From Paraburkholderia aromaticivorans (GTDB lineage Bacteria > Pseudomonadota > Gammaproteobacteria > Burkholderiales > Burkholderiaceae): 64,000 nt of DNA. The number at the start of each line of letters is the position of its first letter. The first letter of the stretch is position 1. Of this stretch, positions 1 to 64,000 are shown piece by piece. Below the pieces are notes generated by a model. The model saw only the letters and a program-made list of their open reading frames with translations. It was not told the origin of the DNA and made no database searches. A program made the position numbers and the translations under genes. The DNA is taken from positions 558,001 through 622,000 of the forward strand of contig NZ_CP051514.1 of the NCBI RefSeq assembly GCF_012689525.1. The letters run 5' to 3'.

Positions 1-407
1 CGGCGATTGCTCTGCCTGGAGCCGACCAGTGAGCAATCGACAAGACGGTCAACCTTGCGGAAGTAGGCCTGGGTCGCCAGACGGTGCCTTGCATGGAGCG
101 AGGCGATATTCGACTTTGAAAGGCAATCCTTAACAACCTCGACATTCATGCCAAAATGAATCTGCAGCGCGTCGGCAGCATCCGCCCGGTGAAAACACGC
201 CACCTGATCGAACAGCGTCTCGCCATCTCCGTCGATCAGATCAATCCAGACCTCACCGTCTTCGATCGCCTTTCCCGACGGATGAATCACCCGTTCGTCC
301 TCATTGGCGGCAGCGAGCAACCGGTGGCCGTCGACATCATCAACCGGCATTTCGAAAACCTCGACCAGTTCGCCGCTTACCGCGACCTGCATGACCAGTA
401 ACGCCAT
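1..407 (-). CDS. Hypothetical protein, 3' end cut by window edge
   Basis: An open reading frame runs leftwards from an ATG at 405-407 to the window edge without a stop, giving at least 135 residues. An AAGGAG ribosome binding site sits five bases before the start, which fixes it. The protein begins MALLVMQVAVSGELVEVFEM and is rich in Asp, Glu and Val, with no signal peptide or membrane segment visible. I do not recognise the family. The start, ribosome site and even codon use support a real cytoplasmic protein; the function is unknown. Confidence 0.7.
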   Translation of the reverse strand, partial: MALLVMQVAVSGELVEVFEMPVDDVDGHRLLAAANEDERVIHPSGKAIEDGEVWIDLIDGDGETLFDQVACFHRADAADALQIHFGMNVEVVKDCLSKSNIASLHARHRLATQAYFRKVDRLVDCSLVGSRQSNR

Positions 408-788
408 CTTTGCTCCTTGTGTTGCGATTGACGGGAATAGCGTTGTGCCGATCAGGCGACCAGATCCCGTGATCCGGTTGAGTGACGTTCTGGTGGGCGC
501 GAGCTCTGGCACCCTTGAGGCGCTCGTTGCGACGCTGTGCGAAACAATACGATTGGTGCGGGTGTGGCAGGCATCGTGTGTCGTGAGGCGCATCATACGG
601 CGGACATTCTGCGCGCCAATCTGTGACGACACCAGGAGTCGTCAAAGCGGTGTCGCCTGAATGACACCTGTCCATCCGGACGGAGGTGCTATGGCTGTGT
701 ATCGTTGCGATCAGACCGGTACTGCACCAACGGCCAGTCGATTCCCGACGCCGTCCATCCTGCCGCTACCACGAAGGATGAGTGTCGA
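408..788. other. Non-coding stretch
   Basis: No reading frame with a ribosome site and protein-like composition is visible on either strand. It holds the upstream region of the leftward gene starting at 407. I see no convincing promoter, repeat or RNA. Confidence 0.5.
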
Positions 789-1019
789 CTAACCGCGACT
801 GTCGACCCAGTCACGTGCCCAGGTCGTAGCGCGTCCCAGGGCCTGCGTTTCGTTATCGAAATAGTCGAGCGCGTGGAACTTGTAGGAGACCGGATCTGCG
901 TCAAGGGCGTCACCCCTTACCAGCATAAGGTTGGCGGCAAACCAGCCGTCCGGTAACCGATGCGCAGAGGGGGAGACTGAATAACCGTTGTAATGGTGAA
1001 GATGTTTATTATTTTGCAT
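789..1019 (-). CDS. Small conserved-looking hypothetical protein
   Basis: A 76-residue frame starting MQNNKHLHHYNGYSVSPSAH. It has a polar, soluble composition with aromatic and His-rich patches, a Pro-Asp-Gly turn and a C-terminal Trp-Ala-Arg-Asp-Trp stretch. It resembles small proteins of unknown function common in Burkholderia, but that is recall, not a search. The ribosome site is weak. It stands alone between two intergenic gaps. No function is proposed. Confidence 0.6.
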   Translation of the reverse strand: MQNNKHLHHYNGYSVSPSAHRLPDGWFAANLMLVRGDALDADPVSYKFHALDYFDNETQALGRATTWARDWVDSRG

Positions 1020-1185
1020 AAGCGATAACCGGGCGCCACCCGCACGACATTCATGCCGTACAAGCGTAATAAATAGAAAATGGGGCGAGACAGATCGTGT
1101 CGAAAAGACAAATGATGCGCACGTTGAACTCGGCGATCAGATCGGGAGCGCATGGCTCCGCGAGGATACTAGTCAGGCAAACATG

Positions 1186-1206
1186 CAAAGGGCCGGTAAA
1201 CCGACC
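1186..1206 (-). terminator. Probable intrinsic terminator of the cold-shock gene
   Basis: Read on the minus strand, GGTCGG-TTTA-CCGGCC forms a six-pair hairpin followed by CTTTGC, just past the stop of the cold-shock gene. A matching hairpin follows the truncated cold-shock copy near 7831, which supports a conserved role. Confidence 0.45.
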
Positions 1207-1217
1207 CCAGGGATACG

Positions 1218-1421
1218 TTACAGCGGCGAGATATTCGCGGCCTGCATACCCTTCGGGCCGCGCTTTGTCTCGTAGCTCACCTTCTGGTTTTCTGTGAGCG
1301 TCTTGAACCCATCGCCACGCACTTCCGAGAAGTGAGCGAAAAGATCGTCGCCGCCAGCGTCAGGAGTAATGAAGCCAAAGTCTTTGCTATCGTTGAACCA
1401 CTTGACAGTACCGGTATCCAT
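1218..1421 (-). CDS. cspA: Cold-shock protein (CspA family)
   Basis: A 67-residue single cold-shock domain, the family's usual length, beginning [17 protein letters not shown]. Such proteins bind single-stranded RNA and DNA through an OB fold and act as RNA chaperones. The RNP1 motif is present but its usual KGFGFI reads KDFGFI, so the conserved Gly is Asp (codon GAC). RNP2 corresponds to DLFAHFSEV. The start follows AAGGAATTC. A long leader with a possible promoter lies upstream, as is usual for csp genes. The frame is open for another 143 codons upstream, but those residues are not protein-like, so the short start is chosen. A 5'-truncated copy lies at 7676 and a leader-only copy at 12473. 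Confidence 0.93.
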
Positions 1422-1561
1422 GAGAATTCCTTGAGATAAAATAATAGCCCCGTTGCGGAGCGACAAAAACTTCAAGGAAGAGGAGAGGATAACGAGTACC
1501 GCACAGAACAGGCGGCAAGTGGTGATCAGCAATCGGGCTTCTTGAATATTCCGAAGGTCAC

Positions 1562-1588
1562 GGTATAGCGACCGAGCAATAATGTCAA
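1562..1588 (-). promoter_or_regulatory. Possible promoter of the cold-shock gene
   Basis: On the minus strand TTGACA (1583-1588) is followed after 15 bases by TATACC (1562-1567), leaving a leader of about 140 bases before the cspA start. Long structured leaders are typical of cold-shock genes. The spacer is shorter than ideal. A diverged copy of this segment at 12473 keeps TTGACA. Confidence 0.4.
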
Positions 1589-1621
1589 CGCTTTTCGCGC
1601 TTCGCCCTGCCAAGGCAGCCG

Positions 1622-1804
1622 GGAGAGATTCAGCCCGTGGTTCCCAGAATGACAGACGGGCGCCCTGTCGGACGCGCGGAGGAATACTGGCTTCGCGCGC
1701 TGGAGCAGCATCTGCGGGAGTGGGCTCACGTGCCCTGGGCAGGATGGGCGTCCTGAAGCGCGGGCCGACGAATACTGGCACCGGACGCAACTTTGAGGCG
1801 CAAT
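1622..1804 (+). pseudogene. DUF2934 protein remnant
   Basis: In one frame the segment reads [20 protein letters not shown] and continues to a stop. In the next frame it resumes as [15 protein letters not shown]. These are the two tandem repeats (D-G-R-P-x-x-R-A-x-E-Y-W) of DUF2934 proteins, and an intact relative lies at 7168-7608. A small indel after the Trp of the second repeat breaks the frame, and the N-terminal half is unrecognisable. It is a decayed second copy. Confidence 0.7.
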
Positions 1805-1911
1805 GATCGCCGCGAGTCCCTTGACCTGACCCGCGGCGATCACTATCCATCTTCAGAAGCGTGAGCTATTTCCCTCCGTTCACTTTGCAATCGCAAGAGG
1901 GCCGTCCGACG

Positions 1912-2475
1912 CTAGCCAATATCGATCGTGCGGCTGGCAGATCGCGAGGGCTCATATTTGGGTACGGTCAATGTAAGCACGCCCTTGTCAAACTTTGCGA
2001 GAGCATGGTCGGGGTCGGCGTTTTCAGGCATCGGGATCGTGCGCGTGAAGGCCCCGTATGCGCGTTCCAGACGATAGCAGCCGTCCTCCTCACTGTGCAC
2101 GTCCTGCCTTTTCTCGCCGCGCAGCACCAGTGCTCCGTCCTCGACGCCGATGGTCAGATCCTCCCTCTCCATGCCTGGCAGCTCGACGGTTACGCGGAGT
2201 ATCGTCCCCTCGTCCACCACGTCGATGCGCGGCTGGAAACGCGATGAGCTGAAGTCGCCGAACCATCGTTCGAGCGTGCCGCGCACTGCGAACGGATCGA
2301 GAAAAAAATCCTCCATCGCACGCAGGGAATCACGCGAGAAAAGTCGCTGGATGTCGGGCCACGTGGCATGCCCCTGCTCGCTAGCTGCCTGACTCTCCGG
2401 GCTGTTCGTGTCGGAATTGCCCACTGTGCGGCGAAGAAATTTGAAAGGGTTCCACTTTCTCAGGTCGTTGTTCAT
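1912..2475 (-). CDS. Hsp20/alpha-crystallin small heat-shock protein (operon copy 1, gene 3)
   Basis: A 187-residue protein. The N-terminal arm (about 1-85) begins MNNDLRKWNPFKFLRR. The alpha-crystallin domain (about 85-180) includes VTVELPGMEREDLTIGVEDG and the C-terminal strand motif GVLTLTVPK. ATP-independent holdases of this family bind unfolding proteins as oligomers in the cytoplasm. The chosen ATG (2473-2475) has GAGGTGG upstream; the frame is open for 19 more codons without support. It is last in a minus-strand run of three Hsp20 genes and is probably transcribed with them from the heat-shock promoter near 3700. The paralogue at 27432-27994 is frameshifted, so this is the intact copy. 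Confidence 0.92.
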   Translation of the reverse strand: MNNDLRKWNPFKFLRRTVGNSDTNSPESQAASEQGHATWPDIQRLFSRDSLRAMEDFFLDPFAVRGTLERWFGDFSSSRFQPRIDVVDEGTILRVTVELPGMEREDLTIGVEDGALVLRGEKRQDVHSEEDGCYRLERAYGAFTRTIPMPENADPDHALAKFDKGVLTLTVPKYEPSRSASRTIDIG

Positions 2476-2680
2476 CGTATCCACCTCGAAGGTCTGACAG
2501 GAAACTGGATCTCCCTCTGCGTCACAGTGCAAAGCTTCTGCTTACGTGGCTGGACCGCGACTCGCGAGGGGCCACCATTTTTCCATTACGTTCTGCATCC
2601 GCGCCTCTATAACGCAGGTGATGGCGACCTCGCGGCCGCCACCGCTTTTTTCTCCTGTCGTCGTTGCTGATCGTCCGGGC

Positions 2681-3088
2681 TCAGCCTGTCTGCACCTCGA
2701 TGCGTCGCGGCCTTGCTTCGTCGCGGCGCGGAACGGTCAGTTTCAGCACGCCGTCCTGCAGGTTCGCGTCGATCTTCGACGTGTCGAAGTCCGGGCTCAG
2801 CGCAAACGCACGCGCGAATCGCGGTTCACGGATCTCGGCGTGCTGCAGCCGCAGACTGGCGGGTGTCGGCACGACCGCTTCGGCCTCGATATACAAATTG
2901 CCGTCGTGCACTTTCACCTCGAGCTTGTCTTTCGTGACGCCCGGCAGGTCCGCCCACAGCGTGATGCCGTGGCTGTCCTCGAATACGTCGACTGCGGGTG
3001 TGAGCGTCATCCGCCGCGCTGGCTGGTCCCCCTCGCGTCGTGCTGCCGGTTGCTGGTCGCGTTCAGCAACCTGTGTCCTGTCGTTCAT
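2681..3088 (-). CDS. Hsp20/alpha-crystallin small heat-shock protein (operon copy 1, gene 2)
   Basis: A 135-residue protein with a short charged N-terminal arm (MNDRTQVAERDQQPAARREG) and an alpha-crystallin domain from about residue 30, including ADLPGVTKDKLEVKVHDGNL and DGVLKLTVPRR. It is a cytoplasmic holdase by family. It starts 24 bases after the stop of the upstream Hsp20 gene, so co-transcription is likely. The paralogue at 26576-26983 is nearly identical and in the matching position. The downstream gap (2476-2680) contains remains of a small gene intact in the other copy: AGGAG and a GTG start are kept, but the frame stops after about ten codons. Confidence 0.92.
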   Translation of the reverse strand: MNDRTQVAERDQQPAARREGDQPARRMTLTPAVDVFEDSHGITLWADLPGVTKDKLEVKVHDGNLYIEAEAVVPTPASLRLQHAEIREPRFARAFALSPDFDTSKIDANLQDGVLKLTVPRRDEARPRRIEVQTG

Positions 3089-3112
3089 GGCTTGCTCCTC
3101 GAATAAGTGGCG

Positions 3113-3568
3113 TTACTGGACGGTGATGGCCCGCGGCTTCGACGCTTCGCGCTTGCCGACGGTAATCGACAGGCAGCCGTTGGTGTAGCGCGCCTGTACC
3201 TTGTCGGGATCGGCATTCTGCGGCAGTTCGATCACGCGGCGAAACGCACCGCTGAAGCGCTCCTGCGCGTAGGTGCGAACGTCGTCGCGGATTTCACCAC
3301 TGGCGTCCGGGCGCGCCGGCTTGCGCTCGCCCGCAATCGTTAACAACCCCTTGTCAATCGAAACGTCGAGTCCAGCGGCGCTCAGGCCCGGCGCGAACGC
3401 GACAATCTCGATCGAGTCGTCGGTCGCTCCGATGTTGACGTACGGGAAGTTAGCGCCGGAGCGGCCGGAGCGGATGCTGGACGGGAAGCCGCTGAATAGG
3501 GTCGCCATTTCGCGTTGCAGACGGTCAAATTCACTGAGCGGGCTGGTTCTCGAATAAAAGTCACTCAT
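3113..3568 (-). CDS. Hsp20/alpha-crystallin small heat-shock protein (operon copy 1, gene 1)
   Basis: A 151-residue small heat-shock protein, the first gene of the minus-strand operon. The start (MSDFYSRTSPLSEFDRLQRE) is fixed by GGAGG nine bases upstream. The alpha-crystallin domain runs from about residue 45 to the end, with IEIVAFAPGLSAAGLDVSID, a charged loop of Asp/Arg residues, ERFSGAFRRVIELPQNADP and the C-terminal strand GCLSITVGKRE. A longer open frame upstream is not protein-like. A sigma32-type promoter lies about 130 bases upstream. The paralogue at 26084-26551 is very similar. Confidence 0.93.
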   Translation of the reverse strand: MSDFYSRTSPLSEFDRLQREMATLFSGFPSSIRSGRSGANFPYVNIGATDDSIEIVAFAPGLSAAGLDVSIDKGLLTIAGERKPARPDASGEIRDDVRTYAQERFSGAFRRVIELPQNADPDKVQARYTNGCLSITVGKREASKPRAITVQ

Positions 3569-3698
3569 GGTCGTATCCTCCTCGAAAGGGGCATGGAGGC
3601 GAACGGGCTTACGCGCTCCAGTCCGCCTGCCAGCTGCTGGCAAACAAATCGAAACACGCAGCGCGCCTGATGCCACAAGCGCGTCTGCCTGAGCGAAA

Positions 3699-3733
3699 TC
3701 CAAGATAGGCATCCCGGAGGAAATTTCAAGGGG
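3699..3733 (-). promoter_or_regulatory. Sigma32-type heat-shock promoter for Hsp20 operon copy 1
   Basis: On the minus strand CCTTGAAA (-35) is followed by CCTATCTTGG (-10) after about 14 bases, close to the heat-shock consensus CTTGAAA / CCCCATNT. The same pair, with the same -10, precedes the paralogous operon at 25918. Confidence 0.65.
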
Positions 3734-3743
3734 GAAATTTGGG

Positions 3744-3774
3744 TCTTGAAAACCGCATGCCGGCTCCCCATTGT
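3744..3774 (+). promoter_or_regulatory. Sigma32-type heat-shock promoter, divergent
   Basis: CTTGAA (3745-3750) and CCCCATT (3766-3772) are separated by 15 bases, an excellent match to the sigma32 consensus, about 35 bases before the rightward gene at 3809. It is back to back with the Hsp20 promoter at 3699-3733. Confidence 0.7.
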
Positions 3775-3808
3775 CGCGAGGCATGGCAACGACCAACTGG
3801 AGGACATC

Positions 3809-4252
3809 ATGGAATTTAATTCTGACTGGCTCACGCTGGGAAGGCACCGTGTGCGGCTGCGCTCGACCGAAGGCTTTCCGACTGAAACAATGCGCAGCGT
3901 CGCGGAGGTCGTGAGGCTCGCAATCGATAACAACATGAGTGCGCGCGCGCGGCTGGTCGAGATCGTCTTCCAGCAGAACCAGACCTACGATATCGCCGTC
4001 GGCACGACCGTGGTGGAAGACAGCGTCTGTGCGCCGCAACTCGAAGCGGCGATGTCGGTGGTGCTTGGCCTGCCGACGGAACAGGTGAACGTCACCGTGA
4101 CGACGGTCAACCAGGAGGAAGTCGACCTGCACTTCGGCGTCTATGAGCGCATGCTCGCCGAGAAGCTGGGCGTTGTGCCGCCCATCCAGTGGTTGTCGGG
4201 CTATTGCGCTGCACCGCAACGGCGGCCCCGGATCAGTCAGTGCGTCGAATAA
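3809..4252 (+). CDS. Uncharacterised heat-shock-linked protein, C-terminally extended
   Basis: A 147-residue protein starting MEFNSDWLTLGRHRVRLRST behind GGAGG. The first 127 residues match the gene at 25455-25838 almost throughout, so the family is real, but I do not recognise it. It is soluble and acidic, with a repeated Val/Thr strand pattern (NVTVTTVNQEEVDLHFGVYE) and no membrane segment. It diverges from an Hsp20 operon and has its own sigma32-type promoter, so a role in the heat-shock response is inferred. After PPIQ the paralogue stops (TGA). Here the codon reads TGG and about 20 junk-like residues follow, a stop-loss extension. Confidence 0.8.
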   Translation: MEFNSDWLTLGRHRVRLRSTEGFPTETMRSVAEVVRLAIDNNMSARARLVEIVFQQNQTYDIAVGTTVVEDSVCAPQLEAAMSVVLGLPTEQVNVTVTTVNQEEVDLHFGVYERMLAEKLGVVPPIQWLSGYCAAPQRRPRISQCVE

Positions 4253-4292
4253 GCCACGGATCAACTCCATCGCGTCAGACAGGAGCAGCATC

Positions 4293-4573
4293 ATGCAAAA
4301 ACGCTCACACGCACTGCTGGCGTCGGCTGTTCTGGCCGCGGGCTCGGCGGCTGCGGCGGCCGCTGAGCCCCCCTGAAAACTCTGCCGTCGCGACAGGACA
4401 TCGGGATCACGTGCACGATCCAGCGGGGGCCGGACCGAACACGCCGGGGCGACTATACGTTGCTCCGGCTGGAGCGTCCGTCAACCTCGCCCTGTATCGG
4501 CAAGATCGTGACCGATATCGTGCCCGGCAAAGCCGGCGTGCAGGGGCGTGAATTCTCCGGTGTTACAACGTGA
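4293..4573 (+). pseudogene. Secreted protein gene, frameshifted copy 1
   Basis: The start MQKRSHALLASAVLAAGSAA behind AGGAG is a signal peptide like that of the intact paralogue at 24990-25367. The frame then hits TGA after a run of six C (4369-4374). One base further along, the frame resumes as PLKTLPSRQDIGITCTIQRG and GDYTLLRLERPSTSPC, parallel to the paralogue, to a stop at 4571-4573, short of the paralogue's C-terminal CPDSGIRF segment. So it carries a one-base loss in a C run plus a shortened end. It follows the gene at 3809 as the paralogue follows its partner. Confidence 0.75.
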
Positions 4574-5028
4574 GTTACGTGATTCGAGCCGACAGCTTCG
4601 CGGACCGCGAGACGGCCGTTCGGGCCGTCGCGAAATCGACGTTGGGCGTGTGATGTACTATCAACGCCCCGCACATAACCTTCTACCGTAGTGAGAAAAA
4701 CCTGCATGGGCACCGGCTTCTGAAGGCAGGCATTCCAGGCGGTGCCCCCTGCGGTAGCCTCATTTCCCGGGGGGGGAGCCGACGTATGGACGAGAATGGG
4801 CACCTGTGCCAGGTTCGGCTGCGTGCGCAGACGGCGACAGAGTTCGGCGCCGCCCATCACGGGCATCATCCAGTCCGTGATGACCAGGTCAGGTACGCGT
4901 TGTCGCATCAATTCCAGTGCCTCCGCACCGTTGGCGGCGCAACGCACTTCATACCCCTCTGCGTGCAGTATCAGATGCCACGCCGCAAGCAGGTCGGGCT
5001 CGTCGTCGACAAGCAGGATTGAACACAT
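4453..5028 (-). CDS. Response regulator, receiver domain with unusual C-terminal tail
   Basis: Residues 1-120 form a CheY-like receiver domain: acidic pocket Asp8-Asp9, phospho-acceptor Asp52 in LVITDWMMP, Thr82 and Lys104 in CLQKPVP. There is no recognisable output domain. The final roughly 70 residues are low in hydrophobics and overlap the decayed secreted-protein gene on the other strand, so the natural end may have been lost. It is divergent from the histidine kinase at 5295 with about 270 bases between, so the two probably form a pair acting by phosphotransfer. Confidence 0.85.
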   Translation of the reverse strand: MCSILLVDDEPDLLAAWHLILHAEGYEVRCAANGAEALELMRQRVPDLVITDWMMPVMGGAELCRRLRTQPNLAQVPILVHTSAPPPGNEATAGGTAWNACLQKPVPMQVFLTTVEGYVRGVDSTSHAQRRFRDGPNGRLAVREAVGSNHVTHVVTPENSRPCTPALPGTISVTILPIQGEVDGRSSRSNV

Positions 5029-5294
5029 GAAAATCTTGCCCCAGCTTACGCGCTCGGTGCCCCGCGACCGATAAGCAAGGCGTGTTCCATCGACGCGATT
5101 GAATGATAATCACATGTGCGGCGGTACAGGCCAGTACATCAGGTCGCCACTGCGACGGCACGGATTCGCGGGTTTCTCCTTTGCCGCGTCAAATTCGGGG
5201 CCGTCCTCCTATTGCGCGGTTTGGGAGAGCCCCGGCGGGTGCTGTATCACCACGCGCCCGCTATGTTGAAACACTTACCTGCGGACACGAAATT

Positions 5295-6524
5295 ATGACT
5301 GACACACAAACAGCGCCGCTTCGCAGTTTTGCCGGGTTTCTGCGTCGGGAACGGACCACGCTGACCGAAAAATGGATGAATGCCGTGTCCGGCGACGCGG
5401 GCCTGGTCGAGGCCGACAAGCTGACGTACGATCAACTCGCTGATCATTTGCCGGAAATCCTGGACGGGATCTGTAGTGCGCTCGACGCGCAGGATCTTGA
5501 ACAGGCAGAGCCGGCGATCGAACGCGACGCCCGCACGCATGGAATGGTTCGCTGGCAACAGGGCTATCGCATCGATGAACTCGTTCACGAGCTGGATCTG
5601 TTCCGGCACGTGCTGGCGGATGCGGCCGAGACGTTCGCCGAATCGGATGACGCGTTCACGAGGCGCCACGAACGGCGTGCCGGGCGGCTGATCGATGAAG
5701 CGCTCGGCTTCGTCACCGTCACGTCGATCCGGGAAGTGGTCACGGAGCGCGACCGGAAAATTGATGGATACACCGGCAGTCTGGAGCGGGCAAACCTCGA
5801 ACTGACATTGAAGCAGCGGTTGGTGAGCGACCTTTACGAATCGCGCATGCAGATTACCCGCAGTGTGGCACACGACCTGCGTAACTTCCTGAACGCATTC
5901 TCCATCGCGCTGCAGCTGATTTCACGCGCGCCATCGAAAGCGGAAGCCGGACTGGCGATGGCCACCCGGCAAGCCGCGGACATGAAGCAGCTGGTGGACG
6001 ACATGGTCGAGTACTCGGTGGTGCTGGGCGACAGCACCCCGCTTGCGGTCGAGCCATTCGACCTGCGCGAACTCTTTGACGAGCTGGTCGGGGCCTGCCG
6101 GCCCGCTATCGTGGCCAAAGGCTTACGTCTGTCTACCTGCTTCGACGCGGACATGCCAACGGTGCTGTCGAACCGCATCAAGGTGAAGCAGGTGGCGCTA
6201 AACCTGCTGTCGAACGCGACAAAGTACACGAAAGCCGGTGAAATCGAACTGGCGATGGGCCGCCACGGCGAAGGAGCCTGGTATCTGCGCGTTGCCGACA
6301 CCGGGGTGGGCATTGCGCCGTCGGACAGAGACCGCGTGTTCGATGAATTTGAACGGGCTGCGGCCGACGATATACCGGGCGTCGGCCTTGGTCTGGCGAT
6401 CGTCAAGGAACTTTGTCGGGTCCTTGAAGGCAAGATCCGCTTTGATACACGCGAAGGGCTCGGCACGACCTTTGAGATCCGCTTCTCCTTCCGGCACAGT
6501 GCCTCCCTGGATTCGCGCCACTGA
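5295..6524 (+). CDS. Sensor histidine kinase with RsbRD-like N-terminal domain
   Basis: A 409-residue kinase without membrane segments. Residues 1-150 resemble the RsbRD_N sensor domain (four-helix, globin-like), a coiled-coil linker follows, then HisKA with phospho-acceptor His193 in SVAHDLRNFLNAF. The ATPase domain has N box NLLSNATKYT, G1 VADTGVGI, F box FDEFERA and G2 VGLGLAIVKELC. It would autophosphorylate and pass phosphate to a receiver, most simply the divergent regulator at 4453-5028. The ATG at 5295 begins the conserved domain; an upstream open stretch of 64 codons is not protein-like. Regulation is not evident. Confidence 0.9.
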   Translation: MTDTQTAPLRSFAGFLRRERTTLTEKWMNAVSGDAGLVEADKLTYDQLADHLPEILDGICSALDAQDLEQAEPAIERDARTHGMVRWQQGYRIDELVHELDLFRHVLADAAETFAESDDAFTRRHERRAGRLIDEALGFVTVTSIREVVTERDRKIDGYTGSLERANLELTLKQRLVSDLYESRMQITRSVAHDLRNFLNAFSIALQLISRAPSKAEAGLAMATRQAADMKQLVDDMVEYSVVLGDSTPLAVEPFDLRELFDELVGACRPAIVAKGLRLSTCFDADMPTVLSNRIKVKQVALNLLSNATKYTKAGEIELAMGRHGEGAWYLRVADTGVGIAPSDRDRVFDEFERAAADDIPGVGLGLAIVKELCRVLEGKIRFDTREGLGTTFEIRFSFRHSASLDSRH

Positions 6525-7151
6525 ACGTCCGGGGATCGGTTCGATATGCATCCGGAACCAACCAGACGCGAACCACAGCGTCCCCTCGAAAGCGCGTATC
6601 TACAACTTCCAGGACGCTCGGTGCCTTCGGGGTCACGCTGCGTCCTCGGGCAGCCAGCAGCGGTCTTGCGGCGCATCTGCAACGCATTCCGCGCCGCTGG
6701 TAGCCGTACGGTTGCTTCATGTCGAATTTACAGCAACGCGCGACTAATCAGTGCTCAGATTGCGTTCGCTTGATTCCTGTTAATGACCGCGTGATTCCGC
6801 CACCAGGCAGTTTTTCTCCAGTCAAGCCAGATTTTTGGGATAGCTGTCTTCCGAGATGCATCACTGCACGCGTTCGGATTCGCGAACGGGCACGGCGTTT
6901 CTTAATTGCATCGATCAAGCATGGAAATTGCGCAATAACGCCTGCGGCGAAAAGCTGGAAGGACTTCGTCACGGCGTACTGCAAAGGCCCTTGGTGCGGT
7001 GTGCGTATCAGCCCGAGCGGCGCCAGAGCATTCGCGTGACAGGCGGATCGCGCCGGGCGGTTTTGCCTCTGCCAGGCCGGGCAGGCCGGTGTTCAACTAT
7101 AGAGTCGAGCCACCACCCCTACATCAAACGCACAACACCAGGAAGACAGTC
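6525..7151. other. Non-coding stretch
   Basis: No gene with supporting signals is seen. A moderately AT-richer patch around 6740-6850 could hold a promoter. The right end supplies the ribosome site AGGAAGAC for the ATG at 7152. Confidence 0.45.
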
Positions 7152-7167
7152 ATGACTGAGCGATTGG

Positions 7168-7608
7168 TTGACATTAATAGATCGTAGCGGCGCAGTGCTG
7201 CACACGTATCCGATTACGCTGAGCGGATCGGGCAATGCCTCCGACGATTCCGCCTATCAGGCCAAGGCCCTGGAAGCGGCAGCGCACGGCCGGCTTGTGC
7301 CGGACGCTGAACTCGGCACCCTGACAGCCAGGATGCGCACGGCTCGGGGCGGTCAAATGGCGCCCTACGGCGACGACCTTGAGAAAAATTCGGAAACGAA
7401 GCCGGGGTTGGACCAGGCTGTCCGCGAACGCGCTTACCTGCTCTGGGAGAAAGATGGACGCCCCGATGGGCGCGCGGAGGAGTACTGGCATCGGGCTCTC
7501 GACCAGCATCTTCGGGAGCGGGCCTACGTTCTGTGGCAGCAGGAAGGAAGTCCCGAAGGGCGACAGGGTGAATACTGGCGTCGGCTTGTCGATTTCCAGG
7601 CGGATTGA
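7168..7608 (+). CDS. DUF2934 domain protein, start region possibly frameshifted
   Basis: A 146-residue frame. Residues 1-65 hold a conserved-looking segment (LHTYPITLSGSGNASDDSAY), and residues 80-146 hold two DUF2934 repeats (ERAYLLWEKDGRPDGRAEEY and ERAYVLWQQEGSPEGRQGEY). The role of DUF2934 proteins is not known. Translation probably began at ATG 7152, which has a good AGGAAGAC ribosome site and reads MTERLVDINRS before a stop. One base of slippage near 7170-7185 would join it to the long frame. A TTG at 7168 without a ribosome site is the only in-frame alternative. Either it is a frameshifted gene or an assembly error. Confidence 0.65.
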   Translation: MTLIDRSGAVLHTYPITLSGSGNASDDSAYQAKALEAAAHGRLVPDAELGTLTARMRTARGGQMAPYGDDLEKNSETKPGLDQAVRERAYLLWEKDGRPDGRAEEYWHRALDQHLRERAYVLWQQEGSPEGRQGEYWRRLVDFQAD

Positions 7609-7675
7609 TTCCTGGCGGCCCGGGAATGTCGAGGGCGTTCAACGATAGCAAACGGCCTTGGCTTCCCGCTGCTCC

Positions 7676-7819
7676 TGGCGCTGGCGCAACGATCTCTTCG
7701 CTCATTTCTCGGAAGTTTGGGGCGACGGCTTTAAGACGCTCGCAGAGAACCAGAAGGCGAGCTACGAGACAAAGCGCGGCCCGAAGGGTTTGCGGGCCGC
7801 GAACATTTCGCCGCCGTAA
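7676..7819 (+). pseudogene. Cold-shock gene, 5'-truncated copy
   Basis: The last 43 codons of a CspA-type gene remain: [20 protein letters not shown], then KRGPKGLRAANISPP and a TAA stop at 7817-7819. It parallels residues 26-67 of the protein at 1218-1421. The first strand and the RNP1 motif are missing. It lies just after the DUF2934 gene; near the intact cspA a DUF2934 remnant is also close. Confidence 0.8.
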
Positions 7820-7830
7820 CGTATCTCAAG

Positions 7831-7852
7831 GGCCGGTCTGCCGGCCTTTGCT
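7831..7852 (+). terminator. Intrinsic terminator after truncated cold-shock copy
   Basis: GGCCGG-TCTG-CCGGCC is a perfect six-pair hairpin followed by TTTGCTT, 11 bases past the stop. It is homologous to the hairpin after the intact cold-shock gene. Confidence 0.5.
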
Positions 7853-7914
7853 TGACTAGCATCCTCGCGGAGCCACGCGCTTCCGGTCTGATCGCGGCGT
7901 TTCCCCCGGATGCG

Positions 7915-7995
7915 GCTGAAACCGGATACCGGAATCCGGACAGACGACGCGCTCCTGACGGCAACCCGCTTCCCCGGATAGGGAAGCAGACGCAA
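7915..7995 (-). pseudogene. Third, fragmentary copy of the secreted-protein gene
   Basis: On the minus strand, residues such as PYPGKRVAVR and, one base out of frame, VVCPDSGIRFQPHPG match the C-terminus of the secreted protein at 24990-25367 (PYLGQRVAVRGRVICPDSGI). Nothing upstream matches, so only about the last 30 codons are left. Confidence 0.6.
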
Positions 7996-8098
7996 TGCGG
8001 TTGGACGTCAGGCCCAGGCGAAGCACCACTGCAGTTCTCGCAGCACATGACCGCCGTGCATGCAACTCCGGCGTTGCGCGCAATGGCGATCAATCCCG

Positions 8099-10483
8099 TC
8101 AACCCTTGTCCGTGCGCGGGGTGCTACCCGACTGCAGTGCAACACGCAACTGGTCAAGCGTATAGGGCTTGCGCAGCGCCGACCAGTTGAAGGGGAATTG
8201 CTCGTGGTCGGGGATTGCGTTTCCAGAAGCGAAGATAATCTGGAGCTCTGGACGAATGGCAAATGCGCGCTGTGCGAGTTCTATGCCTGACATGTCGGGC
8301 ATGACGACGTCTGTGAACAGTATGTCGAAGTCGTGGGCTTCGATCGCGTTTAAAGCCGCCGCTGCGTTTTCAGCGCGCTGCGGGCTTATCCCGATCAGCA
8401 TGAGAAGCTCACACACTGCGTTTAGCGACGCGGCGTCGTCTTCAACGACAAGCATGCGCAAGCTCTCCGGGTGCCAGACAGACCCGGCGCCATCATCTGG
8501 GTGCGTACCAGCCGCACCGGCCTCGATCGCGTCGGTGTCGCTGTTTCCCAGCACGTGCCGCACCTTGAAGGCGAGCTGCTGACGACTGTATGGCTTGCTC
8601 AGCAGTTCCACGCCGGGATCCAGCCGGCCACCATGCACGATCGCGTTCTGTGTATAGCCCGACGTGAAAAGCACTTTCAGCCCCGGCAGAATCTCGACCG
8701 CTCTTCGAGCCATCTCCGGGCTGCGCAGCGCTCCCGGCATCACCACGTCCGTAAACAGCAGATCGATATGTACGCCACTCGCAATGACGGTCAACGCCTG
8801 CTCCGCATCGTTGGCCTTGAGCACCGCATAGCCGAGACCGGTAAGAAGTTCGACGACAGTCGATTGAACCTTCAAATCGTCCTCGACGACCAGGATAGTT
8901 TCGTTGCCGTGTTTCAGGGTGCCCTGTGTGCGCGCCTCTGTTTCCACCGCCGTGCCGGTTGAGCGGGGCAGATAGATCCTGACGGTCGTCCCCTCGCCGA
9001 CTTCGCTGTAGAGCCGGATGTGGCCGCCACTCTGCTTGACGAAACCGTAGGCCATGCTCAGCCCGAGGCCGGTGCCGTGACCGTCCGCCTTGGTGCTGAA
9101 GAACGGATCGAAAGCGCGCTCCATCACCTCCTGGGTCATACCGGTTCCGGTGTCCGTCACGGCCAGCATCACGTACTGTCCGGCGGAGACGTCATCGAGT
9201 GACGATACGTAGTCGTCATCAAGCGTCGCATTGGCGAGTTCAAGAGTGAGCTTGCCGCCATCCGGCATTGCGTCGCGCGCATTGATCGCCAGATTCAGGA
9301 TCACATTTTCCAGCTGATGCGGATCCACAGCGGTGTTCCACAGGCCGCCCGCAACCACGGACTCAATCTCGATCGTCTCACCCAACGCCCGTCGCAGCAG
9401 GTCGTCGAGAGCCTGAAGCAGACGCGAAGGTTTGATGACGACGGGTGCCAGCGGTTGCTGGCGTCCGAAAGCAAGCAGCTGAGAGGCGAGCTTCGCACCC
9501 CGGTCGACGGCGTCGATAGCGTTACCCAGGCGCTCGGCGCTCCAGCCGTCGCGGCCATGCCTGCTTTCAAGCAGTTCCAGATTGCCCCGTAGCACCTGCA
9601 GCACGTTGTTGAAATCATTCGCCACCCCGCCCGTGAGTTTTCCCAATGCTTCCATTTTCTGCGACTGGAACAGCGCCCTTTGGGTTTGCTCAAGCAACTC
9701 GCCTGCGCGCCGGCGCTCGGTGATATCGCGTGTGACTTTTGCAAATCCGACCAGCTTGCCGTCTTCGTGGATGGCGTCGATGACAACGTGCGCCCAGAAA
9801 GGGCTTCCATCGCGCCTCACGCGCCACCCCTCCGCTTCAAAGCGTCCCTCGCGCCTCGCTGTCTCCAGGCCCCGGAAGGGGACGCCGGCCGCCACATCCT
9901 CCGGCGTGTAAAACCGGGAAAAATGCGAGCCGATAATCTCGCTTTCGGTGTACCCCTTGATCCGGCGCGCCCCGGAGTTCCAGCTTGTAATGTGCCCATC
10001 GGGCGTCAGCATGAAGATGGCATAGTCGGTCACGCCCTGAACCAGGAGGCGGAAGCTTCGTTCGCTCCTGAGCACCGCGTCGTGAGCGGCCCTCCTGTCG
10101 CTGACGTCCTGAACCACCTTCCCGAAGCCGATAAGCTGGCCCTGGCTGTCGCGCAGGGCCGTCATTACGACATTTGCCCAGAACGTTGTCCCGTCCTTGC
10201 GCACGCGCCAGCCCTCCACGACGTAACGCCCCGAATCGGCTGCGGCCCGGAGCGCCACCTCGGGCGCGCCGGAGGCGCGCTCCGCTTCCGGATAGAAGAC
10301 AGAGAACGGCTGGCCTACAATCTCCCCGGACCGGTAGCCCTGGATGCGTTCACCGCCCGGGTTCCACGTCAGCACGACGCCTTGCGGCGAGAGGGCGCAG
10401 ATTGAGTAATCCTGGGTCGATTCGGCCCATAGCCGGAGCCAGACAGCACTGAACTCGCCGGGGTCAGGGTTAGCGTGGTTCAT
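8099..10483 (-). CDS. Hybrid histidine kinase-like protein (PAS-PAS-HisKA-HATPase-REC-REC) lacking the phospho-His
   Basis: A 794-residue soluble protein. Two PAS domains (about 15-145 and 150-275; YSICALSPQGVVLTWNPGGE, YAIFMLTPDGHITSWNSGAR) are followed by a HisKA-type dimerisation region. There the expected GGVAHDFNN reads GGVANDFNN: residue 289 is Asn (codon 9617-9619, AAT). The ATPase domain looks intact (NLAINARDAMPDGG, VTDTGTGM, GTGLGLSMAYGFVKQSGG). Two receiver domains follow, with FTDVVMPGALRSPEM and FTDVVMPDMSG. As read, it cannot autophosphorylate in the usual way. It may act as a phosphatase, a scaffold or a dimer partner of another kinase. The ATG at 10481-10483 begins the conserved part. 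Confidence 0.9.
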   Translation of the reverse strand: MNHANPDPGEFSAVWLRLWAESTQDYSICALSPQGVVLTWNPGGERIQGYRSGEIVGQPFSVFYPEAERASGAPEVALRAAADSGRYVVEGWRVRKDGTTFWANVVMTALRDSQGQLIGFGKVVQDVSDRRAAHDAVLRSERSFRLLVQGVTDYAIFMLTPDGHITSWNSGARRIKGYTESEIIGSHFSRFYTPEDVAAGVPFRGLETARREGRFEAEGWRVRRDGSPFWAHVVIDAIHEDGKLVGFAKVTRDITERRRAGELLEQTQRALFQSQKMEALGKLTGGVANDFNNVLQVLRGNLELLESRHGRDGWSAERLGNAIDAVDRGAKLASQLLAFGRQQPLAPVVIKPSRLLQALDDLLRRALGETIEIESVVAGGLWNTAVDPHQLENVILNLAINARDAMPDGGKLTLELANATLDDDYVSSLDDVSAGQYVMLAVTDTGTGMTQEVMERAFDPFFSTKADGHGTGLGLSMAYGFVKQSGGHIRLYSEVGEGTTVRIYLPRSTGTAVETEARTQGTLKHGNETILVVEDDLKVQSTVVELLTGLGYAVLKANDAEQALTVIASGVHIDLLFTDVVMPGALRSPEMARRAVEILPGLKVLFTSGYTQNAIVHGGRLDPGVELLSKPYSRQQLAFKVRHVLGNSDTDAIEAGAAGTHPDDGAGSVWHPESLRMLVVEDDAASLNAVCELLMLIGISPQRAENAAAALNAIEAHDFDILFTDVVMPDMSGIELAQRAFAIRPELQIIFASGNAIPDHEQFPFNWSALRKPYTLDQLRVALQSGSTPRTDKG

Positions 10484-10674
10484 CTGATCAAGGTTTGTTA
10501 GCGCCAGTCTGGTCGACGCGCCGGGATTGAAACGAGTCACAGGTCGCAGCAATTGCCGGGCCCGAACGGGTCCGGCGGCGGCGCAGACATGGCGATCGGA
10601 CTTGCGCCGGATCGGGTACGATAATCCGGTCCGGGCCGCCTGCCTCCAATCGGTACCTTATCTTCGGAGTAGTC

Positions 10675-11805
10675 ATGCGCCTCGCGCAATTCATCTCAAA
10701 CGAAATGGAAGCGATCGTCGCGGAATGGGAAAGCTTCGCCGCCACGTTGCTGCCCGTGGCGAACGATATGTCGTCTCTGGAACTGCGCGACCATGCCCGC
10801 CAGATCCTCGAGGCGGTCGCCAGGGACCTGTCAACGCCACAGACGAGACAGGCGCAGGTCGACAAATCGAGGGGTCTTGCGCCCGCAGCCGGGCCGCGGG
10901 AAACGGCTGCACAGACTCATGCCGTGCTGCGCGCCCGGCGCGGCTTCGATATCAACCAGCTGTGCGCGGAGTACCGCGCGTTGCGCGCTACCGTGCTGCG
11001 GCTGTGGCTGGAAAACGGCAGGGTGCAACCGCTTGAACTGGACGACGTCATCCGGTTTAACGAAGCGATCGATCAGGCGCTTACCGAGTCGGTAAACTTC
11101 TTCAGCAGTCAGGTTGAGCGGTCGCGCAATCTTCTCCTGGGCATGCTCGGGCATGACATGCGCAGCCCCCTGCAGACCATCCAGATGACTGCACATCATC
11201 TCGGGAAACTTAACAATGGCGAGGACGTTTCCGCCGCCGCGGCCCGCCTGATCAGGAGCGGCAACCGGATGCAGGCACTGCTCGATGACATGGTGGACTT
11301 CAGCCGCACAAAGCTCGGGCTCGGTATCCGGGTGGCGCCGACTCCGGTCGATGTTGCAGCCCTGGTCGACGACGAACTGGACCAGCTACGGGCGGCGCAC
11401 GGAACGCAGACCGTGGAACTTGAAGTGACAGGCGAAACCGCGGCACTTTGGGACGGCCGGCGCGTCCAGCAGATGCTCGGCAACCTGGTGGGAAATGCGA
11501 TCAGGTATGGGGAGCCAACGGCCGCCGTGCAGGTGGCTGTCAGCGGAGGGGACCGGGAGATATCCATCGAGGTGAGGAATCGGGGACCCGCAATACCGCC
11601 GTCCGCCCTTTATCGCATCTTCGAACCGCTTGAACGCGGTCCGGACGCGCAAAATCGGACCGGCTCGAAGGACGGCCTCGGTCTGGGACTCTACATCGCG
11701 CGGGAGATCGCGCGCGCTCACGGCGGCGAAATACAGGCACACTCCGACGACACCGAGACCGTATTTACGGTTCGGCTCCCTCGCACGTGCTGTCCGCCTG
11801 ACTGA
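10675..11805 (+). CDS. Sensor histidine kinase with RsbRD-like N-terminal domain
   Basis: A 376-residue soluble kinase, start behind GGAG. Residues 1-145 resemble RsbRD_N. Then comes HisKA with His160 in LGHDMRSPLQTIQM, and an ATPase domain with NLVGNAIRYGE, VRNRGPAIPP and GLGLGLYIAREIARAHGG. The G1 box has Asn-Arg-Gly in place of the usual Asp-x-Gly, a substitution seen in some kinases of this type. It is divergent from the hybrid kinase-like protein at 8099-10483, which carries two receivers, so phosphate could flow from His160 to those receivers. Confidence 0.9.
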   Translation: MRLAQFISNEMEAIVAEWESFAATLLPVANDMSSLELRDHARQILEAVARDLSTPQTRQAQVDKSRGLAPAAGPRETAAQTHAVLRARRGFDINQLCAEYRALRATVLRLWLENGRVQPLELDDVIRFNEAIDQALTESVNFFSSQVERSRNLLLGMLGHDMRSPLQTIQMTAHHLGKLNNGEDVSAAAARLIRSGNRMQALLDDMVDFSRTKLGLGIRVAPTPVDVAALVDDELDQLRAAHGTQTVELEVTGETAALWDGRRVQQMLGNLVGNAIRYGEPTAAVQVAVSGGDREISIEVRNRGPAIPPSALYRIFEPLERGPDAQNRTGSKDGLGLGLYIAREIARAHGGEIQAHSDDTETVFTVRLPRTCCPPD

Positions 11806-11960
11806 GCATGCGGAATTATGGACCCCTGGCGCGCGAACCCGCTTACGTGAAACTCGCGGGCCGGGACGCAATCGCGAGCTGCCGCATAGTCAAATGACGC
11901 CGACGTGCGGCTGGTCCTGCCAACTCCATTGTTTTGGGCGACTGCGGGCTGGGGTGAGCG

Positions 11961-12134
11961 CTAATCGTCCTGGTGGTCAAGGTCTTTGCTTGATGAATTA
12001 GACCCCTCCGTGTCAGGTTCCGCTGTCTGATCCTTGCCGGAGGCGGTTGTAGAGACGTCGAGCTGGTCCAACGCCTCGTCAATTTTTCTGTTGTCGCCGC
12101 CGTCCAGCGCCCGTTGGACGTCCTCGCCTGACAT
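11961..12134 (-). CDS. Small acidic protein
   Basis: A 57-residue frame starting MSGEDVQRALDGGDNRKIDE, with GAGGA before the ATG. It is very rich in Asp, Ser and Glu, without Cys or Trp, and likely soluble or disordered. A start 17 codons upstream is possible but has no ribosome site. I do not recognise it. Composition and ribosome site support expression; confidence is moderate because it is short and isolated. Confidence 0.5.
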   Translation of the reverse strand: MSGEDVQRALDGGDNRKIDEALDQLDVSTTASGKDQTAEPDTEGSNSSSKDLDHQDD

Positions 12135-12472
12135 ACATTCCTCGGATGACTTATTGTCTTTCCGGTCCGTAGAGGATGAGGGCACTTCCGGTGTCGCGCT
12201 GCTGGTCGTTGACTGTGCCAGTTCGTTCTCCGAATGCGTCGATTCGCGCCTTGTGAGGGCACCCTTGTAGCCACCTGCAAGTTAGGCGCATTCGCTGTGC
12301 CTGGCGCTGGCAGCCCCCTGTCCCAAGTGTCAAATCTGGCAATGGACAAACGCATCGCCAGGTCGCTGTTTCGTCGTCTTTTCCGGTTTGCATCCCCCAA
12401 CGCGTTAATCGTCTCTGACGCTCGCTACGCAATCATCGAAATGGAACTAGGCTCTTTCCCCTGCTTCACGAC

Positions 12473-12605
12473 AAGCGTTGACAGATCCTCTACGGCACTA
12501 AATTGTGACCTTCGAAATATTCAGGGCACTCGATTGCTGGTCACCTGTTTCCGCCTCACCTGCGCGGTACTCGCTGTCCTCTCTTCTTCCTTGAAGCTTT
12601 TTTGC
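12473..12605 (+). promoter_or_regulatory. Duplicated cold-shock promoter/leader without its gene
   Basis: This segment matches the inverted region 1440-1590 upstream of cspA: TTGACA, then TTGTGACCTTCGAAATATTC, CGATTGCTGGTCACC and CTCTTCTTCCTTGAAG in the same order. No cold-shock coding sequence follows; the next gene is a broken response regulator at 12743. It is either a relic of a third csp copy or a leader captured by another gene. Confidence 0.6.
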
Positions 12606-12742
12606 CTGGAGCTTTTGCAGCTGCCGTCGCAGCACCACCTGGCCTATCGTTGCGCTCACGGTTGGAAGCGCTCCAATCTCAGCGCGCCAATAGCGGAGCA
12701 AACCAATGAACCCAGATTTCGAGAGCCGGGAATGCCCGGATG

Positions 12743-13230
12743 ATGCGACCTTGGGCAGCGCGGGCGCCTTCAAGACGGGCGCCTGTCCGCGTGATTGTCG
12801 TGGATGATTCGCGGCCGTCAGCAGGCGCTCTTGGCGCCTACCTGCAAGCCGGCGGGATGAGCGTGCGAACCGTCTACACGGCTCGGACGCGCTGAGGGAA
12901 GCGGAGGCCCGAATACCCGATCGCATCGTTGTGGATGTCGCCATGCCTGGCCTATCCGGCATCGGCATTGCAGCGGCGCTCCGGAGAATTGAGGCGAGCG
13001 AAAAGATTCCCCTTCTGGCGTTTACCGCGTTCGATAATGCCGAATACATCCGGGAAATAAAGGAGGTCGGTTTCGACGCCGTCTGCCGCAAGCCGGCTGA
13101 GCTATTCCGGCTCGAAAATATGATGTTCAAGCTGCTTGGCCATGAAGCAGTGGATGGCGTTCAGATTGTGCCCTCCACCGCAGAACTTGGGCCGACCGAT
13201 CCGGGCCCGGACATGGTTGATCGACATTAG
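12743..13230 (+). pseudogene. Response regulator receiver domain, frameshifted
   Basis: The first part reads VRVIVVDDSRPSAGALGAYL (acidic pair Asp-Asp), and the frame ends near 12893. One base away it continues as SDALREAEARIPDRIVVDVA with the phospho-acceptor Asp in VVDVAMPGLSG, then LLAFTAFDN and the conserved Lys in CRKPAEL, to a stop at 13228-13230. A single-base loss near 12881-12886 explains it. It is a single-domain CheY-like regulator. Confidence 0.8.
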
Positions 13231-13345
13231 CGCAGAGTCAAAACGGACGCGACGTTCTCAATTGCGGCGCGCCTGCTGCGACCTTCTCGAAGATCGGCGC
13301 GGTCAAACGTCGGGGTGCCCCGACGATCGACCGCGAGCGGGCCGC

Positions 13346-13420
13346 CTAATGCCAGAACAGCGCGATGAGAATAATGATGGGAATGGGTACCCCGAGCATA
13401 TAGAGAAGAATTGAGCGCAT
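13346..13420 (-). CDS. Tiny single-span membrane protein
   Basis: A 24-residue frame, MRSILLYMLGVPIPIIILIA and four more residues, behind a perfect GGAGG with a five-base spacer. It is one hydrophobic helix with a Pro-x-Pro kink. Proteins of this size and pattern are found in Burkholderia, by recall. It may belong to stress-induced small membrane proteins; the function is unknown. It lies just after the membrane protein gene at 13456-14388 on the same strand. Confidence 0.65.
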   Translation of the reverse strand: MRSILLYMLGVPIPIIILIALFWH

Positions 13421-13455
13421 AGACACCTCCTTCGGTAAATGGATTGAAGTTTCAG

Positions 13456-14388
13456 TCAGCGCTGGCGTACGCGGCCGCCATGAGTTGCCATCAGACTCGC
13501 AGAGAACGCGCCCATCAAAAGCGACACGAATAACCACAGCGATGCGCCGATCGTGACTTTGCGCGCCTTGTTGGCGGCATCTTTCGCGGCAGCATCGAGG
13601 GCAGTCATTTTCTGCAGCAGGCGCGTGTAGGTGGTCACCACACGAGCGTGTGCTGCTTCCGGCGTAAGGCCGGTACGCTGCGCAACAAGCAGGGTTACAT
13701 AGGCAGTATCTTCCGGCGACATTTGATCGCCCGTTGCCGCGCTGTTAAGGAATATCCGCGCCGTTTCCGCGCGCGCCGCCTCGATGCGGCCTTCTGTGGT
13801 GGCGGCGCCGAGTGACGAACCGGCGGGCATCCGGAACAGCGAATCGACGAAGTAGCCGAGCGGCCACGTGTTCGTCGCGGCCTCTGCATTGCCACGTTGC
13901 ATCGTCCCCACCGTAACCGAGCCGCCTGCCGCAACTGTTGTCGCGCCCGTCTGCGCGCCGGCCCGCACAATGCCTGACACGGCTGATGTCAGTACGGCGG
14001 CCGTGAAGAGCGTCGCCACGGCCCAGCTCAGGAATCCATGTGCCGTGTCCCGGAAATGGATTTCATCGAGGCCGACTGCCAGCCAGCGGCTGCGTAGCCG
14101 TCCCGCCAGATAGCCGCCTAACCCAGAGGTGAGAATCGAGGTGACGCAGACCCACACCACGGCGGCGAAGCCGAACGCTTTTGCATTCGAGGGGCCCGAG
14201 GACCACGGGGAGATCGACGTCAGGCCAAGGCCGGTGCCCAATGTCAGCAGGATGAGTGCGAACGCGGCCGCACCGACGCCGCCGGCGAACACGGCTCCCC
14301 ATGAGACCGCGGCCTCGTGTTGACGGACTAACAGCGCAGGATCTTTCGCGGCTAGCGTATAGTCCGCTGGATCTCTTGTGGTGTTCAT
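13456..14388 (-). CDS. Four-span inner-membrane protein of unknown function
   Basis: A 310-residue protein, start MNTTRDPADYTLAAKDPALL behind GGAGG. Predicted membrane helices are around residues 30-55, 65-92, 112-135 and 282-305, and a roughly 140-residue polar region lies between helices 3 and 4. I know of similar Burkholderia membrane proteins without assigned function. The reading frame continues upstream through the promoter area but without protein-like sequence. It may be co-transcribed with the tiny membrane protein 35 bases downstream. Confidence 0.8.
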   Translation of the reverse strand: MNTTRDPADYTLAAKDPALLVRQHEAAVSWGAVFAGGVGAAAFALILLTLGTGLGLTSISPWSSGPSNAKAFGFAAVVWVCVTSILTSGLGGYLAGRLRSRWLAVGLDEIHFRDTAHGFLSWAVATLFTAAVLTSAVSGIVRAGAQTGATTVAAGGSVTVGTMQRGNAEAATNTWPLGYFVDSLFRMPAGSSLGAATTEGRIEAARAETARIFLNSAATGDQMSPEDTAYVTLLVAQRTGLTPEAAHARVVTTYTRLLQKMTALDAAAKDAANKARKVTIGASLWLFVSLLMGAFSASLMATHGGRVRQR

Positions 14389-14491
14389 TGACAGCCTCCA
14401 TGACCTTGTTGATCCGCCATTGTCGATGCCGACCCGTTCGGCATCACCGCGATGCCGTGCGGATAAACCGTCTGCGTAGTTAGCATTTTTT

Positions 14492-14945
14492 GTGCCGCTT
14501 TGGCCAGGAAGCGTCGCGCGCTTGAATCCGCAGGGCGGCGCGTCCGGCAGCGGCGGGCAGATTGTCGGCGGCGGCGTGGGTGACGGGCCCGGCCCGGGCG
14601 TCATCGCTGCGACGCTCAAGGGCACAAAAGTGATCTCGGCGGACGGCGAGGACGTCGGCAAGATTTCAAACATCATGCTCGACGTACGCGGTGGCAGAGT
14701 CGCGTACGCCGTGCTGTCTCAATGCGGTCTTCTTGGGATCGGCACGAACGTGCACGCTTAACCCTGGAGCGCCCTGACGCTCGATACGCATGAGAAATGC
14801 TTCCACGGTGAGCATTGCTGCCCAGCGAGTCAAGGAAGATCCGGGCTTTGACAAGGACCACTGGCCGTCAATGGCAGATACTGCCTGGGGTACGACACGG
14901 TCCATCAGTATTACAACCGCGATCCGTATCGGTCAGCTACGCGCG
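14492..14945 (+). pseudogene. PRC-barrel domain protein, broken
   Basis: It has the sequence of a Burkholderia-type PRC-barrel protein: QIVGGGVGDGPGPGV, then VISADGEDVGKISNIMLDVR and YAVLSQCGLLGIGTNVHA. A TAA interrupts it where Ile is expected before PWSALTLDTHEKCF. One base later in another frame it reads VKEDPGFDKDHWPSMADTAW, and after a further shift VHQYYNRDPYRS. So it carries one nonsense change and two frameshifts. PRC-barrels are beta-barrels of unknown ligand, often in stress loci. Confidence 0.85.
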
Positions 14946-15047
14946 ATGTCGCCGAGCACGACAGAGCGATATCTAGAACTGGGCCTGGAGCGCTGCCAGA
15001 TCGGCACTTTAATGCTGCCCTGGGTTAAAGCAATGAGAGAGACAATC

Positions 15048-15258
15048 ATGAGAGCAGCAAGGAAAGCGGCAGTTTGTTCGGCAAACCTGTTCGCGTTCGC
15101 CGGTGCCGCGTTCGCACAGGGCGCGGGCGGTTCTGGAGGAGGTGGAACGAGTGGAGGGGGCGGCGGCACGGGCCAGACAAGGCGGCACCGGCATGAGCAT
15201 GACCAATACATCTAATACCGGCGGGACGACCGGCACGACCCCCACCTCGAAGGGCTAG
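15048..15258 (+). pseudogene. Glycine/threonine-rich secreted protein, frameshifted
   Basis: The start MRAARKAAVCSANLFAFAGA ends in a signal-peptidase-like AFAQ, and a run of Gly and Ser follows. After GTGQT the frame turns to HRHEHDQYI and a stop. One base away it continues as GGTGMSMTNTSNTGGTTGTT and ends PTSKG at 15258, the composition expected of small Gly/Thr-rich exported Burkholderia proteins. So a single-base slip, real or technical, breaks the tail. Confidence 0.6.
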
Positions 15259-15690
15259 GGCACAGTAAATCGCCCAGCCGCATACCGCAGAATGATCCAC
15301 ACGCCAAGGGGGTATCAGACGCGGCCGCATCAGGCGCGCAATGAGCGTACCAAGCACTCATTGCGGAAATCGTCGGAGCATTCTGCTGCGCCGGTATGAG
15401 TCGGATTTTCGGGAGACTTGACGACGATGGGCAGTCGTATCTTCCGGGGCCGGTCGGCGCGTCGTCCTGGCAACCGGCGCCGCGGAGCGTCGGCGGCCAC
15501 TGAGAAATGGGTGAGGGCCTGCACCCTGGCTTACGGGCGATAAACGAGTTGCGCGCGCTGCATGGGCAAGAGCACACCGCGTGTTCAAGGACGTGCCGCA
15601 GCAGTGGTGTCATGACCGCCAGAGCGCGCCTCACGGGTAAAATTGTAGCCCCACTGAACAGTGCTGGCTGCCCCGTCCCTTGCATGCGCC
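15259..15690. other. Non-coding stretch
   Basis: Open frames here lack ribosome sites and protein-like composition. I see no gene, repeat or RNA. Confidence 0.45.
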
Positions 15691-15999
15691 TCACACAGAC
15701 TTGAGAATGACCTTCCGAACGGTACCACCTAGCCACGCGGTGATCCCCGAACGGCTGGCAATAACGATAGTCCGGCGAGGTCCGAGGACGATCGCGCCGA
15801 CGCACAACGCCAGCAGCAGCGTGACGCGTGGTGTGTCGGCCAGCGAAGCGATCAGGCCGACCGCAGGAGACCGCCTCTGTCCGCGTACGGCCGGGACCGA
15901 TGGTGGAGCGCTATTCGCCGCTAGCAACGCTGTGCGTGATTCTGCCATGCGCAGCAGGATGGCGGTCTCGGCTTCCCTATTGGTGGCTGCGCGGGTCAT
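15691..15999 (-). CDS. YqjK-like small membrane-associated protein
   Basis: A 102-residue protein starting MTRAATNREAETAILLRMAE. The N-terminal charged segment with repeated Arg/Glu resembles YqjK-type proteins, and a hydrophobic stretch (VTLLLALCVGAIVLG) gives one membrane span. Its ATG overlaps the stop of the preceding gene in an ATGA, so translation is probably coupled. Position after yqjD- and yqjE-like genes matches the E. coli order. The function of the family is unknown, linked to envelope and stationary-phase physiology. Confidence 0.7.
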   Translation of the reverse strand: MTRAATNREAETAILLRMAESRTALLAANSAPPSVPAVRGQRRSPAVGLIASLADTPRVTLLLALCVGAIVLGPRRTIVIASRSGITAWLGGTVRKVILKSV

Positions 16000-16370
16000 T
16001 TTAGCGCCTCCTTCAACGTGTCCAGATCGCTCCGGAGTTCCCCCTGCAGAAGATGAAGCGAACGTCCCGGTTTCTGGGCACGGACGAAGAGCAGGGAGAC
16101 AACGGAAACCACCAGCCACAACGCAGCTACGCCCCAGACCACAGGAAGGAAGTAAGGCGTCCGCCACGCCGTGGCGATGATCGCAATGCACGCAAACGAA
16201 AGCGTGAACAGGGCAGCGACGGCCAGGGCAACAAGTGCACTCAACTCGCGGACCAGACATTTTTTGGTCTCCTCAAGTTCGACGCCGAGGAGCTCACCAT
16301 AATCGGTGGCTCGCTCGACGCAGAATCTGCCGACGTTTCGCCACGTCGTGACTTTCGAACGCATGGACAT
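15996..16370 (-). CDS. YqjE-like phage-holin-family membrane protein
   Basis: A 124-residue protein with an N-terminal amphipathic helix (GELLGVELEETKKCLVRELS) and two membrane helices (about 43-70 and 78-100), the pattern of the PF07332 'putative actinobacterial holin-X / YqjE' family. It is not a phage lysis gene: it sits second in a yqjD-yqjE-yqjK-like operon. The stop overlaps the next start by four bases. Confidence 0.8.
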   Translation of the reverse strand: MSMRSKVTTWRNVGRFCVERATDYGELLGVELEETKKCLVRELSALVALAVAALFTLSFACIAIIATAWRTPYFLPVVWGVAALWLVVSVVSLLFVRAQKPGRSLHLLQGELRSDLDTLKEALK

Positions 16371-16474
16371 TGTGGGACTCCCTGGGGCTGGCTTGTTGCG
16401 GAAACGCCGTGCCGGCCCGCCAGGTGTTTGCCGTACACCTTTCAGGTCTCGTCGAAGGCAGGACGCGAGTAGCC

Positions 16475-16771
16475 TTACTCCCGATCTCTCCAGTCGCTTC
16501 GGCCGTTATCGGACCTTGAGCGATTTGCTGTGCGCAACGCCCCAAGGATGAAGCCCAGACCAGCAGCAATTGCCAGCGCCGCGAACGGCCGCTCCAGCGT
16601 AGACTCGCGCACGACGTCCGCAAAATCGGCATAAAGTTGCTGCGCTTTGCCACTCAACTCTTTCGCTGTTCCGCTCACTTGCGCGCCGGCACTGTCCAGC
16701 AGGTCCCCGGCGGCTTGCTTAACGTCGCCAGCAGCCTCCCGTAGCGTTCCTTCTGCTTTCGTCGTTTCCAT
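16475..16771 (-). CDS. DUF883 family protein (YqjD/ElaB-like)
   Basis: A 98-residue protein, start behind GAGGAG. A long amphipathic helix rich in Ala, Gln and Gly (TLREAAGDVKQAAGDLLDSA) is followed by a C-terminal membrane helix with Gly repeats (FAALAIAAGLGFILGALRT), the hallmark of DUF883. In E. coli the relatives YqjD and ElaB are C-tail-anchored inner-membrane proteins that bind ribosomes in stationary phase and are under RpoS control. It is first gene of the operon with the YqjE- and YqjK-like genes; the gap to the next is 104 bases. Confidence 0.85.
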   Translation of the reverse strand: METTKAEGTLREAAGDVKQAAGDLLDSAGAQVSGTAKELSGKAQQLYADFADVVRESTLERPFAALAIAAGLGFILGALRTANRSRSDNGRSDWRDRE

Positions 16772-17391
16772 TGTCTGCTCCTCAAGTGAGTGCGATCAGG
16801 CCGCACGGGAAAAATGCGCCGGCATGCAAGTCGAGAACCACGCCTCTGTGCAAAGTGCTGGCTCGGCAGCGAGACGGCGTGCCAGAAGTTGCGCAAAAGT
16901 TGGGCCCAACCGCTAATTCGTTGACGCACGCACTTGCAGGGGCGGCGCTCTCTGAAGTGACTTTCCATCGCGATTCTGGCGGGAGCAACAAAAATGCTGG
17001 TCCCGTTGTTCAGCGGACCTAACATGGAAGCACCGCCACTGCAAAGCGCGTAGCGCGGGCTGCCTCGCGCAGTCGCATCGGGGTGCAATTTTCAGATGGA
17101 GGCGACGTTCCGGGTGAAGACATGCTCAAGTGAGCGGTCTTGTTTCGACCCACGCCCGCGTGCCGCACTCCAAATTTATTCGAGCCAGTGAGGGGTCAGA
17201 ACATGGGCGGGCGTTCGCTCTGGTCAAGATGCCTGGCTTTATCCGGCCGCGGCAATTGCCTGCCACATCAATGAGGATTCGGCAGCGCCCGTCCGCCTTC
17301 ATGGAACAAACCTTCGGCGTGTCAGCAGCGATTTGTCGAGTTAACGCCCATGCGCGCCGATGGATGCATGCACCCGACGATGGAGACGAAA
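16772..17391. other. Non-coding stretch
   Basis: Upstream region of the DUF883 operon on the left and of the small secreted protein at 17392 on the right. Frames in between are not protein-like, and I see no repeat or RNA signature. Confidence 0.45.
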
Positions 17392-17730
17392 ATGGAAGTC
17401 CTCTTCAAACGCTTCGTAGCTGCAGCGCTGCTATCGACCTTCGCGGCGACCGGGTCTGCACAGAATTCAGGTGCGACCCGCGAGGCTGGAGGTAGCGGTC
17501 CCGGGGCTGCCCGCCCCGGGGCGGGGATGCCTGGCGCTAGCGTCGCGGAGGCGCCTCAGGGTGGCGATCGCCCCCGCACGCCTGGCGCGGTTCGCGCGCC
17601 CCATTCTGCGTCGGCAGCCTCCGGACAACGCGAGCCGGCGCCTGATAACCGAGGTGCGAGCATGCCGACTGGTCAAGGGGTGACGCGCGGCGGACCTGAG
17701 AATCCGAGCGGACTGAAGAAGCCCGATTGA
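17392..17730 (+). CDS. Small secreted proline/glycine-rich protein
   Basis: A 112-residue protein. The ATG at 17392 has GGAG seven bases upstream and opens a signal peptide (MEVLFKRFVAAALLSTFAAT, cleavage near GSAQ). The mature part of about 88 residues is rich in Gly, Pro, Ala and Arg, without Cys, and looks disordered. It is likely periplasmic or exported. I do not recognise a family. Upstream in-frame Met codons exist but lack a ribosome site and would spoil the signal peptide. Confidence 0.65.
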   Translation: MEVLFKRFVAAALLSTFAATGSAQNSGATREAGGSGPGAARPGAGMPGASVAEAPQGGDRPRTPGAVRAPHSASAASGQREPAPDNRGASMPTGQGVTRGGPENPSGLKKPD

Positions 17731-17947
17731 CTCGCCAGCGTGTACAGGTACGCCTCGGCGCCCCGATCGCGAAGCGATTGACGCGCAGCACGCAGTCCAG
17801 GAGGAGATGAAAAACGGGCCAGTGGACGCCGCAAACCATGCGCGCAAGGTTGCCGGTTGGAAGGGCACCCCGTCGACTAGACCATAGGCTGCGTCCTTCT
17901 AACCGCGCCAGGGTGAGGCCGAACACTGCCGGACAGGAAGCGCAGCA

Positions 17948-18097
17948 TCACAGACTTCTGCAAAACCGACTCGAGGCGAGGGAAACGGAGCTGAACCCTT
18001 TATAACCTGCGGACACAGCCAGGGCGTTGCGGTAGTTGTCCCAGTCACCCTGATGATCCGCGAACGGAGATTGATTTCCCCATCGTTCGCACTTCAT
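17948..18097 (-). CDS. Possible small protein
   Basis: A 49-residue frame starting MKCERWGNQSPFADHQGDWD after a purine-rich AGAAGAGG. The first 35 residues look protein-like (aromatics, Asp, Tyr), the tail less so. It could be a real small protein or chance; nothing in the context helps. Confidence 0.35.
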   Translation of the reverse strand: MKCERWGNQSPFADHQGDWDNYRNALAVSAGYKGFSSVSLASSRFCRSL

Positions 18098-18236
18098 TGC
18101 CTCTTCTCCCCAGGCGGACTGTTCCTGACGCGGGCAGGCGTCGAGCTTCCTCTTCCTCGGTAGAGATTGCGGGCCCGGCGCTTCCCGACGTATTTGATAA
18201 AGGCCGCACATTGGATGGGCGAATCAGGTATGCAAT

Positions 18237-18749
18237 TTAAATCCTGTGTTGGCTCGCGCGCCGGAACTGTTCACGCACTCGGGGAGCGAGCGTGAACCCG
18301 GACATGGCGAGCGTGGCAGCGCCCATTGCAATCGTCGCGGCCCAGCCGGTGATGCGAAGGCGCACTGGAATGATGAAGCTGCCCATCTGTGGATTCGCAG
18401 CCATGGACATGATCAGCGCCATGATCGGGACGGAACCACTCCATTGATCACGGAGCTCCAGTAAAGGGCCTTTATCGGATCGATCTTTGTAAAGCCGATT
18501 ACAAGACCGACTAGCGCCGACAGCGCGATGATGTCGCGCGATGAATATCTGGATAGCGACCATCAGCGAATAGGTGGTGATGATGGTCCACAGCATGTTG
18601 AAACCGAACTGCGCGCCTGCCTGCGAATAGGTCGCGATACCGCTGGGGTCGTTGTCCGCGGCGCCGGTAATGAGGCCCGGGCCGAGTTTTTCCAGCCACG
18701 ACTGAACCTCGGGATCCAGCTTGTCGGATGGGTTGATGTCGATCTCCAT
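18237..18749 (-). pseudogene. NRAMP-family metal transporter, internally deleted
   Basis: The N-terminus is typical of NRAMP (MntH-like) divalent-metal transporters: LGPGLITGAADNDPSGIATY contains the Asp-Pro-x-x metal-binding turn of helix 1, followed by helix 2. After residue 70 the sequence jumps to the cytoplasmic loop LYKDRSDKGPL and the last helices (PIMALIMSMAANPQMGSFII). Only 170 of about 430 residues remain, helices 3 to 8 are missing and the junctions are out of register. It would not transport. Confidence 0.75.
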
Positions 18750-18883
18750 TACTGCGCCTGTGGGAGAGTGCGTCGAACATGGTTCGAGCCGGGCCGGTCT
18801 GTCCCATGAACCTTTGAGCTGGGAGCAGTTGCATGTTACGCAACACCGCCGGAGCCAGCGACCGGACGCGTGATGCGCGCCTG

Positions 18884-19192
18884 TCAGGCACCGACGCTGA
18901 GGGTTGTCTCCGCTGATCCTGGATCCTCTTTTGGCCGCAGCACTTCGCCCGACCCCTGCAACTCACTGCGTCCCACGATATCGTCCGGACCGAGACTTCG
19001 ACCGCACACCGGGCAGCCGGGCGTCATCCTTGCGAACAGTCCGTCACTTCCGTCGTACGTCCCCGCATGGGTCAGGCTTCGCAGGCACGTCCGATACCGG
19101 CGGTCGGAAAGATCGCCGATTTCCAGGCTTTCGATTAGGGCTCCGCGATGTCCGCATGGGCATTCGACGTAGGTGAAAATCCGAGTTTTCAT
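18884..19192 (-). CDS. Putative zinc-ribbon protein
   Basis: A 102-residue protein, start MKTRIFTYVECPCGHRGALI behind AGGAGG. It has CPCGH near the N-terminus and CPVCGRSL around residue 70, a spacing that could bind one zinc ion, with the sequence ESLEIGDLSDRRYRTCLRSL between. It is soluble with a polar tail. A role as a small regulator or accessory protein is possible, but no family is recognised. The ribosome site decides this start over a longer open frame. Confidence 0.7.
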   Translation of the reverse strand: MKTRIFTYVECPCGHRGALIESLEIGDLSDRRYRTCLRSLTHAGTYDGSDGLFARMTPGCPVCGRSLGPDDIVGRSELQGSGEVLRPKEDPGSAETTLSVGA

Positions 19193-19670
19193 GGTGGCCT
19201 CCTGCCGGTTCGCTGTAAGGGCAGCATGAATCGGGCCACAAAACTTGCCGGATCCGCGGTAGACCGCTTTAGCTGCTGCGTCGACCTTGCTCGCGACGGG
19301 AATCGGCTTGGAGTTCGCCAACGGGTTCGTGGAGCCGCCGGAGCACGTTTCCTGGGGCGTCAAGGTATCTGCCGCCTGCGATGCCGTACTGGTCGCTTGC
19401 GCAGTCCAGTACGAAGAGTGTCATGTCCGCCGCATACGATATCCCGGCCGCTCCCTGTGGCGACGCATAGAACGTTTTCGTCCAGACACTGATCAGCCCA
19501 TGTGAGTCCTGCTGCAGCGATCCTGCGTCCACGAGAACCTAAACATCGGGGCTTAAGGCGACCGGCACCCACATCGCGACTGCCGCTACGTTCAGAGACG
19601 CGACTACCATCGTGATGTAAGGCACGAGCCGTCGACTAACCGGCCTGCCGGCTCCCGGTGCAGCAGTCGT
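19193..19670. other. Non-coding stretch
   Basis: No supported gene on either strand. Confidence 0.4.
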
Positions 19671-21573
19671 TTACGTCCGCCCGGTAGCGCATCGCGTCAT
19701 GATCAGTTCCCGTTGTGTATTCAGCTGGGAGCGGTCCCGGGGACGGTCGGCAAGACCGGTATCACGGGCGTCCCTGAGAAAGATAATGGACAGGACGGGG
19801 GTGCCGGTGCGCACTTTCGCGCACCTCACACAGTCGCGGACCGGCGGTCGCTGGTTCACAACACCTCGCCACGGGTCCGCCGTCAGGACGCGTGTACCTG
19901 AACGGCCAACGGACGCCGTGATCCGGCAACAGCTTGCTGTCACGACAATCCTCCGGATTCGGCGCAACAGCCCAAATACCGCGACGCCATTCGTCCCGCC
20001 GACATACACGTGACTATGCGCGATCATCGGCGCGATGAATTTGTTGCCCGCGCCGAACGCGTCGCGCGCACCGGACCGGGTACTGTCGTATAACTCCCGA
20101 CCGAGATCGCCCGCGTCGAAGGCATGCAGGCCGCCCGTGGCCCCGTTCTCCGCCGCCCAGACCATGCCGTTCGTCGCGCCGCTGGCCGAGATGCTCGGCG
20201 TTGCGCCCGGATAGGGGAAGGCGCCAGGGCTGTGCGACGGCGGCGGCGTCGCGAGTCGTGCGGCGCTCAGGGGAAAGGCCTTGACATTGTCGCCGACCGC
20301 GCCGCAGTACACGAGGTTGTCGTAGTACGCCGGCATGCCGAACACGCCCCCAGGCAACTGGCCATCGACTTCCTGCCAGATCAGGTTCGCACTGGCGTTG
20401 AACCTGCCCATCGCATCGCGATTGACCACATAGATTATCGAGTCCTTGCCCGCACCGAGCGCCAGATGGCGGATCGCGCCGCTCGCATCGGCCAGGTCCG
20501 GCAGCACCAGTGCGCCGCCGGAACCAAGATCCGCATCCTGCGGGGACTGGCCAATCGTGTCGAAGGTCGCGAAGTAGTCGGCCACCGCGAGCCGCGGCGA
20601 CGTCGACAGCCTGAGGAACGCGTTGCCGTAGTCGCCGTTCGCCAGGAAACCCTGCGCGTTCAATGTCGGGTCGAAGGTGCCGTTTGCGTCGAGCAGATAG
20701 AGCGAGGTGCCGTCCGACGCCATCCCGGCGCCGCTCATCCAGACGAGCCCTCACTGCCGTTCGGCGTCAGGTTCAGTGCGCCCGTCTGCATGAGCGACTG
20801 GGCGTCGTAGGCCATCACCCAGCCGCCATAAGTCCCCTGATCACAGTGTGAAGTCCAGCCGAGATAAACGTTGCCATTGACGAGCGCCAGTGCCTGCCGC
20901 TCCGCGTACTGCTGTGGGTCGAAGACAGTGACGCCGTTGGTGCTGTTCGCGCCGGTGCCGGGACAGGTCGCCGCGATCTCCGTCGGTCCGCCCAGCATCT
21001 CGGCACCCGTCGCCAGGTCGACCGCGTGCAGCCGCTGGTGGATGCCACGGCCCGCACCCTTGCTCATTGCGACCGCGTAGAGCGCGCCGCTCGCGCCGCG
21101 GGCCCGATCGATGACGGGCGTGGCGGTAATGCCGATCTCCGGTGTGATCTGCCCGCAGTGCCGGTCGTCGCGCGTGGTTTCGCCCGCGCCGAGCAGCGAG
21201 CGTTGCATAGCTGCGCGCTGGTGTCTGCGTCGAACGCGTAGACGCTGCCGTGTTCGCTGACGACATAGACGACGTTGTGGGCCACCCCGCCGATGCTGAG
21301 GTTACTGACGTAAAGCGGCTGCGCATCGACCTTGCCGTCTGCGGGCATAAACGCGATCTTGCCGAAGCCTGACGCGTTGACGTTGGCCGGCGAAAGTTTC
21401 GACAAGGTATTGACCGTGCGCGCCAGGTCATTGTGGTAGGTCAGTACGTCGGTCAATGCGGCGGGGTTCCCGGAACTGCTGCCGGTACCGGAGCCTCCGC
21501 CTCCAGAACCTCCGGTGCCACCGCCCGAACTCCTCGCACCTCCGATGCCGCCTCCCCCGGTAACCAAGGTCAC
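19671..21573 (-). pseudogene. PQQ-like beta-propeller protein, broken by two frameshifts
   Basis: Three overlapping minus-strand frames join into one protein. First comes a Gly/Ser-rich leader, then LTYHNDLARTVNTLSKLSPA and VVYVVSEHGSVYAFDADTSA. Near 21200 the next frame continues with GITATPVIDRARGASGALYA and LHAVDLATGAEMLGG. Near 20735 the third gives ASDGTSLYLLDANGTFD and VVNRDAMGRFNASANLIWQE, and ends about VYVGGTNGVAVFG near 19965. The repeats and Tyr-Ala-Phe-Asp motifs are typical of PQQ-like propellers, usually exported. No signal peptide remains, so the 5' end is probably lost too. Confidence 0.75.
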
Positions 21574-21688
21574 GCGACTGAAAATCTGAGCGCCATCCGG
21601 GGTGCCCCGGGCGGGAGCGCGTTTCGCGTCCGGACCTCGGGTTCCCGCCGTACGCGGGGGTCAACGACGCGCAGCAGGGTGAGCGCGA

Positions 21689-22078
21689 TCAGGGCGAGGC
21701 GTACCTGAATTCAGGTAACGGCTTCAGGGAATCCCGGGTCGCGCCCGGCAATTGCATCTGTTTGTCGGCGACCTGCAGCCTGGCAAAGGGCACGGCGATC
21801 AGATGAGTACCGAGGCCGAGAAAGCCGCCGACCGACAGGATCGCGTACGTCACGTTATCCTTCGGACTCACAATCAGATCGTCAACCGTTCCGATCGCGT
21901 CCCGGCTTTCGTTGTAGACGGTCGCGCCGATGACTTTGGAGGCCCGATAACCGGACGCCACCTGGACGACGTCGACCCGGCTCGCGGTGATCGACTGCGC
22001 CGTCCCCTGGGCCCGCGGGATGTCCGTGGCAAACGCGCTGACGAGCAGAACGGCGCAGATGATGATTGCGTACTTCAT
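21689..22078 (-). CDS. Exported PRC-barrel domain protein
   Basis: A 129-residue protein. A signal peptide (MKYAIIICAVLLVSAFATDI) is followed by a PRC-barrel: ASKVIGATVYNESRDAIGTV and ILSVGGFLGLGTHLIAVPFA are the classic strands and turn. The start has GAGG. By family it is a periplasmic beta-barrel domain of unknown ligand, often induced by envelope stress. It is intact, unlike the PRC-barrel gene at 14492, and lies next to the broken propeller gene on the same strand. Confidence 0.85.
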   Translation of the reverse strand: MKYAIIICAVLLVSAFATDIPRAQGTAQSITASRVDVVQVASGYRASKVIGATVYNESRDAIGTVDDLIVSPKDNVTYAILSVGGFLGLGTHLIAVPFARLQVADKQMQLPGATRDSLKPLPEFRYASP

Positions 22079-22364
22079 ATCAACCTCGCTATGTATCGGA
22101 CACGCAACGCACTGAATCGACAGGGCTGCACTTGTGATCGTTTCAGGCGTGGCAAAAGCGATCTGCTCTGGTATCCGCGCTCCTATCATTCCATGTTAGC
22201 GCCTCACTGCAGCGACCAGGCGACCGGTGTTTGCTCATTGCGCCGTCGACAGGGGGCGCTTCGGCACCAGGGCGGTCAGGCACGCTGTTTGCGCAAATTC
22301 TGAGCCTGCCCGGCAACGGGCGGCAAAATCCATCTACGAATCCGTTTTGCGTTGGAGGCCGGCC

Positions 22365-22580
22365 ATGAACAAGGAGCAGGTAAAGGGTGTGGCGGAGAAG
22401 GTCAAAGGCAAGGTGAATGAGACCATCGGCCGCGCAACGGGCGACCGGGAACAGGAGGTCAAGGGCGATGTCCAGCAGGCGGCTGGCGAAACACGGAAGA
22501 AGGCAGGCGACGTCAGGGAAGCCGTCAAAGACACGCCAGAAAGCCCGTCTAGAAGCGGGGTTGCGTCGCGCTCCCGCTAG
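22365..22580 (+). CDS. csbD: CsbD family stress protein
   Basis: A 71-residue, very hydrophilic protein, MNKEQVKGVAEKVKGKVNET, with the alternating Lys/Glu/Gly pattern and helix repeats (EQEVKGDVQQAAGETRKKAG) of CsbD proteins, which are general-stress proteins of unknown mechanism. GGAGG precedes the ATG. The length fits the family. It stands alone 38 bases before the glycosyltransferase gene on the same strand. Confidence 0.9.
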   Translation: MNKEQVKGVAEKVKGKVNETIGRATGDREQEVKGDVQQAAGETRKKAGDVREAVKDTPESPSRSGVASRSR

Positions 22581-23033
22581 AAGGCGGTCTGCGCGAAGCA
22601 TCTGAATGGAGACGCCTGATGCGTATCGCGCAGATCGCCCCGTTGCGCGAAGCGGTTCCGCCAAAGCTGTATGGCGGTACGGAACGCGTGGTGTCTTATC
22701 TCAGCGAGGCGCTCGTCGGCCTAGGAGACGATGTGACGCTGTTCGCAAGCGGGGATTCGCAGACAGGCGAGCGCCTCGAGCCGGCATGGCCGCACTCGCT
22801 GCGGCTCGATCCGGGCATTGGCGACACGTTTGCCCCGCCTCAGGTGTTGCTCGACAAGGTCCGGCGCGTGGTCCATACGTTTGACGGTCTGCACTTTCAT
22901 CTGAGCGGTCTGCCGTTTCCGACGTTTTCACCAATGTGCGCGTGAAGCACCGTCCTTCAGGGCGGTGAGGTAGAGCGCGGGACTTGCCTTTTCGTATTGA
23001 TCTGGTACTGTATTTCCGTACAGTCAAACCGGA

Positions 23034-24152
23034 ATGAGTCAACCCGTGACACGTTGCAAGGATCCAGTTCGAGTTCTGCGCATAAGAATCAAGGACAGGC
23101 ATGCTTCGTCGCTTGCCGGGATGGCGCGGGCTGTGAACTTCGTCTGGAACTATTGCAATGACCTGTCGCTCCAGATCTTTCGCCGCGAGCGGCGCTTTGC
23201 CTCTGGCATTGAGATCCAGCGTTATCTGAACGGGGCCTCGAAAGAAGGCCTGGCGGTCGGCTCGGCCGTGTTTCAGCAGATCGCCGAAGAGTACGCGACG
23301 CGCCGCAAACAGCACCGCAAGGTCAAGCTTCGGTGGCGTCGCCCGGCCGGCGCGCGACGCTCGCTGGGATGGATTCCATTCAAAGCCCGCTCGGTCGTAT
23401 GGCGCCATGGTCAGGCCCACTTTCAGGGCCTGCATCCTGGCGTCTGGGACAGCTATGGCCTGGCCTGCTATGAGTTCGGCGCCGGTTGCATCTCCGAGGA
23501 CAGCCGCGGCCGCTGGTATCTGAACGTGACGGTCAAGGTGAAGTCTGCCCGGCCCAATGAAGCCAACCTGGATCTGGGAATCGACCTCGGGCTCAAGACC
23601 TTTGCCGGCTTCTCGGACGAACGTCTTCCCAATGTCGACGCGCAGCGCTTCTACCGCGACCTCGAACCCGCGCTCGCCACTGCCCAGCGAGCACGCAGGA
23701 AGAACCGGGTGAAGGCGATCCACGCCCGGATCGCGAACCGCAGGAAGGACTTTCTGCATCAACTCAGCAGCCGGCTCGCTCGCGAGTACGGTGCAATCTT
23801 TGTCGGCAACGTGAATGCTTCGGCCCTCGCGAAAGGACAGCACAGCAAGTCTGTGCTCGACGCGGGCTGGTCGACGTTCCGGACCATGCTTCGGTACAAG
23901 TGCGATGACGCAGGCGTATGGTTCGATGAGGTCGATGAAGCGTTTTCTACCCAGACCTGTTCGTGCTGCGCGAGCCGCACGGGGCCGAAAGGTGTCGCAG
24001 GTCCTGGAATAAGAGAGTGGAAATGCATCCATTGTGAAACGACACATGATCGTGATCGCAATGCTGCCCGCAACATTCTCGCGGTCGGACGTGACCGCCT
24101 CGCAGGAGGAATCCCCGCCCTTTCCGCGCAAGCGGCAGTCGGTCACGACTGA
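23034..24152 (+). CDS. tnpB: TnpB, RNA-guided nuclease of an insertion sequence
   Basis: A 372-residue TnpB. The N-terminal helix-turn-helix/oligonucleotide-binding part is followed by RuvC-I GIDLGLKTFAGFSD (Asp184), a Cys4 zinc finger (CSCC, then CIHC) and RuvC-III HDRDRNAARNIL (Asp341). The usual RuvC-II Glu (I-x-x-E-D-L) is replaced by IFVGNVNAS, with Gly258 at its place. Glu302 in FDEVDEAFSTQTC might substitute. TnpB proteins cut DNA guided by an RNA from the element's right end, which preserves the element. Whether this one cuts is open. The gene ends inside the right-end fold. Confidence 0.9.
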   Translation: MSQPVTRCKDPVRVLRIRIKDRHASSLAGMARAVNFVWNYCNDLSLQIFRRERRFASGIEIQRYLNGASKEGLAVGSAVFQQIAEEYATRRKQHRKVKLRWRRPAGARRSLGWIPFKARSVVWRHGQAHFQGLHPGVWDSYGLACYEFGAGCISEDSRGRWYLNVTVKVKSARPNEANLDLGIDLGLKTFAGFSDERLPNVDAQRFYRDLEPALATAQRARRKNRVKAIHARIANRRKDFLHQLSSRLAREYGAIFVGNVNASALAKGQHSKSVLDAGWSTFRTMLRYKCDDAGVWFDEVDEAFSTQTCSCCASRTGPKGVAGPGIREWKCIHCETTHDRDRNAARNILAVGRDRLAGGIPALSAQAAVGHD

Positions 24153-24169
24153 GGGCGGGGAGGACGTCA
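24113..24169 (+). ncRNA. Putative omegaRNA (reRNA) scaffold at the right end
   Basis: The 3' end of tnpB and the element end fold as a closed three-way junction. The closing stem CCCCGCCCT (24113-24121) pairs with AGGGCGGGG (24152-24160). Inside are hairpins CCGC-GCAA-GCGG and AGTCG-GTCA-CGACT. TnpB elements express such an RNA, whose guide is the flanking DNA; here the guide would start at 24170 in the glycosyltransferase gene. Only the last part of the scaffold is marked; the 5' limit is unknown. Confidence 0.55.
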
Positions 24170-24989
24170 AAATTCGGCGTGCCGTTCGTGACCACGCTGC
24201 ACGGTCGACTCGATCTGCCAGAACTGCAGCCAGTGTTCGACATGTTTCCGCAGGCGCCCGTCGTTTCGATTTCCAATTCGCAGCGGATGCCGTTGCCGGA
24301 CGCGAACTGGCTCGACACGATCTATCACGGCCTGCCAGAAAATCTGCTGACGCCGCAAGTGCCAACGCAACCTGCCTATCTGGCTTTCCCCGGCCGGATC
24401 TGCGCAGAAAAGCGCGTCGACCTCGCCATCGAGATCGACGCACGCGCCGGTCTGCCCTTGAAGATTGCCGCGAAGGTGGACAGGGCCGACGAAGGGTACT
24501 TCCGGAACGTGATCCAGCCGCTGCTGGCGCGCCCGCATGTTGAATTCATCGGCGAGATCAATGACGCGCGGAAGGCCGGATTTCTTTCGGGCCCGCGGGC
24601 GCTCCTGTTCCCGATCGACTGGTCCGAGCCGTTTGGCCTGGTGATGATCGAGGCGATGGCCTCTGGCACGCCGGTCATTGCGTTCAACCGGGGCTCCGTG
24701 CCGGAGGTGATCCGCGACGGCCTGACAGGCTATATTGTCGAGGACGTCTCAGGGGCAGTCGACGCCGTGACACGGCTCGACGCTCTGTCGCAGACGGACA
24801 TCCGTGCGGCCTTCATGCGCCGCTTCACCTCGATGACCGTGGCGCAGCACTACATGGACATCTATACCTCGCTTGCCTGGACAGCAAGCCCCCCAATTAC
24901 GTCAGGTCGTCGCAGGCTGACCGGGCCTGGGAACACCTCTCACTTCCCGCACCGGGTGATCGATCCGGCCGTCCCGCGCCTGCCGCCCG

Positions 24990-25367
24990 TCAGTAGACCG
25001 GAAACACGAAGTCCGGCGTCGGTGTAAACCGGATTCCGGAATCCGGACAGATCACGCGTCCCCGGACGGCGACCCGCTGTCCCAGATAAGGTTGCAGGAG
25101 CAGCGGGTCTGCTCCGCCGGTCTTCCCCAGCAGGATGTCGGTCACGACCCGGTCGTTGCAGGGTGAGGTCACCGGCCGGTCCAGCAGAAGGGTGGTGTAG
25201 TCACCCGGCGCGTATTGCCCGTTGCCTTGCTGGATCGTGCCGCTGATCCAGATGTCCTGCTGCAGCGGCAATGTTTTCAGGGGTGACTCTGCGGCGCCCG
25301 CAGTGGCGGGCAGTGAGCCCACGACGAAGACGGCTGACGCCAGCAGTGCAGGCGCGCGTTTTTTCAT
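24990..25367 (-). CDS. Small secreted protein, heat-shock-module copy 2
   Basis: A 125-residue exported protein: signal peptide MKKRAPALLASAVFVVGSLP (cleavage near AGAAES), mature part of about 100 residues with a conserved Cys pair (TSPCNDRVV and VICPDSG) and beta-rich sequence such as GDYTTLLLDRPV. GGGAGC precedes the ATG. It follows the partner gene 25455-25838 by 87 bases, probably in one operon from the sigma32-type promoter. A frameshifted copy lies at 4293 and a fragment at 7915. The family is not recognised; a periplasmic stress role is inferred. Confidence 0.75.
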   Translation of the reverse strand: MKKRAPALLASAVFVVGSLPATAGAAESPLKTLPLQQDIWISGTIQQGNGQYAPGDYTTLLLDRPVTSPCNDRVVTDILLGKTGGADPLLLQPYLGQRVAVRGRVICPDSGIRFTPTPDFVFPVY

Positions 25368-25454
25368 GTTGCTGCTCCCATCTGGCTTGACGGTATGGAT
25401 CCCGGGCGCGGCTTGGGAAGTGCTGCGGGCGGCTGCCGTCGCGGCGCAGCGCAA

Positions 25455-25838
25455 TCACTGGATGGGCGGCACGACGCCCAGTTTCTCGGCGAGCATGTGC
25501 TCATACACGCCGAAGTGCAGGTCGACTTCCTCCTGGCTGACCGTCGTCACGATGATGTTCACCTGCTCGGGCAGCAGGCCGAGCACCAGCGCGATCGCCG
25601 CTTCCAGTTGCGGCGCACAAACGCTGTCTTCCAGCAGGGTCGTGCCGACGGCGATATCGTAGGTCTGTTCCTGCTGGAAGACGATCTCGACCAGTCGCGC
25701 GCGGGCACTCATGTTGTTGTCGATCGCGAGCCTCACGACCTCCGCCACGCTACGCATCGTTTCAGTTGGAAAGCCTCGGGTCGAGCGCAGCCGGACGCGA
25801 TGTCTACCTAATGTGACCCAGTCCGAATCGAATTCCAT
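25455..25838 (-). CDS. Uncharacterised heat-shock-linked protein, heat-shock-module copy 2
   Basis: A 127-residue protein, MEFDSDWVTLGRHRVRLRST, start behind GGAGG. It is nearly the same as residues 1-127 of the protein at 3809-4252. It is soluble and acidic with alternating hydrophobic strands. It ends PPIQ-stop, probably the ancestral end. It has its own sigma32-like promoter facing away from an Hsp20 operon. I do not know the family; the conserved pairing with Hsp20 in both copies is the best clue to a proteostasis role. Confidence 0.8.
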   Translation of the reverse strand: MEFDSDWVTLGRHRVRLRSTRGFPTETMRSVAEVVRLAIDNNMSARARLVEIVFQQEQTYDIAVGTTLLEDSVCAPQLEAAIALVLGLLPEQVNIIVTTVSQEEVDLHFGVYEHMLAEKLGVVPPIQ

Positions 25839-25869
25839 GGTGTCCTCCGCTTGCCGTTGCCATGCACCG

Positions 25870-25902
25870 CGATAATAGGATTTGGCAGGCGATTTTCAAG
25901 GC
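25870..25902 (-). promoter_or_regulatory. Sigma32-type promoter for the partner gene
   Basis: On the minus strand CCTTGAAAA (-35) and CCTATTATC (-10) are about 14 bases apart, 30 bases from the start at 25838. It is back to back with the Hsp20 promoter. Confidence 0.6.
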
Positions 25903-25917
25903 GGAATTTCACCACCA

Positions 25918-25952
25918 CCCCTTGAAATTTTCACTGTAGGGCCTATCTTGGA
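25918..25952 (+). promoter_or_regulatory. Sigma32-type promoter for Hsp20 operon copy 2
   Basis: CCCCTTGAAA (-35) and CCTATCTTGG (-10), 15 bases apart; the -10 is identical to that of operon copy 1. Confidence 0.65.
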
Positions 25953-26083
25953 TTTCGCTCAGGCAGTCGCGCTGGTGGTATCAGGCGCGCTGCGTGTTTC
26001 GATTTGTTTGCCAGCGGCCTGGCAGGCGGACTGGAGCGCGTAGGCCCGTTCGCCTCCATGCTGCATTCAAGGAGGATACGACC

Positions 26084-26551
26084 ATGAGTAATCTCTATTC
26101 CGGAACCGACCTGTTCAGCGAATTCGACCGTCTGCAGCGCGAGATGACGAGCCTGTTCGGCGGCTTCCCGTCCAGCATCCGCGCAGGCCGCCTCGGTGCC
26201 TTCCCGCAGGTCAACATTGGTACGACTGACGACTCGATCGAGATCGTCGCGTTCGCACCGGGCGTTAACGCCGCCGAGCTTGATCTGTCGGTCGACAAGG
26301 GGCTGCTGACGATCAGCGGCGAGCGCAAGCCGGCGCGGCCCGATGTCAGTGGTGACCCCCGCAATGACCAAGCCCGTGACGACACCCGCACATACGCACA
26401 GGAGCGCTTTGCCGGCGCGTTCCGCCGCGTGATCGAACTGCCACAGAACGCCGACCCCGACAAGGTGCAGGCGCGCTACACCAACGGCTGTCTGTCGATT
26501 AGCGTCGGCAAGCGCGAAGCGTCGAAGCCGCGGGCCATCACCGTCGAGTAA
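26084..26551 (+). CDS. Hsp20/alpha-crystallin small heat-shock protein (operon copy 2, gene 1)
   Basis: A 155-residue protein, start MSNLYSGTDLFSEFDRLQRE behind GGAGG. The alpha-crystallin domain runs from about residue 45, with IEIVAFAPGVNAAELDLSVD, ERFAGAFRRVIELPQNADP and C-terminal GCLSISVGKREASKP. A short insert of about four residues in the Asp/Arg loop (NDQARDDTRT) separates it from the copy at 3113-3568. It is a cytoplasmic holdase by family and first gene after the heat-shock promoter. Confidence 0.93.
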   Translation: MSNLYSGTDLFSEFDRLQREMTSLFGGFPSSIRAGRLGAFPQVNIGTTDDSIEIVAFAPGVNAAELDLSVDKGLLTISGERKPARPDVSGDPRNDQARDDTRTYAQERFAGAFRRVIELPQNADPDKVQARYTNGCLSISVGKREASKPRAITVE

Positions 26552-26575
26552 CGCCAGTCATTCAAGGAGCGAGCC

Positions 26576-26983
26576 ATGAACCACAGGACCCAGGTTGCTG
26601 AACGCGACCAGAAAGCGGTAGTAAGACGTGAGGGCGACCAGCCGGCACGCCGGATGACACTCACACCGGCCGTCGATATCTTCGAGGACAGTCAGGGCAT
26701 CACTCTGCGGGCGGACCTGCCAGGCGTCACAAAGGACAAACTCGACGTGAAGGTGCACGACGGCAATCTCTATATCGAGGCCGAAGCGGTCGTTCCAACC
26801 CCCGCCGGTCTGCGGCTGCAGCACGTCGAGATCCGTGAACCGCGGTTCGCGCGGGCGTTCTCGCTGAGCCCGGACTTTGACACATCGAAGATCGACGCAA
26901 ATTTGCAGGATGGCGTGCTGAAGCTCACGATTCCGCGTCGCGACGAAGCACGCCCGCGCCGGATCGAGGTGCAGACGAACTGA
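26576..26983 (+). CDS. Hsp20/alpha-crystallin small heat-shock protein (operon copy 2, gene 2)
   Basis: A 135-residue protein, 24 bases after the first Hsp20 gene, with AAGGAG before the ATG. The alpha-crystallin domain includes ADLPGVTKDKLDVKVHDGNL and DGVLKLTIPRR. It differs from 2681-3088 at only a few positions, so the duplication is recent or under strong constraint. Two different Hsp20 subunits side by side are common and may form mixed oligomers. Confidence 0.92.
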   Translation: MNHRTQVAERDQKAVVRREGDQPARRMTLTPAVDIFEDSQGITLRADLPGVTKDKLDVKVHDGNLYIEAEAVVPTPAGLRLQHVEIREPRFARAFSLSPDFDTSKIDANLQDGVLKLTIPRRDEARPRRIEVQTN

Positions 26984-27020
26984 GCCGGGGAGACACGTAA
27001 CGACGACAGGAGAAAAACCG

Positions 27021-27239
27021 GTGGCGGCCGCAGTCGCCACCGCCCGGTTCGAGGAGGCGCGGATGCAGAACGTCATGGAGGAACGGTGGCGCGAATACAC
27101 AACCAGCACCTGGGGCCTGCCGGTGCGCCTGTTCGCAAGCGGCTTGCCCGTCTTTGGTGGATCGGTCGCGCTGAGCAGGATCAGGCCCGATGCCCGGCTG
27201 CCGGTCGAGTGGCATCTGCCGCGTCTCGCCGCGCGTTAG
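27021..27239 (+). CDS. Small protein inside Hsp20 operon copy 2
   Basis: A 72-residue frame with GTG start and AGGAG eight bases upstream; an internal ATG at 27063 has GGAGG as well. The sequence from MQNVMEERWREYTTSTWGLP onward has an amphipathic start and a short hydrophobic patch (VRLFASGLPVFGGSVALS). In operon copy 1 the matching place keeps AGGAG and GTG but the frame stops after about ten codons. The position between Hsp20 genes is conserved, so it may be a real accessory peptide; no family is known. Confidence 0.5.
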   Translation: MAAAVATARFEEARMQNVMEERWREYTTSTWGLPVRLFASGLPVFGGSVALSRIRPDARLPVEWHLPRLAAR

Positions 27240-27431
27240 TTGGCCGCTGAGGCCGGGCGCGAATGGCCCGCCGCACGCCGTCAGGCTGGTTGCAAACGGT
27301 GTATCGCGAGCGCTGACGCCAGGCAACGGCGGCCGCCCGGGGGCGCAGTCCAGGGACGTCAGCAGAAACGTTGCAGCGAGAGCGCAATGCCGGACATCCG
27401 GCTCTCCTGGCCGACCAAAGAGGAGCATACG

Positions 27432-27994
27432 ATGAACACCGATCTGAAAAAGTGGAACCCTTTCAAATTTCTCCGCGGTTCAGGGCGCAAGCCCGATGCG
27501 GACAGTCCGCAAAGTCCGCCGGACAGCGAACCGTCGCGCGTTCCGCGGCCTGATATTCCGCGACTTTTCTCCCGCGATCCGTGGCGCGCAATGGTGGATT
27601 TCTTTCACGATCCGTTTGCGGCGCGCGGCGCACTCGAACGATGGTTCGGCGACTTCAGCTCATCGCGTTTCCAGCCGCGCATCGATGTGGTCGACGAGGG
27701 GAAGATACTGCGCGTGACTGTCGAGTTGCCGGGCATGGAGCGGGAGGACCTGACCGTCAGCGTTGAGGACGGAGCGCTGGTGTTGCGCGGCGAGAAAAAG
27801 CAGGATGTGCACAGCGAGGAAGACGGCTGCTACCGCCTGGAGCGCGCATACGGGCCTTTACGCGCACGATCCCGATGCCGGAAAGCGCCGAACCCGAGCA
27901 CGCGCTCGCCAGGTTTGACAGGGGCGTGCTTACGCTGACGGTGCCAAAACAGGAGCCGACGCGATCGGCGAGCCGTACGATTGATATCGGGTAG
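27432..27994 (+). pseudogene. Hsp20 gene with C-terminal frameshift (operon copy 2, gene 3)
   Basis: It starts MNTDLKKWNPFKFLRGSGRK behind AGGAG and matches the protein at 1912-2475 through CYRLERAYG. Then one G is missing from a G run near 27850, and the frame runs into Arg/Ser-rich residues and a stop at 27938. In the correct frame the sequence continues as FTRTIPMPESAEPEHALARF to TAG at 27992-27994. The C-terminal beta strand needed for oligomer contacts is lost unless this is a sequencing error. Confidence 0.8.
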
Positions 27995-28042
27995 CGGGGG
28001 TGCCGACGTGGCGCTTGTGAAGCGAGTGAACGGAAATGGCCA

Positions 28043-28115
28043 GGGTCGTTAGCTCAGCAGGTAGAGCAGCGGACTTTTAATCCGTTGGTCACTGGTTCGA
28101 ATCCAGTACGGCCCA
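28043..28115 (+). tRNA. tRNA-Lys (TTT anticodon)
   Basis: A complete cloverleaf of 73 bases: acceptor GGGTCGT with ACGGCCC (one T-G pair), D stem GCTC/GAGC, anticodon loop CTTTTAA, T stem ACTGG/CCAGT with loop TTCGAAT, discriminator A. The genome reads CAA instead of CCA after the discriminator, so CCA must be added by enzyme. It borders the debris region to its right. Confidence 0.92.
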
Positions 28116-28139
28116 CAAAACCCGTATCGCAGGTGTTCA

Positions 28140-28470
28140 ATCACTCACGTTGTTACGGAAAGCTGCATCAAGTGTCGCTATACAGATTGCAGATTGCGTG
28201 GACGTGTGCCCGGTGGACTGTTTTCGGGAAGGTCCGAATTTTCTGGCGATTGATCCCGACGAATGCATCGACTGCGCCGTCTGCGTGGGAGAGTGCCCAG
28301 TGATTGCGATCTACGCAGCCGATGATGTCCCTGCCGATCAGCAGTATTTCGTCAGACTGAATGCAGAGCTCGCCCATAATTGGCCGAGCATCACGAAGAC
28401 GAAGGCGCCGCTCGCGGAAGCGGATCAGTTCAAGGACGTAAAACACAAGCGCACTCTGCTGGAGCGTTGA
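28140..28470 (+). pseudogene. fdxA: Ferredoxin (FdxA-type, 7Fe) gene, inactivated
   Basis: The frame should begin M-THVV, but the start reads ATC: ITHVVTESCIKCRYTDC. A 7-bp tandem duplication (AGATTGC twice) then shifts the frame. The rest, VDVCPVDCFREGPNFLAIDP, ECIDCAVCVGECPVIAIYAA and a normal tail to LLER, is well kept with all cluster-binding Cys. Such ferredoxins carry a 3Fe-4S and a 4Fe-4S cluster for electron transfer. Both the start loss and the duplication point to true inactivation. Confidence 0.9.
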
Positions 28471-28583
28471 ACTGGCCCGCCGACGCCGCGTAAGCGTCGC
28501 GGCACGGCACGGCACGGCCGTCTTGATCTGTGCAGCGGGAGACGCCAAAGTGGTTCCCACCATTTTGAGTAGCGGGAGCCATT

Positions 28584-28712
28584 TTGGGATCAGAAGAGAA
28601 ACCGGCGTCGGGGACGCGTAAAGGCAGTCCGAACCATAGCCCGGAGTTTCGACGCCGCCTGGCTGCGGCCGCATGTGAACCGGGCGTCTCTGTTTCGAAA
28701 CTCGCCCGGGAG
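28584..28712 (+). pseudogene. IS66-type OrfA fragment
   Basis: PNHSPEFRRRLAAAACEPGV followed by SVSKLARE is the start of the helix-turn-helix of IS66-family TnpA. It is cut off at the left end of the next IS element (28713). Confidence 0.7.
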
Positions 28713-29552
28713 GGCTCTGGTGCAAATGGCGATGTGAAATCGGTTAAGGTGTGGCACCGAACGAATTGATGGTCGCCGATGAGTAAGTTGAAGAGTCTTG
28801 ACGAGTTGTTCGATGGGCGACACTCTGATCGCGAGATCATCATTCTGTGTGTCCGCTGGTACCTACGCTACAAACTCAGTCTGCGGGATCTTGTCGAGAT
28901 GATGGCTGAACGTGGATTGTCGCTCGCTCACACGACGATCCTGCGCTGGGTGCAGCGCTATGCGCCGGAGTTCGTCAAGCGCTGGAATCGTTTTGGCACG
29001 CCCACGGGACAGTCGTGGCGTGTCGACGAGACCTACCTGAAGATTCGCGGCAAGTGGGCGTATCTCTACAGGGCGGTTGATCGGGCTGGTCAGACGGTGG
29101 ACTTCATGCTGCGCGCGAAGCGCGACGTGAAGGCGGCCAAAGCCTTTTTCAGCAAGGCCATCAAACATCAGGGCCAACCGCCCAAGACCATCACGCTCGA
29201 TGGTTATGCAGCCTCGCACCGCGCGGTGCGTGAAATGAAAGACGACGGCCTGCTGCCGGAGGATACCGCGATACGATCCTCGAAGTATTTGAATAACCTG
29301 ATCGAACAGGATCATCGTAACGTCAAGTCCAGAACGAACGTCATGCTCGGCTTCAAACGTTTCGGGAACGCTGCGAGCACGATTTCAGGGATCGAGTTGA
29401 TGCATCGCATACGCAAAGGACAATTTGGTCTTGCCAGCTTGCGACTCAAAGATACGGCTGTTCCCGCTGTCTGGAATGCTGTCCTCTCTTCTCAATAAGA
29501 TATTCTATCTATGGACATAAGATCATTCCGACCGGCTATTTGCACCGGATCC
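28713..29552 (+). mobile_element. IS6-family insertion sequence
   Basis: About 840 bases. The left end GGCTCTGGTGCAAA is inverted at the right as TTTGCACCGGATCC, matching the IS6/IS26 end pattern. The eight bases on each side differ (CCCGGGAG and CGCAAGAG), so there is no target duplication. The flanks are two unrelated truncated genes, suggesting an adjacent deletion or recombination. Confidence 0.8.
28779..29498 (+). CDS. IS6-family transposase
   Basis: A 239-residue DDE transposase of full length. N-terminal helix-turn-helix ([20 protein letters not shown]), then the catalytic core with [14 protein letters not shown] (first Asp), [16 protein letters not shown] (second Asp) and [15 protein letters not shown] (Glu). 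It is intact and should be active. It catalyses replicative transposition by cointegrate formation. It differs from the second IS6-type pair at 36928 and 47900. Confidence 0.9.
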
Positions 29553-29554
29553 CG

Positions 29555-29858
29555 CAAGAGCAATTGCTTCCAGGTTGGGCGCGGTGCGAGATCCCGTAAT
29601 GAACGCTGCGTGAATCTGCCCTCGTAGTAGTGTCTGAAGATGCTCGCTCGAGGGAATCTCGTGTAACGCAACTTCTACTCCCGGCATCTCACGCCTGAAC
29701 CTGGCAAGGATGGCAGGCACCTCGCGATAGAGCAGCGACGTAGCGGTGCCTATGGGACGGGGTTGCGTAACCTTGGCAAGCAAGCTCGGACGACAGCATT
29801 TGTCAGGGCTTCGAGTTGTCTTTGAAGAGAAGATTGACGACTCATCGTTGCGCGTCAA
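29555..29858 (-). pseudogene. LysR-type regulator fragment
   Basis: The minus strand reads IGTATSLLYREVPAILARFR and GVEVALHEIPSSEHLQTLLR, then IHAAFITGSRTAPNLEAIAL, the start of a LysR co-inducer-binding domain. It is cut by the IS6 element at 29552, and the DNA-binding domain is missing upstream. Confidence 0.7.
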
Positions 29859-30052
29859 AACTTATGCTTTCTGTTGCGCAGAATCCGGCTGGAAGCCTTG
29901 AGCTGCTGTCGCCGGATGCCCTGAAAACGCAACAGTTCCAAACATACCAGTTCAGTTGATAATTTCTTTAATGTCCAATACATAGGAAAACTAATCATGT
30001 TGGCTGCTGCTGGGTGCAAAGCACTGTTTCGGTACAGCGACACACAGGGGAC

Positions 30053-30250
30053 TTAGCTGCCATGCATCTTGACGTAATAACCGATACCTAAGACGATTGC
30101 GCCACCCCAGACCCACTTGTTCGTGATGAGATATGCGCCAAGCGCCCCGATTGCGTAGCCGAAGATCACTCGAAAGATCAGCGTGCCCCACTCTTGGGGG
30201 TGTGGGTTCTGGAGATAGGTTCCAAATCCGACGATCAGGCCGCAGATCAA
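30053..30250 (-). CDS. Small membrane protein
   Basis: A 65-residue frame with three short hydrophobic segments (ICGLIVGFGTYL, FGYAIGALGAYLI, WVWGGAIVLGIGYYV). The frame has a TTG at 30250 without a clear ribosome site and may begin further upstream. Composition is clearly that of a membrane protein. The family is not recognised. The surrounding region is lower in GC than the rest of the window. Confidence 0.5.
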   Translation of the reverse strand: MICGLIVGFGTYLQNPHPQEWGTLIFRVIFGYAIGALGAYLITNKWVWGGAIVLGIGYYVKMHGS

Positions 30251-30619
30251 CGCGATAGTCCATATGAGAGCGGACCTTGGTCTTTGTCGGCGGTTTGAAC
30301 GTAACCGACTTCGACTTGGCTTTCGAGGCTAGCCTTTCCAGCCTGATCTTTTCGGACCTCCCATCCTTTTTATAAGAAAAAAACTTCAATGTTCCGCGGC
30401 AGGCCCGAGCCGACGAGTTGTGTTCAGTTGATTTGGCAGACAACAAACTCGTCTAAATACCCGTCATAAAAAGGCAGCTTGAGGATGCGCTGGCGGCCAC
30501 GATGATCCGGAGGCGCGTCACCACGCTGGGCCATCGCCTTGGAAGGCTTGAGCGCAGCGCCCGCCGTCGAGCAACGGCAATACGTCGATCTGCCTGCTAG
30601 GGGATGCGCCATTCCGCGG

Positions 30620-31402
30620 CGTAGTTCAGTGCGCGCCGTGGGAATCGACGGCGGATATATCGCTTGGCCAGACACAGCAGCCGGCAAGACGGCTGGTTCT
30701 AAGTTTTCGTCCGAAAATCATTGCGCGACGACGGTTGCGGACACAGCTTCCCTTACGTTCACACACTCGAGCACGAGGCTGCCGATCGGATGCTGGCGTT
30801 TCTTGCGCAGGAAGGCGTCGGCGCGGACCAGCCGGTAACTTTCCTGTCTGACGGCGGCGACACGGTTCGCCGTGCACAACTCGACTTTAACGATAGGGTA
30901 CTCGACTGGTTTCACGTCGCCATGCGAGTACAGAATCTCGAACAGATGATCAAGGGGCTGCCGGACCGCGACGAACGGCCACGTGCTGACGTGCTGATCG
31001 ATGGGCTGCGCCGTGCAAAGTGGCGCCTCTGGCACGGCTGGCCCTATCCGGCGCTGCAGCGGCTCGAACGCCTGGGCTGGGAACTCGCCACGGACGGCAG
31101 TCTCGAGGAGGCCAGACTCGAGGAGTTCATCGGTTACCTTAAGAACAACCAGCCCTTAATCGTGAAATACGGCGACCGCTACCGCCATGGTGAGCCGATC
31201 ACGTCGAGCTTCGTCGAGTCGGCCGTGAACCGCGTGGTCAGCAAGCGTTTTGTGAAGCGGCAGCGGATGGCATGGCGACCGATTCATGCAAGGCCTTCTG
31301 CAGGTGAGGACGGCCGTCCTAAATGAGCAGTTGCGATCGTGCTTCGAGCGATGGTATCCCGCACTCGCGGTCAACGAGCACGCTCACGATATCGCGGCAT
31401 AG
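30620..31402 (+). pseudogene. ISKra4-type transposase remnant
   Basis: Three frames are needed: VGIDGGYIAWPD (first Asp region), then VTFLSDGGDTVRRAQLDFND and LDWFHVAMRVQNLEQMIKGL, then after 31290 LLQVRTAVLNEQLRSCFERW and a stop at 31402. The combination SDGGDTVR plus LDWFH plus NRVVSKRFVKRQRMAW is typical of ISKra4 transposases. At least two frameshifts and loss of the N-terminal half make it inactive. Confidence 0.7.
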
Positions 31403-31446
31403 AGCCCCCGCTTTGGTGCGGTCTCCCCGCAGCAGTGGTTGATCGA

Positions 31447-31764
31447 TCAGAAGCCACCCAAAAGACGGTCAAGCGCTGCCGTGATCTTGTCCCGATGCTC
31501 CTGCAATGAACAGATCGAGGGACCAAGCTCGTTTAACGGAACAGATGCAATGAATGCCGGGTGCATCAGGAATTTGACGCCAGCGATGTCGAAGGACGGC
31601 GTGAAATCTGCCGGCAGTTTGCCGGGAGGGAAAGAATCAGCACGAATTAGCGGGACAACGACCCGAATAGTTAGGCCATCGAGAAAGTCGCTCTGCACGT
31701 CGACAAGGTACGGCGTATTTGCCTTGCTTTTGCCGGGGTTGGCATGAACTTCAAATCGCGCCAT
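31447..31764 (-). CDS. ccdB: CcdB-family gyrase-targeting toxin
   Basis: A 105-residue protein: MARFEVHANPGKSKANTPYL, VDVQSDFLDGLTIRVVVPLI, and a C-terminal KITAALDRLLGGF, the layout of CcdB. CcdB toxins poison DNA gyrase by trapping it on DNA. The ATG overlaps the antitoxin stop (TGATG), so translation is coupled. The terminal Trp-Gly-Ile of plasmid CcdB is replaced by Gly-Gly-Phe, as in chromosomal relatives, so the activity on gyrase is not certain. Confidence 0.85.
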   Translation of the reverse strand: MARFEVHANPGKSKANTPYLVDVQSDFLDGLTIRVVVPLIRADSFPPGKLPADFTPSFDIAGVKFLMHPAFIASVPLNELGPSICSLQEHRDKITAALDRLLGGF

Positions 31765-32006
31765 CAAAACATCCGGTATTCAGCGAGCGGAACGCCATTC
31801 TTTTCGACCCAGTCGTTGGTGTTTTTAATGAACTCTGCGTTCTCCTGCGCCCAGCCACGACCTTCCTCGGCCTTGATTGCGTCGCGTAAAGCTTGCTCGC
31901 ACGCACGTGAGAAGTTGATGCCCAGTTCCTTCGCTCGCTCATAAACGTCGACAGGCAGCGTGACATTGGTTGCCTTACGTGAGACGGCGGCAGTTGGATG
32001 TGCCAT
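31764..32006 (-). CDS. ccdA: CcdA-family antitoxin
   Basis: An 80-residue protein, start MAHPTAAVSRKATNVTLPVD behind GGAGG. The N-terminal ribbon-helix-helix (NVTLPVDVYERAKELGINFS) binds DNA and the C-terminal EFIKNTNDWVEKNGVPLAEY would wrap the toxin. It precedes ccdB, as in other toxin-antitoxin operons. A 32-base palindrome directly upstream is the likely operator for its own repression. Confidence 0.88.
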   Translation of the reverse strand: MAHPTAAVSRKATNVTLPVDVYERAKELGINFSRACEQALRDAIKAEEGRGWAQENAEFIKNTNDWVEKNGVPLAEYRMF

Positions 32007-32016
32007 GTGAACCTCC

Positions 32017-32048
32017 ATGTGGATGGATATGCGCATATCTATCCACAT
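32017..32048. promoter_or_regulatory. Palindromic operator of ccdAB
   Basis: A 32-base palindrome, with GATATGCGCATATC at the centre and ATGTGGAT / ATCCACAT at the outside, and a single mismatched pair. It lies 11 bases before the ccdA start, overlaps its ribosome-site side and would be bound by the CcdA dimer or the CcdA-CcdB complex. Confidence 0.65.
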
Positions 32049-32177
32049 TCTACAGGTTATCAAACCCGTCGGCAGCGCAGTTCTATACGCTAGAAGTTGA
32101 CATAATTAAGGTGATCACTTTTTCATTATGTAACTGGTTAGCCCAATTTCGGGAGACCGAGGCGGGGCAGGTGACGG

Positions 32178-32320
32178 CCGAGGCCGTGTCAAAACGTGCG
32201 CTTCGTTTGAGCGCAGTCGAAACCGGCTTACGAGAAAGGCCTACAACGGCTTCGGTGCATGTCGGCAATGGTAAAGCGACCCTTCAAAACCTTGCGATTT
32301 TCCGTTTTGACACGGTCTGG
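32178..32320. repeat. Short inverted-repeat element (type A), 143 bases
   Basis: The ends CCGAGGCCGTGTCAAAACG (32178-32196) and CGTTTTGACACGGTCTGG (32303-32320) are inverted copies, with 13 perfect inner bases. The inside does not code. A related element of 144 bases lies at 63696-63839, so this is probably a miniature element mobilised by a transposase elsewhere. Confidence 0.5.
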
Positions 32321-32637
32321 GCCACAAGCCGCCGTTCGCGGGCCGACCCGACTGGCCGGTCAGGTGGCGGCTCGCCAGCGCGGAGCGGCCCTTCGAGGGT
32401 CCGCGATCCAACAGTACGTTGTGGTGTGTTGGATACTAGCCCACCATCTGGTGCTACGCGCGCCCCCTCACACGCACCCGACCGCGATCGATATATCGCT
32501 ATATTCAAACTGTTACGAGCCGTCTCTCGGCGCTCTGCCGAGACTGGCGCGCCATGTGCTTTAAATCAGTTAGCGGCACCGCGAGCGGTATGTCGCCAAA
32601 CTTTTTATTCACTGACTTATCTTTTAGGAGAACTGCC

Positions 32638-32808
32638 ATGACGACCCTTACGATTAATGACCTACCTGATGTCGAAGTCCTGGATCGCGTCGCCATGTCT
32701 GCCATCACGGGCGGCATGATCGACCAACGCCTAGCCGAATACATCAATAACGTCTGGTGGTATGCGCATGATTACTCTCTCGGCGCCCGCCCCGTCCCGA
32801 AATTCTGA
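32638..32808 (+). CDS. Small double-glycine leader peptide (putative bacteriocin- or RiPP-like precursor)
   Basis: A 56-residue frame with AGGAG seven bases before the ATG. The first 26 residues, MTTLTINDLPDVEVLDRVAM then SAITGG, follow the pattern of GG-type leaders (conserved Asp-Leu, Glu-x-Leu-Asp, Ala-Met-Ser, Gly-Gly). The remaining 30 residues, including NNVWWYAHDYS, are aromatic and could be a mature peptide. Such leaders are normally cut after Gly-Gly by a peptidase-type ABC exporter; none is in the window. Antimicrobial or signalling functions are inferred only. Confidence 0.65.
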   Translation: MTTLTINDLPDVEVLDRVAMSAITGGMIDQRLAEYINNVWWYAHDYSLGARPVPKF

Positions 32809-34249
<1,441 letters not shown>

Positions 34250-34551
34250 CGCGTGCAATGCGACAGACAAGCAGGCACCCGTCCTTTCGCGATCGTATGC
34301 AGCCGAGACGGCGTCATGAACATACTCCCCAGAGGATAGATGTCGGCCATTTGCTGCCGCTCGCACATCGCGCTGGGCCGACAGCCGAACGGCTGGTCCA
34401 CTCCGAAAACTGCCCGATACGGTCGTCCATCTGATTTGGGAAATCAAGGAGCAACCAGCCGAATACGCGCTTCTTATCGTTAGTTGACGCCGTAGGATCA
34501 ACACCCCCAACATGTGTTATCTCCTCCACAAAATCGCACGACTCTTCATCC
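34250..34551. other. Short gene-poor stretch
   Basis: Minus-strand frames here contain a few protein-like phrases (for example FGWLLLDFPNQMDDRIGQFS), but they fall in different frames and have no ribosome site. At most it is a decayed small gene. Confidence 0.35.
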
Positions 34552-34988
34552 ATGACTTTTGAAGCATTAATTTCAGACCTCACTCAACCGCTCGCCGGTC
34601 AATATCCACGTCCATGGATGACCGGATCACGGAACCCGGAATCGGCGAACGTATTCATCGTGGGTGCGAACCAGGCGAAGCACTTCCCTGTGTCTGCAGT
34701 TAGTCATGTTCGACATATGGATGCACTAATTAACCGCAACGGAGAGAGCTGTCGCGGGGTGTACGATGAGCTTCATCCGAAGCCGTCGCTGACTCGCCCT
34801 AATATTGACGATTTCGTCATTCGTCTTGGTGCCGCCGGTGTCACGAACATCCTCGAAACGAACGTCGTGTGCTACTCGACCGGCATGTCCGAGTGCCTTC
34901 GAAGAATGGAGCATCAACCTGGCGCGACGCACGGAAGCCGTATATTTCGATCGCTCGTGACGACGATACGCCCCCGAATCGTCGTGCT

Positions 34989-36002
34989 TCACGGCTCGGG
35001 AACCTGCGAAAGATTTGAGAAAGAGTTCCAACTAAAGATTGCGCGCCCACCGGCCTCGGAGCAGGACGGAATGACCTTGCCCCCGTTTGACGAATCCCTT
35101 AGCTGGGGGAAATATGCGGCCTCGACTTGCTGAGCCGCGAACCAGTTCTTCTCGAATGTCATGGGACTTACGTAGTTGAGCGTCGAGTGTAATCGGCGTG
35201 CATTGTAGAAGCCCAGCCAGTCAATGACCTCATCCATTGCGGCACGCCGCGTGGCGAAGTGTCGTCCATGCATGCGTGCTACCTTCAGCGAAGCCCACAG
35301 ACTTTCGGTAGGCGCGTTATCCCAACAATCGCCGCGTCTGCTCATCGATGAGCGCATGCCGTAGGCCTTCAGCGTGTCCTGAAACAGACCGCTGCAATAC
35401 TGGCTGCCCCGGTCGCTATGCACAATTACACCGGCTTCAGGGCGGCGCCGGAACCACGCCATGCGCAATGCGTCCGCGACCAGTTCAGCCTTCATGTGCG
35501 GCTGCATCGACCAGCCTACCACCTGCCTGCTGAACAGGTCGATGATGACCGTGAGGTACACCCAGCCTTCGGCTGTCGCCAGATACGTGATGTCGGTCGT
35601 CCAGACCTGGTTCGGCGCGTTAGCGGTGAAGTTGCGCTCCAACAGATTCGGCGCCACTGGCAAATCGTGGTTCGAGTTCGTCGTCGCGATGTACTTGCGC
35701 TTGTGGCGGGCTCGAATACCATGCCGCGCCATCAGCTTGCGAACCCGCTCTTTGCCCACGCGCACGCCATGCGTGAGCAGTTCCTTCCACATGCGAGGCC
35801 AGCCGTATTCGCCCTTGACCTGCGTGTGAATCGCCTTGATGTGCACAAGCAGTGCGTCGTCACTCACGCGGCCTCGGTGCGGCCTGGCCTGCGCGGTGCG
35901 TTGCCGACGCTGATGATATCCGCTGGGACTGACCTCCAGCACTTCGCATAGCACCGAGACCGGCCAGTGGCGTCGATTGCGCTCGATGAACGCGTACTTC
36001 AC
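34989..36002 (-). CDS. IS3-family OrfB transposase reading out of the element
   Basis: A 337-residue frame. The catalytic DDE core is complete: VWTTDITYLATAEGWVYLTV, VIVHSDRGSQYCSG and WDNAPTESLWASLKVA. The reading frame has no stop before the element's end at 35072, so about 28 residues come from the interrupted host gene on its antisense strand. Transposase of this group normally ends near ...MTFEKNWFAAQ. It is likely expressed as OrfAB by frameshifting. Confidence 0.85.
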   Translation of the reverse strand: MKYAFIERNRRHWPVSVLCEVLEVSPSGYHQRRQRTAQARPHRGRVSDDALLVHIKAIHTQVKGEYGWPRMWKELLTHGVRVGKERVRKLMARHGIRARHKRKYIATTNSNHDLPVAPNLLERNFTANAPNQVWTTDITYLATAEGWVYLTVIIDLFSRQVVGWSMQPHMKAELVADALRMAWFRRRPEAGVIVHSDRGSQYCSGLFQDTLKAYGMRSSMSRRGDCWDNAPTESLWASLKVARMHGRHFATRRAAMDEVIDWLGFYNARRLHSTLNYVSPMTFEKNWFAAQQVEAAYFPQLRDSSNGGKVIPSCSEAGGRAIFSWNSFSNLSQVPEP

Positions 36003-36358
36003 ATCGACTCCCTGGCGAAGTACGCGGCCGCTTTTTTTAAAATATCTCGCTCCATCTTCAGGCGAGCCACTTCGGCACGCAGCCGCGCCAGTTCCATCTG
36101 TTCCGGGCTCACAGGCTTCGCGCCTGCTCCCGCCAGTTTGCCTTCCCGGTCAGCCTTTACCCAGTTGTACAGCGTCTGTTCGACCACACCGAGTGTCGCC
36201 GCGACCGCTGCCATGCTTTGCCCGGCCTTGACCAGTCGCACCGCTTCCAGCTTGAACTCGAGCGTGTACTGCGCTCGCTTTGCCTTGCTTGTCATCGTTC
36301 TTCTCCTTGCTTGAGTTTACCCGCTCAGCAAGGGATTCGTTTTTCGGGGGCAAGCTCA
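35072..36358 (-). mobile_element. IS3-family insertion sequence
   Basis: 1287 bases. The ends TGACCTTGCCCCCG and, inverted, TGAGCTTGCCCCCG begin with TGA. Both flanks have GAA (35069-35071 and 36359-36361), a three-base target duplication as in this family. It carries orfA and orfB on the minus strand with an A7G slippery site. Confidence 0.88.
35999..36295 (-). CDS. IS3-family OrfA
   Basis: A 98-residue protein with helix-turn-helix (YTLEFKLEAVRLVKAGQSMA) and a leucine zipper (MELARLRAEVARLKMERDIL). The run of seven A followed by G in KKAA codons near its end is a typical -1 slippery site that yields the OrfAB transposase. Ends overlap orfB by four bases. Intact. Confidence 0.88.
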   Translation of the reverse strand: MTSKAKRAQYTLEFKLEAVRLVKAGQSMAAVAATLGVVEQTLYNWVKADREGKLAGAGAKPVSPEQMELARLRAEVARLKMERDILKKAAAYFARESM

Positions 36359-36503
36359 GAATTCGAAAACTAGAGGTGCTTCTCGATGGCGTTGGGACCG
36401 AGCTAATCATAATTCCATCGCTTGCTTTACCTCAGTTCAACAAGTGGAAGCAATGGGCGCCGCAGCACCTGGATGCCGTCTGCGAATACGTCGCATCTAG
36501 ACT

Positions 36504-36927
36504 TTAAAGAGATCTCTGATGGTTGCGTAGCTTCGAATTTGAAACGGCTCGGTTAAGACAGCGGTCGATCCCCGTCCGCCGAGAAGAATTCTTCGGCCTT
36601 ATGTAAAGCTTTGCACAAGGCCGGCGTCCGGACTCGATCGAATTCTTCTTAAGTGGTCGGACCTGAACAATCTTCAAAGCCTTGCGGTCTGAGGCTTTGA
36701 GCCGCAAATACGGTTGTGGGAATCGCAGGAACCTGGCATGTATGGACCCGACGCCTTTTGCAAGCTTCTTTTTCCTCATGTCGAAACGGTCTGCATGCAT
36801 GTATTCGGCTTGCCGTTGGGCGACTTGCCGAAGCACGCCCGCAGCCTTGATGAGATCCGCGCATTCTGTCCTTAGCACATTAGCGGCTTGTCCTATGGGA
36901 CTGCCGTCCAGGTTCACAGGTTTCAGG
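36504..36927 (-). pseudogene. Possible gene fragment truncated by IS6-type copy A
   Basis: The minus frame upstream of 36504 reads NLDGSPIGQAANVLRTECAD and LIKAAGVLRQVAQRQAEYMH, which is protein-like for about 50 residues. It is cut by the IS at 36928, and the rest is basic and less convincing. Family unknown. Confidence 0.35.
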
Positions 36928-37756
36928 GGCTTTGTCACGTTATTGCGGCGGTCGCGTAGAATTCTTGAGATGAAAAATTCCAGATCGCTCTATCACGGGC
37001 ATCGCTTTCCTGCGGTGGTCATCAGCTGGGCCGTTCGGTGGTACTTTCGGTTTCAGCTGAGTTTGCGTGATATTGAAGAGTTGCTGTTCGAGCGCGGCAT
37101 CGAGGTGAGTTATGAAACCGTGCGCCGCTGGTGCGATAAATTCGGTTCCGGGTTTGCACATCGGGTAAAGGCTGTCCGGCGAAAACCGGGCAGTACATGG
37201 CATCTCGATGAGTTGTTCGTGACGTTGCGCGGTGAACCTTATGTGCTGTAGCGAGCGGTCGACGAGCACGGCGCCGAACTCGATATCCTGCTGCAGAAGC
37301 GGCGCGACACGGCCGCAGCCGAACGATTCTTCAAACGCGTACTTCGTTCGTGCCCGGTGCCGCGCAAAATCGTCACCGATCAGCTGCGCAGCTATCCGGC
37401 CGCGAAGTCCAGGATCCCCGCGCTGGCAAATGTCAAACACGTGTTCGTCAAGGCTGCCGCCCGCGTGAACAATCGGGCCGAGAATAGCCATCAACCTACG
37501 CGCGAACGCGAGCGGCGCTTGCGCGGGTTTCGCTACCCAAAGCGTACCCAGGCGTTTCTCTCGAGCTTCGGACCGATCCGGCAGCACTTCGCGCTCAAGC
37601 GGCATTTGCTGCGCGCTTCTCTTTACCGCAAACAGCTCACTCAGCGCTTCGACTCGTGGCATCGTTTGACCGAGCTCACCCAAAATCCGTCAACCGTCTG
37701 AGCAAACACGCATCCCCCATCTGTTTGCGTCATCGCCCAGTCAACGTGACAAAGCC
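36928..37756 (+). mobile_element. IS6-type insertion sequence, copy A
   Basis: 829 bases with inverted ends GGCTTTGTCACGTT. The same element lies inverted at 47900-48728 with equal length. Flanking eight-base sequences do not match each other, so no target duplication is seen, as after recombination between copies. Confidence 0.88.
36970..37701 (+). pseudogene. IS6-type transposase with an in-frame amber codon (copy A)
   Basis: It should encode 243 residues: MKNSRSLYHGHRFPAVVISW, LRDIEELLFERGIEVSYETV, the first catalytic Asp in WHLDELFVTLRG, then after a TAG (37249-37251, where Trp is expected after YVL) RAVDEHGAELDILLQKR, IVTDQLRSYPAAKSRIP and NNRAENSHQPTRERERR (Glu). The same TAG is in copy B, so the amber predates duplication. 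It may be decay or the copies may have been moved by a functional relative. Confidence 0.88.
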
Positions 37757-37865
37757 GGCCGGGGCGATCCGCGGCCTCGAGCAGGTCACAGCTTTGCTCG
37801 CTGCGCACTTCCCGGCACGCGCCGGAAGAAATGACGAATTATCCGGCAAGACGGCGCTGTTATGA
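37757..37865 (+). pseudogene. C-terminal fragment of an unknown gene
   Basis: Right after IS copy A the frame reads AGAIRGLEQVTALLAAHFPA and ends GRNDELSGKTALL at 37863. It looks like the end of a real protein whose beginning was removed by the IS. Family unknown. Confidence 0.4.
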
Positions 37866-37910
37866 ACACGCGCAGTCTTGCCATCTTTTAACCTGATGAA
37901 AGGAGCAGTC

Positions 37911-38081
37911 ATGACCACCGACAGTGTCAATAAGTTACTCGCGAGTTTCGACGATCTCGCGTCGAAGGCCGACGACGTCAACGTTCAGTTTTTGATCCGG
38001 GCCATCAAGTTGCATGCTGAACTCACGGACGCAAGAATCGCCGACCTGGAACAAACCTTGACGGCCTCGTTAAAGAAATAG
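37911..38081 (+). CDS. Small hypothetical protein
   Basis: A 56-residue, mostly helical protein, MTTDSVNKLLASFDDLASKA, with AAGGAG seven bases before the ATG. It is acidic, Leu-rich and has no membrane segment. Unknown family. It sits alone between the IS debris and the flippase-like gene. Confidence 0.6.
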   Translation: MTTDSVNKLLASFDDLASKADDVNVQFLIRAIKLHAELTDARIADLEQTLTASLKK

Positions 38082-38461
38082 ACGGCTGCAATGGGCTGGT
38101 CTTCCGATCGCACGTGCTGGCGATTGCTCGCCATCTGGCTCGGGGGGTATAAAGCGTACTGTGGTATCGGTCGTGCTAGCGCTCTGCGCGGCCGCGATCA
38201 CCTCAACCATCGGTCGGCCGGCACTTGCGTCAACGGCATCTGCGCGGGGCTTTTTTCGTCCGGCTTCTACTGCATAGCTACATGGACCGTGCTAAACGGC
38301 GTGAGGGTTTCGTCGGGATTGCAAACTTGACGTTCGTCGTAGGCACGATCGTGCCGGGGGTTGGTGCTGCTCGGTTTGCCCGGCTGGCCGCAAATGCACG
38401 TGCGCTCGTTGCCCACGGCGGGCTATCCACGCGGCCTGGCCGCCGTGGCGGTTAGCTCGCG
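38082..38461. other. Non-coding stretch
   Basis: Only short frames of poor composition; no gene supported. A T run after GCGCGGGGC near 38250 lacks a clear hairpin. Confidence 0.4.
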
Positions 38462-39586
38462 TTAGCGAGGCGCAGAAACGACGGCGGGTGCACCCGATGC
38501 GCGGCTGAGTTCGCGCCGTGCCAGCCAGAGGCCAGGCAACATCGGCAGCCAGAAGGTCAGGCCGCGTAGCAGGAGCGTCCCCGCTAACGCTGCTTCAATC
38601 GACACGCCCAGCAGACTCAGCATGCCGACGCTCGTGGCTTCGAAGGTCCCCAGTCCAACCGGGATCGGACCAATCGTCGCCACCATCGACGCAATGGCGA
38701 AGCTGACGAAGACGACCCAGAGCGCCGGCACTTCGCCGAGCGCTTTGAACGCGAGCCAAAGCGTCATGGCATCGAGCAGGAAGATGGCCAGCTGCAGAGC
38801 CACGGTCTGCATGAGCAGCCACGGGCTGCGCAGCAACTCGGTGGGCGCATCGGTGAGTTCCTGGAGCAGGTCGGTTCCGCCCAGGCACTTGCTGACCCAG
38901 GCAATCGGCTTGCGCTGGCCCCATCGTTTCAGTCCCAGGACGGCAGCCGGGACGGCGATGGTGACCACCACGAAAATCGCGACGCCGATGACCAACGGGA
39001 GATTCATCCGATGCCGAATCCACAGCGCGCTGGCGCTGGCGAGCACAACGATGAGATACGCACCATCGTAAGACACGAGGCCGGCGAGCATTGCCGCCAT
39101 TGCAATCCCGGCGGGCACGCGCCGCCTGATCAGCCCGCGCACGACCAGCATCGTGCCGCTGATGCCGCCGCTCGGGAGAACCTGATCGGTGAAGACCTTG
39201 GCTATGCCGAGCGGAACGAGCGCGCGTAGCGGCAACGGATGGCCGGCGCATTGCAATGCCTGACGCCATACGAAGGCCGCGCTGAGATAGGTTGCTCCCT
39301 GAGCAACGAAGGCGACGAGCAGCCAGCCCGGACGCGCCGATCGCGCCAATTCGAGCATCTTCTGAAGCGAACCGAAATGCAACGCGACAAGAACGACCGC
39401 AACAAAGCCGGCCAAGCCCATTGCCCAGAGCCCGAGCGGGCGCAGCCGAGATCCCTTGCCGAGCAGACCCGGTGCAACGCGCACGAATCCTGTGCCGGTC
39501 GGCGGCGGGAGCCCAGGCTGCACGGAAAGCGCGTCGTCGGATTGCGTGAGGCGCGGAGGAACGGAGCGAATTTGCGGAGTGCGCAT
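38462..39586 (-). CDS. Flippase-like/LPG-synthase-type membrane protein (YbhN-like)
   Basis: A 374-residue protein with about eight membrane helices and the motifs of the PF03706 family: IAKVFTDQVLPSGGISGTML, VSYDGAYLIVVLASA, and GPIPVGLGTFEATSVGMLSL near the C-terminus. Members are the membrane part of lysyl-phosphatidylglycerol synthases or stand-alone YbhN-like proteins. No catalytic GNAT domain follows, so lipid or polyprenol handling is inferred. It starts 46 bases after the stop of the universal stress gene on the same strand. Confidence 0.85.
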   Translation of the reverse strand: MRTPQIRSVPPRLTQSDDALSVQPGLPPPTGTGFVRVAPGLLGKGSRLRPLGLWAMGLAGFVAVVLVALHFGSLQKMLELARSARPGWLLVAFVAQGATYLSAAFVWRQALQCAGHPLPLRALVPLGIAKVFTDQVLPSGGISGTMLVVRGLIRRRVPAGIAMAAMLAGLVSYDGAYLIVVLASASALWIRHRMNLPLVIGVAIFVVVTIAVPAAVLGLKRWGQRKPIAWVSKCLGGTDLLQELTDAPTELLRSPWLLMQTVALQLAIFLLDAMTLWLAFKALGEVPALWVVFVSFAIASMVATIGPIPVGLGTFEATSVGMLSLLGVSIEAALAGTLLLRGLTFWLPMLPGLWLARRELSRASGAPAVVSAPR

Positions 39587-39631
39587 TGATTTGAGGCGAA
39601 AAGACTACGCTCGGGGATTTGCACGTCACAT

Positions 39632-40132
39632 CTACCAGCCGGCCGCAAATTGCTGGACGGTAGCTGGCGTGGACGTTGGCCGATCCTGTCGATTCGGCAC
39701 CAGTAGCACGGGAGAACACGTCCTACGCACTAAACGCTCGGCGACACTCCCTGGAACAGACCGCCGAAACTCGCGCCGGCTGTGCGTGCCGGGCACCCCG
39801 AGATCGGCCTTGAAGTCGCTTGCGGCGAGCCGCACACGTTCCGCAATGTCCTGACCCGGGAGTTCGACCAGGACGGTCAGCGGCGTGCCCGCGACGGCGT
39901 CGCGCTTCACCGCAATCAGTGCTGCGGCCGCAAGCAGGTGGCCTTCTGCCAAACCTGCTTCGCGCAGGATCGAAGGGTCGTAACCGGTCGCATCGCATGC
40001 CAGCAGCGGATTGTCGACGACGTAGAGAGGCTGCACTTGCGCATCGCTTTCGCGAGCGAGTTGCAATGCACCTTCAAAGGCATGCCTCGACGTCTCGCCG
40101 CCGTCGATTGCGATCAGAATGCGCTTATACAT
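39632..40132 (-). CDS. Universal stress protein (UspA family)
   Basis: A 166-residue protein starting MYKRILIAIDGGETSRHAFE behind GAGGTCGAC. The C-terminal ATP-loop normally reads G-x2-G-x9-G-S; here GTHSRREFRRSVPGSVAERL keeps most of it, then VRRTCSPVLLVPN. So it may bind ATP. A tail of about 20 residues is added. It is a cytoplasmic stress protein by family. It lies 200 bases downstream of mgtA on the same strand, with the flippase-like gene following. Confidence 0.85.
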   Translation of the reverse strand: MYKRILIAIDGGETSRHAFEGALQLARESDAQVQPLYVVDNPLLACDATGYDPSILREAGLAEGHLLAAAALIAVKRDAVAGTPLTVLVELPGQDIAERVRLAASDFKADLGVPGTHSRREFRRSVPGSVAERLVRRTCSPVLLVPNRQDRPTSTPATVQQFAAGW

Positions 40133-42480
40133 GTCGACCTCGAGGATACTGTCCAGCCTGATGCGCGGGCGCGGCTGCTCTGCGCCGCAGCCGTGAGCGG
40201 AGTCGGTGATGTGCTGCAACTGCCGGCTTCTGCAGTCGCGAGCAGCACGCGTGCCTGAAAAATGAAACGCGCGGCAGCCATATTGAGGGTGTGCGCAATC
40301 ATGCCAGGAGTCGGTACGGGGCCGTACATGATTCAATCCAGTCCGAACCTGCGAACGAACCACATCTTTGCAAGATGCGTCAGCACGGCATAGCTCGCAA
40401 GAATCAGAAAGACACCGATCCAGTAGGTCGGAGGCAACGGGGTAAATCCGAGGAAGGTTCCCACCCGGGTGAACGGTATGGCGACAGCGGTCGCGGCGAT
40501 GATGAGACTCGTCGCAGTCAACGCAGCGCTCGCTCGACTTTCGAGGAAGGGGACCTTGGCGGTGCGGATAATGTGAATGATCAACGTCTGCGATAGCAGC
40601 GATTCAACAAACCAGCCCGTCTGGAACAGCGACGGTCGGTCCCATGCGTTGAAGAAATGAAGCATCATGAAGTAAGTGACGTAATCAAATATCGAGCTGA
40701 TCGGCCCGATCACTAGCATGAACTTCACGATGTTGCCGATATCCCATCGCCGCGGCACCCTCAGATATTCTGCATCCACATTGTCGGTCGGGATGGTGGT
40801 TTGCGAAAAGTCGTACAGCAGATTGTTGGTGAGCACCTGAATCGGCGCCATGGGCAGAAATGGCAAGATGACGCTGGCGCCGAGCACGCTGAACATGTTT
40901 CCAAAATTCGAGCTTGCCCCCATCTTGATGTACTTGGTAATGTTGCCAAACACCTTTCTCCCCTCGAGTACACCGTCGCCCAGCACCGCAAGGCTTTTTT
41001 CGAGCAGGATGATGTCGGCCGACTCCTTCGCGATATCGACCGCGCTGTCTACGGACACACCGACATCCGCCGCCTTGAGCGCGGGACCGTCGTTGATGCC
41101 GTCACCCAGAAAGCCGACGACATGTCCCTTTCGATGCAACGCGTCGATGATCGACGCCTTCTGCGCCGGTGACACCTTGGCAAAAACGGACGCCGTCTCG
41201 GCGAGATCCGCCAGCTGTCCGAGCGTCAACTGCTCGAGCTCCTTTCCGAGCACCACGCGATCCACGGCGAGGCCGACCTCGTGACAGATCTTGCGGGTCA
41301 CGATGTCGTTGTCGCCCGTGAGGATTTTTACCTCCACGCCGCTTGCCTTCAGGGTCGCGATCGCGGCTGGGGCTGTCTCCTTCGGTGGGTCGAGAAAGGC
41401 AATGTAGCCAAGCAGCGTCAGATCGGCCTCATCGGCGACCGAGTAGGTCGCCTGCAGCAGCGGCATTTCCTTATATGCGACCGCGACGACCCGAAATCCA
41501 TCTGCGTTGAGCGCGGCAGTGGTCTGCTTCGCGGCAGCGAAATGGCTGTCGTCGAGGGCGCCCGTATCGTTTTCATTCGCATAGCGGCTGCACACCGCGA
41601 ACATCTCTTCGACAGCCCCTTTGCAGATCAGGACGTGAGTGCCATCTGCCCGTGCGAGAACGACGGACATGCGGCGACGCTCGAAATCGAACGGCATCTC
41701 GTCGATCTTGACGTAATGCTCGTGTGCCTTGAGCTGCTCAACCAGTTCGACGTGCTTCAGCACCGCAACGTCGAGCAGGTTCTTCAGGCCGGACTGATGC
41801 GCGCTGTTCAGGTAGGCATATTCGAGGACCTTGTCCGAGTCATTCCCTTGCAGATCCAGATGGCGCTTGAGGATGACGCGATCCTGGGTTAGCGTGCCCG
41901 TCTTATCGGTGCACAGAACGTCCATCGCGCCGAAATTCTGGATCGCGTTGAGGCGCTTCACGATGACCTTTTTGCGCGACATCGCCATAGCGCCTTTGGC
42001 GAGATTCACCGTGACGATCATCGGCAGCATTTCAGGCGTGAGCCCCACCGCAACCGCGACCGCGAAAAGGAGCGCCTCGAACCAGTTTCCCTTCGACAGA
42101 GCATTGATCACGAAGACGAGGGGCACCATCACCACAATGAAACCTATCATCAGCCAGGTGAACCGCGTGATGCCTTTGTCGAAGCTTGTCTGCACACGTT
42201 GCGCGGCGATCATGCCGGCGACGTGGCCGAAGGCCGTCCGCCTGCCTGTCAGCACGACGACGCCACAGCCAATACCGCTGACGACGGCGCTGCCCATGAA
42301 ACAGATATTCTGGAGATCGAAGGGTGTTTCAGCTGCATCCGTCTGAGTTTGTGCCACCTTTTCGAGCGGCATGGCCTCGCCGGTCAGTGTCGACTGATTG
42401 ATGAACAGGTCTTTAGCGGAGAGCAGGCGTAGATCCGCCGGGATCATGTCGGCAGTTGTCAACGTAGTTGTCGTGTCACT

Positions 42481-43575
42481 TCATGCAAACTGCTTTAGTT
42501 CTACCTGCTGCGTGCGCTCCGGATTGAGCCAGACTTCATCATTCAATTTCCAATCACGCGTCGATCGGGACCAACGCCGTGGGTTGCGCTCCCTGGCTTC
42601 TGCATAAACGGCTTCACGTTGCGCGAGCACTGCGGCGGCTACGCCGTTGTGGCGCTGCGCCGGCGTGACGAATTTCAGGCCGCTGTGTTTGTGCTCATGG
42701 TTGTACCAACGCACGAACTGCTGCGTCCAGGCCCGCGCTTCATCAATGCTGCCGAACGGTCTGCGCGGATAGTCTGGCCGGTACTTGCAGGTGCGGAACA
42801 GCGACTCCGCGAACGGGTTATCGTTACTCACACGCGGCCGACTGAAAGAGGCGACGACCCCCAGGTTTTCCAGGGTGGCGAGCATCGTCGCGCCCTTCAT
42901 TGCGCTGCCGTTATCCGAGTGCAGCACCAGGGGGCGCCCTGCCAGGCCCTCCGCCAGACTGGCACGCCGCATCAGCAACGCGGCCAGTTCCGCCGATTCC
43001 GCCTCATGCACTTCGTGACCGACTATCTTGCGGCTGAACACGTCCAGCATCATGTACCAGTAGTAATACTGGCCCTTGACCGCCGCCGGCATCCACGTGA
43101 TGTCCCACGACCAGACCTGGTTCGAACCAGTGGCACAATGGCTGGTCACCACGCGGGCCGAGGGCTTGCGCGCACGGCCGCGGTGATGCTGCTGCGAAGC
43201 GCTGCGCAGCACGCGGTAAAAGCTCGACTCCGACGCGAGATATACGCCGCGGTCGGCGAGGCTCGGCACGATCTGACTGGGCGGCAGGCTGGCAAACTCC
43301 GCACTATTGGCGACCTGCAGAATCTGCTGCCGTTCGGCCTCACTCAGTCGATTGGACGGCGGCGCTCGCTCGGTCGTCGTGCGGCCATCAGCGCGCACCG
43401 CGTCGCCCTCACGCACCCAGCGCTGGAATGTGCGCACACTCACGCCCAGCTCCTCGCAAGCCTTCTCCAACCGGCAGCCCGACTGCGCTGCCTCGCGAAT
43501 CAACGATATACATAGCAGGCGATCCAGGACGTTGATTAATCGTCCTCTTTGTCTCCCCAGATCGCCTGGACTTTT
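42481..43575 (-). CDS. IS3-family OrfB transposase (expressed by -1 frameshift)
   Basis: From the slippery site the minus frame reads SPGDLGRQRGRLINVLDRLL, a helix-turn-helix (LEKACEELGVSVRTFQRWVR) and the rve-type catalytic core: WSWDITWMPAAVKGQYYYWY (Asp), LVLHSDNGSAMKGATM (Asp) and SNDNPFAESLFRTCKYRP (Glu). It ends near EVWLNPERTQQ. There is no start codon with a ribosome site, so expression as an OrfAB fusion is expected. Catalytic residues are all present. Confidence 0.85.
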   Translation of the reverse strand, partial: KSPGDLGRQRGRLINVLDRLLCISLIREAAQSGCRLEKACEELGVSVRTFQRWVREGDAVRADGRTTTERAPPSNRLSEAERQQILQVANSAEFASLPPSQIVPSLADRGVYLASESSFYRVLRSASQQHHRGRARKPSARVVTSHCATGSNQVWSWDITWMPAAVKGQYYYWYMMLDVFSRKIVGHEVHEAESAELAALLMRRASLAEGLAGRPLVLHSDNGSAMKGATMLATLENLGVVASFSRPRVSNDNPFAESLFRTCKYRPDYPRRPFGSIDEARAWTQQFVRWYNHEHKHSGLKFVTPAQRHNGVAAAVLAQREAVYAEARERNPRRWSRSTRDWKLNDEVWLNPERTQQVELKQFA

Positions 43576-44033
43576 TTTCTCAGAATCAGCAGTGCAGCCG
43601 CTTCTGCCAGCGCCTTCTCCTTGCGCTGCAGTTCCTTCTCGAGCTGCCGGATGCGCTGCTTGTCGTCTTTCGACTGATGGCGCTGCTCGCGTGCCTGCTC
43701 GGTGGCATTCGCGTTGGCCGCCTGGCAAGCAGCCCGCCACGCCGCGATCTGTTCGGGATAAAGACCTTTGCGCCGGCAATACTCGGCCAGCTCCGCTGCG
43801 TTGAGCGGGGCGGTTTCCAGCACTACTGCAAACTTGTCTTCCGAAGACCATCCTTCGGGATTCTTCCCATCGCCCGGCACTGCGATTCCTTGTCCTTTGG
43901 CCTTTCGGCGCCACGTGTACAACGTCTGTTCCGTAATCCCCGTTTCTCTGGCAAGCGCCGAGACCGCCGCGTTTTCCGGCGGCATCATGCGACGCACCAG
44001 CGCTTCCTTTCTTTCTGCTGAGTAGGCTTTCAT
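43536..44033 (-). CDS. IS3-family OrfA
   Basis: A 165-residue protein: helix-turn-helix MKAYSAERKEALVRRMMPPE, ALARETGITEQTLYTWRRKA, a second helix-turn-helix-like region (LNAAELAEYCRRKGLYPEQI) and a C-terminal coiled coil (RIRQLEKELQRKEKALAEAA). Seven A residues (43572-43578 on the plus strand as T) in RKKVQ allow -1 frameshifting into orfB. Intact. Confidence 0.88.
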   Translation of the reverse strand: MKAYSAERKEALVRRMMPPENAAVSALARETGITEQTLYTWRRKAKGQGIAVPGDGKNPEGWSSEDKFAVVLETAPLNAAELAEYCRRKGLYPEQIAAWRAACQAANANATEQAREQRHQSKDDKQRIRQLEKELQRKEKALAEAAALLILRKKVQAIWGDKEDD

Positions 44034-44690
44034 TCACCCTGATTTTACCGCCCCCGGACCAAGTCTATAAGAAAGAGAAGACACGACAACTAGTCTGACG
44101 CCGGGGGATGTCGCCGGCCGAAAGCAGGACGACATCGCCCGGCGCGAGCTGATCGATCGGGACGTCCACGTGATCGGGTCCATCGCCCGTGTCAGGTCGG
44201 CGCACGGTTGCCGTTGTATGCACCATTCGGCGCAGCGCGTCGGCTGCCTTGTTCGAACGATGCTCCTGAAGAAAACCAAGCGAGACGCTAAGGAGCACCA
44301 TCAGCGAAATCATGATCGCCGCGCGTGGATCGCCGAGCAGAGATGATGCTACTGCCAGCGACAACAGCAGAAGGTTCAGGGGATTGAGCGACCGGCTGGC
44401 GAGTTCACCAGCGATTGTGTGACGCACTTCATGCGCGACCTGATTGCGGCCCGCTGTGCGCAGCCGTTGCGCCACTTCGTCGGCCGCGAGGCCCGCCGCC
44501 ACGCTACGCAGCCGCTGTAGCACTTCTTCGGGCGAGACGCGAGCGAATTCGGCGAGCATATCGCTACTGGCGCTCGACGGCGCTGCAGCCGGCGACGATG
44601 AATGCCTGAGCCAGACAGGGAGTAGGAATAGGGCGCGCAGGCCGTACTTACCGTCGAGTAATGACATGGTGAGCCCGTTGAAAGGCGAGC

Positions 44691-44709
44691 GTCTGCGCTA
44701 AACGCAGAC
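44691..44709 (-). promoter_or_regulatory. Hairpin in the mgtA leader
   Basis: GTCTGCG (44691-44697) and CGCAGAC (44703-44709) form a seven-pair stem with a five-base loop, 24 bases before the mgtA start. mgtA leaders in other bacteria sense Mg2+ by RNA structure; a comparable role here is conjecture. Confidence 0.35.
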
Positions 44710-45057
44710 CGCAAGATCAATGGAAAGCCATCCTGCGACGGAGGTTCCTTTCCGGAGCGTTTCGTTTTCTTCAACGCAGCATCTTACGCAACACCAACAA
44801 CGTGACGGGGCCATCCACAACGTTTGGCTTGTCAACTTGTTGAATATGGGGTCGCGAGGGACAACGGCATGCCGCATGCGGGGGACCCTGTCGCGCGCAC
44901 AAAGCGTCGGGGAAACTTCCAATTGCAGCGCAACGCTGTTCCGACTCATCCTAGTAATCAAGGGTACGCTAGGGAAAGGCAATGGTACCTCACGTGTTCC
45001 TTCGAACCCGCGTGATGCCGTTATTCGGCATAGTCAACGCAAGGCGACCAGAAAGGC

Positions 45058-46713
45058 ATGAAAAAGCGTCCGCGCAAGGCGTCCGTGCGCGTTCGCCCTG
45101 CCCATTACTTGCCTGACCTACGCGCCGGGCTGTCTGTCGCTGGCCTGCTCATTCCTGAGTCGATGGCGTATTCAACCATCGCGAACCTACCGCCGCAGAC
45201 GGGCGTTGTCGCGCTACTCGCGGGTCTCGTCGCCTACGGCCTGCTGGGCGACAGCCGCTTTGCGATCGTGTCGGCCACGTCCTCGTCGGCGGCCGTCCTT
45301 GCAGCCGTGGTGGTGGGAATGGCCGGCGGCAACCTGCCCATGCGCATGCTGCTAGCCGCCGGGCTGGTATTGATTACCGGGTTGATCTTCGTCGGCGCCT
45401 CGGTCGCGCGCTTGGGCGGCGCTTCGGAGTTCATCGCCAAACCGGTGCTGCGCGGTTATGCGTTCGGACTCGCAATTATCATCATAGTAAGACAGATACC
45501 CAGTGTCCTCGGCGTGAGTCTCAAGCACAGCGATTTTGCCGGCCTCTTGATCGAGCTTGCCCATAGCTACCCGCACTGGAACGTCTGGCAGTTAGTGACC
45601 GGGCTCGTCGCGCTGGTCCTTCTATTCGCGTTCGGTCGCTCACGCCAAGTGCCGGGCGCGTTCGTCGTGATCGCGCTAGGCATCGTCGCCAGTCGCTGGC
45701 TCGGCCTTCACGCGCACGGGGTGTCGGTGGTCGGCGCAATCGACCTGTCGGGCGAAACGCCTTCCCTGCCGAGCCTTGATCACCGCCAATGGACCCAGCT
45801 TGGCGAATTCGCCTTCGCGCTGGCGCTGATCCTGTACGCCGAATCGTATAGCTCGGTCCGCACGTTTGCGCTCAAGCACGGAGACTTGACCGAGCCCAAC
45901 CGCGAGTTGCTCGCACTCGGGGCTGCGAATCTGCTGTCAGGGCTATTTCATGGCCTGCCGGTAGGCGCCGGCTATTCCGCAAGTGCCACGAACGAAGCGG
46001 CTGGTGCACATTCGCGCTGCGCAGGTTGGGTCGCCGCCGTGGTGGTGGTCGTGATCGTGCTCACCTTACTGTCATGGGTGGCCCTCACGCCCACGGCGGT
46101 GCTTGCGGCCGTCGTTTGCCATGCGCTTAGCCATGCGTTGAACCCGTCAGTGTTCAGGCCGTATGTTCGGTTGCATCGCGACCGGTTCATCGTCGCCGCC
46201 GCCCTGCTTGCGGTGCTGGTGCTAGGCGTGCTCTACGGGTTGCTCGCGGCGATCGGGCTCAGCCTGCTGATGCTGTTGCGCGGGCTCTCTGTGCCGAACG
46301 TGAGCACGCTCGGACGCCTCGGCGATGGACACGATTTCCTTGTCCTCACGGCGCATCCGGATGCGCGACCAGTTCCGGGCGTGATTGTCCTGCGCCCGGA
46401 AGCGCCGCTCTTTTTTGGCAACGTCGAAGTCATGCTGCAGCATGTGAGAGCGTGTGTCGTCAACGCGAGCGATAGCACGCAATCGATTGTTCTCAGCCTT
46501 GAAGAGTCCCCCGATCTGGACAGCACCAGTGTGGAGGCGTTGCTGGAATTCCAGCGCTTTGCAGTGGCGCGCGGCAAGAGGTTGCTCTTCGCCCGTCTGA
46601 AGGAGCCCGTGCTGGCGCTGCTCATCGTGGCCGGCATGCCCGGTCTCACGCCGTCGCACGTCCTTTACAGCGTCGACGACGCGGTCGCCGCCGCCCTCGC
46701 TCAGTCGAGGTGA
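45058..46713 (+). CDS. SulP-family anion transporter with STAS domain
   Basis: A 551-residue protein. The sulfate-transporter core (about 15-400) has the family motif GLSVAGLLIPESMAYSTIAN and ten or more helices, including FHGLPVGAGYSASATNEAAG. The C-terminal STAS domain (about 430-545) has VIVLRPEAPLFFGNVEVMLQ and LEESPDLDSTSVEALLEF. It is an inner-membrane transporter of sulfate, bicarbonate or similar anions. It is divergent from mgtA with about 390 bases between, a span that could hold both promoters. Full length. Confidence 0.92.
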   Translation: MKKRPRKASVRVRPAHYLPDLRAGLSVAGLLIPESMAYSTIANLPPQTGVVALLAGLVAYGLLGDSRFAIVSATSSSAAVLAAVVVGMAGGNLPMRMLLAAGLVLITGLIFVGASVARLGGASEFIAKPVLRGYAFGLAIIIIVRQIPSVLGVSLKHSDFAGLLIELAHSYPHWNVWQLVTGLVALVLLFAFGRSRQVPGAFVVIALGIVASRWLGLHAHGVSVVGAIDLSGETPSLPSLDHRQWTQLGEFAFALALILYAESYSSVRTFALKHGDLTEPNRELLALGAANLLSGLFHGLPVGAGYSASATNEAAGAHSRCAGWVAAVVVVVIVLTLLSWVALTPTAVLAAVVCHALSHALNPSVFRPYVRLHRDRFIVAAALLAVLVLGVLYGLLAAIGLSLLMLLRGLSVPNVSTLGRLGDGHDFLVLTAHPDARPVPGVIVLRPEAPLFFGNVEVMLQHVRACVVNASDSTQSIVLSLEESPDLDSTSVEALLEFQRFAVARGKRLLFARLKEPVLALLIVAGMPGLTPSHVLYSVDDAVAAALAQSR

Positions 46714-47408
46714 CCCGGTCGCGAGGGCACTATCCTCTTGGCAGATCCTCATGCAAAACAATTAGGATAGCCCGATATTTCAAGGAGTTTGCGCATTTGG
46801 CTGAAGTTGAGTTTCGAGGGCGGTGGCACGTCGCCGCTTGATTTCATCTTTTTCCAACCCCTTCGCCATCATGCCTTCGAAGTACTGCTTGCGTTGCGCC
46901 TTGAACTTCGGCACCACCGCCTGCAATGGGGCTGTCCGGGTCATAGAGCGCCTTGGCAAGCTCATACTGATGGGATGAAGCCGCCATGGCGCGCTTGCTG
47001 CGCACCTGGTACGTCGGCATGCCGGTTCGCAGAGCCGTTGAGCGCTACCTGCCGGAGCGCATCGGGCCAGGGCAGTCGGCGCGCGGCGTCCTCGGCACAG
47101 TTCGTTGACGGCTGACGAGCGTCACACGGCATGTCGGCCGGCCGGATCTCGCCGCCACTTTCGAACACCCTGACGGTGAGCGCTTACGGGAGGCGAAAGC
47201 AGTCGACGATGGCGACGACGAATGCGGCGACCCTTGGCGCTGGTAAGCGCCGGCAGGTATCGGACCGCCAAGAGCGCAAACCGCTCGGCGCGGTTACGGC
47301 CGACTTTTGTCATAAGCGGCCGGCCATCGGACTGCGTGAGACACGACGTCTCATCGACTACAACCCCAGGATCTTGCCGACCGTCTCATGGAACTCGCTG
47401 GTCGCGTC
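46714..47408. other. Degenerate coding remnants
   Basis: On the minus strand, fragments such as SSHQYELAKALYDPDSPIAG and VVPKFKAQRKQYFEGMMAKG occur in different frames, as in a decayed gene. I cannot assign a family. No intact gene, repeat or RNA is visible. Confidence 0.4.
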
Positions 47409-47626
47409 TTAAATCGCCTCGTCGGCCTCGTCGTGTAGGTTGTCCACGTTCTCATCCAGCACCTCCTGCAACGTCAGGTACGCTGAAATGATGCTGTCCA
47501 GTTGGTCACCTGCGACGCGCGCGTACACGGCCTCCGCCAGGGCTTCCATGAAGTCAGCCCGGCTTCCCCCACGAGGCCATCCGCGCTGTTTTCCAGGTCG
47601 TCCTTGAACTGTTCCACATCTGCCAT
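47409..47626 (-). pseudogene. Small acidic protein gene, frameshifted
   Basis: It starts MADVEQFKDDLENSADGLVG behind GGAGCG. In a G run near 47566 the frame slips. In the next frame it continues as SRADFMEALAEAVYARVAGD, QLDSIISAYLTLQEVLDENV and ends DNLHDEADEAI at a stop (47409-47411). The joined protein would be about 72 residues, helical and strongly acidic. Family unknown. Confidence 0.6.
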
Positions 47627-47659
47627 GTTTCGCTCCGGGTCAGGTACAGCGTTGCATAT

Positions 47660-47899
47660 TACGTGCGATCGCAGGAAGGGCGGCCGGCTGAAGCTGGTCC
47701 TGTGACCTGGCTCAGCCTGCCCCTGCTCGCTCGCCAGTCCGTCCCCGGCAGGCCCAACCGCGCAACCGCCGGGATCGCCTCGTGTATATTTGATAAAGGA
47801 CGCCGCAGCGCGCGGGCCGCCAGGAAGCCGTTGCATTGCGGCATCGAGAGGTCGATCAGGATGACATGGCAATGCCAGCGGTACGCGGGTCCTATGCAC
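47660..47899 (-). pseudogene. Response-regulator receiver fragment cut by IS6-type copy B
   Basis: VILIDLSMPQCNGFLAARAL holds the phospho-acceptor Asp and Met-Pro of a receiver domain, and residual PAVARLGLPGTDWRASR follows. The N-terminal third was removed by the IS at 47900, and the C-terminal part is out of frame. Confidence 0.65.
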
Positions 47900-48728
47900 G
47901 GCTTTGTCACGTTGACTGGGCGATGACGCAAACAGATGGGGGATGCGTGTTTGCTCAGACGGTTGACGGATTTTGGGTGAGCTCGGTCAAACGATGCCAC
48001 GAGTCGAAGCGCTGAGTGAGCTGTTTGCGGTAAAGAGAAGCGCGCAGCAAATGCCGCTTGAGCGCGAAGTGCTGCCGGATCGGTCCGAAGCTCGAGAGAA
48101 ACGCCTGGGTACGCTTTGGGTAGCGAAACCCGCGCAAGCGCCGCTCGCGTTCGCGCGTAGGTTGATGGCTATTCTCGGCCCGATTGTTCACGCGGGCGGC
48201 AGCCTTGACGAACACGTGTTTGACATTTGCCAGCGCGGGGATCCTGGACTTCGCGGCCGGATAGCTGCGCAGCTGATCGGTGACGATTTTGCGCGGCACC
48301 GGGCACGAACGAAGTACGCGTTTGAAGAATCGTTCGGCTGCGGCCGTGTCGCGCCGCTTCTGCAGCAGGATATCGAGTTCGGCGCCGTGCTCGTCGACCG
48401 CTCGCTACAGCACATAAGGTTCACCGCGCAACGTCACGAACAACTCATCGAGATGCCATGTACTGCCCGGTTTTCGCCGGACAGCCTTTACCCGATGTGC
48501 AAACCCGGAACCGAATTTATCGCACCAGCGGCGCACGGTTTCATAACTCACCTCGATGCCGCGCTCGAACAGCAACTCTTCAATATCACGCAAACTCAGC
48601 TGAAACCGAAAGTACCACCGAACGGCCCAGCTGATGACCACCGCAGGAAAGCGATGCCCGTGATAGAGCGATCTGGAATTTTTCATCTCAAGAATTCTAC
48701 GCGACCGCCGCAATAACGTGACAAAGCC
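47900..48728 (-). mobile_element. IS6-type insertion sequence, copy B
   Basis: 829 bases, inverted relative to copy A at 36928-37756, with the same terminal repeats GGCTTTGTCACGTT. Flanks differ (CTATGCAC on the left, GCGCCATC on the right), without target duplication. The two copies enclose about 10 kb including the split mgtA and SulP. Confidence 0.88.
47955..48686 (-). pseudogene. IS6-type transposase with an in-frame amber codon (copy B)
   Basis: Same as copy A: it begins MKNSRSLYHGHRFPAVVISW, reads through WHLDELFVTLRGEPYVL to TAG (48405-48407), then RAVDEHGAELDILLQKR and the remaining catalytic residues to 47955. The identical amber in both copies means they share a recent ancestor that already had it. 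Confidence 0.88.
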
Positions 48729-49022
48729 GCGCCATCCTGTCCAGAAACTGCACTGTTTTCGCAGAATTGTTCTTAACACTATCGGGGATCGACGGCAGTT
48801 GCATGAAAGCGCAAGAAGAATCGGCGAGGACACCGATCTTCATTAAAGCCCGATTACATTATAGTTCGCGTGCGCACGGTGGCACGTTGCCGCGCGCTGC
48901 GACGGCCATCGGCCATGGTTCAACGGGGCGGCGCTGACAGGTCTGTCAACTGCCAGGAATGTATCGTTCGGTGGCTGACTGGCTCAGAAGCGGAGTGAAA
49001 TGTGTGGCTGAATTGCCTGCCG
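48729..49022. other. Non-coding stretch
   Basis: Nothing supported. An AT-richer part near 48840-48870 might be promoter remains. Confidence 0.4.
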
Positions 49023-49888
49023 TCACGCCGGCTCACCAGCCATGCGCCGTTCCAGCACGACCGGCAGCCGTAGCGTGAATTCGCTGCCCGTACCGGGGCC
49101 GGCACTGGTCGCCGACACCCTTCCGCCATGCGATTCGGCGACCGCTTTCACGACGGCAAGACCCACCCCCAAACCGCCGGCACTCGCCGCAATCGTTCTG
49201 CTGGATTGAGCGAAGAGCTCAAAGATATGTGGCAGGAGCGCGCCCGATATGCCCAGGCCATTGTCCTTGACGGACACCACAAGGTCCTTCCCGTCTGCGA
49301 GCACGTTCACGGCGATGCAACCCTTCTCCGGCGTGTATTTCACTGCGTTATGCAGGAGGTTGTCGACGGCCTGTGCGAGACGGGCTGGATCGCCTTCAAT
49401 GCGTAGTGCCCTGTCGGCAATCTGCACGGTGAGAGTCTGGCCGCGTTCGGCTGCTGCCAGTGCGGCTGCGGTGAGGGGGCGGCCAGAACCTCGACGACGT
49501 CGAAGGGGACCTTGCTCACACGGAGTGCGCCACGGTCGATCCGCGTTGCATCCATCAAGTCCTCGGCAAGCCGGATAATCTGTGTGATCTGCCGGTCGAG
49601 CATGTCGAGCGACCGTAACACCTCCGGGCGATCCGCCGACGCCCTGCGAATGAGATGGATGGCGAGTTGCATCGGCGTCAACGGTCCACGAAGCTCGTGC
49701 GCCACCATGGCAAGAATTTCGTCCTTGCGTCGTAGTGCGTCGAAACGATGGCCGGCCGATGAAGAATTGCTGGAAAAAGCGATGGCGGCCTGCCGGGGCG
49801 GGCGTTCCATCATGTCATCTGCCACATCTGCGTGCTCCGTGTCGGGCGTGCCAACGGACCACCGGAAAGACTCTGGATGAACTGACAT
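49023..49888 (-). pseudogene. Sensor histidine kinase, frameshifted
   Basis: The first part (start MSVHPESFRWSVGTPDTEHA) has HisKA with His in LAMVAHELRGPLTPMQLAIH and dimerisation helices to VVEVLAA. In a C run near 49475 one base is missing. One frame over it continues as LTAAALAAAERGQTLTVQIA, then NLLHNAVKYTPEKG, VKDNGLGI, FELFAQ and GGLGVGLAVVKAVAESHGG, ending at 49023. If the slip is an assembly error it is a normal cytoplasmic kinase of about 290 residues. Confidence 0.82.
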
Positions 49889-50320
49889 GTTGATCCCCAT
49901 ATCGCGCCCTTCGGGTCGCGATGCGCCAATACCCGGCGGTGCGCCAATGCCTGCCACGCGAGAGCGACCCGAAGATCACTGGTACGTGCAGGTTGAAATA
50001 GCACGGTCCCACGAACAATATGGTAAGTCTGTACGGTGACGTTCAGATCAGTAAAAACAACCGCATCGAGCCAATCACGGGGATGGACAGGCCCGCATCG
50101 GCGTCCCGACTGCCTGCAGCGATGGATCACCGAAGCTGCCCCCGTTTCCGACACCTATTTTCCGGCGACCCGCTCACCGGCCTGTTTCCGGCAACAGGCC
50201 ACATGATTGACTCGCGGCAGCGCCTCAGTGGTTGCGGCAGGGGCTGGACTGCAGGTCATCGGCCGCCACCGTACAGACATCCCCCGGCGAACATGAGACG
50301 CTGGCGCAGGATAGAACCGG
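49889..50320. other. Non-coding stretch
   Basis: Upstream region shared by the broken kinase (left) and the small exported protein (right). No further gene seen. Confidence 0.4.
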
Positions 50321-50779
50321 ATGCCCCCCATCATGACCAAGGTCGCTCTCAACACGCTAACCGTGTTCACTGCCATAGGCGCGGTGCTCATTCCAGTGAT
50401 GTGCTGCGCCTACGCGCTCGATGCGCAACTCGACTGCAAATCGAACGCGCACGCGTTCATCACCCCGCTATTGAACGCTCAATATATCGATCCGAATCCG
50501 ATGCGTGTCGAAGTGAACTCGGTCAACGCATTTCGACCAACGCACGACAGCAACCTGACGGCTTTCGGGTTCCGTGTCTACGCCGTTCTCGGGTATGAGC
50601 GCGACGACACGATATTCAAACAGGGAAGTGGCCAGCCCATTACGCCGTCAGCATATGGCGCCGTAGTCCTTGGCCCCGCCGAGACAGTAGAAGCCCGCGC
50701 ACGCGAGGCTGGCAGCGACGCTGTCGTTCGGCAAGTCGTCCCCCTCCTGCTCACGGCCATCTTCTGCAGCGAGCACTGA
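50321..50779 (+). CDS. Small exported protein of unknown function
   Basis: A 152-residue protein. The N-terminus (MPPIMTKVALNTLTVFTAIG then AVLIPVMCCAYALDAQ) is a signal peptide or anchor. The rest is mixed polar/hydrophobic with ITPLLNAQYIDPNPMRVEVN and FGFRVYAVLGYERDDTIFKQ, and one Cys near the end. The start could also be the ATG four codons on. The family is not recognised. It is followed by a His-rich lipoprotein gene about 120 bases on. Confidence 0.65.
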   Translation: MPPIMTKVALNTLTVFTAIGAVLIPVMCCAYALDAQLDCKSNAHAFITPLLNAQYIDPNPMRVEVNSVNAFRPTHDSNLTAFGFRVYAVLGYERDDTIFKQGSGQPITPSAYGAVVLGPAETVEARAREAGSDAVVRQVVPLLLTAIFCSEH

Positions 50780-50902
50780 CGCACTACCCGCCTGCAGTCA
50801 TGCATTGACTGGCATCGCAGACCTTCGGTTGCGCCTCGTGAAGGAGCTGAGCCGACGCATTGGCTCTTGCGCTGCCTGGCAGAAGGAATTGAAGGAGTAG
50901 AC

Positions 50903-51061
50903 ATGAAGAAGCGAGCACTGATATGGATGCTGATCGCCCAGTCGCTGATTACCGGCCTGAGCGCGTGCATCCTTGTTCCCGTTGGCGGCGGTGGCGACGA
51001 CTACCACCATGGTAGTGGCGGCTACCATGAGGAGCACGAACATGATCGCGACCACTACTAG
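50903..51061 (+). CDS. Small histidine-rich lipoprotein
   Basis: A 52-residue protein, AAGGAG before the ATG. MKKRALIWMLIAQSLITGLS ends in the lipobox L-S-A-C, so Cys22 is likely lipidated. After a Gly-rich hinge the tail (DDYHHGSGGYHEEHEHDRDH) has eight His and many Asp/Glu, a good metal-binding sequence. It may be a periplasmic metal-binding lipoprotein. Such tiny lipoproteins are often missed in annotation. Confidence 0.7.
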   Translation: MKKRALIWMLIAQSLITGLSACILVPVGGGGDDYHHGSGGYHEEHEHDRDHY

Positions 51062-51345
51062 GCTACCCACCAGCTGGCCACCTGTTTGGTCGGAGAAATC
51101 CCTGAAGAGGGAGCTTGACCCTTTCGGCGCAACCCTATGGCGACAGCCATGAACGCCACGACATGCGTTCCTCCCCGCATCATTCGCGACATTACCGCTA
51201 TACCGTCATGCGGCGCCGCCGACTCCGGTCCGACGCCGACCACCCGCGATAGCGAACGCCCGCCGACGCTGGCTTCTGCCACGAGCGGCCGTAAATGGCC
51301 GAAGCTCGCACGCTCGCGCCGATGCGCTGATCGGCAGCATTGGGT

Positions 51346-51506
51346 CGATGTTGTTGAAAAAGTCGCTTCGTGATTTTTTCCGTTCGCTCGCGCAAAAATC
51401 GACCTCTCAGATCGCCCTGCAAGCCGCTCGCGACCATCGGTCAAGGGTATGAAGACCCCTGAAAACTTCGCAAGAGAGACCAACGGCGACTTTTTCAACA
51501 ACATCG
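51346..51506. repeat. Short inverted-repeat element (type B), copy 1, 161 bases
   Basis: The ends CGATGTTGTTGAAAAAGTCG and its inverse at 51486-51506 are perfect over 21 bases. The inside has no gene and contains CGACCTCTCAGATCG. A diverged copy lies at 52329-52480. It is probably a non-autonomous element moved by a transposase elsewhere. Confidence 0.6.
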
Positions 51507-51914
51507 GTCGCGTGCTGCCGGTCGCCGCAATGCGCGCCACGGGAGACGATGCCTTATGCATGAGGCAGCACGCGGCCATCTACGGACGTTGGCCAACGCT
51601 TTCACAGGGACGTTCCAACGTCAGCTTCGCCCCAAGTACCGGACATTCAGGTACAGACTCGATCCGGCATAGCTCTCCACTGCGCGCCGGACCGCTACCG
51701 TACAGACACCTCGGTATCGCGCGTGCGAGCCTAGTATTGCACCCTGTGCGTACCAGTTATTCCTTGGACGCTTTCGTGAGGCACGCATTCGCGGGCAGCC
51801 GGTAATGTCGTGACGCCTATCCGCGTACCGTGTCAGGCTCGTATTCTGTCCGTACTTATAGCAGCGACCACCTCAAGCCTAGCCTGTGCCAGGGGCTCAA
51901 TTGGGAGAAATCTG

Positions 51915-52238
51915 ATGGGCAAGAAATCCACTTCTGACGATACCGGCGACTCGAATGAAACATCCGAAGCGACCCTAGCAGCACTGACCATACAGATCAG
52001 AGAGTTCGTCCACGAAGGGACGCTCGATAGCCGGTGTGCCGCGAAGCTCGTCAAGCGACTGAAAAAGGAAGCCGAAGCGATCTCGGAAAGCGGCAGTGCG
52101 ACGAAGACAGGTCAGAAGGAACTGAAGAAGGCTTTCGACTTAATCGATGCAGCGCTGCGCGATCACGATGCGGGGTTGCTGGTCACGGCCAACGCAGCGC
52201 TGCGGTCGGTAGAAGACTCGACGAGTGCTAGGAAGTAA
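51915..52238 (+). CDS. Small hypothetical protein, helical and charged
   Basis: A 107-residue protein, start MGKKSTSDDTGDSNETSEAT with GGGAG nine bases upstream. Sequence such as LAALTIQIREFVHEGTLDSR and KKAFDLIDAALRDHDAGLLV suggests two or three helices. A longer start 35 codons upstream adds a hydrophobic stretch but has no ribosome site. It lies between the two type-B repeats. Family unknown. Confidence 0.65.
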   Translation: MGKKSTSDDTGDSNETSEATLAALTIQIREFVHEGTLDSRCAAKLVKRLKKEAEAISESGSATKTGQKELKKAFDLIDAALRDHDAGLLVTANAALRSVEDSTSARK

Positions 52239-52328
52239 CGAACGGTCAGCGTTATATAACGACGAGCGTCCGCTCAAAGCCTTGCTTCGGCCAGAGATTG
52301 GTTCAAGCGGCGAATGGCGGCTGAGGGC

Positions 52329-52480
52329 CGATGCTGTTGAAAAAGTCACGACACGCAGTCTTCCCACCGCCGGTAAGAAGATCGACCTCTCAGATCGGCC
52401 TACAAGCCGCTCGCAGGACTCGGTTAAGGGTTGAACGACCCTTGAAAACCTCACGACATTGACCTCCGCCGACTTTTTCA
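52329..52480. repeat. Short inverted-repeat element (type B), copy 2
   Basis: The left end CGATGCTGTTGAAAAAGTC matches copy 1. The inside shares CGACCTCTCAGATCG and CAAGCCGCTCGC, and the right end CGACTTTTTCA is worn. About 150 bases. Confidence 0.5.
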
Positions 52481-52580
52481 AATGTGAGGGACTTCCCCGT
52501 CCCGGTGCGACGCTGAAGTCGCAGGCATCAAGTGCCATGATTGAGGTGCCATCCATCAATCGGAACAGGAGGGGAAAGTC

Positions 52581-53655
52581 ATGGATCAGCTTACTACCGT
52601 CGGCATCGACCTGGCAAAGGACATCTTCGCGGTCTGCGTGCTTGATGCAACCGGTGCCGTGTTGCAGCGGCGCGTGCTGCGACGCGAGGCGTTCATGCGA
52701 TGGGCCGAACAGTTGTCTCCCTGTCGCGTTGCAATGGAAGCCTGCGGTTCCTCTCACCACTGGGGTCGCTGGTTTGCCGCCCGCGGTCACATCGCCCGGC
52801 TTATTCCCGCCGAGTTCGTCAAGCCGTTCAGCCCGGCGGCAAGAACGATGCAGCTGATGCTGAAGCAATCGCTGTTGCCGCACGGCAGCCAACCATGCGC
52901 TTTGTAGCGATCAAGTCTGTCGACCAGCAGGCCATTCTCGCCTGGCACAGCGTCCGTCAGGGCTGGCAGAGGAGGAACGGACTGCGCTGCTGAACCGCAC
53001 GCGCGGACTGCTGGCCGAATTTGGGGTGGTGATTGCGCGTTCGGCAGACCGCTTGCTTGGCGCGTTGCCCATACTGATCGAAGACGCCAGACTGCCTGAC
53101 CCGGTGCGTGCCATGTTGCTCGAGGTGCGCGAACAACTGGTCGCGCTGAACCTGAGGCTTGCTCGCTGCGACCAGCAGATCGCCACTCACGCCAGAAACA
53201 GCGACGTCGCCAAACGCGCCGGCGAACTGCTCGGCGTCGGTCCGGTAACATCGAGTGCGCTGGCCGCCACGGTGCCCGATGCGAAGGTCTTCAGGAACGG
53301 CAGACAGTTCGGCGCCTGGCTGGGCCTGACGCCGCGACAGCACAGCTCAGGCGGCAGGACGCGGATTGGACATATCAGTCTGCGCGGCAACGTCTATCTG
53401 CGCATGCTGCTCGTTCAGGGCGCCCGAAGTACGTTGCAGTCGGCGCTGCGTGCCGACCCCACGCACGCAAGCCGGCTACAACGGTGGATCAGGCAGCTCC
53501 ACGAACGCAAGGGCTATCACAAGACGCTGATTGCGATTGCAAACAAGCATGCCCTGAGGATGCTGTGGGCGATGCTCGCGAAGGACGAACATTACGACGC
53601 CAACGCGTGGCAACGCCATCCCATGCATCCGCCGTTACCATCCGCTACAGCATGA
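52581..53655 (+). pseudogene. IS110-family (IS1111-like) transposase, two frameshifts
   Basis: Three frames join: MDQLTTVGIDLAKDIFAVCV and CRVAMEACGSSHHWGRW (first catalytic Asp and Glu), then NDAADAEAIAVAARQPTM (third acidic site), then ERTALLNRTRGLLAEFGVVI and the Tnp20 part LLGVGPVTSSALAATVPDAK with FGAWLGLTPRQHSSGG. Shifts are near 52845 and 52975. It is clearly a DEDD transposase; inactive as read. Confidence 0.85.
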
Positions 53656-54369
53656 CCCGGTTAGCCCAAAACTCAACTACTGTTCGACGCGATAGCAAGA
53701 CGAGGTCGGACCGAACGGGAGAAGAAGCCGACGATGCTGTTGGCGAATCATCATCGCACGCGGCGTATCACCGCGCGCCTGCTCGCCGGTTTTCAAATAG
53801 GGTTCTCCTGTGCGGCTCATATCGTGGCCCGCCCGATACGTTTCGGGCATCAAGGCCGTTTGCAAAGACGCAGTCTGTTCCTGGTATTGCTTCGAAGCGC
53901 GAGCCTTAGCTGACAACGGAGAAGTGATATGACCGCCCAACCAACTGGACCACCAGCAACATTGGCGCTGCGCATTTGCCGGCGCCAACCAATCTCACCC
54001 CGATCTTGACTTTCGGGGGAAGTCCTTGCAAACAGCATCGGCCGCGTGCGGCCGATCGCCGTCAGGCAGAGGCCGGCCATGAAGCGTCATTCGCGGGTAA
54101 CTTCGCTCAGACATTCAGGCGTCGGCTCCACTCGGGAACCAGACATTCAATTCGCAATGTTGGAGCGTTGCTTGTCGGCCAGTCCGGTCAGTCGAGCCTT
54201 TCAGTATTTGGCCATTTTGAATGACCGGTCTCGGAAAAATCGAACAGGCGCTAACGCCCCCTTTGCCGCCAGTGCAAGCAAGAGCGCGAATGCCAATGGC
54301 ATCTTGATTGCGCAGGTCAATCGCGCTCCGACGTGCAGCCGGACTGCTACGAAATTCGCCAGGCGGCGC
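53656..54369. other. Gene-poor stretch
   Basis: Only short frames of poor composition; no repeat or RNA that I can support. Confidence 0.4.
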
Positions 54370-54726
54370 TCAGGTGTTGATCCAGACGCGCGCCTGCTCC
54401 AGCTCGTTGACGTGGAACGTCTTGACTTCGGCCTTCGTAAAGAACCGCGCCAGATGCATCGAGGCACGGATCCAGCCCGCATCGGCCACCACGGCGGCGC
54501 GCGTGACCTTGCGTGCCACGGAAACGCCGAGCGTTATATCGGTCCACAGCGCCTTCGGCTCGATGCCGGTGAAATGCTCGATGCGTTCGAGCACGCGGGT
54601 CTTGCCGTTCAGTTTGAGATCACCACGCATGCGCTCAATGGTTTCGCGCAGATCGTGGTCGGTGATTTTGCCTTCGACGGAAATTTCGATGACAGGGGAA
54701 TCGGGCTCGGTGTGATACAGGATCAT
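54370..54726 (-). CDS. STAS/SpoIIAA-like protein
   Basis: A 118-residue soluble protein, MILYHTEPDSPVIEISVEGK, ITDHDLRETIERMRGDLKLN and GWIRASMHLARFFTKAEVKT, the pattern of the SpoIIAA-like (PF11964) family. By fold it is related to anti-sigma-factor antagonists, but this family lacks the phosphorylated Ser and its role is unknown. The ribosome site is weak. It is isolated. Confidence 0.82.
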   Translation of the reverse strand: MILYHTEPDSPVIEISVEGKITDHDLRETIERMRGDLKLNGKTRVLERIEHFTGIEPKALWTDITLGVSVARKVTRAAVVADAGWIRASMHLARFFTKAEVKTFHVNELEQARVWINT

Positions 54727-55146
54727 GGCAAGACCGCCTGACTAGGGAGACGTTACACGCTCAGGCGCGGCGCGGATGAGCCTAGCGTTCGATAATTTCT
54801 TCACGATACCCCTTTTCACACGGCTCGGTTAGCCAGGTTTAACGCCGTTTAGAGTACGCTGACGGCCCTGCCCCGTTACCATCTTCCCGCCCGTGCGACA
54901 CGTGTCGCTGCGTGGCCAGCCGTTCGGTTGGAGTAAGAGCGGGGACGTGCGGCGCCTCGCGGCTCAGGAGGCGACATTCGCTGGTCGCGATTTGCAGACG
55001 TTCCGACGTCGGCCCCACCCACCCACTAAACAGCCGTTCGACTGACCAGAACGAACGTCGGTTCATCGACCTTCGTTGATGTCGTCAAGCGCTCCCAACC
55101 AGGCGATGTGGAACACACGCCAGTATGTGCGTGGCACCCGTGTACT
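54727..55146. other. Non-coding stretch
   Basis: No supported gene; a degenerate area between the STAS-like gene and the broken regulator. Confidence 0.4.
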
Positions 55147-55700
55147 TCAGGCGGATCGGGTTCGTTTGCGCGGTTTCACGAGTCTTTCAATTGCACCGTC
55201 AGTGACGTCCTTGAATAGCGCGACGGTGCCATAAGCCCGCGCAGCCAGCATGGCACCGTAGATCAGCGACACGAGCGTTGCGGCCTCGGTTTGAACCGAC
55301 GAATCCAGTCTGACGAGGTCGTTTTTCGCCCCTGACTCGAGCACCTGCTCAAGCCACGCCGTGAGGTTATCGAAAAACGCTTTCACCTCTTTCGCTGCTT
55401 CCTCGGGCAGCGAGGGGAGTTCGGCGCCGAGCATGCCGGCTACACAGAACGGAGCGCATCGTCCGCAATGCAGCGTTCCCAATGGCCGATGTAGGCACGC
55501 AATTGCGCAAGAGCGTCGGCACCGCTCGCCTGAAGTGAGGCCATGTCGGCGTCAAACGCCGCCCGCCACTCGTTCACCACTGCGATCACGAGATCAGTTT
55601 TAGACGGGAAGTGGTGATGAATGCTCGCCTTACGAATGTTGATTGCGTCGGCGACGTCGGCATAGCTAAACCCGCTATAGCCGCGCCGCCCGAAACGTGG
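55147..55700 (-). pseudogene. TetR-family regulator, truncated and frameshifted
   Basis: RRGYSGFSYADVADAINIRK and SIHHHFPSKTDLVIAVVNEW form the TetR helix-turn-helix. The effector domain starts DADMASLQASGADALAQLRA, the frame slips near 55455 and continues as FCVAGMLGAELPSLPEEAAK to LVKPRKRTRSA. The first helix before RRGYSG is not recognisable, so the N-terminus is damaged too. The target is unknown. Confidence 0.75.
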
Positions 55701-56164
55701 CGAACCGGTCGCCAGTGCTCGCCGGGCCCGGTACGGCACCGTACCGACCTTCGTCCCCATTCCGCGCACTGTATCCGCAGGCGAGCTGGAGCTGCGGCTC
55801 ACGCAGCGCAAGACGGCTAAAGAGGGGGCGAGCCCTAACATTGGGAATGGGTTGCTCATCAGTGACAGCGGCCACAGGCCGAAGGCCTGGCTGAGACTTG
55901 AGGACGCTGCGACGTAGAGCGAGGCGCGGTCGGACTGTAAGGACTGTGTTTGGGAGCCGGAATGCTGAACTCGTGACGCACCTTTGATGTCATGATGACG
56001 CCGCATGACGATTCACGACTCAACAAGCCATCCTCGCGCCCGACTTTGACGACTGGACACGATGACAATCGAGATGACTGGTGTGGCATGTCTCGCTTGG
56101 CGGTATCCTGCTTGTACTCATCCCGATCCTCTGAACCTTTCCTGAAACCGAGTAGTCGCAATAC

Positions 56165-56290
56165 ATGAGCGAGCAACCGTCCATCATTGAAATTGAAAGT
56201 GCACCGAGCCGTAGGTTCGCCGTGATCCTGATGCACGGTCTCGGTCTCGGTCTCGGTGCCGACGCCAACGACTTCGTGTCGCTCAGGCTC
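56165..56290 (+). pseudogene. Carboxylesterase/phospholipase N-terminal fragment
   Basis: MSEQPSIIEIESAPSRRFAV then ILMHGLGLGLGADANDFVSL resembles the start of an alpha/beta-hydrolase esterase (HGLGADANDF). The GLG is expanded by a triple six-base repeat (CTCGGT). After 40 residues the match ends. It is a truncated gene. Confidence 0.6.
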
Positions 56291-56325
56291 TCGTATGCGC
56301 CGGCCTCGACACTGGAGACGTTATT

Positions 56326-56766
56326 ATGACCAGAGCGGATGAGGTGACGGACGATGTCGCGCGCGCGACTTTAGCTGTTTTTTACCGTGCCATGTCGAGT
56401 AAAGATATATCCCTGTTTCGGACTGTTGTAACGCCGGACTGGCAGTACATCCCGCCTTCTCCCGGACCGGTGTCGGGTCCCGACTCAATGATCCCGGTGT
56501 TCGCGGATCTGTCGTATTCACTACCTGACATGGACATCCGGATTCTGGATGTCCTGGTTCGCGGAGACAAGGTGGCCGTGCGTGCGATCGTGACAGGGAC
56601 GCAGTCGGCCCCACTCATGGGGATCACAGCCACGTCGAAACCTGTCAATTTTGCGATTCACTCGTTTCACGAATTCCGCGAGGGACAAATTGCCAAAACA
56701 TGGCACCTGGAAGACTGGCTAGGTATTTTTCGTCAGATCGGAGAGTTGCCGTCGAACCTCCCGTGA
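56326..56766 (+). CDS. SnoaL-like (ester cyclase) protein
   Basis: A 146-residue protein with the NTF2-like fold pattern of SnoaL: ATLAVFYRAMSSKDISLFRT, PDWQYIPPSPGPVSGPDSMI, VLVRGDKVAVRAIVTGTQSA and FAIHSFHEFREGQIAKTWHL. GGAGAC precedes the ATG. Members act on small molecules or are of unknown function. It is probably cytoplasmic. The fragment of an esterase gene lies just upstream. Confidence 0.85.
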   Translation: MTRADEVTDDVARATLAVFYRAMSSKDISLFRTVVTPDWQYIPPSPGPVSGPDSMIPVFADLSYSLPDMDIRILDVLVRGDKVAVRAIVTGTQSAPLMGITATSKPVNFAIHSFHEFREGQIAKTWHLEDWLGIFRQIGELPSNLP

Positions 56767-57023
56767 CGACAGGTCGGCCGGTATATCCGCTATGTGGCCT
56801 GTTCCTTGTATCGCTGCTGGCGCCGTACCTCGCATGCGAGGCCAGATCAGTTGTCGCCGCAGCTGGGAGACATGACATGGCGACACATCCGCCTGAGAGC
56901 GCCGTGCGGCGGAAACGAAGTTTTGCTCTGGTCCAAGCTTGAGACCAACTCATCGCACCCAGCGGCGTCAGCAATAGCCGATCAACCACGGACGGTTGTC
57001 CCTGTCTAATCTGGAAGACTGAT

Positions 57024-58061
57024 ATGGAAAGCACGCCGAGACACAAAATCCCCGCAACGCTGATTCCCGGCGATGGAATCGGGCCAGAAGTGGTTGCTGC
57101 AACGGTTCAGGTTCTTGACGCTTTAGGATCCCCATTCATCTGGGACGTACAGCATGCGGGAATCGCCGGGGTCACCCACTGTGGAGACCCGCTACCAGAT
57201 GTGACACTCGAGAGCGTTCGTAAGAACAAGCTTGCCCTCAAAGGGCCATTGACGACCCCGGTCGGCGAGGGGTTCCGCTCCTCCAACGTTCGGCTTCGCG
57301 AAGAGTTTCAGCTTTTTGGCAACGTTCGGCCCGTGCATACCATCATCCCTGGTCGCTACGACGAGATCGACCTCGTGCTCGTACGCGAAAACCTCGGTGG
57401 GTTTTATGTCGCACACGAATACTACATTCCCGTCGGCGATGACCCGAAAGCGGTTGCAGTCGCGACCGGGGTAAACACACGCGATGCGTGCGCGCGAATC
57501 GCAAGATTTGCCTTCGAATATGCCTTGAAGCACGGACGAAAGAAGATCACCGTTGTGCATAAGGCCAACATCCTGAAGGCACTCACAGGATTGTTCCTGG
57601 AAGCCGCTCGAGACGTTGCCCGGGATTTCGAAGGTCGGGTGGAAATGAATGACATCATTGTCGACGCCTGCGCGATGCAGCTTGTGCTGAACCCGTGGCA
57701 GTTCGATATGCTTGTGTGCACCAATCTGTTTGGAGACATTCTGTCGGATCAGTTGGCGGGGCTTGTTGGCGGACTGGGCATGGCGCCTGGCGCCAACTAC
57801 GGTAATGACACGGCAATTTTTGAAGCCGTGCATGGATCGGCGCCGGACATCGCTGGTAAAGACGTGGCCAACCCCATCTCCTTGTTACTTGCATCGGGCT
57901 TGATGCTTGAGCATGTTGGTCAGGGTGATCTCGCCCTACGATTACGAACTGCAATCGCTGAAACACTCAACACCGACCATATCCGTACGCGCGATCTGAA
58001 AGGCACCGCGTCAACGCGCGAGTTCGCCGCTGCAGTGGTTCGCCGGATCGAGAGCACGTAG
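57024..58061 (+). CDS. Isocitrate/isopropylmalate dehydrogenase family enzyme
   Basis: A 345-residue enzyme: LIPGDGIGPEVVAATVQVLD, the substrate loop LKGPLTTPVGEGFRSSNVRL, LVRENLGGFYVAHEYYIPVG, VVHKANILKALTGLFLEAAR (catalytic Lys), CTNLFGDILSDQLAGLVGGL (metal Asp residues) and the NAD site HGSAPDIAGKDVANP. It oxidatively decarboxylates a 2-hydroxy acid with NAD or NADP. Residues favour an NAD-dependent isocitrate dehydrogenase-like enzyme, but the loop RENLGG differs from classic RENTEG, so the substrate may be different. Full length. Confidence 0.9.
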   Translation: MESTPRHKIPATLIPGDGIGPEVVAATVQVLDALGSPFIWDVQHAGIAGVTHCGDPLPDVTLESVRKNKLALKGPLTTPVGEGFRSSNVRLREEFQLFGNVRPVHTIIPGRYDEIDLVLVRENLGGFYVAHEYYIPVGDDPKAVAVATGVNTRDACARIARFAFEYALKHGRKKITVVHKANILKALTGLFLEAARDVARDFEGRVEMNDIIVDACAMQLVLNPWQFDMLVCTNLFGDILSDQLAGLVGGLGMAPGANYGNDTAIFEAVHGSAPDIAGKDVANPISLLLASGLMLEHVGQGDLALRLRTAIAETLNTDHIRTRDLKGTASTREFAAAVVRRIEST

Positions 58062-58071
58062 TCACGGGGGG

Positions 58072-58236
58072 AACAAGAACCTCGCAATCGGCGTGGGTAC
58101 GGCCGGCTACAAGCGCTATCAGGCGGTAGCGGTGGGTCTGTCGGCTCGCGTGACGCAAAGCCTGAGTGTCAAGATCGGTGCGGGCGTCAGTTCAGCCACT
58201 ACGATCGTCGGCGCCGGTGCGGCGTATCAACGGTAG
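58072..58236 (+). pseudogene. Trimeric autotransporter C-terminal fragment
   Basis: A frame without start reads NLAIGVGTAGYKRYQAVAVG, LSARVTQSLSVKIGAGVSSA and ends IVGAGAAYQR-stop. Alternating hydrophobic residues and a terminal aromatic before the last residues are typical of the YadA-like membrane anchor. Everything upstream of the last 54 residues is gone; the dehydrogenase gene precedes directly. Confidence 0.6.
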
Positions 58237-58277
58237 GGCATTGTTCATGCTCCGCCGATGGCTTGAGTATGGCACCC

Positions 58278-59720
58278 CTACTGCGCTGCAGGGACCTGCC
58301 AGGCCCCCACCCAGCGCTTGAAACAGCGCCGCCGTATCGGCGAACCGACTGGCCTGCGCACGGGTGCGGTCGAGCGCGGTTTGCAACGCCTGCCGCTGGG
58401 TATCGAGCAGACCAAACTCGCTGACCCCGCCCGCCGAATACTGCGCGTGCGCGATGTCGAGGCTCGCCTGCGCCTGCTGCGCGGCATCATCACGAGCTTG
58501 AAGTTCACGGGCGTCGTTCTGGAGCGCCGTCAACGTATCCGCCACCTGCTGCAGCGCCTGCAGCACCGTCGTCTGATAATCGGCGAGCGCCGCATCGTAT
58601 GCCGCTTGTGCCGAATGCTTCTTCGCGCGCAGTTCGCCGCCGCGGAAAATCGGTTGGGTGAGACTCAGGCCGAAATTCCAGATGTTCAACCCGCTCACCA
58701 TGTCCTGAATATTGGTGCGCTCTGAGCCAATCCCAGCCGACAGCGCAAACTGCGGATACAGATTTGCCGTCGCCACGCCGACATTCGCGCTGGCCTGATG
58801 CAACTGCGCTTCTGACGCGCGGATATCGGGCCGCTCACGTGCGAGCGTCGACGGCAGCGTATCCGGAAGATGCAGCGAATCGAGCATGATGTCGCCAAAA
58901 TTCGCTACCGAAGGCGCGACGCCTAGCAGGATAGCGAGTTGATGATCGACCTGTGCAAGTTGCGCCGCGAGCGGCGGCAGCGACGCACGGGTTTGCGCGA
59001 GCAGCGTGCGCTGGCTGCGCATATCGAGTTGCGAGACTCCGCCTGCCGCAAAGCGTCCTTCGGTGATCGCTAGCTGTCGCGCCTGGGTGTCCGCAAGACG
59101 TTGCGTCACTGCGATCTGTTGTTGCAGCGAGGCGCGCCGAACCGCCGTCGCGACGACATTCCCCGCAAGCGAGAGCCGCGCCGCTTCGAATTCGAACGAC
59201 TGATAGTCGTTTTGCGCGATCAGCGCTTCCAGCGCCCGCCGATTGCCGCCGAAGATATCGAGTGCATACGACACGCTGACCGACGCGTTGTACAGTGCGA
59301 ACGGCCCCGGATTCTCCACATTCGGGATTCCGAACTGCGCGATTTCGATTTGCTGCCGCACGCCGGATACGTTTGCGTCGATGCTGGGGATTTGGCTGGC
59401 GCCAAACTGTGCGTTGTAGTTTTCGCGCGCCTCGACGAGTTTCGCGCGGGCCTCCGCGAGCGACGGACTTTGCTGCATGGCCTGCTCGACCAGACGATTG
59501 AGCGCCTCTGATTGAAACTGCTTCCACCACATCGGGGTGGCGTGCTGGGCAGCGGTGAACGCCTGGACGCCCCTGCGGCGCCGTTTGCGGCTACCGTCGC
59601 GACGGGCCGTGCCTCTGGCGTATAGGCCTGCGTATCTGGCGCCGCAGGTGCTTGAAAAAAATCCGGTCCAACCGCGCAACCGAATAGCGCGACGACGGAA
59701 ACAAGAGCGAGCGGTTTCAT
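58278..59720 (-). pseudogene. Outer-membrane efflux lipoprotein (OprM/NodT type), two frameshifts
   Basis: The start MKPLALVSVVALFGCAVGPD has a lipobox-like LFGC. Near 59565 the frame slips. The rest carries MWWKQFQSEALNRLVEQAMQ, SLAEARAKLVEARENYNAQF and the repeat RQLAITEGRFAAGGVSQLDM, YDAALADYQTTVLQALQQVA, as in trimeric outer-membrane channels. Near 58300 a second slip is needed to reach the normal end WQVPAAQ-stop at 58278. It is last in the TetR-HlyD-ABC-ABC operon and would complete the pump; as read it is broken. Confidence 0.85.
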
Positions 59721-59732
59721 CGACCCGGTCGC

Positions 59733-60875
59733 CTAGTCGAGCGTGCGCCGATAGAAGCGCAGCGCTATGCCCAAAACGACGACCGTGAACAGCGCCACCG
59801 GCCATACCGATGGCCACAGATCCACCCAGCCGTTCCCCTTTAGCAGGATGCCGCGGACCAGCCAGTTGAAATACGTGAGCGGCAACAGATTGCCAATGAA
59901 GCGCGCCCACGCCGGCATCCCAGCGAACGGAAACATAAAGCCTGACAGCAGCAGGCTCGGCAGAAAATAGAAGATGGTTAACTGCATTGCCTGCAACTGA
60001 TTCTGCGCCAGAGACGACAGCGTAATACCCACCGTCAGATTCGCAGCGATAAACAGCAGCGCGGCCAGATAGATCGCGATCACGCTGCCGATGAACGGAA
60101 CATAAAAGACAAAGCGCGCCGCAGTGAGAATGATCGTCGCCTGAATCAGCCCGATCATCACGTAAGGCACGATCTTGCCGGTCATGACCTCGATCGGCAG
60201 CACAGGGGTCGCGAGCAGGTTCTCCATCGTGCCGCGCTCACGTTCTCGCGTGATGGCGAGGCCGGTCATCATCACCATCGTCATCGTCAGGATCACGCCC
60301 ATCAATCCCGGCACTACATCGTATTGCGTGATGGCTTCAGGGTTGTACATCTGGTGGACCTGCACGTTGAAGGCGGCGGGCCTCCCATTCAAGTGCGCGA
60401 GCGGCCCGGTGATGTCTTTGTCCGCAATGGCTTGCACGAGGCCGGGGAGGGCCGCGACGGCGGTGCCCGTCGCGGTGGGATCGGTTGCGTCGGCTTCGAC
60501 CAGCAGCGAGGGGTGCTCGCCTCGTAGCAGCCGCCGCGAAAAGTCCTCCGGCACGCTCAGCACGAACTGCACACGGCCCTGGGCCAGCGCGCGGCGGCCG
60601 GCTTCCTCGTTGGGCAAGGTTTCGACGATGTCGAAATAGTCGGAGTTCTTCATCGCCGCGATGAAGCTGCGCGAGAAGGGGCTCTCGTCACCCACGATGA
60701 CGGCGGTCGGCAGATGCTTCGGGTTGGTGTTGATCGCGAAGCCGAATAGCGTGAGCTGTATGATCGGCACGCCGACGATCATCGCAAACGTGACGCGGTC
60801 GCGCCGCAACTGCCGGAACTCTTTCAGCACGACGGCCCACCAGCGCGTCAGCGAGAACAGTGCGCGCGTGGTCAC
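59733..60875 (-). CDS. ABC-2-type transporter permease
   Basis: A 380-residue inner-membrane permease: N-terminal helix (VTFAMIVGVPIIQLTLFGFA), a periplasmic domain of about 150 residues, then five helices with GLAITRERERGTMENLLATP (the ABC-2 coupling motif) and FMFPFAGMPAWARFIGNLLP. It pairs with the ATPase whose stop its start overlaps by four bases. It resembles YhhJ/YbhR-type permeases. It is probably the export channel of a drug-efflux pump. Confidence 0.92.
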   Translation of the reverse strand: MTTRALFSLTRWWAVVLKEFRQLRRDRVTFAMIVGVPIIQLTLFGFAINTNPKHLPTAVIVGDESPFSRSFIAAMKNSDYFDIVETLPNEEAGRRALAQGRVQFVLSVPEDFSRRLLRGEHPSLLVEADATDPTATGTAVAALPGLVQAIADKDITGPLAHLNGRPAAFNVQVHQMYNPEAITQYDVVPGLMGVILTMTMVMMTGLAITRERERGTMENLLATPVLPIEVMTGKIVPYVMIGLIQATIILTAARFVFYVPFIGSVIAIYLAALLFIAANLTVGITLSSLAQNQLQAMQLTIFYFLPSLLLSGFMFPFAGMPAWARFIGNLLPLTYFNWLVRGILLKGNGWVDLWPSVWPVALFTVVVLGIALRFYRRTLD

Positions 60876-61816
60876 GATGGCGCTCCGTAGTTGTCGGTCG
60901 AGTGGGCCATCAGGGAGATGAAGACGTCTTCGAGCCCGGTTTCGATGCGCTCGACGCGTAACGCCGTACCTTCTGTGGCCTGTTTGACCGCGGCCTCGAG
61001 CGCAGCGCGGTCGCTGCCGCCTACATGCAGCGCTGAACCGAACACGACGGTCTGATCGACGCCGGGGGTCTTACGCAATTGCTCCGTCAGTTCGCTCAGG
61101 TGCTCGCCGTAAATGGTCCACGTGGCGAGGTTTTGCGATTCGATGATCTGTTTCGCCGTGCCTTGCGCGAGCAGTTTGCCGTAGGCGATGTACGCCAGCT
61201 TGTGGCAACGCTCGGCTTCATCCATGTAATGCGTGCTGACGAGAACCGAAATGCCGCGCGCGGCAAGCCGATGCAGTTCTTCCCAAAAGTCGCGGCGCGC
61301 GGCGGGATCGACGCCCGCGGTCGGTTCGTCGAGCAACAGCAGTTGCGGCTCATGCAGCATGCAGGCGGCGAGCGCGAGGCGCTGCTTCCAGCCGCCGGAT
61401 AGCGCGCCCGTCAACTGGTTCGCGCGGCTTTGCAGTCCAAGCGATTCGAGCGAGCGGTCGACCGCCTCGCGCCGGTTCGGCATCTCGTAGATGCGCGCAA
61501 CGAAGTCGAGGTTCTCGCGGATCGTCAGGTCGTCCCAATAGGAAAAGCGCTGTGTCATGTAGCCGACGTTGCGCTTGATCTGCGAGCTCTCGCGCACGAT
61601 GTCGTAGCCCAGACACGTGCCGGTGCCCGAGTCCGGCGTCAGCAGGCCGCACATCAGGCGGATCGAGGTGGTCTTGCCGCTGCCGTTCGGCCCGAGAAAG
61701 CCGAAGATTTCGCCGCGCGCGACCTGCAACGTCACATCGATGACGACATGCTTGTCGCCGAAGCGCTTGTTGAGCTTCTGTACCTCGATCGCGTATCGCG
61801 GCGCGGGCTGGTTCAT
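60872..61816 (-). CDS. ABC transporter ATP-binding protein
   Basis: A 314-residue ATPase: Walker A GPNGSGKTTSIRL, signature LSGGWKQRLALAACM, Walker B LLLDEPTAGVDPAARR and H-loop STHYMDEAERC. It hydrolyses ATP to drive the permease. The C-terminal roughly 80 residues are typical of YbhF/CcmA-type subunits. Start and end overlap neighbouring genes by four bases each, so translation is coupled. Confidence 0.94.
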   Translation of the reverse strand: MNQPAPRYAIEVQKLNKRFGDKHVVIDVTLQVARGEIFGFLGPNGSGKTTSIRLMCGLLTPDSGTGTCLGYDIVRESSQIKRNVGYMTQRFSYWDDLTIRENLDFVARIYEMPNRREAVDRSLESLGLQSRANQLTGALSGGWKQRLALAACMLHEPQLLLLDEPTAGVDPAARRDFWEELHRLAARGISVLVSTHYMDEAERCHKLAYIAYGKLLAQGTAKQIIESQNLATWTIYGEHLSELTEQLRKTPGVDQTVVFGSALHVGGSDRAALEAAVKQATEGTALRVERIETGLEDVFISLMAHSTDNYGAPS

Positions 61817-62757
61817 TGCAGTGTGACCGCGACGGGTTGGCCAGGATGCAGTTTGACTGCGTCGGCGACGGACGTGTGGGCCTCAACCATAAACACCAGT
61901 TTCGCGCGATTTTGATTGCTATAGATCACCGGCGGCGTGTATTCGGCCTCGCTGGACAGGTAGGTGATCCTCGCCGCAACATCCGCCGCGCAGCCATCGC
62001 AGTGGATCGTCAACGCACGGCCGAGCGCGAGCTTGCCGACCACGGTTTCCGGCACGAAAAAGCGCACCTTCACATTCTGCGGCGGTAGCATCTGCACGAC
62101 CGGATTGCCGGCCTGGACCCACTCGCCGACGCGATACAGCGTGTCGTACACGAGCCCTTCAACCGGGGCGCTGACTCGCTTCTGGCTGAGCTTCCATTGC
62201 GCCTGGGCGACGGCGGCCCGCGCGGCTTCGACCTGCGCGTTCTGCGCCGAGCGTTGCTGGGTCCTGCCAGGAAGCAGAGCGACGTCGACCTGGTTGGTCA
62301 GTTCGCGGACCTGCGCGGCAGTGGCATCGGCCTCTGCACGTGGATCGTCGAGCTGTGCGTGGGCGATGCCGCCGGCGCGATATTGCGCATCGTCGCGCGT
62401 GAGTTGCAGCGCGGCCTTATGCGCGTTGGCGACGGCCTGCGCGAGTTGCGCCCGCGTCACGTTTATCTCAGGACGACGCTTGCCGGTCTGGATGTCGGCC
62501 AGTTGCGCGCGTGCGGCGGCGAGTTGCTGTTCCGCCTGCTGCAGCCCGGCGGCTTCGTCGACGGATTCGAGCGCGAAGACGGGCGCGCTGGCATTGACGG
62601 TTTGCCCGCGCGTGACGGTGTCGGACTGCGACGAGCCGAGATACACGAACTCGCCCTCCACGTACCTCTGATACGTGTTGTCGTCGTGACGCGAGCAGCC
62701 GGCGAGCGTCAGTACGACAAACAGCATACAAACACAGGCGCGCAAAAGCCGGGTCAT
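61813..62757 (-). CDS. HlyD-family periplasmic adaptor (lipoprotein)
   Basis: A 314-residue membrane-fusion protein. The N-terminus LLRACVCMLFVVLTLAGCSR is a lipoprotein signal with LAGC. YLGSSQSDTVTRGQTVNASA is the biotinyl-lipoyl part, a long helical hairpin (QLAAARAQLADIQTGKRRPE ... AQVEAARAAVAQAQWKLSQK) follows, then beta-barrel YRVGEWVQAGNPVVQMLPPQ. It links the inner-membrane pump to an outer-membrane channel. Overlaps with both neighbours. Confidence 0.92.
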   Translation of the reverse strand: MTRLLRACVCMLFVVLTLAGCSRHDDNTYQRYVEGEFVYLGSSQSDTVTRGQTVNASAPVFALESVDEAAGLQQAEQQLAAARAQLADIQTGKRRPEINVTRAQLAQAVANAHKAALQLTRDDAQYRAGGIAHAQLDDPRAEADATAAQVRELTNQVDVALLPGRTQQRSAQNAQVEAARAAVAQAQWKLSQKRVSAPVEGLVYDTLYRVGEWVQAGNPVVQMLPPQNVKVRFFVPETVVGKLALGRALTIHCDGCAADVAARITYLSSEAEYTPPVIYSNQNRAKLVFMVEAHTSVADAVKLHPGQPVAVTLQ

Positions 62758-63455
62758 GACTTGCTCCGTGAAGCTACGCGGCGCTTCGGCTGCACCGCAC
62801 GCGGTTGCGGCTGCATGCCGCCGATTAGCAGCGCACTCACATGGCGGCGCAACGCGTCGCGCTCGATGGCTGGCAGACCGCGCGCGCTCTGCCAGATCTT
62901 CGCAGTGGCAAGCGGCAACATCACCAGCGCGAGTATCGAATTGAAGAGCATCAGCGCTTCGAGTTCGCTATTGACGGTGCCATCCTGCTGCGCCTGCGCG
63001 ACGCGAGCGCCAAAGCGCTTGATGTTGTCGAACGGGATGCGCCGTAGCATCCGTTCGCGCAGCAGCCCGCCCTCGTTGACGATCTCCCGCAGCCATAGCG
63101 GCGACAACCACGGCATGCGCTCTGTGACGTCGAACAGGCGTGCGACGAATTCGTGGGCGAGCGCGAACGGATCGCTCGCGGTGTCTTCCGCAGCAGGCCG
63201 CCAGACGAACTCCGCTGCGAGAGCAAGCCGCTCGTCGACCACCGCATCGAGCAACTTTTCTCGATTCGTGAAGTAGTAGTGGACTAGCGCCGACGTGACA
63301 TTTGCGTCAGCCGCGATCTGTGCGACGGTGGTGGCGGCAATGCCGCGTTCGGCAAAGAGCCGCGTTGCGGTATCGAGCAGATGTTCTCGCACGTCGAAAT
63401 CGTCGACCGCCGGGCGGCGGCCGAGTGGCTTCGCGGGCGAGCGGTTCGCGTACAT
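62754..63455 (-). CDS. TetR-family regulator of the efflux operon
   Basis: A 233-residue regulator: helix-turn-helix TATRLFAERGIAATTVAQIA, SALVHYYFTNREKLLDAVVD, and an effector domain (WLSPLWLREIVNEGGLLRER, PFDNIKRFGARVAQAQQDGT). It is first gene of the operon and overlaps the adaptor gene, as in CecR (YbiH)-YbhGFSR systems that control drug export. It probably represses its own operon. The ATG at 63453-63455 has a weak ribosome site. Confidence 0.92.
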   Translation of the reverse strand: MYANRSPAKPLGRRPAVDDFDVREHLLDTATRLFAERGIAATTVAQIAADANVTSALVHYYFTNREKLLDAVVDERLALAAEFVWRPAAEDTASDPFALAHEFVARLFDVTERMPWLSPLWLREIVNEGGLLRERMLRRIPFDNIKRFGARVAQAQQDGTVNSELEALMLFNSILALVMLPLATAKIWQSARGLPAIERDALRRHVSALLIGGMQPQPRAVQPKRRVASRSKS

Positions 63456-63490
63456 TGATTCAATCTAATTGATGAGTTAGTTAAATTCAA
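63456..63490 (-). promoter_or_regulatory. Promoter/operator region of the efflux operon
   Basis: An AT-rich stretch directly before the TetR start holds an imperfect palindrome, GAATTTAACTAACT and AATTAGATTGAATC around a four-base centre (9 of 14 positions). This is the expected place for TetR self-repression. Confidence 0.4.
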
Positions 63491-64000
63491 GGTTGTGTTT
63501 TGCCTTGTGTCATCTGGCGGTCAGGGCAATTGCATGAAACGTTACAGGGGGTTGCGAGATGCTGGTGAGCCATGCGCCAACCAAATCGGGCCATGCCGTC
63601 CTATTCACGCTCGATCGTTGCTGTGAGCTTGACCAACGTCGCCTTCAGGGCAATCATCGGCCGGTGGCCGGTTGGAAGCGTACGCCTATAACGGGTCGAG
63701 GTTGTGTGAAAACGCAAAAGTACTCGGTTTTCGGGTGTCGCTTTACCCTTCCCGAGTTGCCACCAAGCCAATACAGCGCGATCTGATGGGTCGATTTTCT
63801 AGAAGACCGCATTCAACACGTGTTTTCACACAGCCTCGGTCGTCGGCGGCCTCTCCTACGCCGTCGCACGCCGACAGGCGACATGGGCCGCATCGCTCGC
63901 CGACAGCATCCGACCGGCTCGCACCGACGTCCAGTAGATCAACCTGTCCTGCCTTTGGCGTTCCGGGCCGATAGTGCTACTTGAGCCACGACGCAACAGC
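63491..64000. other. Gene-free stretch at the window end
   Basis: No supported gene. It contains the type-A inverted-repeat element listed separately. Confidence 0.45.
63696..63839. repeat. Short inverted-repeat element (type A), 144 bases
   Basis: The ends TCGAGGTTGTGTGAAAACGC and, inverted, CCGAGGCTGTGTGAAAACAC differ at three positions. The length and ends match the 143-base element at 32178-32320 (CCGAGGCCGTGTCAAAACG). No gene inside. Confidence 0.5.

Follow-up and report, generated by a model that had tools for sequence, protein, structure and literature searches.

One member of a pair of 97% identical hybrid kinases encoded in a single genome lacks the phosphoacceptor histidine. We consider it probable that this protein, called copy A here and encoded in one block of a duplicated stress-sensor island, lost the residue through a recent, lineage-specific change. 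Most probably, the duplicate is drifting into a passive or inhibitory function and does not belong to a newly split signalling pair. The window analysed here is a stretch of 64,000 nucleotides (C1:558001-622000) from a genome of 10.84 Mb in 4 contigs.

The copy A gene occupies 8099..10483 on the (-) strand, where it forms an open frame of 794 aa. Its product contains two PAS stretches, at residues 27-127 (10103..10405, (-); Pfam PAS) and residues 155-256 (9716..10021, (-); Pfam PAS_9), followed by a HisKA-like DHp region at residues 280-343 (9455..9646, (-)) and an HATPase_c domain at residues 387-507 (8963..9325, (-); Pfam, 74.6 bits). Pfam recognizes two receiver stretches after these: the first receiver covers residues 527-648 (8540..8905, (-)) as delimited by a match to 28tm_A, and the second covers residues 678-762 (8198..8452, (-); Pfam Response_reg). 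The CA-domain boxes NLAINARDA, DTGTGM, FDPFFSTK and GTGLGL, which we take to be the N, G1, F and G2 boxes, are all kept in the translation, and both receivers contain, by eye, FTDVVMP and KPY, giving them the Asp and Lys of a hybrid kinase. Pfam and the translation thus agree with the first-pass annotation of this DNA, which had described two PAS domains, two receivers and the ATPase boxes as intact.

The H-box of copy A reads GGVANDFNN and places Asn289, encoded by AAT at 9617..9619 (-), at the site of the phosphoacceptor His that characterizes active HisKA kinases. This assignment, also made in the first-pass annotation, stands in the open frame. The H+1 residue is an acid and H+4 is Asn293 (ANDFNN), matching the Asn or Thr found at H+4 in HisKA phosphatases. 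The HisKA region scores 18.3 bits against a Pfam cut-off of 26.9 bits; this shortfall is not decisive, because several His-bearing homologues also lack HisKA in precomputed Pfam lists.

Aligning the H-box of homologues, a check proposed with the original observation, isolates copy A. A homologue search scored 7,992 candidates, and among the 121 proteins formed by copy A and the best 120 of these, 120 have His and copy A alone has Asn. In full-length alignment the paralogue is 97% identical to copy A and the other 119 listed proteins are 75-87% identical; the paralogue and the orthologues, which carry Paraburkholderia, Caballeronia and Ralstonia names, share the PAS-PAS-HisKA-HATPase-REC-REC arrangement. 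His is also encoded at all 29 orthologue loci fetched from other same-genus genomes, by CAC in 24 and CAT in 5. Across 144 same-genus genomes, 68 of which (this one included) contain hybrid-kinase matches, the pattern GG-x-A-[HN]-DFNN occurs at 381 sites, 380 with His and one, that in the window, with Asn. With one site in 381, Asn is rejected as the marker of a clade within the genus.

The His-bearing paralogue, copy B, lies ~470 kb away on the same contig (1037293-1039674, (+)). Both genes belong to a ~17.4-kb inverted duplication of 96% DNA identity (C1:552871-570311 versus 1052690-1035466), which aligns in two segments, C1:552871-561708 versus 1052690-1043842 (96.2%) and C1:562082-570311 versus 1043690-1035466 (96.4%). 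The part inside the window spans 1..12311 (no strand assigned) and is aligned except at 3709-4081. The location of the Asn codon in a repeat of such high identity, together with its uniqueness in everything searched, would fit a sequencing or assembly error. We nevertheless judge an error improbable. The paralogue codon is CAC, so AAT differs from it at two bases within one codon and not at one, as had been supposed from a comparison with CAT; a further obstacle is that 66 positions distinguish copies A and B across the hybrid kinase gene. The two-base difference and these distinguishing positions make a simple collapse of the copies unlikely. Elsewhere in the window, positions 15702-17788 and 25026-27996 show further, older similarity (75-85%) to DNA near the second copy, which suggests that the stress island was duplicated repeatedly.

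The two blocks decay reciprocally, HK1 and the response regulator being kept in block A and the hybrid kinase His in block B. The genes for the response regulator (4453..5028, (-)), the RsbRD_N-HisKA-HATPase kinase HK1 (5103..6524, (+)) and a HAD protein are all open in block A, whereas in block B the regulator is split over three frames, two of its three pieces containing stops, HK1 shifts frame near residue 252 and has a stop, and the HAD gene has 2 stops. The small ORF orf147 is broken in block B as well, and only 78 residues of the 393-residue Hsp20-like ORF of block A find a match there. The abhydrolase, the oxidoreductase, one Hsp20 (202/206 residues), the DUF2934 protein (7168..7608, (+), open in both blocks), the second kinase HK2 and the hybrid kinase align between blocks free of stops. 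Neither copy of the hybrid kinase has a stop or frameshift.

Polarizing the A-B changes with nine outgroup loci assigns 12 nonsynonymous and 18 synonymous changes to each branch, with 4 synonymous changes unassigned. Pairwise dN/dS is 0.18 (dS 0.074), which together with the equal branch counts indicates purifying selection on both copies over most of their divergence. Faster decay of copy A than of copy B is unsupported by these counts. The synonymous differences are unevenly placed, with 6 in codons 1-329 and 34 in codons 330-794 (Fisher p = 0.0004, for a boundary picked post hoc); nonsynonymous differences, 5 and 19, are divided in the same way (p = 0.73). The tract holding codon 289 is thus the less diverged of the two, through gene conversion or by chance, which suggests, and does not prove, that the His was lost recently.

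Four of the 24 A-B differences (0.167) fall in columns conserved at 95% or more, on a profile weighted by the many Ralstonia among the named proteins. The mean fraction was 0.022 in a control of 100 non-independent pairs of similar identity, A-B among them, and 2 of the 100, again counting A-B, reach 0.167. In a set of 17 disjoint control pairs, A-B ranks highest by count (4/24) and second by fraction (another pair has 3/15). Residues 160 and 289 of copy A are private in columns that are otherwise invariant; such a pair of private residues is unexceptional, since at least two occur in 19 of the 121 proteins. Pro228 of copy A aligns with Arg in 116 of 119 other proteins and with His in 3. Copy B has changes of its own at well conserved sites, for example 45, 372, 431, 571 and 626. 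The excess of A-B differences at conserved columns over the control mean argues for relaxed constraint on a redundant duplicate as the likeliest cause of the change, rather than selection for a new role, and neutral drift is the simplest way in which copy A could have lost its His.

We think it unlikely that selection has made the Asn copy a regulator, one that shifts the balance between kinase and phosphatase activities in the manner of pseudo-histidine kinases, by pairing with its His twin or by binding the same receivers as the twin; we are similarly doubtful that it is a newly made His-less subunit that heterodimerizes with the twin and sets this balance. The open frame, the kept ATPase boxes and receivers, and the low dN/dS with equal counts on both branches are all consistent with selection, although purifying selection could have acted before the Asn arose. 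In the data searched, the Asn is confined to a single copy in a single genome. There are precedents: DivL works without kinase activity (PMC4211667), the pseudokinase ChrS raised heme tolerance by way of its paralogue's kinase (PMC9491836), and in EnvZ heterodimers an ATP-site mutant is complemented by the H243A variant (PMC4734776). Against these, PMC9491836 reports no significant heterodimerization of truncated ChrS in two-hybrid tests, and MtrB autophosphorylates in cis without trans complementation (PMC5956149). The conservation of an Asn-type family unrelated to the window gene, described below, also speaks for a selected regulator.

Lacking the His, copy A should be incapable of autophosphorylation on the DHp helix; with the ATPase boxes, the H+1 acid, the H+4 Asn and both receivers retained, its sequence predicts a protein that is autokinase-dead but may still act as a phosphatase and pair with the His twin. 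If expressed, copy A would form homodimers as well as heterodimers with the His copy. Its net effect would probably be mild, through dephosphorylation or titration of shared receivers and partners; alternatively, it may lend its ATPase domain in trans within the heterodimer. For CrdS, PMC3510030 reports that kinase activity is undetectable in the H371A variant and that the half-life of CrdA~P, 53.5 min alone, falls to 2.6 min with CrdS-H371A and 0.7 min with the wild type, N375 (H+4) being essential for the phosphatase activity. Copy A is likely to act as a weak phosphatase or a titrating subunit. Retention of phosphatase activity is not certain, because PleC-H610A, as recounted in PMC3510030, lost both activities.

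Next to copy A lies HK2 (10675..11805, (+)), an RsbRD_N-HisKA-HATPase kinase with His160. As the first-pass annotation had it, this is an opposite-strand kinase about 190 bases away: the intergenic region between the divergent genes (10484..10674, no strand assigned) is 191 bases long, and His160 is encoded by CAT at 11152 within GHDMRSPL. That annotation went on to propose a split signalling unit in which copy A has lost autophosphorylation and HK2 phosphorylates its receivers. The loss itself would be expected from the behaviour of CrdS-H371A (PMC3510030); the takeover by the neighbour is not supported, since HK2 also accompanies hybrids that have their His, and it is on this ground that HK2 is rejected as a replacement for the lost function. 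HK2 is duplicated together with the hybrid kinase, its copy beside the His-bearing paralogue being 99% identical, and the intergenic regions differ at 6 of 191 positions.

A divergent HK2 homologue also adjoins His-bearing hybrids at 4 of 29 orthologue loci inspected with 1.5-kb flanks (L026, L028, L034 and, in pieces, L029). At L029 the homologue at 211-1316 matches only in several pieces and may be broken. At two further loci (L031 and L032) the HK2 homologue is more distant and differently placed, L043 has fragments, and the remaining 22 of the 29 have no HK2 homologue within 1.5 kb. On wider stretches of the L026 and L028 genomes the pair is free of stops, with HK2 at 85% and 73% identity. 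Because HK2 adjoins the His-bearing paralogue and orthologues too, its pairing with the hybrid kinase is older than the Asn. A divergently oriented neighbour with His160 and HATPase_c, retained beside the hybrid in a few relatives (in two of them as seen on wider stretches), is what a split unit would call for, but its presence next to His-bearing hybrids and its absence within 1.5 kb at those 22 loci lead us to regard phosphorylation of the copy A receivers by HK2 as very improbable. The 97% identical His copy ~470 kb away is a more obvious partner than HK2.

Among solved structures, copy A is closest to CckA-type transmitters: its DHp and CA sequence (residues 272-506) best matches chain 5idj_A, named as a histidine kinase, and then 5idm_A, from CckA. 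Copy A differs from these transmitters in lacking the His, and its scores against the NCBIfam CckA models (361 and 298 bits) fall well short of the cut-offs of 1000 bits. It resembles DivL in having the His of the transmitter replaced while the other kinase boxes are kept; however, DivL has a Tyr that is conserved in DivL orthologues apart from one Ala (PMC4211667), whereas the Asn here is found in one copy in one genome, the other 120 of the 121 aligned proteins and all 29 loci having His. ChrS of Corynebacterium glutamicum is, as copy A is predicted to be, the kinase-dead member of a paralogous pair and acts through its partner, but according to PMC9491836 it was inactivated by a frameshift in the CA domain during laboratory evolution and did not lose its His. 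The available parts of PMC11481889 and PMC11784639 contain nothing bearing on Asn at the phosphoacceptor site.

Asn at this site does recur elsewhere. A scan of a genome contig collection for the Asn motif, which covered that motif only and gives no frequency across bacteria, found 62 stretches. Of these, 38 fit a transmitter profile made from the family of the window protein, and the 24 that did not were dropped; 12 passed a stricter text test for two boxes. Seven stretches (L078, L087, L089, L091, L095, L110 and L126) have a similar H-box and are 44-90% identical to one another, five of them bearing Riflebacteria or Rifleibacterium titles. Because these seven had been picked for having Asn, we searched for homologues with the L126 protein. 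Asn occurs in every one of its 19 nearest homologues (P0122-P0140, 92% to 35% identity), within ANDFNN in 18 and within SNDFNN in P0136; by pattern search, the other 101 listed homologues comprise 92 with His and 9 without the motif. The H-box Asn, D695xGxG, F709xPF, RGLGL and the receiver residues D833 and K883 are invariant in the 19. Since only 10 of the 19 show a complete GxGLG pattern in the G2 box, it is uncertain whether all of them bind ATP.

The Asn-type genes of L126 (2951-5665, (-)), L095 (571-3321, (-)) and L089 (4025-5956, (+)) share, by eye, two adjoining gene types, one whose product starts with or contains MLMKKADIRKGDILIINTGYH and the other GVF[SA]D[IV]KLW. Like copy A, these proteins combine PAS, HisKA-like, HATPase_c and receiver domains with Asn at the phosphoacceptor site. 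They differ from it in forming a conserved family with the H-box NDFNN[LI]LTGIMGY, where copy A reads NDFNNVLQVLRGN, and the window gene is absent among the listed homologues of the L126 protein. Judged by these comparisons, Asn-type hybrid kinases form a conserved family around Riflebacteria; the window gene is unrelated and does not belong to it. A literature search on histidine kinases of Riflebacteria listed a single paper, which concerns LuxR solos. Asn H-box transmitters with similar H-boxes also occur as pairs or triples under Rokubacteria titles (L074, L085, L123), in Desulfobulbus (L080, L121), in Desulfobacteria or Desulfobacterales (L105, L112) and in Lentisphaerae or Verrucomicrobia (L106, L107), hinting at further small Asn lineages.

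The Riflebacteria family shows that evolution can hold an Asn in the phosphoacceptor position for long, with a receiver and most of an ATP site kept beside it; this raises the question of what role such a protein has without the His. If copy A were a selected regulator after all, it would be a very young case of the conversion that is fixed in this family. The window and its duplicate provide a matched natural pair in one cell, His-bearing and His-less hybrid kinases that are 97% identical, with which to ask how a duplicated kinase turns inert or inhibitory. Should the Asn copy work, the pair may capture an early step in the birth of a pseudokinase.
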